The notes: generated by a model not told the origin, from the letters alone. Positions 1 to 64,000 are shown, counted from the stretch's first letter. The stretch is DNA of 64,000 nucleotides from a virus (IMGVR_UViG_3300021356_000014:1-64000); one strand, 5' to 3'. Program-made: numbers and translations.

Positions 1-41
1 GTGCCACGTTGAACACTTTTTTTAATCAAAAATATTAGACA

Positions 42-230
42 ATGAGAGAAGTAAGTATGGAGTATTTTAACAGATACGTTAGTACACGTAAGTACGACGT
101 TAGGACGGTAGTCAAGGGTAAATTTCCGTACACCTGTGAGATTAGGTGTAAAGTTACTGATAGGATAGTAGGCAAAATTGTTGACTCTTTGCCACGTCCA
201 GTGACCAGCACCTATTATATTATTGAGTAA
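42..230 (+). CDS. small hypothetical protein, 62 aa
   Basis: Basic 62-residue protein that I do not recognise. It contains no transmembrane segment and only two cysteines (CEIRC). A second in-frame ATG lies five codons downstream (position 57), so the start is uncertain. It ends directly before the 37-bp tandem repeat array and is the only plus-strand gene before the late operon. The upstream region is A/T-rich without a Shine-Dalgarno sequence, as usual for Bacteroidetes. Confidence 0.45.
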   Translation: MREVSMEYFNRYVSTRKYDVRTVVKGKFPYTCEIRCKVTDRIVGKIVDSLPRPVTSTYYIIE

Positions 231-231
231 T

Positions 232-418
232 GTGTGCGCACTTTGTTAGAAGTGCTCGCAGTGCTGGCAGTGCGCACACTGTTAGAAGTGCTTGCATTGC
301 AGGCAGTGTGCGCACTTTGTTAGAAGTGCTTGCATTGCGGGCAGTGTGCGCACTGTTATAAGTGATCGCAGTGCTAGCAGTGCGCACCTTGTTAGAAAAT
401 ATTTGCTTGCAATGCGTG
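232..418. repeat. tandem array of about 37-bp palindromic repeats
   Basis: Five copies of a unit beginning GTGTGCGCAC or GTGCGCAC start at 232, 270, 306, 344 and 380, so the periods alternate 38, 36, 38, 36. Each unit has a GTGCGCAC palindrome, then GTTAGAAGTG, then a GCnnGCA-type word (tgctCGCAGTGC, tgctTGCATTGC). The last copy decays. It is non-coding; reading frames across it are repeat artefacts. Iteron-like arrays of this kind can be origins, partition or packaging sites, but nothing here fixes which. Confidence 0.8.
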
Positions 419-687
419 CACCTTGTTGGGAATCGCAATTGCGATCAGTGCGGGCAAAGGTACGTAGCGAGATCAGTATAAAATTATTATTTTTTATCGG
501 ATTGCTAAAATTAGCAATTATAGGCAGGTCAAGAACTAAAATAAAAGGCAGCGAGTGCAATGCCCGCACCCGCTGCTACAATAATAAGAGTCAAAAGAGT
601 CAGAAGCCTATCTGGCTTTTGATTTGCGGCCTAAAATAGGAAACTTAGAGAACAAGGCTCCAGAGAAAAATCTGCGTCTAAACATCG
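419..687. other. non-coding stretch with two strong hairpins
   Basis: No convincing gene. A palindrome ATCGCAATTGCGAT lies near 431. A hairpin at 551-577 pairs GCAGCGaGTGC with GCACcCGCTGC; read on the minus strand it is followed by a T-rich tract, so it could terminate the minus-strand gene ending at 688. A second hairpin near 604-618 (AAGCC-tatct-GGCTT) is followed on the plus strand by TTTGATTT and could stop plus-strand transcription. Confidence 0.5.
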
Positions 688-870
688 TTATAAGGATTTT
701 GGTTTGATAATACTCTTTAAAGCAGTGTGGACATCCATCAGCTTATTAACATCCTTCTGCAAGTCTGTATTATTTAATACCATCTTCTGAATGTCAGAAT
801 ATAATATCTGTCGTAGCTGAATCTTCTGACCTAACTTGGCCATATCTCTCTCTTTTTGATAAGGGGTCAT
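688..870 (-). CDS. small hypothetical protein, 60 aa
   Basis: Charged, helix-forming small protein rich in Lys, Asp and Leu, with no recognised domain. An alternative start at codon 10 (MAKLGQ) is possible. It lies on the minus strand downstream of the 1055-1381 gene, separated by a hairpin-rich spacer, and ends before the 551-577 hairpin, which suits a terminator in this direction. Confidence 0.5.
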   Translation of the reverse strand: MTPYQKERDMAKLGQKIQLRQILYSDIQKMVLNNTDLQKDVNKLMDVHTALKSIIKPKSL

Positions 871-883
871 AAACTATTTATTG

Positions 884-1040
884 AGTTAAAAAGATACGCA
901 TTATTGCGCATTTATCTTATTAGCTATTTTAAAGCCTTATAAGCGACGTATCGTCGCAAAGTAGGCACTTATACCTAAATGGCCTTTAAATGCCCTTAAA
1001 ACGGCTGTAAAGCCGCTCTAAAGGGATATAAGGCAGAAGC
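884..1040. other. hairpin-rich spacer between two minus-strand genes
   Basis: Contains perfect or near-perfect hairpins: GATACGCA...TGCGCATTTATC around 893-916, GCGACG-TAT-CGTCGC at 943-957, and CGGC-TGTAAA-GCCG at 1002-1015. None has a clear T-tail on the minus strand. They could be RNA processing or protein-binding sites. I see no gene. Confidence 0.4.
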
Positions 1041-1054
1041 AGGCAGAGTGCGCA

Positions 1055-1381
1055 CTAGTGCAAGTCGCTTCCATTTGCGGGCAATCTTAATAACTGCCGT
1101 ACTAAAGCAATATAACTCATTTGTACTCGACCAGAATACTTGCCAGACTCATCATCACGGACATAGAATAATGACTTACCGTTTAACTTGTTATAGTAAC
1201 CAATACGATACTTACCATCTGATAGATCAGTAATTATTTCCTCTCTAAAGGATTTTAAGCTCTTGTAAGGAGAGATAATCGATAGGTAATCTGGAAGTTC
1301 ATTTATCTTATAATCGCTTCTTAGCGCCTTGTTTAGCTTTATTAAAAATAACTCTTTATCGTTTAGCTGAGATATGAACAT
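1055..1381 (-). CDS. hypothetical protein, 108 aa
   Basis: The frame is open from 1492, but I place the start at 1381. The stretch 1397-1453 carries a promoter block also found immediately upstream of the 42954-43319 gene, and the predicted transcript would begin inside the longer frame. The protein (MFISQLNDKELFL...) is charged with a conserved-looking GKYRIGYYNKLNGKSLFYVRD segment; no family is recognised. It sits downstream of a structured leader (1532-1683) read in the same direction. An early role is inferred from the promoter only. Confidence 0.55.
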   Translation of the reverse strand: MFISQLNDKELFLIKLNKALRSDYKINELPDYLSIISPYKSLKSFREEIITDLSDGKYRIGYYNKLNGKSLFYVRDDESGKYSGRVQMSYIALVRQLLRLPANGSDLH

Positions 1382-1396
1382 AATATCTAGTTTTAA

Positions 1397-1453
1397 TTCG
1401 AGTGTAAGATAAGAACTTATTTTGAAAGATGCAAGAGCAAGTAAAAAAAAATC
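1397..1453 (-). promoter_or_regulatory. early-type promoter, copy b
   Basis: On the minus strand TTG (1434-1432), a 20-nt spacer and TATCTTAC (1411-1404) match the Bacteroidetes -33/-7 layout, with a weaker -7. About 57 bp including flanks (TTCGAGTGTAAGATA ... GCAAGAG) are repeated at 43337-43393 in the same orientation ahead of another minus-strand gene. Confidence 0.7.
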
Positions 1454-1531
1454 AGAATTTATTTTAATATTTCGAGGTGTCAAAAATGACAACCCTTGAT
1501 TTGCGGAAATGGAGGTATTATAATTTTATAT

Positions 1532-1683
1532 GTCAGCATTATAGCATTAGCTTACTATTATAATACCTTGATATAAAAAATTATTTTTTAAAGTTTAAGT
1601 CTAAAGGGTTTCCAAAGGTACACCTTTGGCAGCGGTTCGCTTTGAGATAGGGTGTCCCTATTAACTCTTTTAAGAGAAGAATA
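1532..1683 (-). ncRNA. structured leader element, copy 1
   Basis: Two blocks are conserved with 44378-44532 in inverted orientation. Block 1 (1683-1602, minus sense) has hairpins ATAGGG-ACA-CCCTAT, AGCG-AAC-CGCT and CCAAAGG-TGTA-CCTTTGG. Block 2 (1571-1532) is nearly identical between copies apart from a 2-nt gap. In the last hairpin of block 1 several pairs differ from copy 2 while pairing is kept. Transcription would start near 1784 from TATCTTTG (1798-1791). It may be a 5' leader of the 1055-1381 gene or a separate RNA. Confidence 0.6.
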
Positions 1684-1790
1684 TTTTTTGTTTTTATTTA
1701 ATTATTAAGAGCGTATAATTAAATTGCAAATGCTTTTTAAATGCGTCGTATGTTTCATACTGTATGCGAGCTAAGTGCTTTCTTCTTTTA

Positions 1791-1798
1791 CAAAGATA
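1791..1798 (-). promoter_or_regulatory. -7 box TATCTTTG ahead of leader copy 1
   Basis: Perfect TAnnTTTG on the minus strand, but no TTG at the expected -33 spacing, so it is either weak or activator-dependent. It sits at the position equivalent to the strong TAACTTTG box upstream of leader copy 2. Confidence 0.45.
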
Positions 1799-1883
1799 GG
1801 CAAAAGTGTCGGAATTCGTATATAAATCCGAAACTTTTTTTTCAAAACATTGTCATTTATAGCAATTCTGCTCGCACTGCACA

Positions 1884-1930
1884 CAATATGAACCCCATAC
1901 AGATATAAAATTTAATAATTTTGCCCGCAT
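1884..1930 (+). promoter_or_regulatory. late-promoter-like repeat 1
   Basis: A 47-bp element, copied at 1958-2004 with only a few differences. It contains TAATTTTG, a perfect TAnnTTTG -7 box, but instead of TTG at -33 has the conserved string ATGAACCCCnTACAGATATA. This looks like an activator-dependent promoter driving the late operon that begins at 2119. Confidence 0.55.
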
Positions 1931-1957
1931 TTGCCTGCATTTTATAGGAAATATACG

Positions 1958-2004
1958 CAATATGAACCCCTTACAGATATAAAATTTATTAATTTTGCCT
2001 GCAT
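1958..2004 (+). promoter_or_regulatory. late-promoter-like repeat 2
   Basis: Second copy of the 47-bp element, 74 bp downstream of the first start to start, again with TAATTTTG and the CAATATGAACCCC string. Start-to-start spacing of 74 bp is close to seven helical turns. Its predicted transcript begins about 105 bp upstream of the lipoprotein start codon. Confidence 0.55.
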
Positions 2005-2118
2005 ATCCTTTAAAATGCTGCCTATGCGTGCAATAATTTGTCATATTTAACAGTATTCTTGATATATTTTAAACTAAAAGCTATATAATATTGTATCTTT
2101 ATAAAAAATAAAACTCAA

Positions 2119-2634
2119 ATGAAGTATTTAAAATTTCTATTCGTAGGCGGTGCAGTATTGTTAGCTAGTTGTGCTACGCCATCAAAAGCGAGCAAAGCGG
2201 GCAAAGTAGATAAGACAGCTTTAACCCGCACATTTGCCTATTCTGATTTAATAGAGGCTCATACAGTAGCTGTTGATACCGTTGAGCAAGCTAGTTCATT
2301 AGAATATAAACGTCAGAAGGTAAAGCTAGGAGATCGTACATACTACTTATACTACCAGTATACTTTGAAGGCGAGTGTAACGCTAACACAATTTCCTATC
2401 ACTAATGATGATGAGCTAGAGATTCGCAAGCAGTTTACGGATAACGTAGTAATTTCTGAGAAGTATCTAACCAACTTACGACAGGAGTTTGATGAGGAAC
2501 AGCTTCTTGATATTGTAAGAGAGAAGGTAGGATGCTTTAGAGCAGTAGATTTCTCTATCAGAGATGTTGAGTATATTTTAGAGCGAGTGGTTTACAGTCA
2601 GAAGAGGAATCCAGAAACCTTAATTTTGCAATAA
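2119..2634 (+). CDS. phage-encoded lipoprotein, 171 aa
   Basis: The N-terminus is a type II signal peptide: MKYLKF, a hydrophobic core, and lipobox LASC with Cys at residue 18. The mature protein begins with a flexible Ser/Lys/Ala-rich linker, then a mixed alpha/beta region with a YRQKVKLGDRTYYLYYQYTL-like beta hairpin. It opens the late operon, just before the endolysin cluster. By position it could be an outer-membrane spanin-like lipoprotein, a superinfection-exclusion lipoprotein or a structural factor; the sequence does not decide. The lipoprotein signal is clear. Confidence 0.8.
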   Translation: MKYLKFLFVGGAVLLASCATPSKASKAGKVDKTALTRTFAYSDLIEAHTVAVDTVEQASSLEYKRQKVKLGDRTYYLYYQYTLKASVTLTQFPITNDDELEIRKQFTDNVVISEKYLTNLRQEFDEEQLLDIVREKVGCFRAVDFSIRDVEYILERVVYSQKRNPETLILQ

Positions 2635-2635
2635 T

Positions 2636-2908
2636 ATGGCACGTACTATAACCATCAGAGGATTTAAAGGTAAACTCACTAAGGCTACTGCAAAAGGCAA
2701 GAAATGGAAGTTCACGTATACATATAAAGGCAAGAAGCGATCCGTAAGCGCAGGAGCAAAAGGGTATAGCATATCGCCAGGCACTAAGAGAGGTAATAAC
2801 TACTGCGCTAGAAGTGCAGGAATACCTAGAAAGAAGGGGGGTGGAGTAAGTCCTAATGATGTCGCTAGATATATGTGGAAGTGTAGAGGTAAGAAATCTG
2901 TAATATAA
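2636..2908 (+). CDS. small highly basic protein, 90 aa
   Basis: Very rich in Lys, Arg and Gly with alternating beta-strand-like stretches (KWKFTYTYKGKKRSV). Three cysteines are present. No signal peptide or membrane segment. It starts one base after the lipoprotein stop and its end overlaps the next start (ATGA-like coupling). Nucleic-acid or polyanion binding is plausible from charge alone; no family recognised. Confidence 0.6.
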   Translation: MARTITIRGFKGKLTKATAKGKKWKFTYTYKGKKRSVSAGAKGYSISPGTKRGNNYCARSAGIPRKKGGGVSPNDVARYMWKCRGKKSVI

Positions 2909-3147
2909 TGAAAGCATATGATGAATTAGAAAGGGAGGCTCTTGAATTTATTCAAAATTTAGCTGATGTAGGCATCGAAGCGTTTGACGCTGATGCCTTC
3001 AAGCTATTTTGTGAGGAGTTTTTTGAGAATAGGGAGAAAGGTTTAGGATCAAAGGGTGGAGCGTTACATCCTAAAAAACGAGATACCAAGTTGGTAGTTA
3101 ATGATATACTAGCTAAAAAAATTAGAATTGATGAAGGAACTGTTTGA
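2908..3147 (+). CDS. hypothetical protein, 79 aa
   Basis: Acidic helical N-terminal half (LEREALEFIQNLADVGIEAFDADAF pattern) and a basic middle (HPKKRDTK). It overlaps the endolysin gene at its 3' end, indicating translational coupling. No domain recognised. Confidence 0.55.
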   Translation: MKAYDELEREALEFIQNLADVGIEAFDADAFKLFCEEFFENREKGLGSKGGALHPKKRDTKLVVNDILAKKIRIDEGTV

Positions 3148-3577
3148 TAATATTATAAAGGAGTATGCGTTGCATGAATCTCGTCCAGAGGTAGATAAAA
3201 TTATTGATAGGTTTAATAATAAGTTTGATACAAACTTAAATCCAGATGGGGATAAGACGGCTTGGTGTTCTATCTATCTAAATATGAAAGCTTTTGATTT
3301 AGGGTATGAGCATTCTGGCTCAGCTTTAGCTCGCTCATGGATGCGAGTTGGTGATGTAGTCACCGATAATTGGCGAGATTTGTCTAATACGGATATGGGA
3401 GATGTAGTTATATTATGGCGCAAGCAAAAGCGGGGAACTTTTGGTCATGTAGGCTTGTTAGTTACATATACTGATAAGTATGTATATTTATTAGGGGCTA
3501 ATCAGAATAATGAAGTGAATATATCAAAGTATGCGAGAAATAGAATATTGAGTGTGAACCGATTAAATAAGGTATAA
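3131..3577 (+). CDS. endolysin, NlpC/P60-CHAP-like (TIGR02594-type) peptidase
   Basis: A 148-residue cell-wall endopeptidase. The catalytic Cys lies in TAWCSIYLN (Cys46), followed by the family pattern SALARSWMRVGD (63-75), GDVVILWR (90-97), the catalytic His in FGHVGLLV (His106) and LGANQNNEV (121-129) with the third polar residue Asn. Members cleave peptidoglycan cross-bridges and act as phage lysins. I place the start at the ATG at 3131 rather than the TTG three bases earlier. No signal peptide, so release would need a holin; several small membrane proteins in the window are candidates. Confidence 0.85.
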   Translation: MKELFDNIIKEYALHESRPEVDKIIDRFNNKFDTNLNPDGDKTAWCSIYLNMKAFDLGYEHSGSALARSWMRVGDVVTDNWRDLSNTDMGDVVILWRKQKRGTFGHVGLLVTYTDKYVYLLGANQNNEVNISKYARNRILSVNRLNKV

Positions 3578-3891
3578 TGGAAGAGAGAGATATTGATTTA
3601 CAGCTTTTAGAAAGGCATATCCGCCTTATCAGAGAAACTTTCCCAAATGCCGTTCATATAGCTACTAAGGGTTCTTGCATCCGATTTGCTCTAGTCTTAA
3701 AGAACGTATTTTCTAAAGGTAAGATATTATACGATCAAAATCATGCTATATTTGAGTTGCATGGAAGATATTTCGATATTACAGGGGAGATATCTATATT
3801 TCATAATAAGGACAATTTTCTGGAGTTAACTACTGATAATTTTGGGATTGAGTTGATTGATGATTTATTAAAATTAAGATATGATAAGTAA
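3577..3891 (+). CDS. hypothetical protein with possible Cys-His-Asp site, 104 aa
   Basis: Pattern GSCIRFALVLKNVF ... DQNHAIFELHGRYFDITG places one Cys, one His and one Asp in the order and spacing of papain or transglutaminase-like folds, with a beta hairpin around His. It is coupled to the endolysin upstream by a shared ATG/TAA. A peptidase-like or degenerate fold is an inference; no family is firmly recognised. A lysis-cassette accessory role is suggested by location only. Confidence 0.5.
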   Translation: MEERDIDLQLLERHIRLIRETFPNAVHIATKGSCIRFALVLKNVFSKGKILYDQNHAIFELHGRYFDITGEISIFHNKDNFLELTTDNFGIELIDDLLKLRYDK

Positions 3892-4231
3892 AGATACGTT
3901 AGTGAAGTTCACTACTGATTGTATAATTTTAAAAGAGTTGTGTAATGATAATAATTTGTTGCAGACTAGTGAGACAATTCTTGAAACAGATTTGGCTAAA
4001 AGATTCTACAAAGAAATCTTAACTCAAAATGCTAAGTCTTCGGTGTTAGCAGAATACAAAGGATTAAATTGGTATGAACTACTTTCTGATATTATTGAAT
4101 TTGTTAAATTTGTAATTTCTAAATTCTTTAATGATAAGTCTGGGGAATACAAAAAGCCTACTTGGAGTAGTTGGCTATCTATAGGTGTAAAGCTAATTCG
4201 ATTTGTTATTTTGTTTATTAAAAAGTATTAA
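3881..4231 (+). CDS. hypothetical membrane-associated protein, 116 aa
   Basis: The last third has two hydrophobic or amphipathic segments, ELLSDIIEFVKFVISKFF and SIGVKLIRFVILFIKKY, separated by a charged loop. Such a C-terminus would bind or span the membrane. Located directly after the endolysin and its neighbour, it is one candidate holin or lysis regulator, although the long soluble N-terminal part is not typical. Confidence 0.5.
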   Translation: MISKDTLVKFTTDCIILKELCNDNNLLQTSETILETDLAKRFYKEILTQNAKSSVLAEYKGLNWYELLSDIIEFVKFVISKFFNDKSGEYKKPTWSSWLSIGVKLIRFVILFIKKY

Positions 4232-4875
4232 TGCACTACACAAACAGATATGGCAGAAAGCAGAGTGGGTTATTTTGGACATTAAGAGAGTTATTAAAGG
4301 AGATCATGGTAGGTAAAGCAATTATAAAAGCATTTAAGCATATATTTAAGGATAAGAAGGCCATATATAAATATCCTGACCGTATTCTAGTTGAGAAGGT
4401 TAATAAATATATAAAGGCTAACTGTAAAGGTGTAAATACTAAGTTAGGGTATACTGAGTTCAGAAGGATAAAAGATAACTATTTCTCTATGACTGCGGAG
4501 AGTGAGGAATTTATTGATAACCATTCTTTTGCTTCTGAGATTATGCAAGTGTACTCAGATGCTTTAGCTGTAAGCCTAGATCATTTATATGATATGCTAG
4601 AGAATGAGGAGTTATCTGGTACTTCTTATAAGAAGTATGAAACACTGATTGAGAGATTACAGAAGTATATAGATTCTATAGATCGGCCAGATGATACACG
4701 CAGTGCTAACAGTATGCCTACCATCAATCTAAACTTATCTGTTCCTAAAGGATTGCAAATGGTTACTTCGGAATCTCAGATGTTAGAGATAGAGGGTAAA
4801 ACGCTAGAATCACTGGAAACGCTAGAAACGCTAGATTTAGAAACGCCAAACGGTAACGCTAACGCTAATGAATAG
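4231..4875 (+). CDS. hypothetical protein, possible small terminase, 214 aa
   Basis: Basic N-terminus, helical middle (SEIMQVYSDALAVSLDHLYDMLENEELS, then LIERLQKYIDSI coiled-coil-like), and a C-terminal tail of Glu/Thr/Leu repeats encoded by dense AACGCTA words. It lies three genes before TerL in the usual slot for a small terminase subunit, but no HTH is evident, so the assignment is positional only. A later start at codon 26 is possible. Confidence 0.45.
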   Translation: MHYTNRYGRKQSGLFWTLRELLKEIMVGKAIIKAFKHIFKDKKAIYKYPDRILVEKVNKYIKANCKGVNTKLGYTEFRRIKDNYFSMTAESEEFIDNHSFASEIMQVYSDALAVSLDHLYDMLENEELSGTSYKKYETLIERLQKYIDSIDRPDDTRSANSMPTINLNLSVPKGLQMVTSESQMLEIEGKTLESLETLETLDLETPNGNANANE

Positions 4876-5227
4876 TAACGCTAACGAAACGGTAAATATA
4901 TATAGAGGTAACGTTACTAACGTTTATGATGCAGACAGTATAACGCTAGAATTGCGTTTAGGTTTTGGTATCGTTTTACAGAACTTTAAGTTGCGTTTAG
5001 CTAGAATAGATGCTCCTGAGATTAGAGGGTCTAGCAGAGAGCTAGGTATAATAGGTAGAGATGCTTTAAGAGCCTTAATACTAAATAAAGAGGTAGAGAT
5101 ACTATTTATAAAAAAGGGTAAGTATGGAAGGCATATTTGCGAGGTTATGGTAGAATATAATAATCAATTTATAAATATTTCTGATTGGTTATTAGATAAT
5201 AATTTTGCGGATGAATATACATACTAG
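4868..5227 (+). CDS. thermonuclease family protein (SNase-like), 119 aa
   Basis: Shows the staphylococcal-nuclease pattern: VYDADSITLEL (19-29), LRLARIDAPEIRG (42-54) with Arg43, Asp48 and Glu51 as catalytic and metal positions, GRDALRALI (63-71), and YGRHICEVMV (86-95) with Arg88. It would hydrolyse DNA or RNA with Ca2+. There is no signal peptide, so it acts in the cytoplasm. The first codons overlap the previous gene and carry AACG-rich DNA. Next to a GIY-YIG nuclease and TerL; a role in packaging or DNA degradation is possible. Confidence 0.85.
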   Translation: MNSNANETVNIYRGNVTNVYDADSITLELRLGFGIVLQNFKLRLARIDAPEIRGSSRELGIIGRDALRALILNKEVEILFIKKGKYGRHICEVMVEYNNQFINISDWLLDNNFADEYTY

Positions 5228-5228
5228 G

Positions 5229-5615
5229 ATGTCGGAGGAGGATTTAAAATGGGTTAGTGCTGAGAGAGGTATCTATATATTTTGGATTGGTATTTATTTC
5301 TATATTGGACACTCTACAAATATTAGGAGGAGATTAAGAAGACATCTCTCTATGATGAAGAACGGTAAACACTATAACAGACAAATACAAAAAGCATGGG
5401 ATGATGATAGGGATTTTCAGTTTAGTATTTTACACTATTTTGATTTTGAGGCAAGTAAGGAGTTGCTTTTTCATTGGGAACAAAAGTTCTTAGATTTATT
5501 CGCTTCACATATAAACTGCTTGAATGTAAGCAAGGTAGCTGATTCAATACATTATAAGATTAGAAAACAGAAAAAGGCCAGAAAAGGTATTATTGACCAG
5601 AGGGATTTTATATGA
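5229..5615 (+). CDS. GIY-YIG nuclease, 128 aa
   Basis: Residues 14-16 GIY and 25-27 YIG are followed by STNIRRRLRRHL, with a later Glu in FHWEQKFLDLF, which is the GIY-YIG core. I chose the ATG at 5229, one base after the thermonuclease stop, rather than an upstream start inside that gene. It overlaps TerL by ATGA. Family members are homing endonucleases or stand-alone endonucleases; the placement immediately before TerL is typical of homing-type insertions or packaging-linked nucleases. Confidence 0.85.
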   Translation: MSEEDLKWVSAERGIYIFWIGIYFYIGHSTNIRRRLRRHLSMMKNGKHYNRQIQKAWDDDRDFQFSILHYFDFEASKELLFHWEQKFLDLFASHINCLNVSKVADSIHYKIRKQKKARKGIIDQRDFI

Positions 5616-6862
5616 GTACTAAAAAAGATATACCTATAACTACTGAAACATTAGTAGGAGAATTTTCTAAAGTGTTTTGGCAATTAACTGCAAGCAGAGA
5701 TCAAGGATACCGAGTAACTGTATTACAAGGGGGTACAAGTAGCGGTAAGACTTATGCAGCTATGCAGTATATATTATTGCAGTGTATTACAAAACCTAAT
5801 TATTTAGTTACAGTTGTAGCAAGTAGTTACCCTATTTTAAGAGTAGGTGCGTTACAGGACGCTCAAACTATTGTTAGTAATAGTATACATATATCAAAGT
5901 TTATAAAACAGTTTAATAAATCTACTAATACCTACTTCTTTAACAACGGCTCAAAACTAGAATTTAGGTCATTAGATAGCGGAGAACACGCTAAGGCAGG
6001 TAAGCGTTCGCTTTTATTTGTCAATGAGATTACTAGCGTACCTGAAGAGATTGTAAATGAGTTATTGATTAGAAGTAATGATGGAGCTATATTTGATTAC
6101 AATCCTACGGCTCAATTTTATGTACATACTAATTTTGTACCAAGAGAGGACACACAATTATTAATTTCTACCTACAGAGATAATCAATTTGTAAGTCAAG
6201 CAGTGGTAGAGGAAATTGAAAAACTTAGGACTACTAATCCTAATAGGTATCGTGTATATGGGTTAGGGTTAACAGGGGCTACAGATGATGTTATATATAG
6301 TAATATAGAATGGGTATTTCCTGAAAAGTTCCCTGAAGCTTCCTTACTCGATAAATATGCATTTGCGTTAGATTACGGATTCTCAAAAGACCCTACTGCA
6401 ATTTTAGAATGTGGGATATATAATAATAAACTATTTGCTAGACTACACACGTATAGCAAGAATCTAAAATTGCAAGATATTGTAGACGAATTTAAAAGAA
6501 TTGGTATAAGTAGGAGGGATGAGATAATTATGGATTACAGTCATGCTCAGGAGCAGAAAGTTATTCTTGAAAGGCAATATGGATATAATATCATAAAGGC
6601 TCGTAGAGGTAGAGGGGATATAGTATCAGGTATATCACTACTACAAGAACAATCCCTAGTATTATGTGATGACAAAGACAAAAATCTATTAAAAGAAACT
6701 AGAAATTATACTTGGAAGAAGAGAGGAGGCATAGTAACAGATAAACCTGTAGATGATTATAATCACGCCTTAGATGCTTTAAGATACTATGCGTTAGAGA
6801 AGCTAGGTAAGCCTTCTTTAGGTAAATACAAGTATAATGATAATCCTATATTTACATTTTAA
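5612..6862 (+). CDS. terL: terminase large subunit
   Basis: The ATPase-nuclease motor for DNA packaging. Walker A QGGTSSGKT (39-47), Walker B SLLFVNE (133-139), then the RNase H-like nuclease with ALDYG (252-256), IIMDY (305-309) and DDYNHALDALRY (381-392) carrying the acidic metal ligands. At 416 residues it is the normal length for the PBSX/P22-like group. ATGA overlap with the preceding nuclease gene shows translational coupling. Best anchor for the phage identity of the window. Confidence 0.95.
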   Translation: MSTKKDIPITTETLVGEFSKVFWQLTASRDQGYRVTVLQGGTSSGKTYAAMQYILLQCITKPNYLVTVVASSYPILRVGALQDAQTIVSNSIHISKFIKQFNKSTNTYFFNNGSKLEFRSLDSGEHAKAGKRSLLFVNEITSVPEEIVNELLIRSNDGAIFDYNPTAQFYVHTNFVPREDTQLLISTYRDNQFVSQAVVEEIEKLRTTNPNRYRVYGLGLTGATDDVIYSNIEWVFPEKFPEASLLDKYAFALDYGFSKDPTAILECGIYNNKLFARLHTYSKNLKLQDIVDEFKRIGISRRDEIIMDYSHAQEQKVILERQYGYNIIKARRGRGDIVSGISLLQEQSLVLCDDKDKNLLKETRNYTWKKRGGIVTDKPVDDYNHALDALRYYALEKLGKPSLGKYKYNDNPIFTF

Positions 6863-6882
6863 AAAATTATTTTATAATAATT

Positions 6883-7485
6883 ATGGCAAGCTTACAAAGT
6901 GTTATTGAAAAAAGTGAGAGTATGTTTAAGTATAAGCAGTTATATGAAATTGCTTTATCCTTATCAAAAATAGAATCTCATTTAGAAAGAAGAAAGCAGA
7001 CTGCTGCATTAGTACAAATTTTTGCAGGTCTTAGTAGAGTATTTCCAGATGAGCAAGGGTTATTAGGCAGCCTACAAGCACATAGGGATATTAATTTAAA
7101 ACATATAAATAAGTACGGTCTATTACGTGAAGACAGTAAAAAAAGACCTGTAAAATTTATATCTACAGACCCAAAAAAATTAGAGCCTCAGCATATTAGA
7201 GATGCTAAAGGTTGTGAAACTTGCGGCACTAGGCATAAAAATAAGAAGGTAGTAGAGCCTACGAAACCTACTAAAAAATACATAGCTAAAAAGCAAGGAA
7301 TTACAACTTCTTTTGAAACTTTTTCTCCTAAAAGTGAACGACAAGTTTTAGATACTTTTGGGAATAATAGTTCGGCAATGAGGGAGTTCTGTAAATTAAA
7401 TGATATTCCTGTTAGGAATACTCAAGACCTAGACAAGTTAGCGTCTTTAATATTTACGTTTTATAAGAACTTAAATAAGAATTAA
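6883..7485 (+). CDS. hypothetical protein with CxxC, 200 aa
   Basis: Helical N-terminal half, then a basic segment with CETCGTRHKNK (single CxxC plus His) and a Lys/Thr-rich linker, then a C-terminal helical domain. Conserved-looking but not recognised. It lies between TerL and the tail chaperone, a slot for neck, connector or tail completion proteins. Start ATG at 6883 follows a 20-nt A/T-rich gap. Confidence 0.6.
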   Translation: MASLQSVIEKSESMFKYKQLYEIALSLSKIESHLERRKQTAALVQIFAGLSRVFPDEQGLLGSLQAHRDINLKHINKYGLLREDSKKRPVKFISTDPKKLEPQHIRDAKGCETCGTRHKNKKVVEPTKPTKKYIAKKQGITTSFETFSPKSERQVLDTFGNNSSAMREFCKLNDIPVRNTQDLDKLASLIFTFYKNLNKN

Positions 7486-8291
7486 TGTTATTTACTTTAA
7501 CATACAAGGATAAGGATTATGATTTTTATCTCCCCTATGATGCAGGGGAGATAAAATACTCTCAGTATATAGATTACATTACACTAAAGAAAAAGTATTT
7601 TTCTATTGATGAAGACACTAATGAAATGTCATTAAAAAATGATGATGAGTACATACCTTATTTGATAGAAGCTATACAAGTAATATGTGGGGAGGGAGAA
7701 TATTGGAAAGATATACCTATTTCAGAGCCTTCTGATTTAGATATTATAGAAGATGTAGAATATTTCTTTGACTATGAAAGAGAGGATTTAACTATATATA
7801 AACTATACACACATATAAATAATGTACTGACTAATCCAGATATACCAGAAGTAGATAGTACATACGGTATAAAGTATAAGGGAGAGGAATACTTCCTAAA
7901 TTACAATGAGGTAGTAGGAACTTTTTTGGGAAAAGATATGAAATACAATACTGGAGAGGTATTAACAATATTAGAATCTCAAAGATTAGGGAATCAAGCT
8001 ATTGAAAGACATGGAGACCCTAATGGCAGCATTGAATTTACCGTATCTCTAAATGAGATGGCGGTTCTATTACGTAAAAAGGGGGAAGTATTACCTTCTA
8101 GTAAGCAGGATAGAGATAAATTTATCAATAGCAGGTCTGCTTTGTTTGCGGACTTGCCTATGGATGTTGTATTTATCTGTAAAGGATTTTTTTTTGCTAT
8201 TTTGACAGATTATCTAACACAAACGCATACAAGTTCTTCTTTAAAGGAAAGCCACGACAAGGTAAAAGTGCTGCGGAAAATAGAAGTATAA
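7485..8291 (+). CDS. tail assembly chaperone, short form (gpG-like)
   Basis: A 268-residue acidic protein rich in Asp, Glu and Tyr. Its last codons run through TTT TTT TTT at 8187-8195, after which the zero frame adds only 31 residues. The -1 frame is open from the T-run to 8470 (see separate entry). This two-frame design upstream of the tape measure gene is the signature of siphoviral tail chaperones (lambda G/GT). The sequence itself is not a family I recognise, so the role rests on architecture. Confidence 0.65.
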   Translation: MLFTLTYKDKDYDFYLPYDAGEIKYSQYIDYITLKKKYFSIDEDTNEMSLKNDDEYIPYLIEAIQVICGEGEYWKDIPISEPSDLDIIEDVEYFFDYEREDLTIYKLYTHINNVLTNPDIPEVDSTYGIKYKGEEYFLNYNEVVGTFLGKDMKYNTGEVLTILESQRLGNQAIERHGDPNGSIEFTVSLNEMAVLLRKKGEVLPSSKQDRDKFINSRSALFADLPMDVVFICKGFFFAILTDYLTQTHTSSSLKESHDKVKVLRKIEV

Positions 8292-8470
8292 GAGAATCAG
8301 AGGAAGAGCAAAAACTTATTTTCAAAGAAGTAGGATGGAATATGGTATATGAAAGTATAATTGATAGTAAGTGGTTTGAAAGTTCAAAGCAAACTCCTTT
8401 TGACTCAGCATTTTACAGTAATTTTGAGGATGCTATTTTTAATTTAAGTAACAAAATCGCTACACAATGA
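7485..8470 (+). CDS. predicted -1 frameshift product (gpGT-like), about 328 aa
   Basis: Slippage at the T9 run (8187-8195) moves the ribosome into the -1 frame, which reads 91 codons from TGC at 8195 to a TGA at 8468-8470. The extension is a normal-looking protein (ending NLSNKIATQ) with a charged helix RESEEEQKLIFKEVGW, and its stop overlaps the next start (ATGA at 8467). The alternative is a single-base sequencing error or natural indel in the T-run, which would make one continuous gene. Confidence 0.7.
8187..8195 (+). promoter_or_regulatory. putative programmed -1 frameshift site (T9)
   Basis: Nine Ts, read GGA-TTT-TTT-TTT-GCT in the zero frame, give a T-TTT-TTT slippery heptamer. The -1 frame has no stop for 91 codons. 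I did not find an obvious strong downstream stem-loop. Confidence 0.65.
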
Positions 8471-9087
8471 GTTGTTTAACTTGTGATTGCAGTTCTGAAT
8501 ATAGTCTAACTTCTACAAGACAAATATTAATAGAATTAAAAGATTATGTCAAAAATTTTAGGTATGACCAACTAAGAAGGTTAAATACCTTCGCAGTAAT
8601 TCGAGATGGCAGTTTTTTTGATAATAACGATAATACTAGAAATAAAGAGGCCGCCTCTGATGGAAAGTTCTGGAATAGAACATGGCATGACAACCTAAAA
8701 AACGCTAACTTCATAGATGTAGAGTATGGCCTTCTAGCAATAGAATTTGGAGATGTAATTGTAAATAATTTAGAGGAGTGTGATGGTAAACTAGAAGCAT
8801 ATATTATCATTGCAGATAGCCCTACTAGAGATAATGAAGTTGAGCCTGAAGTTCTGTATGAGTTTCTTCAAGATGTAGGTATTGATGTTTATAGTACATT
8901 AAAAACCAGATTCTATAATGCTATACATCCTAATACACAATTTAAAATAAGAAGGGTTGACCCTGAGATGGTGGATAATTTGGCGGCAGTAATGATAAAC
9001 ATAGTATTTTATTATAACATTAATAGTAGGGGTTATAGCGATTTGGATGTAAAAACCCCTATATCAACAGGATATGCAAATGGCTAA
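8467..9087 (+). CDS. hypothetical tail or neck protein, 206 aa
   Basis: Starts with a Cys-rich MSCLTCDCSS, then a mixed alpha/beta protein with no membrane segment. Coupled by ATGA to the chaperone frameshift product. Between the tail chaperone and an HK97 gp10-like protein, so a head-tail or tail-completion component is likely by synteny. Not recognised by sequence. Confidence 0.6.
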   Translation: MSCLTCDCSSEYSLTSTRQILIELKDYVKNFRYDQLRRLNTFAVIRDGSFFDNNDNTRNKEAASDGKFWNRTWHDNLKNANFIDVEYGLLAIEFGDVIVNNLEECDGKLEAYIIIADSPTRDNEVEPEVLYEFLQDVGIDVYSTLKTRFYNAIHPNTQFKIRRVDPEMVDNLAAVMINIVFYYNINSRGYSDLDVKTPISTGYANG

Positions 9088-9190
9088 AAGAAATGTAAAA
9101 CCTAAAGCAGGTAAAAAAGGAGGAAAGAAATTTATTAAAACTACTACATCCGTTAAAAAGCAGCCTAAAAAGGGGTGTGGATGTACCTAA
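9080..9190 (+). CDS. Lys-rich mini-protein, 36 aa
   Basis: ATG at 9080 overlaps the previous gene's end; the product is MAKRNVKPKAGKKGGKK... ending KKGCGCT, about one-third Lys, with a C-terminal Cys-Gly-Cys. No other frame fits this gap. Extreme basicity suggests binding to DNA, RNA or an acidic virion protein. Unknown function. Confidence 0.5.
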   Translation: MAKRNVKPKAGKKGGKKFIKTTTSVKKQPKKGCGCT

Positions 9191-9200
9191 ATTATTTATT

Positions 9201-9293
9201 ATGCCTTATCAAAGCACAAAAAAGAAGAAGAAACGATGTACTACTAATAAAAACGGTACAAAAACTTGTAAAACTAAAACAAGAAAAAGATGA
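9201..9293 (+). CDS. Lys-rich mini-protein, 30 aa
   Basis: Product MPYQSTKKKKKRCTTNKNGTKTCKTKTRKR. It lies 10 bases after the 36-aa protein and is coupled by ATGA to the next gene. It shares high Lys/Thr content and two Cys with its neighbour, so the pair may be related. Function unknown; coding status rests on spacing and coupling. Confidence 0.45.
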   Translation: MPYQSTKKKKKRCTTNKNGTKTCKTKTRKR

Positions 9294-9472
9294 AAGTAGT
9301 AACAAAAATAAGCGCATTAATTATTACAGCCTGTATAATGGCTATAATGGCTAGATTTATTCTGATGGTAAGACCTATTGACCCTATAATTTTTTATTGC
9401 TTATCTTTCATTTGGGTATCATTTTCGATAGCCATATTACAGAATATACCAAAAGCTTTTAAAAATGTCTAG
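9290..9472 (+). CDS. small two-pass membrane protein, 60 aa
   Basis: Two hydrophobic segments, about residues 7-26 and 33-52, separated by a short VRPIDP turn, with a basic C-terminal end. Holin-like topology, but far from the endolysin; it lies among tail genes. Coupled to the gene on each side by overlapping starts and stops. Alternative: a membrane protein that helps DNA entry. Confidence 0.55.
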   Translation: MKVVTKISALIITACIMAIMARFILMVRPIDPIIFYCLSFIWVSFSIAILQNIPKAFKNV

Positions 9473-10007
9473 GCTTGCTAAACGTATTTTATTAAAACGT
9501 TTAAATAGAGTAGGTAGTGATCTTGTTTCAAGGGTAAAAAACGAGTTAAAAGAACAAGGCCATGTAGCTACTGGGGATTTATTAGATAGTATAGAGTATG
9601 AGGTAAAAGTCACTAAAAATGGGTATGTCATAAATATACTAGCAGAAGACCCTAAAGCTACTTTTATAGATGAAGGAGTAGCCGCAGATAAAATAAAAAT
9701 AGGTAGAGATTACATTCAAGGGTTAACTGATTGGTTAGAGATAGTTAAACCTTCTTTAAGTATAAAAGAAAGAACGAAAGTAGCCTTTGCTATTGCAATA
9801 ACTTCTAAACGTGAAGGCACTCCTACTATAAACGCTTTTCGATACTCGAATAATGGTCGAAGAACTGGATTTATTAGTAGATTTGAAGATGAGTTTGAGG
9901 GTAATTTGGATACCATATCTAAAGCATTAAACATAGTTGATATTGGGGAATCAATAATTAGGGATGCTTTTAAAAATCTAAAAAACCCTTTCCGAAAAAA
10001 CTTTTGA
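9465..10007 (+). CDS. HK97 gp10-like head-tail (neck) protein, 180 aa
   Basis: N-terminal basic helix, then ATGDLLDSIEYEVKVTKNGY and ATFIDEGVAADKI, which match the TG-L-SI and Y-EfG layout of HK97 gp10-like minor tail proteins that complete the tail end. The 180-residue length fits. It precedes the tape measure and is followed by a terminator. Confidence 0.65.
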   Translation: MSRLAKRILLKRLNRVGSDLVSRVKNELKEQGHVATGDLLDSIEYEVKVTKNGYVINILAEDPKATFIDEGVAADKIKIGRDYIQGLTDWLEIVKPSLSIKERTKVAFAIAITSKREGTPTINAFRYSNNGRRTGFISRFEDEFEGNLDTISKALNIVDIGESIIRDAFKNLKNPFRKNF

Positions 10008-10028
10008 TAATATTATCAATGTTTAAGT

Positions 10029-10057
10029 AAAAGGTGGTCTAGTATTGGCCACCTTTT
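10029..10057 (+). terminator. intrinsic terminator before tape measure gene
   Basis: Stem AAAAGGTGGTC / GGCCACCTTTT with loop TAGTATT, ending in TTTTATT. It overlaps a possible upstream start (10045) of the tape measure frame and argues against that start. Confidence 0.75.
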
Positions 10058-10059
10058 AT

Positions 10060-10067
10060 TATATTTG
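10060..10067 (+). promoter_or_regulatory. -7 box TATATTTG before tape measure gene
   Basis: Perfect TAnnTTTG immediately after the terminator and 17 nt before the tape measure ATG, but no TTG at -33. It may be a weak or activator-dependent promoter. Confidence 0.35.
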
Positions 10068-10083
10068 GGTAAATTTATATATA

Positions 10084-13000
10084 ATGGCAAATGAGATAAA
10101 ATTAAGGATAAATATAGAAACAAATCAAAGGTTTGGTGTTTTAGCAGAAAACTTTGATAAATTATCTAAGTCACTAAGACTTATTGGTAAAACTACAGGA
10201 ACTACGGCTCAGAAGTTTAAAGATATTGAAGCTGCTTTAAATAGATACGTGTTATCTAGCAAAAACACCATTAGTTCTGCGGGGGCATTACAAGCAGCTA
10301 ATACCTTATTAACTAAGTCCTTAGAACAACAAAAACAAGAGGCTTTAAAGAGTAGTGATGCGTATACTAAGTTATCAGCATCTTTAAGAAATACTAAGCA
10401 GGAAATAAATGAGAATGTAAAGGCACAACAACTTCAATTAAATATAAACAGAAAAGCTGACGGAAGTATAGATAAACTGAAACTACAACTAAGAAAACTT
10501 AGAGAGGAGTATAGTAAGTTAAGTACAAGTCAGAGAGAAGGGTTAGAAGGTCTTAACATAAGGGATCAAGCTAAACAGATAGGAGGAGAATTAACAGCCG
10601 CTAATACCTTATTAAATAAGTCCATAGAAGAACAAAAACAAGAGGTTTTAAAGAGTAGTGATGCTTATACTAAGTTATCAGCATCTTTAAGAAATACTAA
10701 GCAAGAAATAAATGAGAATGTAAAGGCACAACAACTTCAATTAAATATAAACAGAAAAGCCGACGGAAGTATAGATAAACTGAAACTACAACTAAGACAA
10801 CTTAGAGAAGAGTATAGTAAGTTAAGTACCAGTCAGAGAGAGGGGTTAGAAGGCTTTGATATAAGGTTTAAAGCTAAACAGATAGGAGAAGATATAAAGA
10901 AAGCAAATGATGAGTTCACAGAAGCTACAAAAGGATTTGATGATAATTCTAAAAAATCAGTAGGTGCATTTCAAAGATTAGGGTTAGGTTCATTAGGTGC
11001 GATAGCAGCTTTTGAAGGGCTTAGAAGGTCTATTGTAAGGGTAGGAGAAACTTTAGGTGAATTTGAGCGTAACATATCTATACTTGGAGCTGTAACAGGG
11101 GAATTTGAAGATGGACTTCCAACTCAAAAACTAACAGATTTAGAAACAACGATAAAAGATTTAGGTGCGACTACTCAATTTACGGCTTCTGATGTAGCGT
11201 CCTTAGCTACCGAGTTAGCAAGGTTAGGATTTAATACTGAGCAAATTGATGCTACCTTAGGTAACGTATTGAACTTAGCACTTATTGCAGGCGAAAGCAC
11301 GAGTAGAGCCGCAGAAGTTTTAGGTTCTACTATAAATGCGTTCGGTTTAGAATTTACTGAGGCTACTAGGGTAGTGGATTTATTAGCTAAAGCATTTTCT
11401 AGTTCTGCATTAGATTTAACTAAATTTGATGTAGCGGTAGGTACAGTTGGTGCGGTTGCGAAACAAGCTGGGATTGAGATTGAGGAGGTTGCAGCGGTTA
11501 TGGGTGTCTTATCTAATGCGGGTTTTGATGCTTCTATTGCGGCTACTGCGTTTAGAAATATATTAATTAGAAGTGCTGAGGCGGGTAAAGATTATAGACA
11601 AGCTTTATCTGAGGTATCAGATGCTACTAACTCTACTTTAAAAGCCTTTGAGTTATTCGGTGTAAGGGGTGCGCCTCAAGCGACTGTAATTGCAGATGCC
11701 TTTGACTCTGGTGAAATAAATAAATTAGCCGCAGATTTTAGAAAGGCTCAAGAGGATGCGTTTAGTACTGAGGCTGTAGGATTTATAGAGCAAGATTTTC
11801 AGTCGGCTATAAATGAGTTTAAGTCTGCCTTAGAAGGTCTTACGATTACTATAGGGGAGGTCTTATCTCCTGTTATGACAGATTTACTATCATTAACTAC
11901 ATCAGTATTACAAGGGTTTAGAGGATTCTATACAACTATAGGTGAAGGATTAGGCATTATAGAAAGTACATCTGATGAGGTAAAGGAATTTAATGCGGCA
12001 GTTAAAATATCAACGGTTTTAATTGGTATATTTAGTACTTCATTACTATTTACTACTGGCCGAGCGATTTTCCCTTTTGTTAGTTCGTTAGCTGCTAGTG
12101 TAATCAGCTTGTTCAGTATGCAAGGGGCTTTAGTAGCAACTTCTGGGGCTTTAGGCGTATTTAGATTTGCTTTGGCATCGACTGGGATTGGAGCATTAGT
12201 TATTGCGGTAGGTTTCTTGATTGCAGCATTGATTGAAGCAGGCATAGCTTTAGCACAAGGTAAGAAAAATGTAAATATATTTGGTAAAGCACTAAGAGAT
12301 GTTGGTAATGTATTAAGAGTTATATTCTTATTTGTTGAAGGTGTTTTTAGAACTATTGGGGCAGTATTTTTAGTACTTACAGGTCAAGTTAGAAGGGCTG
12401 AAAAGTCTATGGAAAACTTTGGTAAAAAAGTTAGGGATGTAACAAATGATATAAAGGGATTAAAGGAGGAAGCAAAAATAGAAATTACCTTTGACGATAA
12501 ATTACTAATTAGTAAACTTGCAGAAAGTCAGATAAAAGCAGAAATAGCTAAATTAGATGAGCAGATAGAACCCTTAAAGATAAAGGCTAGATTTGACCCT
12601 ATTAATCAGACAGAAGCTAAGTCGCAATTAGAAGCACTAGATAAGCAGCGTAAATTATTTCAAGAGGAGTTAGCTAGAAGAGAGGCAGCTAGGTCTAAGC
12701 AAATAGCAGATGAAGCTTTTTCGAGAACCTTAGCAGGATTAAAGGAGGAGCAGAAAAAATTAAGAGAGGAACTAGAGCAAACTGACCCCTTGAGTGCTGC
12801 ATTTGAAACCACTTTAGCTAGGCTAAGAAGAGTTGAAAGAGAAATAAAGAAAATTAATGATAGAATAGCAAATACTACTAAAACAGCATTAGAGATATTT
12901 ACATCAAATTTAAAAGAGAATAAGAAAGCGTTAGATAATCTTATATTTTCTGGAGGTAATTATGATAATATCTTAAAAAAAGTTACAGAATCTCAAACAA

Positions 13001-14709
13001 GATATAATCAATTTCAAGCGGATTCTAAGGTTATCATATTAGAGGCAGCCTTAGCTAACTTTGCTAATTCTACGGCAACTGTAAGATATGCTAAAGAGTT
13101 AGAAGTTGTTAACGCTAAGTTAGCTCAATCTATTAAAGATGGAGATAAGTATAATGAGTTTCTTAGAGAGCAAGCACAACTTACGCAAGACCTAAATAGA
13201 CTTAGACAAGAGGAGGGCAGGTCTTTAGAGGCTCAAACTCCTGATGGAAGAGCCGAAAAGGAAGCAGAAATTATAAGAAAGTTAGCTGCATTAGAGAGGG
13301 AACAGTTTAGGATTACTACTAGAACTATTGAATCGGAGAGAGATAAGATTGCCCGCAATAGGCAGCAAGAGGTTATAGATTTAGCGGATTTAGAGATACA
13401 AAGAATAAAAGATAATCTTGCAGAGGAGATAAGATTAGGTAATGAAGCAAATATTAAGGCGTTAAATAATGAGTTGGCAATAGCAACGGAGTTATTACAA
13501 ATAGAGCAAATTAAGTTAGATATAATAGAGGAGGAGCAGCTTATAAGAAATCAAGTTGTAGGTATTCAAAATTCCTTACTTATTGGTGAGATAGGCAGAA
13601 ATAACAAACTTCTTGACCGTATCGACTTGATTAAGCAAGAGGGAGGCAGCCTAACTAGCCAAGAAACAAAAATAAATAAATTAAGAGATGAGTTCGCATT
13701 TAAGGCGAAGCGTAGAGAAATAAGAGATGATATAGATATACTTGAGCAGAAGTTAAAGAATAGCCAACTAGAAGCTACTGAAGAGCTTACACTAAAAAAA
13801 GAGTTATCAGAAAAGGAATTAGAACTACAAGATTTAGTTTTTGAGCGTAGAAAGACAAAACAAGAGGAGGCAAGACAAGAACAATTAGAGATACTAAATA
13901 CGTTAAGCGATAATTTGCAGTCTTCCTTCACTAACTTAGATTCTGTATTTCAATCACTTTCTGAGAATAGACTAAAAAGGATTCAAAGAGAGGCAGACCT
14001 TCAAATTTTACTTGCAGGTAATAATAATGAGAAAATACAAAAGATTGAAGCAGCTAGAGAGAAAAAGCTAAGAGAGGAGCGTAAAAAGACATTTGAGCAG
14101 TCTAAGAAGTTGCAACTTGCTGCTCTAGCTATACAGACGGCTAGTGGTATTGTGAATATCTTATCAGCACCTACTACTATCCCAATACCTTTTGATGCTA
14201 TTGTCAAAGCAGCACAAATTGCAGCATTAGTAACTCAAAGTGCCGCATCTGCCGCCTCAATCAGTAGCCAGACATTCGCAGAAGGGGGTTACACAGGTAG
14301 CAGTACAAATAAGAAAGATAAAACAGGCAGAAGACCAGCAGGAATTGTACATAATGATGAATGGGTAGCCAATACGGAAGTACTTAGACATCCTGAAGGC
14401 GCACAACTAATAGCCAAAGCAGAAATGTTAAGACGTAGAATAAAAGGAGGATCAACATTCACAAAAAATAAAGGGTACTTCGCAGAAGGTGGATTTACAG
14501 GAGCAAGCTTTGTGCCTACATTGCCCACATTTGCAAGTAATAGCGCACCAAGTGTAGCAGGCTTTACAGACGAGCAAATTGAGGTGCTTGCAGAAACACT
14601 ATCTGTAGCAGTTGCTCAAGGGTCAAGACAAGGTCTAGTAGAAGGGAGACAAGATGAAAACAGACTCTCTGAACGATTAAATTCATTAAACAATACAATA
14701 AATAGATAA
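10084..14709 (+). CDS. tail tape measure protein, 1541 aa
   Basis: Sets tail length. Start at 10084 (MANEIKLRINIET) because a terminator hairpin covers the earlier in-frame ATG. Residues about 70-270 hold two nearly identical 101-residue repeats (separate entry). Then the PhageMin-tail type region (LGATTQFTASDVASLATELARLGF), a long hydrophobic middle (about 640-720, 740-770), extended coiled coils rich in Glu/Lys/Gln, and a C-terminal hydrophobic stretch followed by the Gly-rich FAEGGYTG motif twice. This order of coils and hydrophobic segments is diagnostic. Confidence 0.9.
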   Translation: MANEIKLRINIETNQRFGVLAENFDKLSKSLRLIGKTTGTTAQKFKDIEAALNRYVLSSKNTISSAGALQAANTLLTKSLEQQKQEALKSSDAYTKLSASLRNTKQEINENVKAQQLQLNINRKADGSIDKLKLQLRKLREEYSKLSTSQREGLEGLNIRDQAKQIGGELTAANTLLNKSIEEQKQEVLKSSDAYTKLSASLRNTKQEINENVKAQQLQLNINRKADGSIDKLKLQLRQLREEYSKLSTSQREGLEGFDIRFKAKQIGEDIKKANDEFTEATKGFDDNSKKSVGAFQRLGLGSLGAIAAFEGLRRSIVRVGETLGEFERNISILGAVTGEFEDGLPTQKLTDLETTIKDLGATTQFTASDVASLATELARLGFNTEQIDATLGNVLNLALIAGESTSRAAEVLGSTINAFGLEFTEATRVVDLLAKAFSSSALDLTKFDVAVGTVGAVAKQAGIEIEEVAAVMGVLSNAGFDASIAATAFRNILIRSAEAGKDYRQALSEVSDATNSTLKAFELFGVRGAPQATVIADAFDSGEINKLAADFRKAQEDAFSTEAVGFIEQDFQSAINEFKSALEGLTITIGEVLSPVMTDLLSLTTSVLQGFRGFYTTIGEGLGIIESTSDEVKEFNAAVKISTVLIGIFSTSLLFTTGRAIFPFVSSLAASVISLFSMQGALVATSGALGVFRFALASTGIGALVIAVGFLIAALIEAGIALAQGKKNVNIFGKALRDVGNVLRVIFLFVEGVFRTIGAVFLVLTGQVRRAEKSMENFGKKVRDVTNDIKGLKEEAKIEITFDDKLLISKLAESQIKAEIAKLDEQIEPLKIKARFDPINQTEAKSQLEALDKQRKLFQEELARREAARSKQIADEAFSRTLAGLKEEQKKLREELEQTDPLSAAFETTLARLRRVEREIKKINDRIANTTKTALEIFTSNLKENKKALDNLIFSGGNYDNILKKVTESQTRYNQFQADSKVIILEAALANFANSTATVRYAKELEVVNAKLAQSIKDGDKYNEFLREQAQLTQDLNRLRQEEGRSLEAQTPDGRAEKEAEIIRKLAALEREQFRITTRTIESERDKIARNRQQEVIDLADLEIQRIKDNLAEEIRLGNEANIKALNNELAIATELLQIEQIKLDIIEEEQLIRNQVVGIQNSLLIGEIGRNNKLLDRIDLIKQEGGSLTSQETKINKLRDEFAFKAKRREIRDDIDILEQKLKNSQLEATEELTLKKELSEKELELQDLVFERRKTKQEEARQEQLEILNTLSDNLQSSFTNLDSVFQSLSENRLKRIQREADLQILLAGNNNEKIQKIEAAREKKLREERKKTFEQSKKLQLAALAIQTASGIVNILSAPTTIPIPFDAIVKAAQIAALVTQSAASAASISSQTFAEGGYTGSSTNKKDKTGRRPAGIVHNDEWVANTEVLRHPEGAQLIAKAEMLRRRIKGGSTFTKNKGYFAEGGFTGASFVPTLPTFASNSAPSVAGFTDEQIEVLAETLSVAVAQGSRQGLVEGRQDENRLSERLNSLNNTINR
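10290..10895 (+). repeat. 303-bp in-frame tandem duplication in tape measure gene
   Basis: The strings starting GCTAATACCTTATTAA at 10297 and 10600 are exactly 303 bp apart, and the two 101-residue units differ at only a handful of residues. Near-identity at DNA level shows a recent duplication. It lengthens the predicted helical ruler. Confidence 0.9.
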
Positions 14710-15974
14710 TGCTCGCACAAATAAATAGTACGCCAAATTATATATCAACTATTGACGAATTTGTTTTTGAAGTTGAACTTACAGGCAGCCCTACATCTGG
14801 AATTACTGAACGCTTATTTTATCAACTAACAGATGCAGGCGGAAACGCTTTAACGCAACGCTACGCTATAGACGATATAAACGGTACTTTAACGTTGCGT
14901 TTAGGAACGCTAGTTTTACCGTTTATTGAAACGCTACTTCCCGTTTATACAAACGCTATATTAGATAGCGTTTCTGAGGGCTATGGCAAAGATGTGCGAC
15001 TAATCGTGGGCAGACAAATAATTGATGAGGCAACTTGTAGTATTACTTATACAAGTGATGACTCTAGTAATACTATGTATGTAGTGAATGCATATAATTC
15101 AATAAATACTTTTGAGGATTTGTTTAGCACCTCTACAAGTATAACAAGTGCTAAGTCTGTGATATTAACAAGCAGACCAAATACCACAACGGTAAATGTT
15201 AATACGCCAGATTTTATTCAAGTTTATAATCCTATTGATGGTACTGCCAACACTTTAAATTATGAAGTTAAGTATTATAATTCTGAGTGCCAATTAATGA
15301 ATATATTGAGTGGTACGGTTAATAAAAATAGCACTCGTATTACAAATTTATTTTATTATACTGGCAGCAGTAATACTTTATTTTTATTGCCTGCATATAA
15401 TCCATCCAATCCGACTCAAGAATATAATGGTATTGATACTGTTAATCTTGAAAATCAAGATATAGCAAAAATAGAAATTATATTTACTGGTAAAGTATCT
15501 AAAACTTATACGGTAAAGATATTAGGTTGTGATATGAAAGAGGTAGCCTACAAATCTGCAATTTACAGTTTAGATAGGTTAGGCGGATATAATTCATTAC
15601 CATTCGATATTTTATATAGCTTATCAAGAAAGACAGGAACTATTCGCAGCTTTGTCGATATATCAGATAAAGGATATGGGAAATTAAGAACAGGCTTCTC
15701 GTCCTCGAATAATCAGTCATTCAGGTCTTTCAATGCCGTACATAAAATGCGTAGAAACAATTTAGAAATAATTGATTTTACGGAACAATTTTTCAATTCA
15801 AATAGTTTTTATATATATGTAGATAATAATATAGCTACCCCAGTAGGTGCAGCTATAAATTATAAGTTTAATAAAGCTATACTAGAAAATGGAAATATAA
15901 AAATCAGCCAAGATGCGGGAGTATTAGAAGTTAAATTTAAAGGTAGAATGGGCAGTAATTTAAAAGCACAATAA
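14709..15974 (+). CDS. tail tip / distal tail protein, 421 aa
   Basis: All-beta composition rich in Thr, Ser, Asn and Tyr. Directly follows the tape measure by a shared ATG, which is the position of distal tail proteins. DNA near the 5' end (14835-14975) is dense in AACG words. Specific family not recognised. Confidence 0.6.
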   Translation: MLAQINSTPNYISTIDEFVFEVELTGSPTSGITERLFYQLTDAGGNALTQRYAIDDINGTLTLRLGTLVLPFIETLLPVYTNAILDSVSEGYGKDVRLIVGRQIIDEATCSITYTSDDSSNTMYVVNAYNSINTFEDLFSTSTSITSAKSVILTSRPNTTTVNVNTPDFIQVYNPIDGTANTLNYEVKYYNSECQLMNILSGTVNKNSTRITNLFYYTGSSNTLFLLPAYNPSNPTQEYNGIDTVNLENQDIAKIEIIFTGKVSKTYTVKILGCDMKEVAYKSAIYSLDRLGGYNSLPFDILYSLSRKTGTIRSFVDISDKGYGKLRTGFSSSNNQSFRSFNAVHKMRRNNLEIIDFTEQFFNSNSFYIYVDNNIATPVGAAINYKFNKAILENGNIKISQDAGVLEVKFKGRMGSNLKAQ

Positions 15975-18900
15975 TGAAAATATTAATATACGAACATCCA
16001 GAAAATACACCAACAAAATTTTTAGATAACGGAGAATTATATTTTGACTTAAAGGAAGACACTCGTATTAGAATAACTAAAAAAGTAAAGGATTTATACA
16101 AATATGAAGACTTAAAAGGGGAGGGTATTTTAGGATTTTCCCTTCCTAGTAGTGATAAGAACTACTTTATCTTAAATAAGTATATACACAACACATTAGA
16201 TTTTAACTTTGAACCGATTACAATAAGATTATTTGTAGACGGTGTTTATTTACCTTATACTCAGTTAAGAGTAAAATCTTATGACGATAACACTAAAGAA
16301 TTTTCGGTAGAACTATCTGACCAAGAATTTAATGTGAAAGACAAAGCAAAACAGCTTACATTAAATAATATAAATCTTGGTAACTCAAGATTTGTAATGG
16401 GGAGTGTAGGAGATGCAGAAGGGGTGCTACACTATTGGAATAGTCCTGATTATATTGATATAGCAGGATCAAACCCTGTTCGTTATGGCTTCGGCAATTT
16501 TGGTAGATACTTAGATTACTATTCTAACAAATTATGTGCAAATGATATGCGAATGTTTGTATCATTACACGCACTATTAAAGCAAGGGTTTTGTGAGTTA
16601 GGTTATTCATTCAGTACAGACTTTTATAATTCTCAATGGTATCGCAAAATTTATCTTTACTGTATGGGTAAAGATTTTTACAAATACAATTCAGGTAATA
16701 AAATATTTTTCAAGATTAGTAAAGATAGTAATTCTTACCTTGATAACACCACTGAAAATCAAACTCAAGATGATTGGACTATCGTTCAAGATTCTAATAA
16801 TATGGCCTTACCTGTTCAAACATTTGTTAATATAAGTAATGAGTCAGGTGTGACGTGTGATCTTGGATTAAATGTAGATTTAATTTTTAGGGCTTCTGAA
16901 GTAGTAAATGGGAATGGCTCTACTAGAGGTACATTATTATCGGTTATGAATTCTGTTGATGGAGGTTATATTGTCTTAACTGTAGAGCATCTTAGAGCCT
17001 TGCCAAATCCTGACTCTATACGTTATTATTGCAAGTCATACGAGATACCTGATAACATTACTGAATTAAACCAATTCGAGATAAATGACAATATTCAATT
17101 TGATATTATAGATTGGAGACCTGAAGATACATTAAGAGTTAGCCTAATTGGCAGTAATGATTACTTCGATAGTTTATTAGATGGAACAGATATTAACCCT
17201 GATACACAAACGGCTATAAATAACGCATATTTAGGTAATCTAATATTTGGTGAAGGTACAATTATAAATACATTCGCAAATGGCAGGCATTTATACCTTG
17301 GAGATGAGCATATAATAAAGAACTTTTTATCAAGTGAATATACCTTCGATGAATTATTGAGAGGATTAAGTCATATGGGATTTCGCTTTGATTTCAATAT
17401 TTTAGATAGAAAAGTCGAAATGTTTGCAGAGCAGAATACTAGCATTCATTATGAAGCGGTTGATGGGTATTTTAAACCTACTAGAGATGCCATAAACGTT
17501 TCAAATTATATCCAACCAGAATCATTAAAAGTAGAATTTAAAAGTCAAGATTTAAGTAGATATAAACAATTTCAATTCAAAAATACAAGTGATGCATATA
17601 CAGATAGTTTAGATTTAAGTTTACCTTTATATTCTCGTATTTTTGATTTTGGTAAATATGGATTTGATAATAGCGAAACCGATGAGTCTGAGAATCCATT
17701 TTTTGAGGCTACTTCAAATTCTAAATTGCAACTTTTATCATTTACAAAGGATATTAACTTACCTGCAATAACAGATAATTTAGATACAGAAGGTAATCCA
17801 CATTTTACATTTGGTACACTCTCTACCGATATACAGCCCAGAATTTTAATATTTGATAACCATTCTCATCAATACTCTCGTTTTTATAATGAATCTGAGG
17901 ACTTAGTTGTATATACCAAACAAAATTTACCTTTTGAATATCCTGACCCCTTAAATACAAGCACAAAAATTCAAGTAACCCAAACACCAAATTTCTCTCA
18001 GTGCTTTGACTTTTATACTAGTATTGAGAATACGGGTTTCAGCGATTATGCAACTTTTACCTTTAACTTACCGAGTATATCTCAAGTAACCTTAAATGAT
18101 GTTACCCTAAATGCTATTAGTTTAAGTAGTGTGGTAGGGTTCAACTTTCCGTATAATATTCCGCAAGATGCCTCAAATTTTGTGAATGACTTGCAGACAT
18201 ATATTGATAGTGACCCTACTTTGTCTGGGACTGTATCATATGATGCGTCCACAATGAAATTCAGGATTAGTAATGCGTCAGATATAGGAAATAATTATAC
18301 GACATATAATTATGCCTATACTGATGTAGATGGAATTGTAGTGTCGGGAGTGGGGATTTTTTCGAGCAGTGTATCAGAACTTGTACGTATATCTGAGTAC
18401 TCGGTAGTATATGGTTACAAATATGATGATTTGTTTAACACAATGCTAAAATTTCCAATTGCTGATATACTTAAATCTAATCTACATAAATATTTATTAA
18501 ATATAGATGCTAATTTATATAGGCAATTAGATTTTAGAACGCCTCTGCTCATAGAGTATGGCAGCATTGTATATCCTGCAAAACTTTTAGAAATAAATGA
18601 CTACTTGTTTACGGACATCATCTCTACACCTATTACAGTTTGCCCAATTCCTGAGAAGTTATTGGGGTGTTTTCGAACTTGTACGTACTCAATAAATCTA
18701 AAAAACAAAAATATTTTTGATATTATATTACAAGATAATACAAGTTTAAAAGAGGCGTATTCACATATCTTCGGGTTTCCATATATTTTAGATGGTACAC
18801 TCCCAGAACAAGAAGAACAAGAGTTGAGACTGCAATCTGATATACAACAATTCTTAGAGTTGTATTTCCCTGTAGGGAGTGCATTTGTGAACTACCCAAC

Positions 18901-19009
18901 TCTTGAGGTTGTAGCAACTGCAGCACCATTTTATAGTATCTCCAGTAGTCCACAACCTAACGGAAGTATATTTCAAATTGATTTATTCACCCAAAGTAAT
19001 TGCGAGTAA
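15974..19009 (+). CDS. large tail tip / baseplate protein, 1011 aa
   Basis: Second gene after the tape measure, overlapping its predecessor by ATGA. The N-terminal 130 residues contain GILGFSLPSSDKNYF and LRVKSYDDNTKEFSVELSDQEF, resembling the front part of phage tail-tip (Dit/Tal-like) proteins. The rest is beta-rich. It likely forms the tail hub that opens the tail and carries fibres. No peptidase motif seen. Confidence 0.6.
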   Translation: MKILIYEHPENTPTKFLDNGELYFDLKEDTRIRITKKVKDLYKYEDLKGEGILGFSLPSSDKNYFILNKYIHNTLDFNFEPITIRLFVDGVYLPYTQLRVKSYDDNTKEFSVELSDQEFNVKDKAKQLTLNNINLGNSRFVMGSVGDAEGVLHYWNSPDYIDIAGSNPVRYGFGNFGRYLDYYSNKLCANDMRMFVSLHALLKQGFCELGYSFSTDFYNSQWYRKIYLYCMGKDFYKYNSGNKIFFKISKDSNSYLDNTTENQTQDDWTIVQDSNNMALPVQTFVNISNESGVTCDLGLNVDLIFRASEVVNGNGSTRGTLLSVMNSVDGGYIVLTVEHLRALPNPDSIRYYCKSYEIPDNITELNQFEINDNIQFDIIDWRPEDTLRVSLIGSNDYFDSLLDGTDINPDTQTAINNAYLGNLIFGEGTIINTFANGRHLYLGDEHIIKNFLSSEYTFDELLRGLSHMGFRFDFNILDRKVEMFAEQNTSIHYEAVDGYFKPTRDAINVSNYIQPESLKVEFKSQDLSRYKQFQFKNTSDAYTDSLDLSLPLYSRIFDFGKYGFDNSETDESENPFFEATSNSKLQLLSFTKDINLPAITDNLDTEGNPHFTFGTLSTDIQPRILIFDNHSHQYSRFYNESEDLVVYTKQNLPFEYPDPLNTSTKIQVTQTPNFSQCFDFYTSIENTGFSDYATFTFNLPSISQVTLNDVTLNAISLSSVVGFNFPYNIPQDASNFVNDLQTYIDSDPTLSGTVSYDASTMKFRISNASDIGNNYTTYNYAYTDVDGIVVSGVGIFSSSVSELVRISEYSVVYGYKYDDLFNTMLKFPIADILKSNLHKYLLNIDANLYRQLDFRTPLLIEYGSIVYPAKLLEINDYLFTDIISTPITVCPIPEKLLGCFRTCTYSINLKNKNIFDIILQDNTSLKEAYSHIFGFPYILDGTLPEQEEQELRLQSDIQQFLELYFPVGSAFVNYPTLEVVATAAPFYSISSSPQPNGSIFQIDLFTQSNCE

Positions 19010-19198
19010 ATGAAATATAATTTGTTAAAATCGCTATCAGATGAAACTAAACATGAACTTTTATTGTTATACGAAAATAACGATCTAAAAGAATTTCGAT
19101 TGAGGCTCTTTAAAATTAGGTTCTATGGTTGCACGTGTGCAGGAAAAAAAGAGCTAGAACGAGAATATAATTATATAAAAACACTTGTAGATGCCTAA
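19010..19198 (+). CDS. small hypothetical protein, 62 aa
   Basis: Charged helical protein with GCTCAGKKELEREYNYI; two Cys spaced CxC. Starts at the base after the tail tip stop and overlaps the following nuclease gene. Unknown function. Possibly travels with the nuclease. Confidence 0.5.
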   Translation: MKYNLLKSLSDETKHELLLLYENNDLKEFRLRLFKIRFYGCTCAGKKELEREYNYIKTLVDA

Positions 19199-20171
19199 AA
19201 AATTTACAACGGAAGAATGGATTGAGGCTTGTAGAGAAAAAAGGCCAGATTTTGAGGATTACGATTTTAGCAAGGTAGAATATATAAATGCTGATACAAA
19301 GGTTTTAATAATCCATAAGGATTTCCCTGAGCATCCATGGGAAGTAATACCTCCTAATTTTAAAGATAAGGGGCGGTCACATCCTATGATAAGTGGGACT
19401 TATAGATGGACAACTGAAGAATGGATTGAGGCTTGTAGAAAAAAAAGGCCAGATTTTTATGATTACGATTTTAGTAAGGTCGAATATGTGGATACTCGCA
19501 CAAAAGTATTAATAAAACATAAGGAGTTTCCTGAGTATAGATGGGAAGTAATGCCTAATTGTTTTAAAGATAGGGGAATATCACATCCTATGATAAGTGG
19601 GACTTATAGATGGACAACTGAAGAATGGATTCAGGATTGTAAAGCAAAAAGGCCAGATTTTGATGATTATATATTTGATTATGTTGAATACGTAGACTCA
19701 AGAACTAAAGTATTAATAAAGCATAAGGATTTTCCGCAAAATGATTGGTATGTATATCCTAAACAATTTAAAGATAGGGGAGACTCACATCCTTTGCTGT
19801 ATAAGCGAGGATATTCAAGAACTGATTTTAAAAATTATTGTATAAAAAACAATAAAGGTAAAGGATTCCTATACTTGATATATTTTATATGTAAAACATC
19901 TGGGGAAAAGTTCACTAAAATTGGAATCACGAGCAGGACTGTGAAAGAAAGATTTTGTGGTATGAAATATAATCATTTAAAAATTAAAAAAACTGTTTTG
20001 TTAGAGCAAGAGCCTGATTTGATATACGACCTAGAAAATGAAATACTAAGAGAATATAGACACTATAAATTCAATCCTACCATAACCTTTAAAGGGCAAA
20101 CCGAATGCTTCACCTCTGACGCATGGCCTATCATTTTAAAAGAAAAATTAGCAAAATACTTAATCACATAA
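19191..20171 (+). CDS. homing-type nuclease: DUF723-like repeats plus GIY-YIG-like (T5orf172/MUG113) domain
   Basis: Three tandem about 67-residue repeats, each TTEEWIEACR-KRPDF-DYDFSKVEYV--RTKVLIKHK-FP---W-V-P--FKDRG-SHP, resemble DNA-binding repeats of phage homing proteins. The C-terminal part (residues about 225-320) has GFLYLIYFICKTSGEKFTKIGITSRTVKERF, a GIY-YIG variant (YLI ... KIGIT ... R). It interrupts the tail and head modules, as mobile nucleases do. Catalytic Glu is likely among the ENEILREY residues. Confidence 0.7.
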   Translation: MPKKFTTEEWIEACREKRPDFEDYDFSKVEYINADTKVLIIHKDFPEHPWEVIPPNFKDKGRSHPMISGTYRWTTEEWIEACRKKRPDFYDYDFSKVEYVDTRTKVLIKHKEFPEYRWEVMPNCFKDRGISHPMISGTYRWTTEEWIQDCKAKRPDFDDYIFDYVEYVDSRTKVLIKHKDFPQNDWYVYPKQFKDRGDSHPLLYKRGYSRTDFKNYCIKNNKGKGFLYLIYFICKTSGEKFTKIGITSRTVKERFCGMKYNHLKIKKTVLLEQEPDLIYDLENEILREYRHYKFNPTITFKGQTECFTSDAWPIILKEKLAKYLIT

Positions 20172-20172
20172 T

Positions 20173-20427
20173 ATGAGTAATAATACCAAATTGCTACTTG
20201 AGTTTTACAATCGAGTAGCTGTAAATTCTAAAGTAGAAAATTTAGAAGACATCCCATTAGAAAGTTTAGAATTTCTGTCTATGCTAAACACAGCATCTTT
20301 GACTTATCCTTTTGTCATTGAGGGGTTAAGAAAAAATCAAACGGCAGCTCAGATTTCAAGAAAGACCAAACTCCCTACTCACAAAATTAGAGTTATTGGT
20401 AAAAATATCGGCAAATATAAAAAATAA
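20173..20427 (+). CDS. small HTH-containing protein, 84 aa
   Basis: C-terminal NQTAAQISRKTKLPTHKIRVIGKNIGKYKK reads as a helix-turn-helix (AAQISRKTKLPTHKIRVI). Could be a transcription regulator of the head genes that follow, or a small terminase-like DNA binder misplaced from TerL. It is followed by a promoter-like region. Confidence 0.5.
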   Translation: MSNNTKLLLEFYNRVAVNSKVENLEDIPLESLEFLSMLNTASLTYPFVIEGLRKNQTAAQISRKTKLPTHKIRVIGKNIGKYKK

Positions 20428-20482
20428 TGATAAATATAACAATATATACACTTATGTAAGGTGCATAGGTATATAAATATCT

Positions 20483-20490
20483 TATATTTG
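20483..20490 (+). promoter_or_regulatory. -7 box TATATTTG before head genes
   Basis: Perfect TAnnTTTG five bases before the protease-scaffold ATG, with an AAGGTG instead of TTG at -33. The upstream GATAAATATAACAA string also occurs before the 39147 box, hinting at a shared class of promoter or terminator. Confidence 0.4.
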
Positions 20491-20494
20491 TAGC

Positions 20495-21766
20495 ATGGAA
20501 AAAAGAATCGAAAATTTAATCAATAGTTTTTCAGTTCTCGAAATTGATATAGATTTCGGGATTGCTGCTTTAAATAAGTTCTTCCATGAACTGGAACTTG
20601 TGAAAAGCGGAGTCACACTTTCCGAATTAGGAATGAGTGAACGTAGAGAAGCTTCTAAGCCTCAAGATTTAGGCAATGGCATACGAAAAGCGCACCTTGA
20701 GGGCGTTATGAGACTTCAGGACTCTCTATCTACAAAAGGAGTTAAATCATTGATAGCTGAGTTACAAGCCCTTGATAAAGACCCAGATGTAAATGCTATC
20801 GTTTTAGAAGTAAATTCAGGAGGAGGTGAGGCAATGGCAGGAGCAGTACTCCAATCAGCAATCTCTGATATGGACACTCCTGTATATACATATGCTCACC
20901 TTCTGGGAAGTGCGGCTGTTAGGGCAACTCTCCCCTCTATGGGCGGCATATTTCTAAGTAGTGAAAGCGCAAAGATTGGAAGTATTGGCACAATGATACA
21001 GATCAATAAAGAAATGGTCGAGTACCTAAAAGAGAATGTAGACAGCCTATATTCAGATGAAAGTACTCACAAAAATAAAGGTCTGAGAGACTATCTTCTA
21101 GGGGATAACACAAAATTAATTTCTTCACTAAATGCTGAAACTGAGATATTTAAAAATCAAGTTTTAAAGTATAGAAGCATCCCTCAAGAGTTACAGGAGA
21201 GTACTTTAAATGGCGATTTATTTATAGCAAATGAAGCAAAAAAGAGAGGACTTATTGATGGGGTATTTACTGAGAAAGAATTGATAAATCATATTGTAAA
21301 CGATCTAAATTTAGATAATAAAATTATTCCTAATAAAATTGAAATTGATATGAATATTTCAAATATCGTAAATTCTATTAACAAAGTGTTCGGTTGGAAT
21401 TATACTGAAGACCAATCAGCCGAGTTAGAGGCGGCGTTATCAACGGTATCTTCTATGGAAGAGCTACAAGCAATGGCCGCATCTGTTAGCGAGTTGCAGT
21501 CACAAAATTCTGAACTAACAGAAAAAGTACAAACTATAACGCAAACGCTTGAAACAGTAACGAAAACGCTAGAAACGCTAGAAAACGTAAACGCTAAAAT
21601 TGAAACGCTAGAAAGTAACGTTACAAGTCTTAGCAATTTAACTGCTGAATTAGCTAATGAGCCTGCCATCGAAGGTAATTCGGATGCACCAGAGGCATTA
21701 CAAGAATCAGCTAGTGTGTTTGATGCGCAAGGCAATTTAATTATTTTAAACGACTCTAAATACTAG
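20495..21766 (+). CDS. prohead protease (S49/SppA-like) fused to scaffold, 423 aa
   Basis: Residues about 95-260 are a ClpP-crotonase-fold S49 peptidase: NAIVLEVNSGGGEAMAG (100-116), the nucleophile in HLLGSAAVRA (Ser139), SESAKIGSIGTMIQI (156-170), a likely Lys base near 193-195, and NGDLFIANEAKKRGLIDGV. The C-terminal 140 residues are a coiled coil (ETVTKTLETLENVNAKIETLESN) typical of scaffolds. It would cleave itself and the capsid during maturation, like lambda C/Nu3. The coil is encoded by AACGCTAGAA repeats. Confidence 0.85.
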   Translation: MEKRIENLINSFSVLEIDIDFGIAALNKFFHELELVKSGVTLSELGMSERREASKPQDLGNGIRKAHLEGVMRLQDSLSTKGVKSLIAELQALDKDPDVNAIVLEVNSGGGEAMAGAVLQSAISDMDTPVYTYAHLLGSAAVRATLPSMGGIFLSSESAKIGSIGTMIQINKEMVEYLKENVDSLYSDESTHKNKGLRDYLLGDNTKLISSLNAETEIFKNQVLKYRSIPQELQESTLNGDLFIANEAKKRGLIDGVFTEKELINHIVNDLNLDNKIIPNKIEIDMNISNIVNSINKVFGWNYTEDQSAELEAALSTVSSMEELQAMAASVSELQSQNSELTEKVQTITQTLETVTKTLETLENVNAKIETLESNVTSLSNLTAELANEPAIEGNSDAPEALQESASVFDAQGNLIILNDSKY

Positions 21767-21819
21767 TCCGTAGGATTAGGTATTTTATTTTTATTTAACA
21801 AACTAAATTTTAAAAGAAA

Positions 21820-23046
21820 ATGGCAACATTGTTTGTGAAACCAAGTTTTAATAACTTGAACCAACAATTATCCTTTCCTACGGGTTCTATCAACTATTTC
21901 ATGCAAGAGCAGCTTCAGGATACAATGGGATTTTACCAACGTACCTTCGGCTTGTATTCGTATATGCGCTTGAATAAAGAGATGAAGTACGTAATCCACT
22001 CTCTAAAGGGACAACCACTTATGTGGCAAAATCATCGTTCTTGTGGATGGGATGAAACAGGGTCAATCCGTATTGGCCGTAAAGAGTTCACTCCTACGAA
22101 AGCCAAGATCAATGAATCTTATTGCTATGATGAGCTTTTTGATTCTACATTTAAGCATTTCTTGACGTGGAATCCTAATCAGCCTGTTCAAATGGACGAA
22201 AATGCGATAGGTCAAGTGAACCGTCTTATTCAAGTATTATCTGAGAATGCTGTTTTAGGAGCAAGAACTTCTCTAACTGTTGGTTCTCTACACGATATGA
22301 CTGCACCTGAGTTTGCATATAATGCTGAAACACCAGTTGATATCCGTTCTTTATTCGCTCGCACATCAGGCACAGTAAACGGTTGGGTATCATTAGTAGA
22401 CCAACTAGCAAAGTCTGACCCAACTCTTTATGGACACTTAAATCTTGAAGATTTAATTTCCACAACGGATATTTCTGAGAACGGAAAAGATTTTATTGGT
22501 GATGCTACAGCACTATATGATGCATTACGTGACTCTGCTCCTGCGGATTTACAGCATTTGATGGATGAGGGCGGAATTGCAGCTACAAGTGATGGTAGTT
22601 ATGAGCCTTTATTCTTGGTTTCTCCATCTATTTACAGAGCGATTGCTCGTGAGTTCCGTTTCCAGACTATTTCTTTCAATGATATTAATCCTAGATTAAC
22701 TCGTAGAGAATTTTCTCGTCAAGGTATTGGAGGTTCTAAGCCGATTTACGTATATTATATTGATGATATGCCAGTAATTCCTATTTCTGACATTAATATT
22801 TTAGATCGTTATTTGACAGGAACAACTCACTTTGCAGCTATTACTTCTTCAAGAAATATTAGTTTAGGTGCTAGTTTTGCGGATTTACCTAATTTGGATT
22901 CTCCAAATATTGGTATGATTATTCAGCGTGAAACTGATGTACGTGAATTAGGTAAGTATTACTTTGCGGCTCATGCGTTATTTGCTACGACTATTGCTGA
23001 TACGGACTTCTTTGTTGGTACGCAAAGATATGCAGTACCTCAATAA
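21820..23046 (+). CDS. major capsid protein, 408 aa
   Basis: Directly follows the protease-scaffold gene, with the size of an HK97-fold capsid protein. No Cys clusters or membrane segments. The codon use is more balanced than its neighbours, consistent with high expression. The middle has the long helix-loop arrangement and NVG/GM-type beta ends typical of the fold, but the call is mainly positional. Confidence 0.75.
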   Translation: MATLFVKPSFNNLNQQLSFPTGSINYFMQEQLQDTMGFYQRTFGLYSYMRLNKEMKYVIHSLKGQPLMWQNHRSCGWDETGSIRIGRKEFTPTKAKINESYCYDELFDSTFKHFLTWNPNQPVQMDENAIGQVNRLIQVLSENAVLGARTSLTVGSLHDMTAPEFAYNAETPVDIRSLFARTSGTVNGWVSLVDQLAKSDPTLYGHLNLEDLISTTDISENGKDFIGDATALYDALRDSAPADLQHLMDEGGIAATSDGSYEPLFLVSPSIYRAIAREFRFQTISFNDINPRLTRREFSRQGIGGSKPIYVYYIDDMPVIPISDINILDRYLTGTTHFAAITSSRNISLGASFADLPNLDSPNIGMIIQRETDVRELGKYYFAAHALFATTIADTDFFVGTQRYAVPQ

Positions 23047-23073
23047 TTAATTAACTTATAAAAACTAAAAATA

Positions 23074-23658
23074 ATGGCTTGTACTGTTACAGCTACTTTA
23101 GGAAATTTGGGTCAGAGTCCTGACTGTAATTTACGTGGTGGCCTTAAAACAATTAAGTGGATCGAAAATCAGCATATTGATTGGGATGTGATGACAACCA
23201 ATACGGCGAATTCAAATGTGAATGTTGATGGAGAAGTTATCCAATTTGCATATACTGGTTCTGAGGATGATTCTTCTTGGCATACCCTAACTTTTGAACG
23301 TAAACTTGGCTCTTACAACTTTACTTTCACAGAAGACGCTGATGTATATGAGCAATTGATTACTGTTACTTTTGAAGGTAAATCAAAGGCAGATCGTGAA
23401 ATCTTTTTGAATGCTTTATCTGTATGTAAGATTGTGGCAGTTGTCTATGACAATAACTGTCAAGCTCGGCTCATCGGGGTCGACTACGATGGAACATTTA
23501 CTGAGCAGATTAAGTCTTTACGTATTGTACGTCACTTAGATGCTTCTGGTGAATTTGGTACTTCAAAGGCTAGAGATGAGATGGATTTAGGTGGAGAAAG
23601 TTTATTTCCTCCTATGTATGTGAATACAACCTCTATTCCTGAAACGTCTTTAGGATAA
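23074..23658 (+). CDS. major tail tube-like structural protein, 194 aa
   Basis: All-beta protein with strong codon bias like the capsid gene. Segments LTFERKLGSYNFTFTEDADVYEQ and SGEFGTSKARDEMDLGGE fit a tail tube or head-decoration protein. Placed between capsid and portal, which is unusual for a tail tube, so a capsid auxiliary protein is the main alternative. Followed by the 10-bp tandem repeat array. Confidence 0.5.
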   Translation: MACTVTATLGNLGQSPDCNLRGGLKTIKWIENQHIDWDVMTTNTANSNVNVDGEVIQFAYTGSEDDSSWHTLTFERKLGSYNFTFTEDADVYEQLITVTFEGKSKADREIFLNALSVCKIVAVVYDNNCQARLIGVDYDGTFTEQIKSLRIVRHLDASGEFGTSKARDEMDLGGESLFPPMYVNTTSIPETSLG

Positions 23659-23673
23659 TAGCTAATTGCCCGC

Positions 23674-23785
23674 AATGCTTGCGTATGCTTGCGTATTCTT
23701 GCGTATGCTTGCCTATGCTTGCCTATTCTTGCCTATTCTTGCGTATTCTTGCGTATGTGCGTATGTGTGTGTATGTGAGTATTGC
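23674..23785. repeat. 10-bp tandem repeat array
   Basis: Units alternate ATGCTTGCGT, ATTCTTGCGT, ATGCTTGCCT and ATTCTTGCCT about eight times, decaying into GTATGTGTGT-like repeats and ending at ATTGCGGG. It opens with TTGCCCGCAATGC. Non-coding, between the tail tube-like gene and the portal gene. The 10-bp period puts every unit on the same helix face. Confidence 0.9.
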
Positions 23786-23809
23786 GGGTTAATAATATTT
23801 TAATTTTAT

Positions 23810-25234
23810 ATGCTACAATTAACTAATCCGATTCCTGAGTCCATTAGAGATTCAAAGAAGTTGGGTATATTATTTAAGAAGTATAATATAATGCCATATT
23901 ATGGGACTACTGATGAGAGTAGTCACAGTATGTTGCGTTTATTATATGATGTGAGTTCGGTAAGTCAGAGTCATGTAGCTTGTAAATTAAATATAATAAG
24001 TTATGCATTTGGCGAGCAGTTGGATATAAAGCAGCCACATATTAGTGGCTTTTATGATACTGAGAATTTGGATAACAAGTTAGATCGTTCTACTAAGGTA
24101 TCATATATTGAGGCTTTGCGTGGGATGGGTTTGCGATTAACTGATATTATAAAGTACACTAAATCTGGGTATCATCATTATACTGATTCTGGGAATGCAT
24201 GGTTTATAGTACGTTTAGTTAAGGCGGGAGGAGAGAGTAAGGTATATATTGAGCCTGTTCATTACACTCAAGTTGCTTTATTGGTTCCTCGCAGTGGTTC
24301 TAACAATTTAAAGAATGCGATTGTAACGGAGTATTGGGATGAGGATTATTGGAGGCAGCGTAAGCCGAAGGTATATCCTGTTACTGATATGTTTGCTGAG
24401 GAGTGGAATTGGAGAGAGCGAGGGAATGGTACTATCTTTGAGACTATTGTACATATAAAGAATAATGCGGACAAGAGCAAGTTTTATGGTAGGCCAGATA
24501 CATTGAGTGTATTAAATTATATGTATAGTGAGTATGCGTTTAGTGATGTAAGTGCAAAGATAAGTGGTACTGAGTTTGTCACAAAGAAGGTATTAGCTTT
24601 TGAGGAGTTAGACCCAACACGTTATGATGGGGATGAGGAGGATAAGATTATGCAGCATCGTCGTCGTATGAATTCCTTGAGGGGATTAATGACAAGGGAG
24701 GGCGATCATTTGCAGGCTAAAAGTTTGGCGGGTATTGAGTATCCGTTTGGTCAGAAGCCTCCTATTGCTATTGATTTAGAATTGAATAGAGATTGGGCAT
24801 GGAAAGATAAAGAATTAGATAGAGCTAGTTCTTATATTTATGCTATGCATGGATGGGAGAAGCAGTTAACAGGAATGAAAGAAGTAAAGAGTAATACTGG
24901 TAGTAATATTGTTATTGACTTATTTAATATTAAGAATGTGACAACTATTACTCCTTTACAGAAATTTTGGGAAAATATATGGGGATGGATGTTAAATGAG
25001 ATAGGTAGTGTATTACTGCCTAGTCAAGAGATGTATAGCATTAAGTTTCAAGATAAGATTAAGGAGTTAGTAAATATGTTAGCATTGACTCAAGATGCTG
25101 ATGTAGTAGCTCAATTAAATTATAATTTGAAGAGTGGTGCGAGAGTTGATGTAAAGGATAGTAGTGCTGCTGCTAATAAAGACCTAATTAAGAACACCTT
25201 AAACGAAGATACTGATGCTGAAGCTGAAGAGTAG
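23810..25234 (+). CDS. portal protein, 474 aa
   Basis: The size and pattern fit a portal: a stem and wing with KFYGRPDTLSVLNYMYSEYAFSD (characteristic portal helix), TGMKEVKSNTGSN, and a C-terminal helix with LVNMLALTQDADVVAQLNYNLKSG. It forms the dodecameric ring at the head vertex. Here it lies after the capsid gene rather than after TerL, an unusual order. Confidence 0.75.
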   Translation: MLQLTNPIPESIRDSKKLGILFKKYNIMPYYGTTDESSHSMLRLLYDVSSVSQSHVACKLNIISYAFGEQLDIKQPHISGFYDTENLDNKLDRSTKVSYIEALRGMGLRLTDIIKYTKSGYHHYTDSGNAWFIVRLVKAGGESKVYIEPVHYTQVALLVPRSGSNNLKNAIVTEYWDEDYWRQRKPKVYPVTDMFAEEWNWRERGNGTIFETIVHIKNNADKSKFYGRPDTLSVLNYMYSEYAFSDVSAKISGTEFVTKKVLAFEELDPTRYDGDEEDKIMQHRRRMNSLRGLMTREGDHLQAKSLAGIEYPFGQKPPIAIDLELNRDWAWKDKELDRASSYIYAMHGWEKQLTGMKEVKSNTGSNIVIDLFNIKNVTTITPLQKFWENIWGWMLNEIGSVLLPSQEMYSIKFQDKIKELVNMLALTQDADVVAQLNYNLKSGARVDVKDSSAAANKDLIKNTLNEDTDAEAEE

Positions 25235-25970
25235 AACATTGTTGACCCCTGCTGAGGTGATATATTATGCGGGCTTAGGAGGCAGTTTTCCTAGACTTAC
25301 TATACGTAATATATTTACTATTGAGTATCAAGAGGCTAGGACTCTTATTGGAGAAATTTTCTATGCAGAATTGATTGCAGATTTAATAGAACATTCTGAT
25401 GTACGCAACTTTACAGAATTTGTTATTGAGAGTGATGGTACTACGAATTGGGAGGTAGGTGACAACTTTGTATATAATGGGATTCTTTATACAGTAAAAT
25501 TAAAGCCTGATTTTACGGATGACCAAATTCGTGCTTTTTATCATGGGCAGACTCCTGAGTTTTTAGTTGGTGAAGATAGTGGTATTTTTAAGTATGCAGA
25601 TAAATTTTCTACGGAAGCATTTAGTACACTTTGGTATGACTTTATGGCTGAATGGCTTTCATGGCAAGTTATTGCCAATTTACTTGGGGTTATGCATTCA
25701 CAAATTAGACCTGAGGGTATCGTTAAAAATTTAGGTAAGACTTACGAACACGCAAGCGATGATGAGTATCATATTTTACATAAAGCTTGTTTAGGTAATG
25801 CCGAGAGAGCTTATTTTAATATGAATCACTTTATACTAAGTAATAATACTGATGGGGTGTATGATAATTATAAACCAATTTTAGAAGATGGTCTATCATC
25901 TATTGATGACTTATCTACTATAAATGATAAAGTAAAAGGAGCAGGATATGGTCGATATTATTTTGGATAG
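25215..25970 (+). CDS. head-tail connector-like protein, 251 aa
   Basis: Follows the portal gene with a 20-bp overlap. Contains helical segments (FSTLWYDFMAEWLSWQVIANLLGV) like connector proteins of the HK97 gp6 / DUF6712 kind. Function inferred from order; the family is not certain. Confidence 0.5.
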   Translation: MLKLKSRTLLTPAEVIYYAGLGGSFPRLTIRNIFTIEYQEARTLIGEIFYAELIADLIEHSDVRNFTEFVIESDGTTNWEVGDNFVYNGILYTVKLKPDFTDDQIRAFYHGQTPEFLVGEDSGIFKYADKFSTEAFSTLWYDFMAEWLSWQVIANLLGVMHSQIRPEGIVKNLGKTYEHASDDEYHILHKACLGNAERAYFNMNHFILSNNTDGVYDNYKPILEDGLSSIDDLSTINDKVKGAGYGRYYFG

Positions 25971-26340
25971 TATTGAAAGATTCAAAAAGAATACGCTATT
26001 AAAGGCTGTATTTGCAGGCGTAGAACTCGCAAAAAGGGAGCATGGGGATGCTCGTGTTAAGGTATGTAGTGAGTGTCCGCTTGCAGGCAAAGTTGAGGTT
26101 ATGGGTATCAAGATGGATGGATGTACTGAGTGTGGTTGTCCATTTGCTACAAAGCCTTATATGCTAAATATGCCTCGGTTAAAAGATAAGATGGATGAGC
26201 CATTATCTTTTGACGAGCTAATCAAATTAAGAACCACCAAAGAGTCTGATGACTTTGAGATGGTAAAGATAACTTGTCCTCACCCGAATGGGAATAAATG
26301 GTCACAAGTTGATAACACTTTTTTAAATTTAAAAAAATAG
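25948..26340 (+). CDS. zinc-ribbon-like protein, 130 aa
   Basis: Cys pattern CSECPLAGKVEVMGIKMDGCTECGCPFATK gives CxxC and CxxCxC, a possible zinc ribbon, plus a late CPHPNG. Overlaps the connector gene. Small phage zinc-ribbon proteins of this type are common beside head genes in Bacteroidetes phages; function unknown. Confidence 0.6.
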   Translation: MVDIILDSIERFKKNTLLKAVFAGVELAKREHGDARVKVCSECPLAGKVEVMGIKMDGCTECGCPFATKPYMLNMPRLKDKMDEPLSFDELIKLRTTKESDDFEMVKITCPHPNGNKWSQVDNTFLNLKK

Positions 26341-26344
26341 TCAA

Positions 26345-27124
26345 ATGTTAATTAAAGACATTTCAAAATTCGGGTTATTTAGAGACAACCCTCATGCTGA
26401 TCCAATCAATAACTTAAAGTTCTCTACAAAATCTCAGGAGAGTGAAACGACAAGCGTAGGTCAAGATACTATTGTTTGTGCTGGTGCGGATAGTGATACA
26501 CTAGAATCTGTAACTTACACAAAAGAAGGTGTTGACTATGTTATGTATCCTGAGAATACTATCGTAGCTACTGATACGGATGCGGTATTTAATTTTATCT
26601 TCGAGAAGGTATTACGTATTTATGAAGTAGATGCTTACTTAGATGTTTCTTATGATGCAGCCTCTTCAGGTACAGTAACAGTAGTACATATTGGTGAAGG
26701 TTCAATTTCTGCTATCAAATTAGCAGGCGAAACTGAAGACACAGCTACTAGACTTACTACTGTAGAAACAGTTGCTACTTACCGTTTAGATGTTGCTTCT
26801 GTAGCAGCAACGGTAGATGCTTTCTCTGATGGTGTTGATTCAGTTGCAGTAGGGGTAGAAATTTCTGATATTACTGCGATTACTGCGGACAATGCGAGCG
26901 AAGCAGCGCAGTTAAAATCTGCTTTAGTTTCTACTTGCTTTGCTGGCTTAACGGATACAACGCTTGCAAATAGTGCAACTGTAGAGGTTACTCCTGACAT
27001 GGTTACAGGTCTTTATATCGTAAAAATCTCAGTTGCAGATACTTATGATAAGACTATGAGTTTGACATTAGGAGGTACAATCTACAATTTCGCTAAGGTA
27101 GCGTTCAGTAAAAGATTTGTATAA
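26345..27124 (+). CDS. Ala/Thr-rich structural protein, 259 aa
   Basis: Low complexity Ala, Thr, Val, Asp composition, all-beta, no Cys pattern, as in virion surface or decoration proteins. Closes the head gene block and is followed by a strong terminator. Not recognised. Confidence 0.5.
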   Translation: MLIKDISKFGLFRDNPHADPINNLKFSTKSQESETTSVGQDTIVCAGADSDTLESVTYTKEGVDYVMYPENTIVATDTDAVFNFIFEKVLRIYEVDAYLDVSYDAASSGTVTVVHIGEGSISAIKLAGETEDTATRLTTVETVATYRLDVASVAATVDAFSDGVDSVAVGVEISDITAITADNASEAAQLKSALVSTCFAGLTDTTLANSATVEVTPDMVTGLYIVKISVADTYDKTMSLTLGGTIYNFAKVAFSKRFV

Positions 27125-27148
27125 TCAATTCTCTCATTCTATAATTAT

Positions 27149-27183
27149 AAGGGAAGCTTATTAATTTAGGTTTCCCTTTTTTT
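27149..27183 (+). terminator. intrinsic terminator after head block
   Basis: AAGGGAA pairs with TTCCCTT across a 16-nt loop, followed by TTTTTT. It separates the head genes from the three exported fibre-like proteins. Confidence 0.8.
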
Positions 27184-27194
27184 AAATTTAAAAA

Positions 27195-28817
27195 ATGAAA
27201 CCATTATTTAATATAATAGCATTATTTCTTTTAATGCTATTCAGTAATAACATAATGTCTCAATCATACTCTTTATATTGTGTGGAAGACTATTTTGTTA
27301 ATGCTACTGAGTGCGACTTATGCGATGAGTATGGCTCTGGTAGGCAGTTTTTTAATGGTCTAGTACTAGATTCTAGGTCATCAGGTAAAGACATTTTAGT
27401 TCGTAGTCCTTACGATATTTTATTAAGAGGTAATACTGTTATCCTTAGAGATTGGACTATGAAAAAGGTTACTATTAATATGAGTAACATAAAAAACTTT
27501 TCAACACCTTTTAGCCTTCTCGGCTATTTAAAAGAGTGTAGCGGAGGTACAGGACAAGGCGGTGGAGGCTTATCGGACGGAGATTATGGAGACATGACAA
27601 TCTCAGGAGATGGTAAAATTATCACCTTAAAAAATGATATTGTTGGTGCGGATGAACTAGAAAATACTACGGTTGTAGCAGGAACTTACAATGTATCAAA
27701 TATAACTGTAGACGCTCAAGGTAGAATAACTAGTGCGAGTGCTGCTACCGCAGATTTGATACCCTTAGCTACACCTCTTTCAGGGAATAATAATGTAGAA
27801 TCCGCTTTAGTATATCTTGATAATAAACCTGCAGCAGATGGTTCTGAAACAAAAGTAAATGCAGGTACAAACGTAACTATAACTGGTTCGGGTACTATTG
27901 CTGACCCTTATGTGGTGAATGTTTCTTCAGGTACAGCTATAGTAGGTGATGGAGACTATGGGGATGTTGTAGTTTCTAGCGGTGGTTCTGTATGGACTGT
28001 TACTGGCGGCGGTGGTTCTGTTTGGACAAATTTAGATGGTACAGGAGCCACAACTTCTTCAACAGATATAAAATACAATGGCGGTCAAGTAGGAGTAGGG
28101 TTTGAAGACAGTGAAACTTTACCTAGTAGTAAGTCTTTAGCTGTAGAAGGGGATATGTCTATACAAAGAGAAAATGGAGCAGGTTTTACTTCTCTAACTG
28201 GATATGCAGATGATGGAACTACTGTTAATTGGCAAATTAACGATAAAAATTTAGCTATGAATTTAGGAGTTTCGGCAGGTTCTCAGGACTTAGTGATAAC
28301 TTCTTCGGGGAAAGTAATTATAAATGGTACAACTCCTATTGGTAGATTGTCCAGTCAACATGGTTCACAATGGCAATTGGCATTACAAGATGATGCCAAC
28401 AAATCTACATTAGTAAGACATGAAGATAATGGATTAACTAGAATAGCATTTACAGATGATGGAGGTTCTACAACAAAAGATTTGTTTTGGAGAGGAAACG
28501 GAAATGATATATCTACTACTAATTCTTTAACAGGAGTCGTTGGGCATATTAACTCAATTGTAAAATTGACAGATAATATTGATGATGATACTAAAGTAGC
28601 ATATACTATACCAGTTGTTTCATATAAACATACTGCTAGTATCTTTTTCATTTGCGATTCTTCAAGTGAAAATGACGGAGGTGATGGATGTGCAGTAGAA
28701 ACTGCAAATGCTGTTTTAATAAATGGATCATCTAATTTTATTCTTCCAGAGCTAGGTAAAGTATATGAATTAAGATACTCAGAAGATTTAGGAGAATGGT
28801 TTATAATGAATCTTTAA
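27195..28817 (+). CDS. tail-fibre-like protein with Sec signal peptide, 540 aa
   Basis: The first 23 residues form a signal peptide (MKPLF, hydrophobic core, NNIMS then QSYS), so cleavage would leave Gln at +1. A Cys-rich segment (CDLC) follows. From about 115 the protein is tail-fibre-like: GGTGQGGGG linker, SGDGKIITLKNDIVG, and NITVDAQGRITSAS motifs typical of phage fibres, then a beta-rich C-terminus with VYELRYSEDLGEWF. A signal peptide on a fibre is unusual: the protein may be exported to the cell surface rather than packaged, or use the hydrophobic N-terminus as an anchor. Confidence 0.75.
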   Translation: MKPLFNIIALFLLMLFSNNIMSQSYSLYCVEDYFVNATECDLCDEYGSGRQFFNGLVLDSRSSGKDILVRSPYDILLRGNTVILRDWTMKKVTINMSNIKNFSTPFSLLGYLKECSGGTGQGGGGLSDGDYGDMTISGDGKIITLKNDIVGADELENTTVVAGTYNVSNITVDAQGRITSASAATADLIPLATPLSGNNNVESALVYLDNKPAADGSETKVNAGTNVTITGSGTIADPYVVNVSSGTAIVGDGDYGDVVVSSGGSVWTVTGGGGSVWTNLDGTGATTSSTDIKYNGGQVGVGFEDSETLPSSKSLAVEGDMSIQRENGAGFTSLTGYADDGTTVNWQINDKNLAMNLGVSAGSQDLVITSSGKVIINGTTPIGRLSSQHGSQWQLALQDDANKSTLVRHEDNGLTRIAFTDDGGSTTKDLFWRGNGNDISTTNSLTGVVGHINSIVKLTDNIDDDTKVAYTIPVVSYKHTASIFFICDSSSENDGGDGCAVETANAVLINGSSNFILPELGKVYELRYSEDLGEWFIMNL

Positions 28818-28830
28818 AAATAAAAATACA

Positions 28831-31800
28831 ATGAAAAATAACTTATTAACAATATTTTTAACAATTATATGTATTGCAGCTTATTCTCAAAGCTACAATT
28901 CTTTAGATGAATTGTTAGAAGCTGATTATTTACCTATTAATAGGATTGTATCTGTTAAAGATGGAGAAAATAGTGCAGATTTTAAAATAGAAAAAGGACA
29001 AGGAGATAATATAACTTCTTTTAGCATCACAGCTTCAAAAAAAGCAGTTTTAATTGGAGATATTTCTTTGGTAAATTTATCTTTTATAGGTGTAAAGTAT
29101 GGGGAAGGATTAAGTAAAGCTGAGATGCAAAGCAATTGGGCAATTTTAAAATCTTTTGTTTACAATTATTCTGATACTCTAAACTTAACTGATGACTTAC
29201 ACATATGGGTTGAGGGAGATGATGCTCTTACTGTAGAAAAGGATTTAACTATAAAAGGTAATAAAAATACTTTATACATACATCCAAGGAAAAAGGGATT
29301 TAGAGGTACAAGAAAAGTATTTAGACATACTTTTGGAAACATTAATATAGATGATTTATATCTAAAAGGTTATTCCGATAGATGGTTATTAGAAACTTAT
29401 GAAGTAACATTTAAGCCTTCAGGAGATCAAGACGCAGTTTTATTATCAGGAAGTCAATCTAGTGGTTTTTGGAGTAATTTAAGCACAGGCGATACTATTG
29501 CTTTTCAAGTAGATGATGCTACAGCAGGAAATGTATTTATTGTTTCAGCATTTGACGAGCCTAGTAAGACCATAAGTTTTACAAGTAATTTTGGAACAGC
29601 AGATGATTATACTGTAAGTGGGCAATCTTATATAGGTGTTAGGTTTGAAGAAAATGCAAATAGTTCAGATATACAGACCTATGGTAAATCATGGAATGTT
29701 CAGGATAATGAAGCAAGTGCTTTATATGAGGAACTTATTTTTATTTCTTCTTTAAATACAGACACTACTGCTGCTGTTTTACAAGATAATTATAAAGAGT
29801 TTACTTTTAACAATTGTGACTTTGAAGGAATGGACTTTAATCTTAGATTGTCTGGAACATGGTTAAATGTATATAGTAATAATGTAAAAGAACAGGCTAA
29901 TGCCATTAGCAATAGTTGGGTAGGAGGTTTAGCAAATAAATTATCTAAAGTTGTAAAAAATCAAGGTGAAGTATATGATTGTGGTACTGTATGTGAAGCT
30001 AGTGTAAATGACAATGGAGTAGTTTCTACAAATGCAATATTTGGAGGGGGTTATTATTTACACCCTGCATTTGTACCTAATTTTAATGGTGTATTATTCC
30101 GTGACAATAACACAACTTCATATAGAAATTTCAGTAGCTCAGGTAATGATATAACAGGAGAAGGATGGATAGGATCATTTGAAAATTGTATTTGGCAATC
30201 TAATAACTTTGAGCCTTTATTGATTACATCTAAAAGCTGGCCTACACAAATAATCAATTGTACGTTTAATGCTCCATATGACGGAGGTCAGACTACAATT
30301 CAATTAGGAAATTCTACTTCAATGATAGGATGTATAGTAGATGCTCCTATTTATTTAGGTTTAAATAGTGAGCCTTCTAATGAAGTAGATGACAGATATT
30401 TTTTAAATTTTGAAGATTGTGTTTTCTATCAAAATGCAAGAATAGATTTATCTCAATGGCCTAGTGCTACTGAATCAAAAGCTACTTTTACTTTTAATAA
30501 CTCGACGTTTTTTCCATCTAACAATAATGCAGACTTTACAATAAAATATTCTACTGGAAATTTATTAATTAACGATTGTTTTATAGATAGAATGAATGAA
30601 GATGCGAATGGTACAATTTATAATTCTAGTACAAACTTAAACGCATTTATACAACTTGATGAGGGGGCAAGTGATTCTAATCCATTTGGTACTGTTAGTA
30701 TAGATAATTTAAGAACTTTAAAAGATTTTTCTAATAATGATATGCCTATTATTAAAGGATATGATGAAAACAGTAGTACAGCAACTACAGCAGATGTATC
30801 TGGTTATGTCTTTAATATAAATGTTGTTGGTGAAAGTGGATTTACACAAGAAAATTTAAGCTCTGTCATTAATTCTAGCGGCGGCGGTGGTTCTTACCTT
30901 GTAAATAGTGAATATCCTGCTGATATGGATTCAACTTTAGTGTTTAACACAACAGCTTCAGATGCTACTGTAACTTGTGCTGATTGTGCTTTTTCTGCTT
31001 CAGATGTGGGTAAGTTAATACAAATAAATGGTGCAGGTCGGAGAATAATGGATGGTGATAATAGAGATTACATGGATGGTGATGAGCTTATTACTACTAT
31101 TTTTTCTGTAACTAGTGCTACTGAGATTGAAGTCACTGACGCACCTACTGTTACTGTATCAAATACTACAGGATATTGGGGTACAGATATGTCGCCAATT
31201 ATTAACCAATTAATTACTGATGGTCAAAAAGAAATTGTTTTTAAAGCAGAAGGTAATGGGTGGATATTTGGTCAAAGGTTAGATGCAAACCAACAAAACA
31301 ATTCCTGTATTTTAGTTAATCAAAATAACGTTACTATCAAGGGTATTGGTCTACCTAGACTAAATTGGGTGTCAACAAACCCAAATAGTTATATAACAAC
31401 TAATCTTGATGATGCTGCTGAAACAGCAAATGGTGTTAGTGATAAAACTCCTTTTGATATTCATTTGATTTATGTTGATGAATCTGATAACTTTATACTA
31501 GATGGAGTTTTAGGTTATAATATTGGACAAGATGAAAGTAGAGTAGATGCCGACCAAGAAGGTGGTAACTGGTCTAATACAACATATAATGCCGATCAAG
31601 AATTAAATAACACTGTAGTACCTTATGCTAGATGGGAAAATAAACAAGCAAATAGTGGTGCTGTAGTAAGATACAGAGGTTACTGTGTAGGAGGTGAAGT
31701 GAGGAATAATACATCTTATCGTACAGGTTTTTTTGTAAGAGTAGATAAAGGTGCAACTGATAATGATGTTAGTTACGGTTTAAAAATTTACAATAATAGG

Positions 31801-33444
31801 GTGAATGGTTATGGTAGCACCGCTGTAAGTACTGGTGAACAAACATATGTGTATAATAATATATTTGACAACTCAGACGCGGCATGGATAAATTCTGATG
31901 ATAGAAGCAATTCTGGAGCAGAATATGATAGATTTGGTACATCACATGCAATTTATGCTTATAGTGGACATAGATCAGGGCATTGGTATAATAATGAATT
32001 TATTGAAATTAAAGGTACAGTTTTACAATGGAATACCAGTTCAAGCATTAATACTGAACAAAGCTTGTATCATATTTACGGTAACTCATTTTACGATTGT
32101 GCAGAAGTAGTTACTGCTTTAGGTAATTCTAGGGATAAAATTTACTTTAGAGATAATCAGATACAAGACAGTAAGCCATTTAATATCAATTCAAACGACG
32201 CTATAGTTTATATGTCAGGTAACGTCTGGAGAGGCTATAATTCAAATATACTAACGGACGGTACAACAAATGTTGAAACTGCATTTGGATTAAGTTTGGA
32301 AGCTTTTGATTCACTATTTATAGACGGAGATAAGTTTTATGATTTTAATCTATCAACAACTGCACCTGCTATTAGACTAGGTACTAATTCAGCTACTACA
32401 GGCAGTAGTGTTTTATCTATTACCAATTGTTATTTTGATAAGACAAACTTAGTAGCATTAGATGTTACTGGAACTATTGCGCCAAAAGGTAATGTTAAGT
32501 TTTCTGGCAATATTGTAAATTGTGGTATTAGAATATTACAAAATCGTACAGGATTAGATGCAAGAAATGTAATTGTTAGTAATAATGAGTTTTCTATATC
32601 TAGTGGAGATCAATCTATTTCTATAGCAAATCCAATTACATTTATAAACAATACAATAGATAAGGTTAATCCTTTTGATATACCTGTTTATGCTGATGCA
32701 ACTGCTAGAGATGCTGCAATACCTTCACCTGCCTTAGGAGATTATGCGTATGTTGTGGATGTTAATCAAACACAAGAATATAATGGTAGTGCTTGGGTAG
32801 TGAGTTTTGTAACTCAGTTTTATCCTATGGTTCCGCAAGTTTTAGAAACAGCAGCAGCGAAGATGAATTTTGTTGATAATGTGTTTGTTAACAGCACTTA
32901 TAATAGAACTTATTTTAGCTTAAATGTAGGTACACTTGATGAAGATGCTCTAGAGTTTCATGGCAATACGTTTTTATCTCAAAATATGAGCAAAAGCATA
33001 AATCCATTCTTTACATTTTGGAGAGGTGGGTTAAGTTTAAATAATGAAGCATTGCTTGGACAAGTTGTTAGCGCGACTGATAATAAATTCATCTACCCTA
33101 ACGATGATGCTGAATATTTTGCTTATAGTGATGATAATGGTAAACCGACCTTCTCATCCCTACAAACATCTGATTTCACAGTAGCAATAGATGAATATAA
33201 CTTAGTTGACCCTAATGGTGGAGCAATCACAGCTACAGTTCCTTCAGGTGTTACACAAGTGGGAACGGAATTTTGGGTAGTAGATTCAGAAGGTACAGCA
33301 AGTGGTACAAATACTATTACAGTTGATTTCTCGACTAATGGTTATACAGTAAGTGGGCAGAATACAGCAGTCATTAATGATGCAGGAGATGGATTCAAAT
33401 TTATCTACATCGGTTCTAATAAATGGATTTCAGAAAGACTATAA
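28831..33444 (+). CDS. giant beta-helix protein with Sec signal peptide, 1537 aa
   Basis: Signal peptide of 19 residues ending AAYS before QSYNS. The body is right-handed beta-helix-like with many Asn-rich coil turns (FENCIWQSNNF, INCTFN, FEDCVFYQNA), as in pectate-lyase-like depolymerases. A SGGGGS linker near residue 681 joins two halves; the second half (from about 690) is paralogous to the next protein, sharing ASDVGKLI-I-GAG, SVTSATEIE and GTSHAIY ... QWNT motifs. Likely binds or degrades surface polysaccharide; export is predicted. Confidence 0.75.
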   Translation: MKNNLLTIFLTIICIAAYSQSYNSLDELLEADYLPINRIVSVKDGENSADFKIEKGQGDNITSFSITASKKAVLIGDISLVNLSFIGVKYGEGLSKAEMQSNWAILKSFVYNYSDTLNLTDDLHIWVEGDDALTVEKDLTIKGNKNTLYIHPRKKGFRGTRKVFRHTFGNINIDDLYLKGYSDRWLLETYEVTFKPSGDQDAVLLSGSQSSGFWSNLSTGDTIAFQVDDATAGNVFIVSAFDEPSKTISFTSNFGTADDYTVSGQSYIGVRFEENANSSDIQTYGKSWNVQDNEASALYEELIFISSLNTDTTAAVLQDNYKEFTFNNCDFEGMDFNLRLSGTWLNVYSNNVKEQANAISNSWVGGLANKLSKVVKNQGEVYDCGTVCEASVNDNGVVSTNAIFGGGYYLHPAFVPNFNGVLFRDNNTTSYRNFSSSGNDITGEGWIGSFENCIWQSNNFEPLLITSKSWPTQIINCTFNAPYDGGQTTIQLGNSTSMIGCIVDAPIYLGLNSEPSNEVDDRYFLNFEDCVFYQNARIDLSQWPSATESKATFTFNNSTFFPSNNNADFTIKYSTGNLLINDCFIDRMNEDANGTIYNSSTNLNAFIQLDEGASDSNPFGTVSIDNLRTLKDFSNNDMPIIKGYDENSSTATTADVSGYVFNINVVGESGFTQENLSSVINSSGGGGSYLVNSEYPADMDSTLVFNTTASDATVTCADCAFSASDVGKLIQINGAGRRIMDGDNRDYMDGDELITTIFSVTSATEIEVTDAPTVTVSNTTGYWGTDMSPIINQLITDGQKEIVFKAEGNGWIFGQRLDANQQNNSCILVNQNNVTIKGIGLPRLNWVSTNPNSYITTNLDDAAETANGVSDKTPFDIHLIYVDESDNFILDGVLGYNIGQDESRVDADQEGGNWSNTTYNADQELNNTVVPYARWENKQANSGAVVRYRGYCVGGEVRNNTSYRTGFFVRVDKGATDNDVSYGLKIYNNRVNGYGSTAVSTGEQTYVYNNIFDNSDAAWINSDDRSNSGAEYDRFGTSHAIYAYSGHRSGHWYNNEFIEIKGTVLQWNTSSSINTEQSLYHIYGNSFYDCAEVVTALGNSRDKIYFRDNQIQDSKPFNINSNDAIVYMSGNVWRGYNSNILTDGTTNVETAFGLSLEAFDSLFIDGDKFYDFNLSTTAPAIRLGTNSATTGSSVLSITNCYFDKTNLVALDVTGTIAPKGNVKFSGNIVNCGIRILQNRTGLDARNVIVSNNEFSISSGDQSISIANPITFINNTIDKVNPFDIPVYADATARDAAIPSPALGDYAYVVDVNQTQEYNGSAWVVSFVTQFYPMVPQVLETAAAKMNFVDNVFVNSTYNRTYFSLNVGTLDEDALEFHGNTFLSQNMSKSINPFFTFWRGGLSLNNEALLGQVVSATDNKFIYPNDDAEYFAYSDDNGKPTFSSLQTSDFTVAIDEYNLVDPNGGAITATVPSGVTQVGTEFWVVDSEGTASGTNTITVDFSTNGYTVSGQNTAVINDAGDGFKFIYIGSNKWISERL

Positions 33445-33455
33445 AAAATAAAACA

Positions 33456-36176
33456 ATGAAAAAAATATATTTAACATTGATGCTACTAATATCGGTAGCA
33501 TCATTATTTGGGCAAAGGTTTAGTAGTCCTTTATTAATTAGTAATTTAAAGTCTGATGTTGTGCAAAAATCGGATTTTACAATAACTGGGACTACTACAT
33601 TAACTTCTGCTAGTTCAACTTTTACTTCTAGTGATGTTGGTAAGACTATAAGTATATATGGAGCAGGTGATTTAGGTGCTGAACATATTACTACAATTGC
33701 ATCTGTTACAAGTGCTACAGAGGTAGAGCTGACTAGTGCTGCTAGTATAAATGTAACAAGTGCTGACGGTTTTTATGCAACAAATAATTCTCCTTTGCTA
33801 GATGCTGCTATTGAAGAAAACAAAAATATAACAGTAAGTAAAGGTACATATTACTTTGCTGATGAAATAGCAAAAAATGATGTAGATAATTTCTCAATAG
33901 ATTTTCAAGGTTCGACAATTTACTTTAACACCTTCTTCAATTCAAGTTGGGGAGAAGGGTCTAATGATAATTTAGAGCCAAACATATTTGATTTACAAAA
34001 TTGTGATAATGTAAGTTTTGAGAATGTAACAGCAGAGTTTTTAGGTCAAACATTTGCTTTAAATGATACTGTTTCGTATTCTTCAGAATTTTCTACAACT
34101 ACTGTAAGTAGTACAGAAGTTACTGTAACAAGCGCAACAAATGTATTTACAGCAAGTGATGTAAATAAAATTATTAGACTACAAGGTGCAGGTAGTCAAT
34201 ATTACTATTTTTATATTTCAGAGTTTGTCTCTTCAAGTGAGGTAAGCATAAAAGATGGCGGTGGTTTTGATAACCCTAATTTAGGAACCTTACAAACAAC
34301 TCTTACAAATGTAGATGGTAAGATATTCAGCGAGGATGGATATACAGGAATACTACAAGGTCAAGCTTATGATCGAAGATATAACAAACGAGGTAATACA
34401 GGTAATTTTGTTGCTTTAAATACAAGTACTAACATTAATCTTACTAATGTAAAAACGATAGGATTAGGTCAATTGTTAGGTATAACAGGAGGTAATAATT
34501 CTAAGCTAAACATTTTTAATTGTGAGGTTGATGGTTATGGAAGTGTAGCTATTTCCCCGTGCGATTATACAACAATAAGAAATTGTATTATAGATAACCA
34601 AGAAGCACAAGCTATTACAGCAATAGATCAAGGGCAAAACTTAGGTACTTCACATGCTATCTATACTACACAAGCTTATGAAAATGTAATCATAGACAAT
34701 AATGATTTAACATATATCCGAGGTGTTGCAATACAGTGGAACACAGGAAGCTCAGGTAAAAGTAAAGGGCATTTTGTGACTAACAATTACATGTTTGAAG
34801 CACAAAGAGCAGGGACTATTCAGGGGTCTGCTGAATGGCAAGTGACCTTTGAAAATAATATTTGGGAAAATTGTGGTCAATGGTCTGTAAACTCAACTAA
34901 TAGTAAAGTTTATATAAAATCAGACACATATAAAGGTGAACCAACTGAGCAAACAGATTATTTAGGTGCATGGGGTATTGTCAATGCTGACTATTTTGAA
35001 ATGAAAAACTCAACATTAAATGCGGTTTTTACAGGTGTTACTGGTACTGATGTTAGTGCATTATCATTTTCTATGCAATCATCTAGTGCAGTTAGAGATA
35101 TAGACGTAAATATCGACAACAATATATTTGTCAATAATACAAATGATTTACAATTTATAAATGAACAATTCGCATTGACAGCAGGTAATGAGATTAAAAT
35201 AACTAGAAATGAATTCTTAGGAAATGTGTATCTAGTTAAAAGTAGCTCTGGTACATACCGTCAGGCAGATTTAGAAGAGTATATTTTATTTGAGAATAAC
35301 AACTTCTACGGTACTACATTTATCAGGATGGGAGCTAGTTTCTTGTATAATAACTTTACTAAAATTGGTGATTCTGATTTAGCATTAGATATTGATATGT
35401 TGTCAGATGCAGGTGCGAGTGGTGAAAGAAATTTAGTTTTAAATCATAATACTTTTGAAAGAATTAATGGTACAGATTCAGACATAGTAGAGTTAAGTGC
35501 TGCGAGTGATTTAAGGGTTGTGTTTGACAATAATAAAGGCTTAAATCAATCTACACAAGTACAATTAAATGGAGGTTCTTTCATAAGTAGAAAAGGACTA
35601 CATCAAACTAATAGTGATAACTATTTTATAAAATCAAATAGCAATAGTATTTGGACATTAGAAAGTCCATCTTTGGCACATATTAATTTTAAACATGAAG
35701 ATGCTAATCAGTGGAAAATAGGCACAGAAGATGGCGGACTTTTGGACGATAAGTTTATTATAGCATACTCTGGTAATTCATCTTTATCTAGTGGTGTTAG
35801 AATGACTATATCAACTGGAGGAAATGTTGGCATTGGTACTGATAGAGCCGTAGATGCTAGTGAAAAACTTGAAGTGCAAGGTAATATAAAGTTAAATGAT
35901 GAAGGGGGTACAGTTAGATCGGACTTGATTGGTAATGCTGATAACAGGGGAACTGTAACAATAACAGAAGCAAAAACTGGAAGTTATACTTTTAATGTTT
36001 CAAAGTCAGATGGCAACTATATTGTTGCTACCTCAGTAGAGATAGTGTCTGGTACTCCGAGTTCGGATGAACTTATAGTTACTGTTGAAAAAACAACAAA
36101 TAGTATTACTTTTACACTTTTTGAAGGTTTAGATGTAGGAGAAGCCGTAAACATAAACTGGATATTAGTACAGTAA
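33456..36176 (+). CDS. beta-helix protein with Sec signal peptide and fibre-like C-terminus, 906 aa
   Basis: Start at 33456 (MKKIYLTLMLL...) rather than the in-frame ATG 33 bases upstream inside the previous gene. The signal peptide ends SLFG before QRFSS. Central beta-helix with the DYTTIRNCIIDNQ and GTSHAIYTTQAYENVIIDNNDL motifs shared with the preceding protein. C-terminal GGNVGIGTDRAVDASEKLEVQGNIKLND is a motif of phage tail fibres and Bacteroidetes surface proteins, followed by a small beta domain. Likely polysaccharide-active or receptor-binding. Confidence 0.75.
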   Translation: MKKIYLTLMLLISVASLFGQRFSSPLLISNLKSDVVQKSDFTITGTTTLTSASSTFTSSDVGKTISIYGAGDLGAEHITTIASVTSATEVELTSAASINVTSADGFYATNNSPLLDAAIEENKNITVSKGTYYFADEIAKNDVDNFSIDFQGSTIYFNTFFNSSWGEGSNDNLEPNIFDLQNCDNVSFENVTAEFLGQTFALNDTVSYSSEFSTTTVSSTEVTVTSATNVFTASDVNKIIRLQGAGSQYYYFYISEFVSSSEVSIKDGGGFDNPNLGTLQTTLTNVDGKIFSEDGYTGILQGQAYDRRYNKRGNTGNFVALNTSTNINLTNVKTIGLGQLLGITGGNNSKLNIFNCEVDGYGSVAISPCDYTTIRNCIIDNQEAQAITAIDQGQNLGTSHAIYTTQAYENVIIDNNDLTYIRGVAIQWNTGSSGKSKGHFVTNNYMFEAQRAGTIQGSAEWQVTFENNIWENCGQWSVNSTNSKVYIKSDTYKGEPTEQTDYLGAWGIVNADYFEMKNSTLNAVFTGVTGTDVSALSFSMQSSSAVRDIDVNIDNNIFVNNTNDLQFINEQFALTAGNEIKITRNEFLGNVYLVKSSSGTYRQADLEEYILFENNNFYGTTFIRMGASFLYNNFTKIGDSDLALDIDMLSDAGASGERNLVLNHNTFERINGTDSDIVELSAASDLRVVFDNNKGLNQSTQVQLNGGSFISRKGLHQTNSDNYFIKSNSNSIWTLESPSLAHINFKHEDANQWKIGTEDGGLLDDKFIIAYSGNSSLSSGVRMTISTGGNVGIGTDRAVDASEKLEVQGNIKLNDEGGTVRSDLIGNADNRGTVTITEAKTGSYTFNVSKSDGNYIVATSVEIVSGTPSSDELIVTVEKTTNSITFTLFEGLDVGEAVNINWILVQ

Positions 36177-36189
36177 AATAAACAGCAGA

Positions 36190-36470
36190 TAACTAGAGTA
36201 TTGCACGCATAGTTCGCTATGCTCGCTATGAACGCTCAGTTCGCTATGCCTGCTATGCTTGCCTTGCTCTAGTTGCGTTAAGCGTTATAGCGTTGCGTTT
36301 CTTGATGAAGCGTTGCGTTATAGCGTTGCGTTTAGGATGCGTTTAGGATGCGTTAACTAATTAATACTGAGGGGATTGTGATAGCGTTTAAGTTGCGTTT
36401 TATTGCGTGCAACTATAACGCAAAAAATATTTTATAAATTTTAGCGTTAGCGTATAGCGTTATTAAATTA
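36190..36470. repeat. degenerate word-repeat region (GCTATG and AGCGTTGCGTT)
   Basis: About 290 bp without a gene. The first part repeats TTCGCTATG, CTCGCTATG, CTGCTATGCTTGC; the second repeats AGCGTTGCGTT, TTAGGATGCGTT and TAGCGTT many times. The reverse complement of the second word is AACGCT, the same word that is dense inside several genes. Confidence 0.8.
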
Positions 36471-36476
36471 TTGACA

Positions 36477-37481
36477 ATGGTACACATTACAGCTAGTGTT
36501 GATGACACTATGTTCAAGAAGGATGGTTATTCATATGCTAAGAATACTTATGAGATATTTTATGAAGAGCCTTCTGGTGAAGACCCTAACTCTAATGCTT
36601 TATTGCGTATTGGTCTTAGGGATAAAATTAGTAAGGAAATTTTTGTTCCTGCAATTCCTATCAGTGAATATACTAGTGATGGTATAAATCCTATTGCGGA
36701 TTATGATACTTTGATGCAGTTATTTGCTACTCATTTAGGTTTTAATTTGGCAGGCTCGGCTGCCTTACAAACGGCTCAAGATGCGGCTACGGCTGCTTCC
36801 GCTGCGGATGTTAAGGCATTAGCAGCTCAGACAGGTTACTCTCATACGGGAGCATTTGCGGACAAACCCTTATCTAATAATTATGTATGGGAAGCAGGTG
36901 CGGGCATAAATTATACATCTGAAGATGTTAGTAATGGTACATGGAAGGTATTATCCTTGAGTAAATCAGTACATGATGCGGTGGATAATCCTTATTGGAC
37001 TACTCCGACCCCGACAGGTAATGTAGGTGTAGGCTTATTTCAAGGGGCTAACCTACCAAATGGTGTATTGACATTAGTAGATTATGAGTATTCTTATGAT
37101 TTGCAGTATCCTAGTTCTACAGGTACAGGCTATGAGGGTAGTACTGGTAGAATTAGATTAAATGATTGCGTTTATGGCGACCAATTAAGGGTGCGTTTTG
37201 ATTTTGAGATTATACCACAGATAGCCAATACTACTGTAGAGCCTGCTATTTGGTATAGCAATAGAGATGACTCAAATAATATCACATTCACATTTCCTCT
37301 AACAGCTCAACCTATTTTTTATGGTGGAGGAACTGTGGCAAATACATATCTTAACAGGGTAGAAATTTCTGCTTGGATTACTAGTAATGAAGATGTAAAT
37401 GCGCTTGCATTGCCAGCAATTAAGGCAGATAATCCTATAATAGTAAGACCTTTAGGTATATTAATAACAATTTTAAGATAA
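36477..37481 (+). CDS. virion appendage protein, 334 aa
   Basis: The N-terminal part has an Ala-rich linker (AATAASAADVKALAAQ) and tail-fibre-like GAFADKPLSNNYVWEAGAG, and the C-terminal 150 residues read as a beta-sandwich (GTGYEGSTGRIRLNDCVYGDQLRVRFDFEI). No signal peptide, unlike its three upstream neighbours. Probably a fibre or receptor-binding part. ATG at 36477 is preferred over the TTG six bases earlier. Confidence 0.55.
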   Translation: MVHITASVDDTMFKKDGYSYAKNTYEIFYEEPSGEDPNSNALLRIGLRDKISKEIFVPAIPISEYTSDGINPIADYDTLMQLFATHLGFNLAGSAALQTAQDAATAASAADVKALAAQTGYSHTGAFADKPLSNNYVWEAGAGINYTSEDVSNGTWKVLSLSKSVHDAVDNPYWTTPTPTGNVGVGLFQGANLPNGVLTLVDYEYSYDLQYPSSTGTGYEGSTGRIRLNDCVYGDQLRVRFDFEIIPQIANTTVEPAIWYSNRDDSNNITFTFPLTAQPIFYGGGTVANTYLNRVEISAWITSNEDVNALALPAIKADNPIIVRPLGILITILR

Positions 37482-37486
37482 CAGAA

Positions 37487-39082
37487 ATGGCTATAAAGAT
37501 TGTAAGAAATGAGGCAGGTAATTGTGTGACCTTTCAAGGGTCAAGTAATCCTGTTTATTGGAACTCCTGTTTATCAGGTGAAGTAGACCCTTCAAACCCA
37601 CAATTAATAAATATAAAAAATGATATAAGAAGTATTAATGAACAAAATACTATTTATGAGTTTTATAATATACCTTACACAGAATTTACTGACTCAGAGG
37701 GTAATAGTTTTGCAACACCTCAAGAGTGTGCGACTTATATAACTAATGAATGTAATGTATTAGGGAATACAGGACAACAAGTAGCATCCGATACAGATAC
37801 TTTTGATTTTTATTTAGATCAAAAGGATAATACTGTAATAATGAATACAGGTGATTACTTTCCTGTAAACACTATACAAGCAGTATTAGAATCATCTACT
37901 TTAAGCATAACATCTATAGTAGGTTCTAAAATTTACTATTCAAATATAAATTTAAGCAATGTTTCAATATTAGGTACAGAAATTACTGGAACTGATACAG
38001 AAAAGATAAACTCGCTAAACGCTCTATTTCAAAACACTGGAACATCAACAAGTAATATCCCTGCTATAACGAGTTCGTTGGCCATCTCTTTGACGCAGGG
38101 AGAAACATTGAATTATGAATTGATAGCTAACTTCGGAGTAGGCTATGAGTGGGATTTATCAAACGTTAGTGGTGTTACGACAGTAGAGGGGAATATACGT
38201 AAGTTAATAGGCGGTTCTTCATTAGCAGTTGGTACTTATAACATACCAGTTAAAGCGATCAATTATAATGGTCAGGATAGCCAAACTATTGTACTTACAG
38301 TTTCTACACCTCCTTTTTCTAATACTAAAAGTGTTAATTTATCAAACCAAGATTGGTTAGGTGCTAATGCAGCTTTATTAGATAGCACTTTAGGTAGGAC
38401 AAATAATGGTAGCGGCTCAGGAGATGCATGGACTATAGCTTTTTATTTCAAAGGAAGTAGCGACACAAGTAACGGACAGACTATTTTTTACTTTGGCGAT
38501 AATGACACAAATAATGGAGGTCATATGTATATACGTTATCAAGGAGGTAACAACCGTTTTCGATTTAGGTATGGATCGGATAACAACCACTTAAATTTTC
38601 ATTCGCCAGACAACTCAATATTAGATAACATTTGGTATCATATTATGATTGCATATGATGGAGGAACAACTGGTGCGAGTAGTGGAGATATTAACAGCTA
38701 TTACAGTAGATTCAGTATATTTATTGACGGAGTTGACGTTACATCAAATGGTAGCTGGTCGGAAAGTAATTATGGTTGGTCTAGTGGTATAGATGCTGAC
38801 AATATAAGAGTTGGTAGATATGGGTCATCACAATATATGCAAGGAGGTTGCAAGATAGACGAACTAGCAATTTGGGACAGCGATCAAAGCGCAAATGTTT
38901 CAGACATTTACAATAGCGGTGTTCCTTTTGATTTATCTACATTGACAACACAGCCAAAACATTGGTGGCGTATGGGGGATGGCGATACGTATCCCTATCT
39001 ACAAGACAACGGAACAGAAGCAAATTGCATATTTCAAATGTACAATATGACATCAGCAGATATTGTTAGTGATGTACCTTAA
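37487..39082 (+). CDS. lectin-like (LamG/ConA) virion protein, 531 aa
   Basis: N-terminal unknown domain, an Ig/cadherin-like segment around 195-275 (SLAISLTQGETLNYELIANFGVGYEWDLS ... YNIPVKAINYNGQDSQTIVLTV), then a concanavalin-like domain (about 280-510) with DAWTIAFYFKGS, NIWYHIMIAYDGG, FSIFIDGVDVTSNG, CKIDELAIWDSDQ and HWWRMGDGDTYPYLQDN, the classic LamG layout. Likely binds host glycans at adsorption. Five bases from the previous stop. No signal peptide. Confidence 0.7.
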   Translation: MAIKIVRNEAGNCVTFQGSSNPVYWNSCLSGEVDPSNPQLINIKNDIRSINEQNTIYEFYNIPYTEFTDSEGNSFATPQECATYITNECNVLGNTGQQVASDTDTFDFYLDQKDNTVIMNTGDYFPVNTIQAVLESSTLSITSIVGSKIYYSNINLSNVSILGTEITGTDTEKINSLNALFQNTGTSTSNIPAITSSLAISLTQGETLNYELIANFGVGYEWDLSNVSGVTTVEGNIRKLIGGSSLAVGTYNIPVKAINYNGQDSQTIVLTVSTPPFSNTKSVNLSNQDWLGANAALLDSTLGRTNNGSGSGDAWTIAFYFKGSSDTSNGQTIFYFGDNDTNNGGHMYIRYQGGNNRFRFRYGSDNNHLNFHSPDNSILDNIWYHIMIAYDGGTTGASSGDINSYYSRFSIFIDGVDVTSNGSWSESNYGWSSGIDADNIRVGRYGSSQYMQGGCKIDELAIWDSDQSANVSDIYNSGVPFDLSTLTTQPKHWWRMGDGDTYPYLQDNGTEANCIFQMYNMTSADIVSDVP

Positions 39083-39104
39083 ATATTTAGATGATAAATA
39101 TAAC

Positions 39105-39145
39105 AAACTATACGCATTCTTATAATACAAGGGCGTATAGTTTTT
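39105..39145 (+). terminator. intrinsic terminator after lectin-like gene
   Basis: AAACTATACGC pairs perfectly with GCGTATAGTTT across 17 nt, followed by TTTTGTATTTTTG. Confidence 0.75.
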
Positions 39146-39146
39146 G

Positions 39147-39154
39147 TATTTTTG
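39147..39154 (+). promoter_or_regulatory. -7 box TATTTTTG
   Basis: Perfect TAnnTTTG directly after the terminator and 15 nt before the 39169 gene. No TTG at -33, as with the box at 20483, so an activator may be needed. Confidence 0.4.
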
Positions 39155-39168
39155 TAAAAAGATAAGAA

Positions 39169-39417
39169 ATGACCTCTATATTATTTAAGTATATTCAGTC
39201 ACATCCTATATTAGTGAGTGCGTCATCTGCTACAACTGGGTACGTGTTATCTATTGTCGAAGTATCAGAGTTAGTAGCAGCAATTTTCAGAACTACTGGT
39301 GTTATATGTGCAGCTTTTTTATCTGCCTTAACACTAGTAGTATATTTTAATAACAATTTTTATTTTGTAAATAAGTTTCCATTTATAAAAGTTAAAAAAG
39401 ATGAAGAGAAAGTTTGA
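39169..39417 (+). CDS. small membrane protein, holin candidate, 82 aa
   Basis: Hydrophobic segments around residues 14-33 and 38-60 with a basic tail (KVKKDEEKV). Topology and size suit a class II holin. Its end overlaps the protease gene. It lies near the end of the late operon with another small membrane protein (40829-41017) two genes on. Confidence 0.55.
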   Translation: MTSILFKYIQSHPILVSASSATTGYVLSIVEVSELVAAIFRTTGVICAAFLSALTLVVYFNNNFYFVNKFPFIKVKKDEEKV

Positions 39418-40804
39418 TATTCAGTTGCCCGCACTTGCCCCCGAAAAGGTGTTTAGTTCGCTATCACAGATTGATGATTGGAATTACCAGTATGTAGGCA
39501 CAAAAAAATATACAAATAAGATTGATAATCGGTGTATTGTATTTGTGTTGGATACTGCGGGCGTATTCGATCATCCAGATTTGGTTGCAAATTCATATTC
39601 AAGATATGATAAGAACTTTAGTTCCTCAAATGTATCTGAGGACTTACAAGGGCATGGCACTCATTGCGCAGGAATTGTAGCGGCTTCCAACAATGAATTT
39701 GGGACAATCGGTATCAACTCTGATACTATTGTTGTAGCAATAAAGGTACTAAATGATTTTGGGAGTGGCTCGATGGATGATGTTGCTGAAGGTATTAGAT
39801 ATGTTGCTGACTTACAGTTAGATGATGCGCATAAAGGATTTAAGAAGATTATCAGCATGAGCTTAGGCTCATCTAGTGCTTCACCTAAAGTAGAATCAGC
39901 CTTGAAGTACGCAAAATCTAAAGGTGTTATCTCGTTTGCTGCTGCGGGCAATGCAGGCAAAGGCTCGCAAGATACGGTAGCTTATCCTGCTAAGTATGAT
40001 GGACTTTGTATTTCAGTTGCTAGTCTTGATAAAGGAGATAAATCTGCAAGCTATAGCTCGCAAGGAGATTCTGTTGATATTTCTACAGGAGGTAGCAGAA
40101 TCTACTCTACCTACAAAAATAAATCTTATGCTAGATTATCAGGAACCTCGATGGCTTGTCCCGCAGTTGCAGGCTTGGCTGCGTTAATTGTGTCATACTT
40201 CCCAGAAGTTACATGGAATCAGGTCTCAATGGAAACATTTTTGAAAGAGAATGCAAAGGATTTAGGTACGAAAGGTATTGACCCTATCTTTGGGGCAGGC
40301 TCAATTTTAGCGGATAACTATTTGAAGGAAGCCCCAAAAAATGACTTTAAGCCTTTACCTCAAAATCGCTATTCTCCTTTTGACCCTGCTGTAGGTATTA
40401 AAACAGTAAATGTGATTTTTGATGTGGAAACTTCGATCATGTCTAGGGAGATTGCAGTAAAAGAAGGTAATTATAAATTGCCTTTTGAGGACTTTAGAGG
40501 GCGTAAGGTAACTATTTCTATTGATTGTGATATAGATGTATCTCGAAATGCAAATTATAGCTTAGAGGTCATTAAAAACCTCTCTCAAGCGTATGCTAAT
40601 TTAGCTTCTGGTATTTATATTGGAGAGTTAGATGCAAAGATGTTAGCAGATTTTGAGGACTCCGATTATACTGTACATATATGTGATGGCTATTCTAGTT
40701 TTGTAGATATTGCATATAAAATATCTGATATTCTAAAAATGAACAAAGCAATCAAAATATTAGGTATCACCTTTGATTTTGATGATTTTGTAATAAATAT
40801 TTAA
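39401..40804 (+). CDS. subtilisin-like serine peptidase (S8), 467 aa
   Basis: Full catalytic set: Asp51 in VFVLDTAG, His85 in GHGTHCAG, oxyanion Asn184 in AAAGNAG and Ser250 in SGTSMACPA. C-terminal 150 residues form a separate domain (KTVNVIFDVETSIMSREIAVKEGNY...). No signal peptide or propeptide, so it acts in the cytoplasm or inside the virion. Possible roles are maturation of virion proteins, or a host-directed protease. S8 peptidases are uncommon in phage late operons. Confidence 0.9.
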   Translation: MKRKFDIQLPALAPEKVFSSLSQIDDWNYQYVGTKKYTNKIDNRCIVFVLDTAGVFDHPDLVANSYSRYDKNFSSSNVSEDLQGHGTHCAGIVAASNNEFGTIGINSDTIVVAIKVLNDFGSGSMDDVAEGIRYVADLQLDDAHKGFKKIISMSLGSSSASPKVESALKYAKSKGVISFAAAGNAGKGSQDTVAYPAKYDGLCISVASLDKGDKSASYSSQGDSVDISTGGSRIYSTYKNKSYARLSGTSMACPAVAGLAALIVSYFPEVTWNQVSMETFLKENAKDLGTKGIDPIFGAGSILADNYLKEAPKNDFKPLPQNRYSPFDPAVGIKTVNVIFDVETSIMSREIAVKEGNYKLPFEDFRGRKVTISIDCDIDVSRNANYSLEVIKNLSQAYANLASGIYIGELDAKMLADFEDSDYTVHICDGYSSFVDIAYKISDILKMNKAIKILGITFDFDDFVINI

Positions 40805-40828
40805 TTTTTTAACTTAAAATACGATAGA

Positions 40829-41017
40829 ATGAAATTTTTGCAAAAAGATCGTAACACAACAATTTTTGGTGTACTGGGTTTTGTATCGCTCTTAGCTGAG
40901 CAAATTGCATTTTTATTTGATGATGTAGCATCTACTAATCCAGACTACGGAATGCTAGTCTCTGCCTTGTTTGTACTTCTAGGATTTGCTTCGGCTAAGG
41001 ATAATAGTGCTGAATAA
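40829..41017 (+). CDS. small membrane protein (holin-like or virion), 62 aa
   Basis: Pattern KFLQKDRNTTIFGVLGFVSLLAEQIAFLFDD ... MLVSALFVLLGFASAKDNSAE: two hydrophobic segments ending with a charged tail with AKDNS, a short family common in tailed phages near lysis genes. Last gene of the late operon, before the 15-bp terminator stem. Confidence 0.6.
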   Translation: MKFLQKDRNTTIFGVLGFVSLLAEQIAFLFDDVASTNPDYGMLVSALFVLLGFASAKDNSAE

Positions 41018-41022
41018 TTAGA

Positions 41023-41055
41023 AAGAGGATTGCCCGCATTGCGGGCAATCCTCTT
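41023..41055. terminator. bidirectional terminator, 15-bp perfect stem
   Basis: AAGAGGATTGCCCGC and GCGGGCAATCCTCTT with loop ATT, flanked by A-rich and T-rich ends on both sides. It closes the late operon (+) and the methylase array (-). The stem contains the recurring word TTGCCCGCA. Confidence 0.9.
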
Positions 41056-41074
41056 ATTTTAGTATCGACATATG

Positions 41075-41091
41075 TCTGATATTACTTGTTA
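41075..41091 (-). other. array-end motif, copy A (TAACAAGTAATATCAGA)
   Basis: On the minus strand, 24 nt past the methyltransferase stop, the string TAACAAGTAATATCAGA (then CATATG) matches TAACAAGGTATATCAGA at 50291 and 50933 and TAACAGGGTATATCAGA at 61487. In all four places it ends a block of small genes and is followed by a strong hairpin. Confidence 0.7.
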
Positions 41092-41115
41092 GCTGCAAGT
41101 GCTACATAAGCGCAT

Positions 41116-41919
41116 TTAATCAGCTTTATGCGTATCATCCGTAAAAGAAAAAAGCCCACGCTCTTTTGCCTTTTCAAGGCAATTTGGGTTAATATCACAA
41201 CCAATAAAGTTTCGCTTCAAATCTTTGCATACTTCTGCTGTTGTAAAGCTACCACTATAAAAATCTGCTACTAAATCACCTTCATTGCTACTTGCTTTTA
41301 TTATTCGTTCAATTAATTTTATCGGCTTATTTGTTGCATAAGCGATTCTGCCATATCTTGTAGAAAAGTTGTCTAGTATAAAACAGTCTGTATAATATCC
41401 AAGAGTATACTCTCCAATATTATCAAATTCATATTTCAAATTTGGGTCATATCCTCTACTTTTATCAATATATACTTTATTTTCTCTTGGGTTTTCAAAG
41501 TTATAGTTATTTGTTTTTGTGTAAAATAAAATACAATCGTGCTTTTTACTAAATTCTTTTCTACTAGCACCTCCTGTTTTGTATCCCCAAACTATCTCAT
41601 TCCTAAAGTTTTTATACCCAAAAACATCATCCATAATACACCTTATCCAATGGTTTATTCGCGTATCCATCTGCAAATAAATACTGCCTGTTGGCTTTAG
41701 TATTCGGTACATTTCTTTAATGCGAGGTATGTAATGCTCTTCAATTATATCACGTTTAGGTTTTAAGTCTTGGTAGTCTTTAAACTTTCTACCAGTACCA
41801 TAAAGTATATCACAATAAATTAAATCTACTGTATTGTCTTGCATTTCTGCCATTAATTCAAGGTTGTCACAAATTCTCATATCTAAAAATTGCCCTCCCT
41901 CTTTTTCTTTTACTATCAT
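41116..41919 (-). CDS. DNA adenine/cytosine N-methyltransferase, beta-class, 267 aa
   Basis: Catalytic motif IV as CDILYGTG (36-43; the DPPY position reads DILY, as in several phage enzymes) comes before the SAM-binding motif DFYSGSFTT (219-227), which is the beta-class order. TRIAYATNKPIKLIERII follows the usual pre-motif I helix. It methylates an exocyclic amino group at an unknown site, with no cognate restriction enzyme seen. Last gene of the minus-strand cassette array. Base composition is less AT-rich than the neighbouring late genes. Confidence 0.8.
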   Translation of the reverse strand: MIVKEKEGGQFLDMRICDNLELMAEMQDNTVDLIYCDILYGTGRKFKDYQDLKPKRDIIEEHYIPRIKEMYRILKPTGSIYLQMDTRINHWIRCIMDDVFGYKNFRNEIVWGYKTGGASRKEFSKKHDCILFYTKTNNYNFENPRENKVYIDKSRGYDPNLKYEFDNIGEYTLGYYTDCFILDNFSTRYGRIAYATNKPIKLIERIIKASSNEGDLVADFYSGSFTTAEVCKDLKRNFIGCDINPNCLEKAKERGLFSFTDDTHKAD

Positions 41920-41961
41920 TCGTTTTTCAATTAAAGTTTGTACTAAATAAGCCGCACCAGT

Positions 41962-42016
41962 CAGCTAACACGGTATAAAAAGCATTAAAACGCCTTTTTA
42001 TACCCAACCGTTAGCT
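41962..42016 (-). other. attC-like site B
   Basis: Minus-strand order: AGCTAACGG containing the MT-A70 gene stop codon TAA, then GGTATAAAAAG / CTTTTTATACC (perfect 11-bp arm), then CGTGTTAGCTG. This is the R''-L''...L'-R' layout of integron attC sites. Confidence 0.7.
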
Positions 42017-42541
42017 GTAATATTGGCTTAGGTCAATGCTATTTTCAGCTTCGTTACCCCAAGTATGCCAACCCTGCTTCTCCTCTCTACAAAACATTTC
42101 CAGTCTGGCAGCACTTGGATACCACTCTTTTATTAAGTTTCGTATAAAGTCAGGCTTTTTACTGTGCTTGCCTCGTTTCTCTTCCATTACACTACTTATT
42201 CTCATTGTGCTTGGCGGTGGGCTAAACTTACCTTTTTTAGCAACCATAAGTAGTTCGTGCTGCCCTCTAAACCAATACCCCATACCAATCATCTTTTTAT
42301 CCCAAATACCGTGTGTTACATACTTAAACCCCCATGCTTCTATTACCTTCATTGCTTCGGGTAGTTTTGGAGCAGTAGCCCACATATACAACACAGCATT
42401 TTCGTTTGTCATATTCTTTACAGGCAAGTTGCAAATATCATCAATAGTCATTGTGGGGTATTGGTTTTCCACGTCTCTGCTTTTACTTTTACTAAAGTCA
42501 TATCGCCACGCAGGGTCGGCATAAATTACATCATATTTCAT
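42011..42541 (-). CDS. MT-A70 family N6-adenine methyltransferase, 176 aa
   Basis: DPAWRYDF motif (9-16) is the catalytic DPPW of the MT-A70 family, followed by NAVLYMWATAPKLPEAM, GMGYWFRGQHELLMVAKKG (89-107), and KPDFIRNLIKEWYPSAARLEMFCR (129-152), all family features. It methylates adenine N6 in DNA or possibly RNA. Its stop codon lies in an attC-like site. Stands second in the minus-strand cassette array. Confidence 0.9.
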   Translation of the reverse strand: MKYDVIYADPAWRYDFSKSKSRDVENQYPTMTIDDICNLPVKNMTNENAVLYMWATAPKLPEAMKVIEAWGFKYVTHGIWDKKMIGMGYWFRGQHELLMVAKKGKFSPPPSTMRISSVMEEKRGKHSKKPDFIRNLIKEWYPSAARLEMFCREEKQGWHTWGNEAENSIDLSQYYS

Positions 42542-42571
42542 AAGTCTGTGCTTCTAAGTCGCCAATACATA

Positions 42572-42669
42572 CAGCTAACAATGTGTATAAGTAATGGCAC
42601 GTTAAAATTTGTGGCATAATTCAAATGGTCGGTGTATGTGCCACTACTCATACACTCGTCCGTTATCGG
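42572..42669 (-). other. attC-like site C
   Basis: Minus-strand order: CCGATAACGG, arm GTGTATGAGTAGTGGCAC (42655-42638), an unpaired loop region, arm GTGCCATTACTTATACAC (42600-42583; 16 of 18 Watson-Crick, two G-T), then GTTAGCTG (42579-42572). Right after the 42670-42891 stop codon. The longest stem among the attC-like sites here. Confidence 0.75.
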
Positions 42670-42891
42670 TCATTTCCTTTCGGCACTAACTGCTTTTCTA
42701 ACTTCTCCAAGCAAAGCACCACTTCTATCTAATACTTCATCACACATCTTTGCAATACATACAGAGTTATCAGGGTATAACTCTACAAGTCTTTCAAATA
42801 TCTTTTCTGGTGAAGACATCGGAAACGAACTGATAACAACACCTATATTTAATGCCTCGTTTTGTGGTAAATTTGAATTTTCATTTTTCAT
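42670..42891 (-). CDS. small hypothetical cassette protein, 73 aa
   Basis: MKNENSNLPQNEALNIGVVISSFPMSSPEKIF..., ending DRSGALLGEVRKAVSAERK. Helical and charged; no recognised domain. Its stop codon is followed at once by an attC-like hairpin, so it is organised as a single-gene cassette. Confidence 0.55.
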   Translation of the reverse strand: MKNENSNLPQNEALNIGVVISSFPMSSPEKIFERLVELYPDNSVCIAKMCDEVLDRSGALLGEVRKAVSAERK

Positions 42892-42933
42892 TTTTAAAGT
42901 ATTTAAGTTTATAAATATTCGTGTTCATTGGAA

Positions 42934-42949
42934 CATAGCCAAACCGTTA
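42934..42949 (-). other. half attC-like site D (TAACGGTTTGGCTATG)
   Basis: Just past the DUF3310 stop on the minus strand. The same 16 bases occur at the start of the attC-like site G (61142-61157). I find no matching GTTAGC half before the next gene, so this site is truncated or decayed. Confidence 0.5.
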
Positions 42950-42953
42950 CCAA

Positions 42954-43319
42954 CTATTCATAAGCCTCAATATAATATTGTAATATCTTCTTGAAAATCT
43001 CAATCTGATTGATGTCAGTGGTATTGATAGCTATCCAAAATTTGTAGATAAGGTTTATATCATCCCTAGACTCCATTTCATTTATTTTGACAAAGCCTAG
43101 TATCGGATAGAAGCTGCGTTTGTCCTTAAAATTTGGAGTTAACGCACTAGCGTAGTGTAAGGATTTCTCTAAATCCTGCTTCCCATTTTTATTTCTATGC
43201 CTAATTAAATACTTAAAGATATTGCCTTCTTCAAATGACAGACCGTTATCTTTAATAAAAACGATGGGCTGATATTGCATTTGGTAATGGTTGCCTCCTA
43301 TTTGAGTGGTAGTATCCAT
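42954..43319 (-). CDS. DUF3310 protein (phage nucleotide-kinase-like), 121 aa
   Basis: GGNHYQMQYQPIVFIKDNGLSFEEGNIFKYLIRHRNKNGKQDLEKSLHYASAL over residues 8-62 carries the DUF3310 core (GGnHY, L-F-GN-iKYl-R---KNG-qDL-Ka--Y). Family members are common phage proteins of unproven function, sometimes fused to nucleotide metabolism domains. Driven by the conserved early-type promoter at 43344-43374, with start codon 18 nt after the predicted transcript start. Confidence 0.75.
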   Translation of the reverse strand: MDTTTQIGGNHYQMQYQPIVFIKDNGLSFEEGNIFKYLIRHRNKNGKQDLEKSLHYASALTPNFKDKRSFYPILGFVKINEMESRDDINLIYKFWIAINTTDINQIEIFKKILQYYIEAYE

Positions 43320-43336
43320 TTTATTTAGTTTTTTGA

Positions 43337-43393
43337 TTCGAGTGTAAGATAATAGTTTATTTTGGAATATGCAAGAGATAAATAAAAAAAAAT
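43337..43393 (-). promoter_or_regulatory. early-type promoter, copy a
   Basis: TTG (43374-43372), N20, TATCTTAC (43351-43344), with flanks shared with 1397-1453. Drives the DUF3310-to-methylase array. Confidence 0.75.
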
Positions 43394-43420
43394 ATTGACC
43401 GCACTTGCGGGCAATATTTT
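43389..43420 (-). terminator. terminator after resolvase-like gene
   Basis: AAAATATTGaCCGCA pairs with TGCGGgCAATATTTT across CT, followed on the minus strand by a run of Ts. It carries the TTGCGGGCAA word again. Confidence 0.75.
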
Positions 43421-43444
43421 ACAAGAAACAACAACTATATAAAA

Positions 43445-44008
43445 TCAACTTATGTTTTTGGCATCTATCAAGTTATAAAATGATTTGTAAACCTTTGAAG
43501 TTAGATCAGTAGACTTAACCCCTAGCTTTTCATCATCCTCATATATAATATGATACTTCTGTGAGAACTTTTCTAGGTCGTTTATTGAGTTTTTAGGAAT
43601 GAAAACAATAAACAAGAGGGCTTCGCCTAATCTATTTTCTCTCACCCATAATAGCCCTACTTGTTTATTTACTGATGAAGCTCTCTCTGCATCTCTTTGG
43701 CACTGCTGCCAAAATCTCTCAACTTGCGCTAATATCTTTTTTATCTTACCCTCTGCTTCATCATAATGTCTTCGTAACCCTAAGTCTTTATAGTGCTTAA
43801 CCTCTATTTGAAAGGGAAACTTATCTCTAAATTCTGCATTAGTGCAGACAACATCACCACATATTAAAGGCTGTATAGTTTTTGATACGTACCTTAGGCC
43901 GCCTGATGCGGGCACTCTAACAAACTCTTCACCAGTCCACTCCTCTAATATTGAACAGACTTTTCTTTCTGCATTTTGGCCTTTTGTTCTACTATTTCTT
44001 CTCTGCAT
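43445..44008 (-). CDS. PD-(D/E)XK nuclease, Holliday-junction-resolvase-like, 187 aa
   Basis: KGQNAERKVCSILEEWTGEEFVRVPASGG at the front, then GDVV (51-54, Asp52) and FQIEVKHYKD with E69-V-K71: the metal-binding pattern of archaeal Hjc/VRR-NUC-type nucleases. It would cut branched DNA intermediates made during replication and recombination. Transcribed by the perfect promoter at 44139-44169, divergent from the replication operon. Confidence 0.7.
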   Translation of the reverse strand: MQRRNSRTKGQNAERKVCSILEEWTGEEFVRVPASGGLRYVSKTIQPLICGDVVCTNAEFRDKFPFQIEVKHYKDLGLRRHYDEAEGKIKKILAQVERFWQQCQRDAERASSVNKQVGLLWVRENRLGEALLFIVFIPKNSINDLEKFSQKYHIIYEDDEKLGVKSTDLTSKVYKSFYNLIDAKNIS

Positions 44009-44138
44009 AGAAAAATGTTACACCTCAATGGATACTCAGAATACTAAGATTTAAAAGTGCGGTATTAGGTATCTTAGAGATGTAACAGTTATCTAACCAT
44101 ATTCGCCACTCTGACCAACGTACCATAACCTTTCAAGA

Positions 44139-44169
44139 CAAATATAAGCTATTTTCTACCTCTTGTCAA
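44139..44169 (-). promoter_or_regulatory. perfect Bacteroidetes promoter (minus strand)
   Basis: TTG (44169-44167), exactly 20 nt, TATATTTG (44146-44139). Predicted start about 44132, giving a 120-nt leader before the resolvase-like gene. Confidence 0.85.
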
Positions 44170-44257
44170 GTTTTAGGCCAAGTTTTTTTAATTTTTTTTT
44201 ATTTTCATGGTGAAAAATAAAAAATATGTTAAAATATGTTAAAATTTTTAAATGGCC

Positions 44258-44288
44258 TTGACTTTAAGAAAAAAAAGCTGTAACTTTG
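44258..44288 (+). promoter_or_regulatory. perfect Bacteroidetes promoter (replication operon)
   Basis: TTG (44258-44260), exactly 20 nt, TAACTTTG (44281-44288). Predicted start about 44294; the transcript then runs 330 nt through structured leader copy 2 before the first gene. Divergent from the 44139-44169 promoter. Confidence 0.85.
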
Positions 44289-44377
44289 CCATGCTTACAT
44301 AGCATACAAGCAAGCAGCTTTCAACAAATGCAACGCAAGCACTTAATCAGAATGTCTTTAAGAAAAGAATAAAAAAT

Positions 44378-44532
44378 TCTTCTCTCACAAAGATAAATAG
44401 CCGCACCCTATCTCACAGCGAATGGCTGTTAAGGAAGGCTCCTTAAAATCCTCTAGTTAGATAATTAATAGAATATTTTTTTTTAAAAAGTCAAGGTATA
44501 TTATAATAGTAAGCTAATGCTATAATGCTGAC
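44378..44532 (+). ncRNA. structured leader element, copy 2
   Basis: Aligns with 1683-1532 (minus). Block 1 has ATAG...CTAT, ACAGC-GAATG-GCTGT and TTAAGGA-AGGC-TCCTTAA. The last arm replaces CCAAAGG/CCTTTGG of copy 1 by different but still perfectly paired bases. Block 2 (44491-44532) is the same apart from a 2-nt insertion. Invariant single-stranded words include ATTCTTCTCT and CACCCTATCTCA. Lies within the 5' leader of the replication operon. Confidence 0.65.
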
Positions 44533-44622
44533 TAGAAAATAATATAATAATTCTGCCTCGCAAATTTGCATTTTAAAAAAACTATCCATAAATTGTGGCT
44601 ATTACTAAATAAAAATAAAATT

Positions 44623-44961
44623 ATGATTTGGCCGCAAAATTACAGCGTATCCGAGAAAGGATTTTTTCAAGTATTAGATGACACTAGGTTTGATACTCAA
44701 CCTGCTTCTATTGACATCCCTATTTATCAAATTCATAAGGAGTCAAATAGGGTAGTAAATATTTACAACCATCCTTCTGAAATAGATATCTTATCTAAAT
44801 CTCAAATACGGGGTTTAGTACGATTTGATGAGGATGTGGAAAAAGGTAAGCCAACAGAAGAAGTAGGTATGTTAGAAACTACTAAATATTTATACTTACA
44901 TTATATGTTGGTAGATATAGATAATAGAAGACCATTTTGTAATACAAGAAATAACAAATAA
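44623..44961 (+). CDS. hypothetical protein, first gene of replication operon, 112 aa
   Basis: MIWPQNYSVSEKGFFQVLDDTRF..., beta-rich then helical, no recognised family. I chose the ATG at 44623; a TTG at 44566 would add 19 residues overlapping the leader. Five bases upstream of the DnaB-like helicase gene. A helicase loader or regulator is possible from position only. Confidence 0.55.
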   Translation: MIWPQNYSVSEKGFFQVLDDTRFDTQPASIDIPIYQIHKESNRVVNIYNHPSEIDILSKSQIRGLVRFDEDVEKGKPTEEVGMLETTKYLYLHYMLVDIDNRRPFCNTRNNK

Positions 44962-44966
44962 TAGAT

Positions 44967-46331
44967 ATGCACAAAGAATTTGAAAGAGATATTGTACGAT
45001 ATCTTGTACAAGAGAATCAAGGTATTGAGTATATAAAGCAGATCGACTCCGATTATTTTAACCATGAGGAGAATAAGTTTGCTTTTACCTACATGAAGCA
45101 GTATGTAGAGCAAAATAAATTTATACCTCCTAGAAACTCCTTCTACCGATTTGTTTATGAGGAGCTATCCTTGACCGAAGAGAATACAAAAATAGATGAG
45201 ATTATAAAGGATATTTATAAGCCTTATGAATCGGTTAGGGCTGAGTTATTTTTAACAGTAAAAGAGTATTTACAGAAGCAATCAATAATCAAGTTATTAG
45301 CTTCTATTGAAGATTTATCCTCTTTGACCGATCAAGAATATTCCAAGATTGCAAACAACCTATCTGCTATTGCGAAACTAGATTCTAATGAGAATTTATA
45401 TCCTGCCGACAAGTTTGTTCGTAAGGATTTTACATCTTTAATGCCTTCTTATGAATTGAGTGTACCTTCTTTTTTAGATGGTTTAAATAGTTTAAGAACT
45501 ACTGGCGGTTTTCAAAGTCCTGAGTTATCAGTAATTGTATCAGGAGCAAAAGGCTTTAAGACTGGTATGCTTCTTAATCTAGCGGTAGATTATATGTTGA
45601 AGGGTATGAATATAATTTATATAGATTGTGAGAATGGTGTAGATCAGATTAATGCCCGCATAAAGCAGATTATTGCAGGCAATTGCACCCATAAGGAGTT
45701 ATATGATAAGGAGATACAAGAGAATTTGCGTAAGCGTATGCAGTTTTTAGATAGTAATTTCTTGACTGAAACTGGGGATATTGCTATCTGTTATGTCCCT
45801 AGTGGTAGTCATTTTGATGTAGTAGAAGCTAAGATTGAGGAAAAGATTAGGGATGGATTTAGGCCAGACATATTAATTTATGATTACATTGATAAGTTTA
45901 CATCAGGCTCTCATAAGGGGCATGAAGACAGTCAGAAGAATTATGATCGTGCGATTGTATTGAATAATAAGTTTAATACATTTAGTTTTACGGTATCTCA
46001 GACTAATCGTGATGGGTTAGAAGCTACTACCTTAACTGCTGCAAATTTAGCGAAGGATTTTCAGAAGGTATCTAATGCTCATGCTGTATTTGCATTAAAT
46101 CGTAATCGCTTTGAGTTAGATAATGGGCTTGCGCATTTAACTCCGCTTGCACAGCGGGCAGGTGAGAGATATATTCAAGGAAAGAATGAGGTATTTTTAA
46201 GGATAGATGAGTCTATACAGTTAGTAGAGGAGATTACTGACCCTGTGGAGAAGATAAGATTATATGAGGAAATATTTGATACTGTTGTAGAGCATGATAT
46301 TGATTTATCAGATAATATTGATATAATATGA
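44967..46331 (+). CDS. DnaB-like replicative helicase, 454 aa
   Basis: N-terminal helical domain like DnaB (IVRYLVQENQGIEYIKQIDSDYFNHEENKFAFTYM), C-terminal RecA-type ATPase with P-loop VSGAKGFKTGM (about 190-200), YIDCENG, Walker B ILIYDYIDKF, and FSFTVSQTNRDG resembling the DnaB sensor motif. The P-loop has Phe in place of the usual Gly before Lys-Thr, an atypical form. Unwinds DNA 5' to 3' at the fork with the following primase. Confidence 0.8.
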   Translation: MHKEFERDIVRYLVQENQGIEYIKQIDSDYFNHEENKFAFTYMKQYVEQNKFIPPRNSFYRFVYEELSLTEENTKIDEIIKDIYKPYESVRAELFLTVKEYLQKQSIIKLLASIEDLSSLTDQEYSKIANNLSAIAKLDSNENLYPADKFVRKDFTSLMPSYELSVPSFLDGLNSLRTTGGFQSPELSVIVSGAKGFKTGMLLNLAVDYMLKGMNIIYIDCENGVDQINARIKQIIAGNCTHKELYDKEIQENLRKRMQFLDSNFLTETGDIAICYVPSGSHFDVVEAKIEEKIRDGFRPDILIYDYIDKFTSGSHKGHEDSQKNYDRAIVLNNKFNTFSFTVSQTNRDGLEATTLTAANLAKDFQKVSNAHAVFALNRNRFELDNGLAHLTPLAQRAGERYIQGKNEVFLRIDESIQLVEEITDPVEKIRLYEEIFDTVVEHDIDLSDNIDII

Positions 46332-47311
46332 CAACAAAGATATTTAATTTTCTTCAAGATAAGTTACAATTTCAATCGACGTGTACTGATTGGTACAGAT
46401 TTAAGCATATAGAGTCTAAATCTTATTCTAAGAATTGTGCGTACAATCCTTCTATTGATACTGTTATAAACTTCTCTACAAAGTATAATTTTAAGTCTAT
46501 GTCAGGCTTTAAGTATGCTATGCGTTATATCACAAAGCAAGATTATAATAGTACAAAAGCTATAATTGCTAGATATGATGGTGTAGATTTTGATAGGGAT
46601 AGAGCAGCTTTATATCGTTTAAATACTGCTAGTTATAAAGATAATTACGTAGGCAAGACTACAAGATACTTAAATAGTGTTTCTGAGAGTATTTTATCTA
46701 ATTCAGATATTGCTATAGCTGCAAGGAAATATCTTGAATCTAGGGGAATTAGTGATTATCAAGCTGATTTTTATGGGTTACGTGTGGGTATCAAGGATAA
46801 GTATCTTAACAGAGTTATTATACCTTTTTTTGAGGATAAAAAGATAGTCTATTTTAATGCTAGAGATTTTACTGGTACTAGTCGATTAAAGTATGTAAAT
46901 CCTACTGAGGATGAAGCAGATTATAGTGCTAGAAGTTGTATTTATAATATAGACTGTTTAAATACTTATGATACTATCTATGTGGTTGAGGGAGCCTTTG
47001 ATGCTATGATGGTAGGCAGTGATTGTATAGCTTTAGGTAGTTATACATTAAAGAGAGAGCAACTAGATAAGTTAATAAATACTTCAAAAAAACATTACAT
47101 TTTTATTCCTGATTTTGAAGGTTATGAGCAATTTAAGAAGCAAGCTAAAAAATTGTGTGTATTTCATAAAGTATCAATGTTAGATACTAGAAATCTTGGG
47201 GAAGGTGACCCTTGCTTGTGGGGTAGAGATAAGGTTTTATCTTGCCCGCAATTGTCTGCATTAGCTATCGAAAAAAAAGTTAAACAACAACAAAAATACT
47301 CATTTTTATGA
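46328..47311 (+). CDS. Toprim primase (DnaG-like), 327 aa
   Basis: Residues about 150-300: ARKYLESRGISDYQADFYGLRVGIKD, RVIIPFFEDKKIVYFNARDF, then the Toprim core TIYVVEGAFDAMMV (Glu about 220) and HYIFIPDFEGYEQF in place of the DxD. No N-terminal zinc finger of bacterial DnaG is seen. Overlaps the helicase gene by ATGA, as in gp4-type operons split in two. Confidence 0.8.
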   Translation: MTTKIFNFLQDKLQFQSTCTDWYRFKHIESKSYSKNCAYNPSIDTVINFSTKYNFKSMSGFKYAMRYITKQDYNSTKAIIARYDGVDFDRDRAALYRLNTASYKDNYVGKTTRYLNSVSESILSNSDIAIAARKYLESRGISDYQADFYGLRVGIKDKYLNRVIIPFFEDKKIVYFNARDFTGTSRLKYVNPTEDEADYSARSCIYNIDCLNTYDTIYVVEGAFDAMMVGSDCIALGSYTLKREQLDKLINTSKKHYIFIPDFEGYEQFKKQAKKLCVFHKVSMLDTRNLGEGDPCLWGRDKVLSCPQLSALAIEKKVKQQQKYSFL

Positions 47312-48042
47312 TTAGTATACAAGAAAGAGATTTGAGGCTTTTATTAGTAAATAGAGGTTTCACAAAAAATGCTGCTGACAATCTTATAAAAGCGATAAAG
47401 AGGTCAGTAGATTCTAAGGTAACAAATGAGAGGTCAGATATTGAGAAGAGATATGGGATTAGTGCGGATACTATGGTTATCCATATGCTTTGGGAAAGAT
47501 ATTGTAAGTATATTAATATTGACCCTAAATCAAGGTTAAGAGGTGACAGCCTTAGTTTAGTGAGGGATGCCTGCATTTGCTTGCAATATATTTGTATAGA
47601 ATTAGGGATGGACTTAGATTTACAAACTATAGACAGATTCTTAAAGTATGCACATTATATTAGTGAGAAGTCTGGCTATACTAGATTATCATTGAGAGCC
47701 TTATCTTATAATGTAGATAAGGTATTAGAATTATTTAATAAAGCGAATATAGTAAAGGAATCTGGGGATTTCCCTTTGATACGTAGAATGCAGAGAAAAT
47801 ATGCAAGCTACTTAAAAATAAATATTGTGTCGGAGCTTGACAATGTAGAAAATATTTATTATTTTTATCAGGCCTTACAAAACATAAAAAGGCATACTTC
47901 CTATGATGAGAAGAGCAGCGAAAAAATTGTTGACCTGTTCATTCATAATAATATGTCTTACTGGAAGGATAAGGGGATAATACCTACTGCAAAGAATTTA
48001 GCTGATATAAAAGCATTATCATCACTAAGCAAATTAAAATAA
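47308..48042 (+). CDS. hypothetical replication-operon protein, 244 aa
   Basis: All-helical, basic, with no Walker or zinc motif. Coupled to the primase by ATGA and to the next gene by adjacent stop and start. Probably a replication accessory. Not recognised. Confidence 0.55.
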   Translation: MISIQERDLRLLLVNRGFTKNAADNLIKAIKRSVDSKVTNERSDIEKRYGISADTMVIHMLWERYCKYINIDPKSRLRGDSLSLVRDACICLQYICIELGMDLDLQTIDRFLKYAHYISEKSGYTRLSLRALSYNVDKVLELFNKANIVKESGDFPLIRRMQRKYASYLKINIVSELDNVENIYYFYQALQNIKRHTSYDEKSSEKIVDLFIHNNMSYWKDKGIIPTAKNLADIKALSSLSKLK

Positions 48043-48381
48043 ATGATACAAAAGAAAATTAAGAGATACCAGTTTGATATTCTTCAAGAGAATATACATA
48101 CCGATAATGATGCGCCTGTTGGGGCTAGTATGAAGCAGATATATAGTCAAAAGCTAGAAAATTATCTGCATAGTAATGGTATGAGTATCGAAAATTTAAG
48201 GCAAGACTACTCGAAAGAGCGTATGTCAGATCGTATGAGAGGAAGATTATTGACAGCTTATACTCAAGCAGTTCATATATATTCTCCAGTTGGAAGAGAT
48301 GTGTTAGCAGAAGAAATAGGAAAGACTGAAAGCGAATTAAATTCCTTATTGAAGTCATTAAGAAACAGAAAAGTACAATGA
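48043..48381 (+). CDS. hypothetical protein, 112 aa
   Basis: Charged and helical with SKERMSDRMRGRLLTAYTQAVHIYSPVGRDVLAEEIGKTESELNSLLKSLRNR, a plausible winged-helix or HTH-like tail (SPVGRDVLAEEIGKTESELNSLLKSL). DNA binding is an inference. Overlaps the SF2 helicase gene. Confidence 0.5.
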   Translation: MIQKKIKRYQFDILQENIHTDNDAPVGASMKQIYSQKLENYLHSNGMSIENLRQDYSKERMSDRMRGRLLTAYTQAVHIYSPVGRDVLAEEIGKTESELNSLLKSLRNRKVQ

Positions 48382-49769
48382 AAATAAAGATAGATAATAT
48401 ACAAGGCATATGTGATTATACACATCCTAAATTTAAGTCTTTGAGAGAAGAATATAAGGTAGCTAATCCTGATTATTGGAGAGCAATAAGGATGTCATCT
48501 TATGCTCAGAAGTATTATTACTTTATAACTCAAAAAGGTAAGTTTAGTTTAGGGCATTTGCCCGCAATTGTGCGCTTATGCGATCAACTAAACATCTCTA
48601 TTGAGATTGATGATACTAGATTGCATAAGACTATATTTAAACCTTTCAGTAATCAGTTAGGTGAGTACACATTATATGAGCATCAATATAAAGCATTAGA
48701 GCGTTCTAGTAATACCCTGACTATTTCTGGTCAAGATATTCCATATAATCGAGGTATATATAAGATGGCTACTAATAGCGGTAAATCCTTTATTATTGCA
48801 AGCAAATGCGTGCATCTAAATGAAGGGCATAAAGCTGTAATATTTGTACATACAGTAGACCTACTAAACCAGTTCTTTAAAACACTAAAGAATTTCGGAT
48901 TAAATGTGGGCGCATTCGGGGGCAAACATAAAAAGACTTCTGTATTTCTTGAGTGTGATGTAATCATATCTACCTACAAGTCTTATCTATCTTATCACAC
49001 AAAATCTAAAGAGGTAAAAGCATTCACAAATTCAGTAGATTTACTGATTGTAGATGAATGCCACAGAGCATCAGCAAAAGATTATGCTAGAACTATTAAA
49101 CTTTTTAAAAATTCAACAAATGTTTATGGCTTTAGCGGGACTCCCTTCAAGAATGTGATATTAGCAGATAAAACGGTTCAAGGATTATTCGGAGATATCC
49201 TCATGGAGGTAAGTAATGAGGATATGCAAAAGATAGGTGTATCCTTAACTCCTATCGTAAAGATGTATGAAGTAGAATGCGATTATTTTTATTCTTATCA
49301 AGAATCTTATGAGCAGAATATCGTATTTTCTCAAGCTAGAGTAGATAAGATGGCTGAATATATTAAGCATAATACAAATAGGCAAATTATAATACCTGTT
49401 AAGCGTTTAGATCATGGTAAGTTTATATACAATGCTCTACATAAAATTTGTGATTGTAGATTTGTGTCAGCTAACCATAAATTTAGAGATTATTTATTTG
49501 AGCAGTATAGTAAAAAGGAGTACCAAGTTTTGATTACTACGCTTGGTCAAGAAGGATTAAACTTACCTATTGACACCTTAATTTATGCTAGAGCAGAAGA
49601 GTCGATTGTAAGCCTTCTTCAATATATAGGCAGAATATTAAGGCTAGAGGGCAATACTAAAAATATTGAGATTGTAGATTTCTATGATAAAGACAATAAT
49701 AACCTAGAGAAGCATAGCAAGAAAAGACTTGAAATATATAAAAAAGAAAAATTTAAAACTAATATATAA
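48378..49769 (+). CDS. UvsW-like SF2 helicase (DEAD/DEAH), 463 aa
   Basis: Q-like YEHQYKALERS, motif I MATNSGKS (about 130-137), motif Ia VIFVHTVDLLNQF, motif II VDECH (about 224-228), motif III GFSGTPF, and C-terminal VLITTLGQEGLNLP and LLQYIGRILRL (motifs V, VI). Matches phage T4 UvsW-type helicases that process branched DNA. N-terminal about 100 residues are phage-specific. Confidence 0.85.
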   Translation: MKIKIDNIQGICDYTHPKFKSLREEYKVANPDYWRAIRMSSYAQKYYYFITQKGKFSLGHLPAIVRLCDQLNISIEIDDTRLHKTIFKPFSNQLGEYTLYEHQYKALERSSNTLTISGQDIPYNRGIYKMATNSGKSFIIASKCVHLNEGHKAVIFVHTVDLLNQFFKTLKNFGLNVGAFGGKHKKTSVFLECDVIISTYKSYLSYHTKSKEVKAFTNSVDLLIVDECHRASAKDYARTIKLFKNSTNVYGFSGTPFKNVILADKTVQGLFGDILMEVSNEDMQKIGVSLTPIVKMYEVECDYFYSYQESYEQNIVFSQARVDKMAEYIKHNTNRQIIIPVKRLDHGKFIYNALHKICDCRFVSANHKFRDYLFEQYSKKEYQVLITTLGQEGLNLPIDTLIYARAEESIVSLLQYIGRILRLEGNTKNIEIVDFYDKDNNNLEKHSKKRLEIYKKEKFKTNI

Positions 49770-49788
49770 AAAATAAAAACTTAATAAA

Positions 49789-49995
49789 ATGGAAAGATTA
49801 CCTGAGGAAGAAGTAGTTGTTAAAATCAGCGTTTGTAATAAATGCAATGGTATTGTAAGAACTGCTGTAAAACATATGATGGACAGAAAAAGTAATAACG
49901 ATTTTGCAAAGGAGGTAATGGAATATAACCTAAATGTGATAGAACTACCTTTGCTTGAATACCGAAATCAAAACGCTGATTGGTGCAAATGTTAG
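49789..49995 (+). CDS. small Cys-rich protein, 68 aa
   Basis: CNKCNGIV near residue 17 and a terminal CKC suggest a zinc knuckle. Followed by a short hairpin-bearing spacer (CGTTTA...TAAACG). Small accessory gene of unknown role. Confidence 0.5.
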   Translation: MERLPEEEVVVKISVCNKCNGIVRTAVKHMMDRKSNNDFAKEVMEYNLNVIELPLLEYRNQNADWCKC

Positions 49996-50056
49996 TAGGT
50001 TTATTACCTAGAACGTTTAGTATAGCCGATGTGGTTTAAACGATAAATTTAAAAAT

Positions 50057-50293
50057 ATGAATACAGATACTAAAAGCTATGACGGCGATACATTGTTAGG
50101 CGCATGTGCCTTAGATGATAAAATATTAGCTGAAGCGTTTGTTTTATTATTTGACCCGACTTGGAAGCGTAATTGGACAAATAAAGATAAGGCAAAAGAA
50201 ATGCGCTCAATTATAAACGGACAAACGCAAGTATGTAGACCTTTTTTTAATTACGCAGAATGTATAGATTACCTAAGTAGGTATTGCGCCTAA
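50057..50293 (+). CDS. small cassette-type protein, 78 aa
   Basis: MNTDTKSYDGDTLLGACALDDKILAEAF..., with WKRNWTNKDKAKEMRSIIN. Its stop codon lies inside GCCTAACAAGG, the same arrangement as the attC-like genes. Followed by array-end motif copy and hairpin module M1. Confidence 0.55.
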   Translation: MNTDTKSYDGDTLLGACALDDKILAEAFVLLFDPTWKRNWTNKDKAKEMRSIINGQTQVCRPFFNYAECIDYLSRYCA

Positions 50294-50307
50294 CAAGGTA
50301 TATCAGA
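50291..50307 (+). other. array-end motif, copy at module M1
   Basis: TAACAAGGTATATCAGA, overlapping the stop codon of the preceding gene. Confidence 0.75.
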
Positions 50308-50316
50308 AATATTGAA

Positions 50317-50393
50317 GATATTTTTTAGGATTTGCTCGCAATTGCAAGCAAATATTTTTAACTTGCCTTGATTATATAATTAAAAACTAAAAA
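50317..50393 (+). repeat. conserved hairpin module M1
   Basis: About 75 bp repeated at 50959-51030, 59484-59552 and 61513-61586. Contains ATATTTTTTA, then GATTTGCTcGCAATTGCaAGCAAATA (50329-50354) forming a terminator stem, TTTTTAACTTGC, and an A/T-rich stretch reading into the next ATG. The terminator is followed by TAACTTGC, which could be a weak -7 element. Confidence 0.8.
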
Positions 50394-50606
50394 ATGGGAT
50401 ACAAAATTAAAAACGCAGAATTATCTGATTTCTTTGAGGTGATGGATAGCCTTGAAAAACTACTAACAGATAGGATAAGTGATTTACATCAGGTAAAAGG
50501 AGGTATGCAAGCAAGACACGCATATATACTTTACAGGAAATTACTATGGGAAGCTAAGGATATAATGAGAGATAACATCGAAGAAATTAAAACGGAAAGT
50601 AAGTAG
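50394..50606 (+). CDS. small hypothetical protein, 70 aa
   Basis: MGYKIKNAELSDFFEVMDSLEKLLTDR..., helical and charged, with two blocks separated by KGGMQARHA. First gene of a block bracketed by hairpin modules M1 and M2. No family recognised. Confidence 0.5.
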   Translation: MGYKIKNAELSDFFEVMDSLEKLLTDRISDLHQVKGGMQARHAYILYRKLLWEAKDIMRDNIEEIKTESK

Positions 50607-50620
50607 AAAGAAAATAAATT

Positions 50621-50761
50621 ATGAACTGGCAAGTAGTTTTAAAAAGACCCGTAACACGGCTATTTGCTATATTTTGTGTTATAGGGCGTTATTATTATGA
50701 ACTTATAATATGTACAAAACGGAAGAGGCTTAAAATTTATCAAAAAAGGAATGAAGTGTAA
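50621..50761 (+). CDS. mini membrane protein, 46 aa
   Basis: MNWQVVLKRPVTRLFAIFCVIGRYYYELII then a basic tail KRKRLKIYQKRNEV. One membrane segment, positive C-terminal side. Overlaps the next gene by 11 bases. Function unknown. Confidence 0.4.
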   Translation: MNWQVVLKRPVTRLFAIFCVIGRYYYELIICTKRKRLKIYQKRNEV

Positions 50762-50924
50762 AAATACCTACTTAGGTAAGGTTGGGATAGTAAAAGGTGG
50801 AAATAGTAGTGGTAACATTGATGTATTATTTGAAGGGGAAAAGAAAGCAGAAAATTGCCACCCAACTTGGGCGATGAAGTATTTTGATGAAAACGATAAT
50901 GTTATTGCAGAGTATGGGCAGTAA
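50751..50924 (+). CDS. small hypothetical protein, 57 aa
   Basis: MKCKNTYLGKVGIVKGGNSSGNIDVLFEGEKKAENCHPTWAMKYFDENDNVI... compact beta-hairpin-like domain. Last gene before the TAACAAGGTATATCAGA motif at 50933. Confidence 0.5.
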   Translation: MKCKNTYLGKVGIVKGGNSSGNIDVLFEGEKKAENCHPTWAMKYFDENDNVIAEYGQ

Positions 50925-50932
50925 ATGCCCTA

Positions 50933-50949
50933 TAACAAGGTATATCAGA
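50933..50949 (+). other. array-end motif, copy at module M2
   Basis: TAACAAGGTATATCAGA followed by CATATG, shared with the minus-strand copy A. Confidence 0.75.
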
Positions 50950-50958
50950 CATATGAAA

Positions 50959-51030
50959 AATATTTTTTAGGATTTGCTTGCAATTGCGGGCAAATCTTTT
51001 TAACTTGCAATCATTAACTAATTAAAATAA
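50959..51030 (+). repeat. conserved hairpin module M2
   Basis: GATTTGCTTGC-AATT-GCGGGCAAATC stem (50971-50996), T-tail, TAACTTGCAATCATTAACTAATTAAAA. Closes the 50394-50924 block and leads into the 51039 gene. Confidence 0.8.
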
Positions 51031-51038
51031 AAAAAAAT

Positions 51039-51230
51039 ATGCTACGTTTAGTTGTTTTAGTAATTTATTGTAAGTTGCAAGCATTTGCTTGCGGGAGTAT
51101 TGAATCTCCTGATACGTGTATGGAGATGGTATATGATACAACTAGATATGTAGTATCAATAGATTCATTCAAGTATAATACCTATATGGAGGAAGGGGTT
51201 TGTTTTATTCAAGTTGACACTTTAAAATAA
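51039..51230 (+). CDS. small secreted-type protein, 63 aa
   Basis: MLRLVVLVIYCKLQAFACGSIES... looks like a short signal peptide followed by a 45-residue Cys-containing domain. Preceded by hairpin module M2. Role unknown. Confidence 0.45.
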   Translation: MLRLVVLVIYCKLQAFACGSIESPDTCMEMVYDTTRYVVSIDSFKYNTYMEEGVCFIQVDTLK

Positions 51231-51236
51231 AAAGAT

Positions 51237-52415
51237 ATGAAACAGGAAAAAATATTAAAGGGGATTGCTTTCATTGAGATGGCTGTAGAAATATTAAAGC
51301 CACAATCATTGGAGCAAAAATGTAAAAAAGTATATACTAGAAACACCTATATTTCTTATGTGTTTCAATTCTTATCCATTTTAACTGGCTTGAGTTTTAT
51401 AGCTTATGTAGGTAAGGAAATTAATGGAGTATTGTTTATCATATCTTCTTTAGTTTTATTCATTTTGCTTGCTATGATTGAGGCAGGTAAAAGGATACTA
51501 ATAAAAGATATATCTAAACTTTATTTTTCTGAAAATGAAATAAAGTATATATCTTTATTTTTGTTGGTTGTTATATTAGCTGCTTCTGCTAGTATTAGTT
51601 ACGTAGGAGGAAGTAAAATACCTTCTGTGATTGTGTCAAGCCAGTCTATTGATTCAACTCAAGTAGCTGAGGTTATTCCTTCTATTCAACTAGACTATAC
51701 TAGAACTCAACTAGATTCAATAGCTAAGTCAATCAGAAAGCAAGAAGCTACTACTTACAAAGGAAGGGTAACTAGGACGGCTAATAGAAACTTAAAAATA
51801 CTATATGACCAACAATCACAATATCAAAGTACTCTTTTACAGTTAGAAAAGGAGCATCAAAAAAAGGTAGATGCTAGGAATCAGGCTTTATCTGCTATAA
51901 AAGAAACTAGAGATTTAAAGATACAGGGTGTCGGATTTATCTTTGGAGGAGTAGCTGTTTTTAGTGATATTATGTTAGTGTTTCTTTTATACTTTGCGTA
52001 TAATTCCTTGAGCAAAGTTTATAAAAAACATCAAACTAGTACAATATTAGATGCGTATAATGTAACGTTAGAAGAAACGCTAGTTTTAGCTAAAGTGCCT
52101 GAAATCAATAAGTTACCTGAGCCTAAAGTAACGTTACAAGAAACGCAAGAGGAAAAAGTAACGTTACAAGAAACGCAAGAGGAAAAAGTAACGTTACAAG
52201 AAACGCAAGAGGAAAAAGTAGCGTTACAAGAAACGCAAGAGAAGCCTAGAAAAAACGTAAAGCTGCCTAAAACTAAAAAGGTTGAAGTAGTAAACAAAGA
52301 ACCTAAACACAGACGTTGCGACAACTGTGGGGCATCGTATGCCTATAAAAGACCAAGTTCTAGGTTTTGTAGTTCAAAATGCAGATTAGAAAATCATAAC
52401 CAAAAAAGAAAATAA
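51237..52415 (+). CDS. multi-pass membrane protein with C-terminal zinc finger, 392 aa
   Basis: Membrane segments around residues 40-60, 63-83, 100-122 and 228-250. Then a 10-residue repeat (KVTLQETQEE) four times, and a C-terminal CDNCGASYAYKRPSSRFCSSKCRLENHNQKRK zinc ribbon-like finger. Sits just before the polymerase gene. It may tether replication or host factors to the membrane. The fusion of membrane, repeat spacer and finger is unusual. Confidence 0.7.
   Translation: MKQEKILKGIAFIEMAVEILKPQSLEQKCKKVYTRNTYISYVFQFLSILTGLSFIAYVGKEINGVLFIISSLVLFILLAMIEAGKRILIKDISKLYFSENEIKYISLFLLVVILAASASISYVGGSKIPSVIVSSQSIDSTQVAEVIPSIQLDYTRTQLDSIAKSIRKQEATTYKGRVTRTANRNLKILYDQQSQYQSTLLQLEKEHQKKVDARNQALSAIKETRDLKIQGVGFIFGGVAVFSDIMLVFLLYFAYNSLSKVYKKHQTSTILDAYNVTLEETLVLAKVPEINKLPEPKVTLQETQEEKVTLQETQEEKVTLQETQEEKVALQETQEKPRKNVKLPKTKKVEVVNKEPKHRRCDNCGASYAYKRPSSRFCSSKCRLENHNQKRK
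52125..52242 (+). repeat. 30-bp tandem repeat within membrane protein gene
   Basis: Four copies, start AAAGTAACGTTACAAG with AAACGCAAGAGG, encode KVTLQETQEE-type units. The last copy is slightly changed (GTAGCG). The palindrome GTAACGTTAC recurs in each unit. Confidence 0.85.
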
Positions 52416-54541
52416 TGAAAGATATATCACACATAATTTTAACAGATTTAGATGAGTTAAGTAAAGTATTAGATTCTTGTGTAAAGTCTAAGCTATTTTG
52501 TTGCGACTTTGAAACTAATACTGTAAATCCTTTTGATGAGGATGCCTTAGCTACAATACTAGGATTCACTAATAGAGAGGATTTAATTTATATTCTTCCT
52601 ATTTATAATGTAGAGGGTACGGTTAGCGAAGAGTTTGTCAAAAAATCTTTTGATCTTATTGCATCAAAGATATTATCAAATCCTGATGTTAGACTAATAG
52701 CTCACAATCTACAATATGAACTGCATTTCTTTAGGTTATGTATGAATAATTATGACTTTGACTTTCAGTGTGAACTACATGACACAATGGTAATGAGTCA
52801 TTTTATGAACGAGAATCGTAGGCATGGCCTAAAAGGATTGGTAAATACTTTCATAAAATCCTATGCAGGATATGAAAGCGAGTTAAGTCAGTATATGACA
52901 GAGAAGAATGATTACTATAATATAGAGTTAGAGCATCTAGCTAGATATTGTGCTATTGATGTTTATGTTACCTTAAAACTTTTTGTGATGTTCGAGAAAA
53001 GGTTGAAAGGGGATGATGAGCATAAAAGGTTGTGGGAATGTTATAGTAAAATTAAGATGCCTGCATTGCTCGCTCTTAATGATGCTACATCAAAGGGGAT
53101 GCATATAGATTTAGAGTTGCTTGAGAGGTCAATAGAAAAGGTAACAAAAATACAAGAGCAGAAATATGATGCTATGCTATCTTCTAAAGTTCTTCAAGAA
53201 TTTCAGTTTGCTAAACGTAAAGAGGCATATGATGCTAGGGTATCTTTATGTAGGGCTAAAATGAAGGAGTATAAAGAGCAAGGAAAGATGGCTTTTTATA
53301 AAAGATGGTCTGAAAATTTGGATAAGGCAAATAATAAGCCTAGTGAAGAGTGGTATTCTATTAATTTGAATAGTCCTGCTCAGATGAAAGAATTAATATA
53401 TACGCATAATAAAGGCTTTAAATATGCTTCTTTAGGTTTATCTAGCGAGACTACAGATTCGTATCAATTAATGGAAATATACCGAATGTTCCCAGATAAC
53501 ACTTTTTTAGTTAATTTACTTGCTTATAGGACAGTAAGTAAAATACTAAATACCTATCTGATCGGTATAAGAGATCGTTTAGATGGCGATAAAATACATG
53601 GTAGATTTAACATTAATGGTACAAAAACAGGCCGTATATCTAGTTCTGACCCTAATTTACAAAATTTAATTTCTCGTTCTTCTATTGATGATGCGGATGT
53701 TCAAGATACTATTAAAATAGTAAAAAAGCTATTTATTGCTCCGCAGGGGTATGATTTCATACAGATTGATTATGCAACAATGGAGTTGAGAATTGCGGCT
53801 GCTTTTGCTGATGAACATAATATGATTAAGGCCTTTGCTAATGGTGAGGATTTACACGCTAAAACGGCTGCTAATGTTCTTGAGGGGATTTCCGTAGAGG
53901 AATTTAATACTTATGAAAAGCCTAAAAGAAAAAAGATTAGATTCAAGGCGAAAGCCGTTAATTTTGGGTTTCTGTATGGTATGAGTGCAGAGTCTTTTAA
54001 GGACTATGTTAAGAATATGACAGGACAAATTGTAAGTAGCGAAGAGGCTGTGAATATTAGAGATAAGTTTTTTGAAACTTATCCTAATCTTACCAACTGG
54101 TATGCTAAGAGTAGAGCCTTTGTAACAAAATATGCATTTGTTAGGACATTCTTTGGTACTAAGAGAAGAGTAGGCTACTTATTTAATACTACTGAGAAGT
54201 ATAAGATAAAAAGTCTATCAGTAAATGCACCTGTTCAAGGTACTAGTGGGTTATGGACTCTAGCGGCTATTGCTGAAATATATAAAGAATTTAAAAATAA
54301 TGATTCGGTGGTGATAGCTAACACTATCCATGATAGTGTTATATTTTATGTAAAAAGAGATCAAGACTATAATAGAAATCTACTAAGGATACGTGAAATT
54401 ATGGAATGGCCATCGGTAGTAGAAGATTATCCTGCTGTAAAAATATACAAAGAAAACCTTAGAAAAATAGGATTAAAAGTAGATTTAGAGGTTTCATCAA
54501 AATCTTGGGGAGATTTAAAAGAAATTGACTTTCCCTCTTGA
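52415..54541 (+). CDS. DNA polymerase I-type (family A) with 3'-5' exonuclease, 708 aa
   Basis: Exonuclease motifs CDFETNTVNPFD, AHNLQYELHFF and YCAIDVYVTLKLF; polymerase motifs DYATMELRIAAAFADE (A), RKKIRFKAKAVNFGFLYGM (B, with Lys and Tyr) and IANTIHDSVIF (C, Asp). The replicative polymerase. Its stop codon TGA sits within the TTGAC -33 box of the next promoter. Confidence 0.95.
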   Translation: MKDISHIILTDLDELSKVLDSCVKSKLFCCDFETNTVNPFDEDALATILGFTNREDLIYILPIYNVEGTVSEEFVKKSFDLIASKILSNPDVRLIAHNLQYELHFFRLCMNNYDFDFQCELHDTMVMSHFMNENRRHGLKGLVNTFIKSYAGYESELSQYMTEKNDYYNIELEHLARYCAIDVYVTLKLFVMFEKRLKGDDEHKRLWECYSKIKMPALLALNDATSKGMHIDLELLERSIEKVTKIQEQKYDAMLSSKVLQEFQFAKRKEAYDARVSLCRAKMKEYKEQGKMAFYKRWSENLDKANNKPSEEWYSINLNSPAQMKELIYTHNKGFKYASLGLSSETTDSYQLMEIYRMFPDNTFLVNLLAYRTVSKILNTYLIGIRDRLDGDKIHGRFNINGTKTGRISSSDPNLQNLISRSSIDDADVQDTIKIVKKLFIAPQGYDFIQIDYATMELRIAAAFADEHNMIKAFANGEDLHAKTAANVLEGISVEEFNTYEKPKRKKIRFKAKAVNFGFLYGMSAESFKDYVKNMTGQIVSSEEAVNIRDKFFETYPNLTNWYAKSRAFVTKYAFVRTFFGTKRRVGYLFNTTEKYKIKSLSVNAPVQGTSGLWTLAAIAEIYKEFKNNDSVVIANTIHDSVIFYVKRDQDYNRNLLRIREIMEWPSVVEDYPAVKIYKENLRKIGLKVDLEVSSKSWGDLKEIDFPS

Positions 54542-54568
54542 CTTTTAGTATAAAATACCTTATATTTG
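54538..54568 (+). promoter_or_regulatory. perfect Bacteroidetes promoter for 54601 gene
   Basis: TTG (54538-54540), 20 nt, TATATTTG (54561-54568), overlapping the polymerase stop codon. Strong separate expression of the putative single-strand binding protein. Confidence 0.85.
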
Positions 54569-54600
54569 TAATAAATTTTTTAACCAAAATAAGTATATAT

Positions 54601-55305
54601 ATGTCATTTTTAGACGCATTTCAAAACACGCAAGAACAAGACAGAGAATTTAATTACTTAACTGGTAACAAACTGACTGAACAAGGTACTGATATTATTA
54701 TTAGTAATGTTTGTGATGGCAATAAGCCTCTAAAAAAGGTGGTTTTCTGGGCTGAAAAATCTCCTTATATCAGCCAAAAAACCTTTAAGGGACAATGCCC
54801 ATTAGATGATGAGTTACTTGCCTTTTACAAGGCTTATCCGAAGGATACTCCAGAAAGAGCAGCCCTCAAAAGCCAAAATAGGTCTTTTTCTAAAAAACAG
54901 CCTACTGATTTAGTTGTCTATATATTAAATGGAGATGAGGTAGACACTACTCCTGCGGTATTAAGTTGTGGTTCCGCTTTAGCTGATGCTATCTCTTCTA
55001 TTTTAAGTAGCCCTCCAAAAGGCAGTAATGCGGAGGATTTTATTTTAAGCGAGAATGGGCAACAGGTTTATCCAATAACAATTAGTAAATCGGGGTCAGG
55101 GTTAAATACAAAATATCAAGCCCAAATGCACCTGAGTAAATTTGAAATGGACTGTACAGAAGCCGTAGAAGCGGCAAAGGGTATAGATTTACTAGGTCTA
55201 GCTACAGCAGAATCTAATAGAAAACCTATTGATGAGGCTTTAGCGTACTTCAAAGACACAGTTATTCCTAACTGTTTATCGAGTGAGGTAAGCGACACTA
55301 TTTAG
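54601..55305 (+). CDS. putative single-stranded DNA-binding protein, 234 aa
   Basis: I place the start at 54601 because the upstream in-frame codons overlap the promoter. Acidic C-terminal half and a beta-rich middle (KKVVFWAEKSPY, TDLVVYILNGDEV, QVYPITISKSG). Own strong promoter and terminator, and a position between polymerase and the recombination pair, suit an abundant SSB. Sequence similarity to known SSBs is not evident to me, so this is inference. Confidence 0.45.
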   Translation: MSFLDAFQNTQEQDREFNYLTGNKLTEQGTDIIISNVCDGNKPLKKVVFWAEKSPYISQKTFKGQCPLDDELLAFYKAYPKDTPERAALKSQNRSFSKKQPTDLVVYILNGDEVDTTPAVLSCGSALADAISSILSSPPKGSNAEDFILSENGQQVYPITISKSGSGLNTKYQAQMHLSKFEMDCTEAVEAAKGIDLLGLATAESNRKPIDEALAYFKDTVIPNCLSSEVSDTI

Positions 55306-55330
55306 TTTAATTTTTAATTAGTTAACTATA

Positions 55331-55366
55331 GAGGATGGCTTTCATTTTATGTTGGTCATCCTTTTT
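55331..55366 (+). terminator. intrinsic terminator after 54601 gene
   Basis: AGGATGgC / GTCATCCT stem with a 15-nt loop followed by TTTTT. The predicted promoter and terminator isolate this one gene. Confidence 0.8.
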
Positions 55367-55385
55367 ACTTTAAATTATAATTTGT

Positions 55386-56333
55386 ATGAAAGTATTAGTT
55401 TTTTCTGACCTTCATGTGAATAAATATAAAAGATTTAGTGATGGGGATAGCAGATTAGATGACTGTTTGAATATACTTAAACAAGTATATAAAACAGCTA
55501 ATGATAATAAAATTGAGAATATTTTATTTTGTGGGGATTTTTTCGATACCCAGTACGCTATTAATACTAGGGTATTGACTAAAACTCTCGAAGTAATGCA
55601 AAAAATGTCGGAGAGATACCCTGAAATTTATATGTATGGTATTACAGGCAACCATGACCTTGCTACAAGAGAGGGGGATAAATATAGTTCTGCGATAAGT
55701 ATGTTTGATACTATAAACAGTATAAATTTCATTTCTTTAGATTATAAAGCAGCAAGACTAGGAAAGGATGTTAGAGTAATAGGTATCCCATACAAAAATT
55801 CAGAAATAGAATTTAGTGATGCACTAGATGAGATCGTAAGAAATGAGGATATATCAGATGCAATTTTATTAGTACATCAAACGCCTAAAAAGTTTCATCA
55901 TACAGGTGAATGCGATGAAAAAGACTCAAGATTTGATGACTTTATTAAAGTATTTTCTGGACATATACATGATAGGGATAACTACAACTATAACTTTACG
56001 ATGGTAGGAAATCCTTTGCATAGAGATTTATCAGACGCAGGGGTAGATAAGGGGTGCTTAATCTTTGATACAGACACTAAAGAAATAGATTTTATATCTT
56101 TTGATGCTTTTTATCCTTCTTTTGTAAAAGTTGAGCAAGGGCAAGAGGATAATTATTCTGGAAGAGATTTTGTAGTTACAGTAACATCGAATATAGAGAA
56201 TGAAAGATTCGATGAGGGTTTAAGTTACTCTGATACGTCTAACCTAGAAAATTTAGTCATACAGTATGTAGAAAATGAGTTACATAGAGATGACTCAGAT
56301 TTAGTAATTAAAATCGGGAAAGAATGTATATAA
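55386..56333 (+). CDS. Mre11/SbcD-type nuclease subunit (T4 gp47-like), 315 aa
   Basis: Calcineurin-like motifs: FSDLHV (6-11), CGDFFD (about 49-54), GITGNHDLA (about 90-98), VHQTPK, and FSGHIHDRDN. Metal-dependent nuclease partner of the following SbcC-like ATPase, used in recombination-dependent replication and DNA end processing. Overlaps the next gene. Confidence 0.9.
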   Translation: MKVLVFSDLHVNKYKRFSDGDSRLDDCLNILKQVYKTANDNKIENILFCGDFFDTQYAINTRVLTKTLEVMQKMSERYPEIYMYGITGNHDLATREGDKYSSAISMFDTINSINFISLDYKAARLGKDVRVIGIPYKNSEIEFSDALDEIVRNEDISDAILLVHQTPKKFHHTGECDEKDSRFDDFIKVFSGHIHDRDNYNYNFTMVGNPLHRDLSDAGVDKGCLIFDTDTKEIDFISFDAFYPSFVKVEQGQEDNYSGRDFVVTVTSNIENERFDEGLSYSDTSNLENLVIQYVENELHRDDSDLVIKIGKECI

Positions 56334-58090
56334 AATTTAAGGAGTTAGAACTTCTAAACTTTAGGAGTTTTAAAGGTAGGCACACTTTTACCTTTTCTGA
56401 TAAAGGCATTACAATAATAAATGGCAGTAATGGCTCAGGTAAATCCTCATTAATAGAGGCGATGTATTGGACTCTTACTGGAAAGCTAGTTAAACAAGGA
56501 AAGATAGATAGTGCTATATCAGAAGGCTGTAAAAATATGGCTACTTCTTTGTTAATTTCTAAAGGGGAAGAGCAGGTTCGTATTGTTAGGTCTTATGGCT
56601 CTAAAAAGTCGCTGCAATTATATATAAATGATGTAGCATCAACACATCTACATAAGAAAGATATACAAGAAAGTATTTATTCATTATTGAATATTACAGA
56701 AAATAGTATATCAAATACTTTATTCTTTAACCAGAATAGTAAAAGATTATTAGATGCTTCACAAACGGAAAGAAAAAACGTATTAAGTGAGTTATTTAAC
56801 TTGCAAGTACTTGATGCCGCTAAAGATAATGCTAGATTAATGCTAAATGAGTATCAAAAATCTTTAACAGAGAATGAATATATTATATCTTCTGTTAAAG
56901 ACAAATTAGAATCTGCAAAAAGTAACCTTATCAATACTAATAGACATAATGAACTTCTGTTAAGTCAGAAGGAAAGTAGAATTAACGATGCTATAAAAGA
57001 GCTAAATGAATTTGAGTTCGGATTAACTTCTATATTTGCTCCTGAAATGCCTAGTAAGGTTACTGCTCCAGCTTTGGATGATAATAGTACTCTTATAACT
57101 ACTTATAAAGATGATATTGCATCTATAAAGGCTGAGATTAGATATGATAAAACTAATTTAGCTAGAAGGCAGCAAGAATTAGAATCTTGTGATTCTGTAC
57201 AGAATTGTAATATTTGTGGTAAGCAGATTAGTAATCAAACTACTATTGATAGCATACGTAATGATATAAGTACATTAGAGCGAAAGGTACAAAACAATAT
57301 AGATACTCTTAATTCTAAGGAGTTAGAACTAACTAAAGCTTCTAATAAGCAGAAAGAGTACGACAAACAGCACTCCGAGTATCAATCCTATCTTATAAGA
57401 TTAGATAGATATAATGATAAGTTAGAGATATACAATGATAGACTAGCTAATCAAGAGGCTAGAAGAAAAAACTTACAAGATAGGATAGAAAAGATTAAGC
57501 AAGAGGATACTTTATTGTTAGATACGGTAAAAATCAAGAATGATATTTTTGATTTAGGAAAGACGCTAGAGAATTTAGATACAAAAGCTAAAGAGATACA
57601 GTCTAATCTTGAGGCATCTGAATTTTGGGTAAAAAAAGGATTTACGGGTAATGGCTTACTTGCTTACATTTTAAAAAGTAAAGTTAATGAGTTAAATACT
57701 ATAATTTCTTCATACTCTTACATTTTAGATATTGATGTCAGATTCGAGGTTATAACTGAGGGTAAAACAAAACAGATACAGACGATTACTAGTATAAACG
57801 GTATTGATAGAGAATATGAATGGCTATCTGGAGGAGAAAAAGCTAGAGCTAACTTATTAGTATCACTTGCATTGAGTAAACTTCTTTCAGGTACTATGAA
57901 TGCTAATTTGTTAATATTTGATGAAGCTTTCTCTGCTTTAGATGAAAAAGGGTACGAGGGTATAATTACGTTTATATCTGAAATAGCTAAAGATAAGGAG
58001 GTAATTATTATTACGCATAATTTAGATATTGCAGAAGGCCGTAAAGTTCTAATTGAAAAAATTAATAATAAATCAAAAATAACTAGATAA
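56324..58090 (+). CDS. Rad50/SbcC-type ATPase (T4 gp46-like), 588 aa
   Basis: Walker A INGSNGSGKSS (32-42), a short coiled coil with zinc hook CNIC (about 295), ABC signature EWLSGGEKARANLL (about 500), Walker B LLIFDEAF (about 530) and D-loop SALD. Much shorter than bacterial SbcC, matching gp46. Forms the SbcCD-like complex with the gene upstream. Confidence 0.9.
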   Translation: MYIKFKELELLNFRSFKGRHTFTFSDKGITIINGSNGSGKSSLIEAMYWTLTGKLVKQGKIDSAISEGCKNMATSLLISKGEEQVRIVRSYGSKKSLQLYINDVASTHLHKKDIQESIYSLLNITENSISNTLFFNQNSKRLLDASQTERKNVLSELFNLQVLDAAKDNARLMLNEYQKSLTENEYIISSVKDKLESAKSNLINTNRHNELLLSQKESRINDAIKELNEFEFGLTSIFAPEMPSKVTAPALDDNSTLITTYKDDIASIKAEIRYDKTNLARRQQELESCDSVQNCNICGKQISNQTTIDSIRNDISTLERKVQNNIDTLNSKELELTKASNKQKEYDKQHSEYQSYLIRLDRYNDKLEIYNDRLANQEARRKNLQDRIEKIKQEDTLLLDTVKIKNDIFDLGKTLENLDTKAKEIQSNLEASEFWVKKGFTGNGLLAYILKSKVNELNTIISSYSYILDIDVRFEVITEGKTKQIQTITSINGIDREYEWLSGGEKARANLLVSLALSKLLSGTMNANLLIFDEAFSALDEKGYEGIITFISEIAKDKEVIIITHNLDIAEGRKVLIEKINNKSKITR

Positions 58091-59484
58091 TGAGATCGTA
58101 TATCAGATTAGAAATTCAAAAAGAAGGGGAAAATGAGATAAGTATGTCAGATGTATCTTATCAGAATGAGAGATACTCAATACTATTTTTATCTAATCAG
58201 GGAGTGATAGACAATATGCTTACTAATATAGAGGGTAGCTTCCCAGATAGTGATATAAAACGCATAGGAGAGCAAGCTATATTTGAAAATATTATAGACC
58301 AGTATGAAAACTTACCTTTACGAGAGTTCTCGACAGAAGTAACAAAGTCGTTGACTCAATTTGGGGCGGCATTAAAATGGGGTATCTTTATTATTGATGA
58401 ATGGCTAGATACAGTAACAGTAGTATTAGATGAGTTAGGAACAATCCCTGTTTATTACAGATTATCTGAGGATGTTGTAGAGTTGACTACTAGGCTATTC
58501 TTTCATAATAATGTAGAATGGTCGCATGAAGGCGTTACAGAGATTATAAATAATAATATGTCAAGAGATCACTCTTTGCTATCAAACTGGTATCCTTTGC
58601 AAGCAAATTCTTGCTACAAATTTACATTAACCAAAGATAGCTATGAGGTAGTTAATAATTTGAACATCAGTAAATTAGGTATCCCTGTTTTGCCTAATCT
58701 AGCTAATGAGTTCGACTTCAAAAGTAGTTATGATTCTTATGATAATGTTATAAAGACATTTGAGTATGTATTTAGTAAAACAGTAGAATATTTACCTGAT
58801 AACTGCGCTTATATAGCACAAGGCTCTCCTCTTGATGTACTTATTATTGAAGAGATGTTAGATCAAAATATAAATTTTAGATTATTCTATATAAATGGGT
58901 TATCAAATAAATATGCAGACTATTATTCTAAAAAGTATAAGGCTACTGAATTAAAAGTAGATATTGAGGATAGCAGATTTAATGGAGTATTATCTAGCTT
59001 CGATTATTCGGATTACTTTATGGCAAACGCTATATCACAAATTAAAAAAGAAGGATTTGAGGAGGTATTTGGATGCTTCGCAGCAAGTTATTTCCTACAT
59101 GACTGGAAAGGAGGAGAATCAGATATTGCTACACACGCACTAGAAGAATTTATAACGATGAAACAAGATTACCGACATAGAATTGGGAAAGTAATTTCGG
59201 ATATATCGTTCGTTGCAGATATTGAGGTTAATGACTTACTAAGTAGCGACTTAATTACAAGTATGATGCATGGATTCTCTATAGCTAGTATGATACCCGA
59301 ACTTCTTAACTCAAATATTGATGACTTCGCTAAGTTTCTTAGAAATTTGTACTTTAACTATGGAGTAAGTAAAGAAATAATAAATGAAATACCTACATTT
59401 TTATTTACCCCTCTTGGGGGCAGTTCTATAGAGCAAAAAGAAGCATTAGCTGAAAAAATTATCTCTTCGTTTATTGAAAACTAA
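58090..59484 (+). CDS. asparagine-synthetase-B-like protein, degenerate, 464 aa
   Basis: Middle region ALKWGIFIIDEWLDTVTVVLDELGTIPVYYRL fits the AsnB signature (FAFAIWD ... RDRFGIKPLYY), with a later LVRRAQ-like helical region and KFTLTK. The PP-loop SGGLDSS position reads YIAQGSPLDVLIIEEML, so several key residues are altered. N-terminal glutaminase Cys2 is absent. It may bind nucleotide without amide transfer, or act on a different acceptor such as a modified base. Adjacent to the gp46/47 pair. Confidence 0.45.
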   Translation: MRSYIRLEIQKEGENEISMSDVSYQNERYSILFLSNQGVIDNMLTNIEGSFPDSDIKRIGEQAIFENIIDQYENLPLREFSTEVTKSLTQFGAALKWGIFIIDEWLDTVTVVLDELGTIPVYYRLSEDVVELTTRLFFHNNVEWSHEGVTEIINNNMSRDHSLLSNWYPLQANSCYKFTLTKDSYEVVNNLNISKLGIPVLPNLANEFDFKSSYDSYDNVIKTFEYVFSKTVEYLPDNCAYIAQGSPLDVLIIEEMLDQNINFRLFYINGLSNKYADYYSKKYKATELKVDIEDSRFNGVLSSFDYSDYFMANAISQIKKEGFEEVFGCFAASYFLHDWKGGESDIATHALEEFITMKQDYRHRIGKVISDISFVADIEVNDLLSSDLITSMMHGFSIASMIPELLNSNIDDFAKFLRNLYFNYGVSKEIINEIPTFLFTPLGGSSIEQKEALAEKIISSFIEN

Positions 59485-59552
59485 ATATTTTTTAAGATTT
59501 GCTTGCAATTGCGAGCAAATCTTTTTAACTTGCAGTCATTAACTAATTAAAA
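59484..59552 (+). repeat. conserved hairpin module M3
   Basis: Starts at the stop codon of the previous gene. Stem 59496-59521 (GATTTGCTTGC-AATT-GCGAGCAAATC), T-run, AACTTGCAGTCATTAACTAATTAAAA. Leads into the cassette block 59580-61479. Confidence 0.8.
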
Positions 59553-59579
59553 ATAAATTAACGATAAACTTAAATTGAA

Positions 59580-59963
59580 ATGAATATAACTAATTGCGAA
59601 AAGTGCGGGTGTAAAAAGACTTGGAAGGGTGATGATATTACTTGTAGCTTCCAAGATTCTGAAAAATTTGGCGATAACTGGAAATGCGGATTGATTGGTA
59701 AGATTAGATATTTATGTGAATTAGCTATGGAGGGCAAAGACCCTAGATTACATTACCAATATTGCGAAGGCCAAAAATATGTAACAATAAAGACTGATGA
59801 TATAACAGAAATGGGTCTTTGCCTTTGGGTGAGTTGGTATAAATCTCGTGGTAGAACAGAGGCTATGTGGATATTGGATGGGGATAACCAACCAAAACAG
59901 CCAAATTTTAGCGACCTAAAAGCAATTATTGAACACTATTCTGAATTATTAGCTGAAATGTAG
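59580..59963 (+). CDS. Cys-rich cassette protein, 127 aa
   Basis: NCEKCGCKKTWKGDDITCSF, then CGLIGKIRYLCELA; several Cys suggest a zinc site. No family recognised. First of four genes each followed by an attC-like hairpin. Confidence 0.55.
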   Translation: MNITNCEKCGCKKTWKGDDITCSFQDSEKFGDNWKCGLIGKIRYLCELAMEGKDPRLHYQYCEGQKYVTIKTDDITEMGLCLWVSWYKSRGRTEAMWILDGDNQPKQPNFSDLKAIIEHYSELLAEM

Positions 59964-59984
59964 CATTGTATATAATGTGAATGT

Positions 59985-60038
59985 ATCTATCCCTGTACCG
60001 ACCTTTTGGGAGGAATGGAGATAGATGCCCTGTTAGCC
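59985..60038 (+). other. attC-like site E (partial)
   Basis: Arms ATCTATC (59985-59991) and GATAGAT (60020-60026) around an unpaired region, followed by GTTAGCC (60032-60038). The left GCTAAC core is missing, so this is the weakest attC-like site. Confidence 0.45.
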
Positions 60039-60074
60039 ACCGTTTTTATTTTTCTAAAATTTTAAATCATTATA

Positions 60075-60542
60075 ATGTTACAAGAAGATTTCAGATTAGG
60101 GAATTACATTTTAGCTTCACAATATTTTGATGAAGACGAAGCCCAAGACGACTTACAGGAAGATTACTCTTTTGAAAACGAATGGGATTTGTGTAAAATA
60201 ACATCAATTGAAAATACTGATTTTGCTCCTTTTTCTTATGGGCTTGAATCTATCAGAAATGGGAATAAACCGAATCCAGAAATTTGGAACAGATTAGAAC
60301 CTATTGAGATTAACGAAGATTATCTTATTAGATTTGGATTTGAGAAATATCCTCATGGTGGAAATGGTTTTAAGTTTGAAGGTTTTGTTGTTTATATTTT
60401 GAGAGATTCTATTGAAATAGAACACACTCCTGCAAAATTTACTGATAGGGTTCATGTTTGCAGCCATATCAAATATTTACATGAATTACAGAATCTTTAT
60501 TATTTTTTAAATGGTTCTGAGTTGGTTTATTCTCCTTGCTAA
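60075..60542 (+). CDS. Bacteroidetes-type conserved protein, 155 aa
   Basis: LRLGNYI, then PIEINEDYLIRFGFEKY and KYLHELQNLYYFLNGSEL, which match a widespread Bacteroidetes phage/prophage protein of unknown function (pattern lRiGNyv ... iPLTeewLlkfGF ... vHqLQNLyfaLtGeEL). Its stop codon lies in GCTAAC of site F. Cassette-type organisation. Confidence 0.7.
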   Translation: MLQEDFRLGNYILASQYFDEDEAQDDLQEDYSFENEWDLCKITSIENTDFAPFSYGLESIRNGNKPNPEIWNRLEPIEINEDYLIRFGFEKYPHGGNGFKFEGFVVYILRDSIEIEHTPAKFTDRVHVCSHIKYLHELQNLYYFLNGSELVYSPC

Positions 60543-60599
60543 CGTACTTGTATATGAAATGCGAAACGCAGTGTAGTTTTTTATATACTGTGTTAGCTG
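60538..60599 (+). other. attC-like site F
   Basis: GCTAACG with the stop codon of the preceding gene, inner arms GTATAT / ATATAC (60550-60555 and 60583-60588), ending TGTGTTAGCTG. Confidence 0.7.
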
Positions 60600-60633
60600 A
60601 CGAAGTGAACTGTTAATTTTTAAATTTTACCCG

Positions 60634-61134
60634 ATGGGAATAGACAAAATAGGAAACAAAAACAACTCTTTTGAAAGTAAGAGTATTGAGTATAGCACAC
60701 CATTAGCAATAGTGAAACCCTTGATTGAGGAATTTAGTATTACCAAAGATGTTTGTGCAAGTAAGGTAAACCATAAACTACCCGATTACTGGACTAAAGA
60801 AGATGATGCCTTAACAAAAGATTGGATTGGTAATTGTTGGATGAACCCACCATTTGATAGAAACTTACAAAAATGGGTAAGGAAAGCACATAAAGAAGCT
60901 ATTAAAAATGGCGGAACAAAGGTTTGCCTGATACCTGTTAGAAGTAATACAAAATGGTGGGCTGAAACGATGATAGATGCAGAAATACGGTTTATAAATG
61001 GTGAAGTAAATTTTAATGACGAACCACGAGGTTTATGGATGGGTATGTGTATTGTTGTTTTTGGCGAACAAGCGAAAGTAGGTACACATAGCATTATTGA
61101 TTATAGGAAAGCAAGGGTGAAATTTAAAAATTAA
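60634..61134 (+). CDS. phage Dam-like N6-adenine DNA methyltransferase, 166 aa
   Basis: YSTPLAIVKPLIEEFSITKDVCASKVNHKLPDYWTKEDDAL, then CWMNPPFDR (68-76, NPPF as the DPPY motif) and WWAETMIDAEIRFINGEVNF: the DNA N-6-adenine methyltransferase family of phages. Third adenine methyltransferase of this window. Third cassette of the block; followed by attC-like site G. Confidence 0.85.
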   Translation: MGIDKIGNKNNSFESKSIEYSTPLAIVKPLIEEFSITKDVCASKVNHKLPDYWTKEDDALTKDWIGNCWMNPPFDRNLQKWVRKAHKEAIKNGGTKVCLIPVRSNTKWWAETMIDAEIRFINGEVNFNDEPRGLWMGMCIVVFGEQAKVGTHSIIDYRKARVKFKN

Positions 61135-61139
61135 TTGCA

Positions 61140-61232
61140 GCTAACGGTTTGGCTATGCACCGTAAAGCATAGCACAATGTTTAATCTTAGCACTTACCTT
61201 AATCGCTTTATGGTGTATAGGTTGTGTTAGCA
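61140..61232 (+). other. attC-like site G
   Basis: GCTAACGGTTTGG, arm CTATGCACCGTAAAGC (61153-61168), unpaired loop, arm GCTTTATGGTGTATAG (61205-61220; 14 Watson-Crick plus two G-T), GTTGTGTTAGCAAC. A 16-bp stem in the attC layout. Confidence 0.8.
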
Positions 61233-61245
61233 ACAGTTAATTATT

Positions 61246-61479
61246 ATGACAATTTATAGAATATACTCTGATAAACAGCCTGACACTATGTTTGCAAGTA
61301 GCCTTGTGTGTAGTGTAGTGGTTGTAGCAAATAGCGAAGAAGAAGCAAAGCAGATAGTGGAAAAGAAACACGGTGATAACTTTGTATGTGATTACGAAGA
61401 TGTTAAAGTAGAAGCTATTTGCGGTGATAACCAATCAATGATTGTAAATGTGGAATACTTTAATGATAGCCACTACTAA
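61246..61479 (+). CDS. small cassette protein, 77 aa
   Basis: MTIYRIYSDKQPDTMFASSLVCSVVVVANSEEEAKQIVEKKHGDNFVCDYEDVKVEAI..., an alternating alpha/beta fold with no known family. Last gene of the block; 7 bases after its stop comes the TAACAGGG motif. Confidence 0.6.
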   Translation: MTIYRIYSDKQPDTMFASSLVCSVVVVANSEEEAKQIVEKKHGDNFVCDYEDVKVEAICGDNQSMIVNVEYFNDSHY

Positions 61480-61486
61480 TTGTTGC

Positions 61487-61503
61487 TAACAGGGTATATC
61501 AGA
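61487..61503 (+). other. array-end motif, copy at module M4
   Basis: GCTAACAGGGTATATCAGA; TAACAGGGTATATCAGA is one base different from the M1/M2 copies. Confidence 0.75.
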
Positions 61504-61512
61504 AATAAAAAA

Positions 61513-61586
61513 AAATATTTTTTAAGATTTGCTTGCAATTGCGAGCAAATCTTTTTAACTTGCAGTCATTAACTAATTAAAAACTA
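61513..61586 (+). repeat. conserved hairpin module M4
   Basis: Near identical to M3 across the stem (61526-61551), T-run and AACTTGCAGTCATTAACTAATTAAAA. Closes the cassette block and opens the thyA region. Confidence 0.85.
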
Positions 61587-61592
61587 ACTATT

Positions 61593-61970
61593 ATGAATTT
61601 ATCAGAAACACCTACTACAATATTAGGTAAAACAGTAAAATCTATCAGAGAACTAAGTGATTGCTGTATTTGCCTAGAATTTACTGATGGCACTAATTTT
61701 TGGCTAAATAGTTCGACAACCTTAGCTGCAATAGTTGACTGTAGCGACGATACATTATTAGGCAACAAAATTGTAGGTATAAAATTTGAATCTACTACTA
61801 GAGTAGATGAATCTTTTTATACTTGTAATATAGAAGTCGATAATGATGGGAAGCCTTCATACCAGATGTTTTCTATATGGATTAATGGATTAAGCGGGAA
61901 GAAAGAGGAGATGAGAAGAAACTTGAAAGCAAATCCCCTGCATTTTGTTAATGCAGATTTACCATTTTAA
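61593..61970 (+). CDS. hypothetical protein, 125 aa
   Basis: MNLSETPTTILGKTVKSIRELSDCCICLEFTDGTNFWLN..., a beta-rich N-terminal half with CCIC and a basic C-terminal helix (KKEEMRRNLKANPL). Not recognised. First gene after module M4. Confidence 0.55.
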   Translation: MNLSETPTTILGKTVKSIRELSDCCICLEFTDGTNFWLNSSTTLAAIVDCSDDTLLGNKIVGIKFESTTRVDESFYTCNIEVDNDGKPSYQMFSIWINGLSGKKEEMRRNLKANPLHFVNADLPF

Positions 61971-61972
61971 AT

Positions 61973-62038
61973 ATGAACGCTATTATTTTTATATTGCTCC
62001 TACTTGCATTGGTAGGGGTATCACAAAATCAAGAGTAA
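61973..62038 (+). CDS. mini signal-peptide-like protein, 21 aa
   Basis: MNAIIFILLLLALVGVSQNQE then stop, overlapping the next ATG by one base (TAATG). It reads as a bare signal peptide with VS before QNQ, which fits the Q-rule. Could be a leader peptide for coupling or an inner-membrane mini-protein. Confidence 0.35.
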   Translation: MNAIIFILLLLALVGVSQNQE

Positions 62039-62208
62039 TGAAAGAAGTTATTTTAGTATTTATCTTAGCAGTCATAAATTTCTTAATATTTTCATACGAT
62101 ATAGAAGTCGACAAAGATTTTTTCACATGGCTATGGCTCTTAAACAGCATTATATGTTTAATAGGGTCTGCGGTACTTTATACCAATCATTTAGATGAAA
62201 ATCAATAA
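62038..62208 (+). CDS. small two-pass membrane protein, 56 aa
   Basis: MKEVILVFILAVINFLIFSYDIEVDKDFFTWLWLLNSIICLIGSAVLY... two hydrophobic segments with an acidic loop. The ATG at 62038 is chosen over an upstream frame start because it couples to the mini-protein stop. Unknown; holin-like topology. Confidence 0.5.
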   Translation: MKEVILVFILAVINFLIFSYDIEVDKDFFTWLWLLNSIICLIGSAVLYTNHLDENQ

Positions 62209-62215
62209 ATAAAAT

Positions 62216-63604
62216 ATGAAACAATATCTCGATCTGTTAGAAAAAATTGTACATTCAAGTACATACAAGGATGACCGAACAGGAACAGGAACTTTTAGTC
62301 TATTCGGACATCAAATGCGTTTTGATTTGAGTGAAGGATTCCCACTAGTCACTACAAAGAAGGTACATTTTAAAAGTATTGTACATGAGCTGCTGTGGTT
62401 TCTAAAAGGGGATACCAATATTAAATACCTACAAGAAAATGGTGTACGTATTTGGAATGAATGGAGACAACCATATTCTTTAAATCGAGATGTGGTTTTC
62501 ATTGATCCTGTTAAAAGTGAATTTGATTCACCATATTTAGGAGATTTTTCAACAAAAGGTCTTAATGCTGCGAAAAATTCAGTTGATGATAAACTGAGAA
62601 ACCTATGGGTTAAGATGATGAAAAGATGTTATGATTCTTCATCTCATAACTTTCATCTATACGGTGCATTAGGTGTAAGAGTTTGCAAGGCATGGCATGA
62701 TGTACAGGTTTTTGTTGATGATGTTAAGCAAATACCTCATTGGTATTATAAGCTTAATGACTGGTCAAACTTTGAATTGGATAAGGACTATTATGGCTCT
62801 AAACTATATTCAAAAGATACGTGTGTTTGGTTAAGAACTGATGAGAATAATCTATATACTAAAGCTACCAAACCACTCGAAATTACAGATGATATGGGTG
62901 TAAAGAAGTTTTACATTTCTTTAAATAATGCTGCTTCTTCTCTGAATATACCCTCATCCACATTATCACGTTTTGTTAATGAAAATCCTAAAATCTTAAA
63001 GGGCAATAACAAACAGTTTGTTAAATGGTCCTTTCAAGTTGCTGAACTAAATGGCAAATTACCTAGATTTGAACTTATTAAAGAAGGTTCTTTAGGACCA
63101 GTTTACGGCGAACAGTGGCGTAATTTTAACGGTATTAATCAACTAACACAAGTTATTGATCGGATTAAAAAAAACCCCGATTGTCGTCGTATTATTGTTT
63201 CTGCATGGAATCCAGCTGAGATTGACAATATGGCACTGCCCCCTTGTCACTGTCTGTTCCAGTTTGTTGTTATCGACGGTAAGCTGTCCTGTCAGCTCTA
63301 CCAGCGTTCGGCTGATGTATTTCTTGGTGTACCCTTTAATATTGCTTCTTATTCACTACTAACCATGATGATGGCACAAGTTTGTGGCCTAGAAGCAGGA
63401 GAATTTGTCCATACTATTGGTGATGCTCATTTGTATATAAATCATATGGAGCAAGCAAAGATTCAATTAAGCAGGCAAATGCGAGCATTGCCTACTGTAA
63501 GAATCAACCCAGATGTGAAAGACATCTTTTCGTTCCAATTTGAGGACTTTGAGTTAATAGATTATAATCCTCATCCACCTATAAAAGCAAAAGTCGCAGT
63601 CTGA
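62216..63604 (+). CDS. thyA: thymidylate synthase (ThyA) with inserted HNH/homing-type domain, 462 aa
   Basis: Makes dTMP from dUMP with methylene-tetrahydrofolate. N-terminal MKQYLDLLEKIVH ... RTGTGTFSLFGHQMRFDL and LWFLKGDTNIKYLQENGVRIWNEW, C-terminal GSLGPVYGEQWR, CRRIIVSAWNP, the catalytic Cys in LPPCHC and ending HPPIKAKVAV, all as in bacterial ThyA. Residues about 84-290 are an in-frame insert at the variable small domain, carrying LWVKMMKRCYD ... YGALGVRVCKAWHDVQVFVDDV ... FELDKDYYG, an HNH-endonuclease-like pattern, then a NUMOD-like helix AASSLNIPSSTLSRF. Without it the length is about 255-265. Confidence 0.9.
   Translation: MKQYLDLLEKIVHSSTYKDDRTGTGTFSLFGHQMRFDLSEGFPLVTTKKVHFKSIVHELLWFLKGDTNIKYLQENGVRIWNEWRQPYSLNRDVVFIDPVKSEFDSPYLGDFSTKGLNAAKNSVDDKLRNLWVKMMKRCYDSSSHNFHLYGALGVRVCKAWHDVQVFVDDVKQIPHWYYKLNDWSNFELDKDYYGSKLYSKDTCVWLRTDENNLYTKATKPLEITDDMGVKKFYISLNNAASSLNIPSSTLSRFVNENPKILKGNNKQFVKWSFQVAELNGKLPRFELIKEGSLGPVYGEQWRNFNGINQLTQVIDRIKKNPDCRRIIVSAWNPAEIDNMALPPCHCLFQFVVIDGKLSCQLYQRSADVFLGVPFNIASYSLLTMMMAQVCGLEAGEFVHTIGDAHLYINHMEQAKIQLSRQMRALPTVRINPDVKDIFSFQFEDFELIDYNPHPPIKAKVAV
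62465..63085 (+). mobile_element. homing-endonuclease-like insertion within thyA
   Basis: About 620 bp in frame between IWNEW and GSLGPVYG codons. HNH-like and NUMOD-like segments, no stop codons, no recognisable intron ends and no Cys/Asn residues at the edges of an intein. Probably an in-frame coding insertion tolerated at the variable TS small domain. The HNH residues look partly degenerate. Confidence 0.6.
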
Positions 63605-63751
63605 AAACTCAATTTAGAAAAACTCGATTATGGAAAACTCAATTTAGAAAAACTCGATTATGGAAAACTCGATTATGGAAAACTCGATTATGGAAAACTC
63701 GATTTAGAAAAACTCGATTATGGAAAACTGGATTATGGAAAACTCAATATA
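63605..63751 (+). repeat. 15-bp tandem repeat (GAAAACTCGATTATG)
   Basis: About ten units after the thyA stop: GAAAACTCAATTTA, GAAAAACTCGATTATG and GAAAACTCGATTATG variants. Where units are 15 bp, the in-frame reading is the pentapeptide MENSI repeated with an ATG in each unit; TAG interrupts it twice. Probably non-coding, ending at the ATG of the next small gene. Confidence 0.85.
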
Positions 63752-63844
63752 ATGAATAACTTTTTTAGAGCATTAGGGACAGCATTGTTTCTAATGCTTA
63801 TTACTTTAATATTTATTTTATCAATACTATTTATATACATATGA
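63752..63844 (+). CDS. mini membrane protein, 30 aa
   Basis: MNNFFRALGTALFLMLITLIFILSILFIYI, a single membrane segment with a basic N-terminus. Its stop overlaps the next ATG (ATGA). Unknown function. Confidence 0.5.
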   Translation: MNNFFRALGTALFLMLITLIFILSILFIYI

Positions 63845-64000
63845 AATATTCAACATACTTTTTTGATTCGCTAGGATGGTTGCGAATGAATAGGTGGCCA
63901 GATGAGTATAAAACTTTTCAAGAACATAGAGAAGAGATTATAAATAATCCTGACTTGGCTTGGAAAGATTGTAATGCAGGCGATTCGCTTTACAGAACTT
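63841..64000 (+). CDS. partial hypothetical protein, cut by window end
   Basis: MKYSTYFFDSLGWLRMNRWPDEYKTFQEHREEIINNPDLAWKDCNAGDSLYRT and open to the end. Coupled to the mini membrane protein by ATGA. Function not recognised. Confidence 0.5.
   Translation, partial: MKYSTYFFDSLGWLRMNRWPDEYKTFQEHREEIINNPDLAWKDCNAGDSLYRT

Follow-up and report, generated by a model that had tools for sequence, protein, structure and literature searches.

The window, by which we mean the whole 64,000-nucleotide stretch analyzed (IMGVR_UViG_3300021356_000014:1-64000), covers nearly all of one 66.6-kb virus record and carries the structural gene set of a tailed phage. Named from sequence reading, this set includes a terminase (5,612–6,862), a tape measure protein (10,045–14,709), and probable capsid and portal genes at 21,820 and 23,810. 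The GC content of the window is 33%, and a Shine-Dalgarno-like leader was found in 1 of 48 genes, the leaders being A-rich. Scarcity of Shine-Dalgarno leaders is usual in Bacteroidota, and the few such leaders, the A-rich leaders and the Q-rule signals and sequon avoidance described below fit a Bacteroidota host. The DNA polymerase is uninformative in this respect, with matches across many hosts that are all below 30% identity, the terminase had no relatives in the scanned bacterial genomes, and scans of bacterial genomes and the phage collection turned up no close relative. One close relative of the window phage was found in IMG/VR (IMGVR_UViG_3300017783_000010), with a portal-like protein that is 97% identical.

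Beside the tail genes, three consecutive genes on the + strand encode large proteins with predicted Sec signal peptides. Protein 1 (540 aa; 27,195–28,817), the first gene product of the cassette and a probable adaptor or fibre, has a signal at 27,195–27,260 with predicted cleavage at MS/QSYS (the slash marking the cleavage site), and its N terminus reads MKPLFNIIALFLLMLFSNNIMS/QSYS. Protein 2 (1,537 aa; 28,831–33,444), which is spike-like and partly homologous to protein 3, has a signal at 28,831–28,887 (YS/QSYN; N terminus MKNNLLTIFLTIICIAAYS/QSYN). Protein 3 (906 aa; 33,456–36,176), a pectate lyase-like putative spike, has a signal at 33,456–33,512 (FG/QRFS; N terminus MKKIYLTLMLLISVASLFG/QRFS); the longest ORF of this gene begins at 33,423, but the signal peptide begins at the ATG at 33,456. 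Thus, small residues at −3/−1 and Gln at +1 are present in 3/3 proteins. Signals were called with a rule-based Sec predictor (basic n-region, hydrophobic core and −3/−1 rule) and not with SignalP. The predictor flagged 7 of the 69 predicted window genes as signal-like, and Gln was at +1 in proteins 1–3 only; another flagged gene, at 2,119, has by eye a lipoprotein-type signal. When residues 2–41 were shuffled in all genes, Q-rule calls averaged 0.06 per genome (maximum 2 in 300 trials), and internal 40-mers gave 2 such calls in 4,840. The earlier note's claim that these three proteins carry Q-rule Sec signals is therefore upheld, as they are the only three among 69 genes against a chance expectation of ∼0.06. 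Two other identities were considered and rejected: lipoproteins processed by signal peptidase II, because Gln and not Cys is at +1 in all three, and Type IX export, because a Pfam scan found no Type IX secretion C-terminal sorting domain in proteins 1–3.

Judged from sequence, the bodies of the three proteins are probably tail-fibre or tailspike material. Protein 3 matches phrog_32881, annotated "pectin lyase activity" (E = 1.4e-10), and proteins 2 and 3 are homologous over 484 aa (25.6% identity, E = 1e-31). A tail-fibre-type repeat segment in protein 1 (aa 139–202; 27,609–27,800, + strand) was recovered by tblastn to Synechococcus phages S-RIP2/S-RIP1 and matches a large tail-region protein of cyanophage S-RIP2 (E = 2e-4). 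The position beside the tail genes, the phrog_32881 match, the cyanophage repeat and the exchange of bodies with the relative are all traits of fibres or spikes. AlphaFold2 models of proteins 1 and 3 (pLDDT 32 and 37) were too low in confidence for a fold search, and proteins 2 and 3 had no substantial match in IMG/VR, phages or PDB beyond the one close relative. Two further genes lie downstream on the + strand: a fibre-like protein (334 aa; 36,477–37,481), 89% identical in the relative, and a LamG-type lectin protein (531 aa; 37,487–39,082; Pfam Laminin_G_3, E = 1.7e-9). As the earlier note had stated, neither the fibre-like (334/336-aa) nor the lectin protein has a signal peptide, and no homology was found between the N terminus of protein 1 and these neighboring non-signal fibres. 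That the window phage also has signal-less fibre-like proteins, which could be receptor-binding proteins, counts against the reading that we prefer below.

We compared the cassette with that of the close relative, whose contig ends inside it. The relative keeps the protein 1 signal and its +1 Gln (MKQLFNISALFLLMLFSNNIMS/QSYS), and the first ∼273 aa of protein 1 are conserved, beyond which a different, spike-like body follows. Of the first 72 nucleotides of gene 3, 71 match the relative, the single difference lying outside the signal, and the sequence after them is unrelated; in the relative, the gene 3 signal continues out of frame into a LamG-like remnant. At the other end of a body, the last 97 aa of protein 2 (aa 1,441–1,537; 33,151–33,441, + strand), a conserved C-terminal fibre module, are 88% identical within an 813-aa frame of the relative. 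Because the protein 1 and gene 3 signals are kept and the bodies downstream of them differ, the signal appears to be the stable part and the body the exchanged part.

Similar cassettes were present in cultured Bacteroidota phages, which were first picked by accession and then extended by following homologs. Runs of two to five genes with Sec signals, nearly all of them obeying the Q-rule, occupy the fibre position in phi19:1, phi10:1, phi39:1, phi18:3, phi46:3, phi19:3, phi13:2, Nekkels and Ingeline. Like the window, the Cellulophaga cassettes (phi19:1, phi10:1, phi39:1, phi18:3, Nekkels and Ingeline) place consecutive large fibre or pectate lyase-type genes at the fibre position; every gene begins with a Sec signal, almost always with Gln at +1, and modular bodies and sequon avoidance are shared as well. 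No sequence homology between these cassettes and the window proteins could be detected, which counts against the reading that we prefer below; the link is one of architecture, position and signal type. Over all cassettes, window included, +1 was Gln in 16 of 17 distinct signals. For comparison, host Q-values of ∼60–77% are given for Porphyromonas (PMC5837995). The cassette was found in 3 of the 12 phages picked by accession alone, the positives reached via homology not being independent samples, and was absent from the stretches read of nine Bacteroidota phages (phi38:1, phi18:1, phi12:1, Flavobacterium 11b and FCL-2, Bacteroides B124-14, Croceibacter P2559S, Nonlabens P12024L and Riemerella RAP44). 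The signal-fibre trait is thus common but not universal. The fibre proteins of Klebsiella KP32, cyanophage S-RIP2 and Staphylococcus SA12 had no signal peptides, and the Cellulophaga fibre had no relatives among the scanned bacterial genomes.

Four of the cultured phages connect such proteins with the virion. GenBank records note detection in virions by MS/MS for phi19:1 gp101–104, phi10:1 gp091–094, phi39:1 gp25–26 and phi18:3 gp085–087, the evidence being the record notes themselves. All 13 of these cassette proteins have signal peptides, with Gln at +1 in 12/13; among the remaining virion proteins with MS/MS notes in phi19:1, phi10:1 and phi39:1, none was called as having a signal. Further, all large proteins encoded beyond the tail genes of phi10:1 and phi39:1 are signal-bearing. 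Exported protein may have co-purified with membrane debris; such co-purification is the main alternative to the virion link drawn from these records and counts against the reading that we prefer.

Across the cultured phages, the same division into a constant beginning and a changing body recurs. Only aa 1–42 of phi10:1 gp094 (signal plus 23 aa) are conserved, at 88–93%, in spikes of phi13:2, Nekkels and phi18:3 that have other bodies, and members of the "pectate lyase" family hardly differ over their first ∼95 aa and diverge thereafter. The reverse case is also seen: from residue 42/60 on, the bodies of Nekkels gp55 and phi39:1 gp26 are 66% identical, but the signal and docking segments of the two proteins differ. 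A 4.6-kb block over gp102–104 is 96.9% identical in DNA between phi19:1 (Assiduviridae) and phi19:3 (Pachyviridae), which have the same host strain, and in the first cassette gene it is the N-terminal part that is more variable and the later part that is common. The signal and mature N terminus together therefore seem, on these alignments, to behave as a docking unit that can be carried over to different bodies, a pattern that would fit docking via the mature N terminus with the first cassette protein as an adaptor. Modular tailspike depolymerases, such as gp37/gp38 of Klebsiella phage KP32, are known to combine a conserved N-terminal docking part with exchangeable bodies; unlike the window cassette, the KP32 virion proteins have neither signal peptides nor sequon depletion.

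In Bacteroidota, proteins outside the cytoplasm are glycosylated at D-S/T-(A/I/L/V/M/T) with near-full occupancy, and these O-glycosylation sequons are enriched in such proteins (PMC12871550). In signal-peptide phage fibres, in contrast, the sequons are depleted. We counted D[ST][AILVMT] in mature fibres against local shuffles, masking duplicate segments in the main test, and observed 26 sequons where 73.9 ± 8.2 were expected (0 of 1,000 shuffles as low; the significance is approximate because some family relatedness remains among the fibres). Proteins 1–3 of the window alone had 6 against 15.9 expected (4/2,000 shuffles). No depletion was detected in Bacteroidota phage fibres without signals (57 against 57.7 expected), a set that includes the 1,587-aa non-signal spike of the relative (6 against 6.0), or in non-Bacteroidota fibres (30 against 30.2). 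Neither the reversed motif nor E/K/N/G[ST]x was depleted. At the third position, depletion affected L, V, A, I, T and S, the residues that glycosylation prefers, and not D, E, Y or R. We know of no cytoplasmic cause for this pattern. Because working signals would expose the spikes to the glycosylation machinery, sequon depletion provides a second, independent signature of export, and its confinement to signal-peptide fibres supports the earlier proposal that the three proteins are exported. A need for disulfide bonds does not readily explain export, as the cysteine content was not raised (0.54 against 0.56 per 100 aa).

We consider it likely that the window proteins are receptor-binding spikes that leave the cytoplasm by Sec and only then dock onto virions, probably at lysis. 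Proteins 1–3 would then form the receptor-binding fibre/spike cassette of a Bacteroidota phage and be made as Sec precursors, which host signal peptidase I would cut so that Gln becomes the first residue, with its cyclization to pyroglutamate expected to follow. The mature spikes would fold in the periplasm, and their mature N-terminal segments would dock them onto virions or tails, most likely as virions leave the cytoplasm at lysis. By analogy with the counterparts recorded in cultured phages, the window's own proteins would be virion components, and we infer that their docking takes place outside the cytoplasm.

The earlier note had suggested that the three proteins, unlike normal virion proteins, may be exported in infected cells, for example as polysaccharide depolymerases, surface modifiers or superinfection blockers; as non-virion proteins they would remain in the envelope of infected cells or in the medium. 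Export itself is shown by the signals and the sequon avoidance, the window phage has other fibres without signals, and a study of Porphyromonas gingivalis phages proposes envelope modification for Q-rule phage genes (PMC10367356). Still, we regard a non-virion role as unlikely: it is contradicted by the Cellulophaga proteins of the same architecture recorded in virions of four cultured phages by MS/MS, it would leave phi10:1 and phi39:1, where all large post-tail proteins are signal-bearing, without an obvious other receptor-binding protein, and the variable N-terminal part and shared C-terminal part of the first cassette protein are as expected for docking to different tails. A role as polysaccharide depolymerase is still plausible, although for a virion-borne spike rather than a non-virion protein, and we found no evidence of superinfection blocking by the three proteins.

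A dual fate, in which a fraction of each protein bypasses Sec to be built into virions in the cytoplasm and the exported fraction serves as a secreted depolymerase, would account for the MS/MS detection as well as the sequon avoidance. We hold it to be rather improbable, given that the near-ideal signals and the +1 Gln are strongly conserved across divergent cassettes, which suggests export as the main route. It is very improbable that the hydrophobic N termini go unused for export and instead anchor the fibres to the virion; the finding of signal-bearing proteins with virions would agree with such an anchor, but the retention of +1 Gln and small −3/−1 residues in 16 of 17 distinct signals would not, and a sequon depletion specific to signal-bearing fibres would have no cause in the cytoplasm. 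That the N termini are hydrophobic by chance or misannotation could be argued from the use of a rule-based predictor in place of SignalP, but the null rate of 0.06 per genome and the conservation in relatives refute it in practice. The reading that we retain is thus that of Sec-exported spikes docking after export.

Parts of this picture have been described before. The signal peptides of the Nekkels and Ingeline lyase proteins are mentioned in one sentence of PMC8776804 that does not bring up the Q-rule or virions. Porphyromonas gingivalis phages have Q-rule genes whose function is unknown and which were interpreted as modifying the envelope; like the window genes, they encode substrates of signal peptidase I in which +1 is Gln, but, unlike in our reading of the cassette, the proposal made for them gives no virion link (PMC10367356). 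Signal peptidase I cleavage exposes Gln in Bacteroidetes proteins in the same way, but these are host proteins (PMC5837995). Our search of the open-licence literature turned up no paper that connects signals with virion proteins or describes sequon avoidance, and the virion link, the docking module and the sequon avoidance of signal-bearing phage fibres appear to be new.

The textbook view is that the assembly of tailed phages takes place entirely in the cytoplasm, and we know of no tailed phage for which fibre attachment outside it has been demonstrated, which speaks against our reading. Whether a widespread group of Bacteroidota phages builds its spikes outside the cytoplasm, by Sec export, pyroglutamate formation, selection against sequons and periplasmic attachment at lysis, is in our judgment evenly balanced. 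Sequon avoidance offers a simple sequence signature for spotting exported phage proteins. If the proposal is true, recombinant spikes from the E. coli cytoplasm may differ from the natural form, host-range proteins would encounter periplasmic proteases, glutaminyl cyclase and the general O-glycosylation system, and the assembly of a tailed phage would be split between two compartments.

Cellulophaga phage phi38:1 gp101 (L014 24423-29498) is a structural protein of 1691 aa in which a signal peptide was not detectable. It contains no Bacteroidota periplasmic O-glycosylation sequon (D[ST][AILVMT]; 0 observed versus 5.4 expected) and in this respect differs from the other non-signal fibres. In Maribacter phage Colly_1 (L012 6923-10014), a protein annotated as "tail fiber" has at its N-terminus a signal of the lipoprotein type (LVG|CSIDKD). 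After it comes an OmpA-family protein bearing a Q-rule signal, and the two genes lie apart from the structural genes.

In the window, a subtilisin-like protease without a signal peptide (39401-40804; Peptidase_S8, E=1.9e-43) is encoded immediately after a small holin-like gene, and the protease is kept in the relative, IMGVR_UViG_3300017783_000010 (L005). The gene at 19191-20171 carries three tandem repeats of ~55 aa each (TTEEWIEAC...), whose units are not alike between the two relatives, and its C-terminal part appears, by eye, GIY-YIG/T5orf172-like. As for the thymidylate synthase gene (62216-63604), two separate stretches match thymidylate synthase in Pfam, and the ~190-aa in-frame insertion separating the N- and C-terminal parts is possibly intein-like or homing-endonuclease-derived.

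In the relative, the signal peptide of gene 3, the pectate-lyase-like spike gene, is followed by an out-of-frame LamG-like fragment (L005 2455-2962), apparently a recent deletion or remnant. The non-coding stretch at window positions 36177-36470, flanked by the signal-peptide cassette on one side and the non-signal fibre gene on the other, holds many degenerate GCGTTATAGCGTTGCGTT-type repeats and is partially conserved in the relative (L005 2963-3245); this stretch may serve as a site of recombination or regulation.
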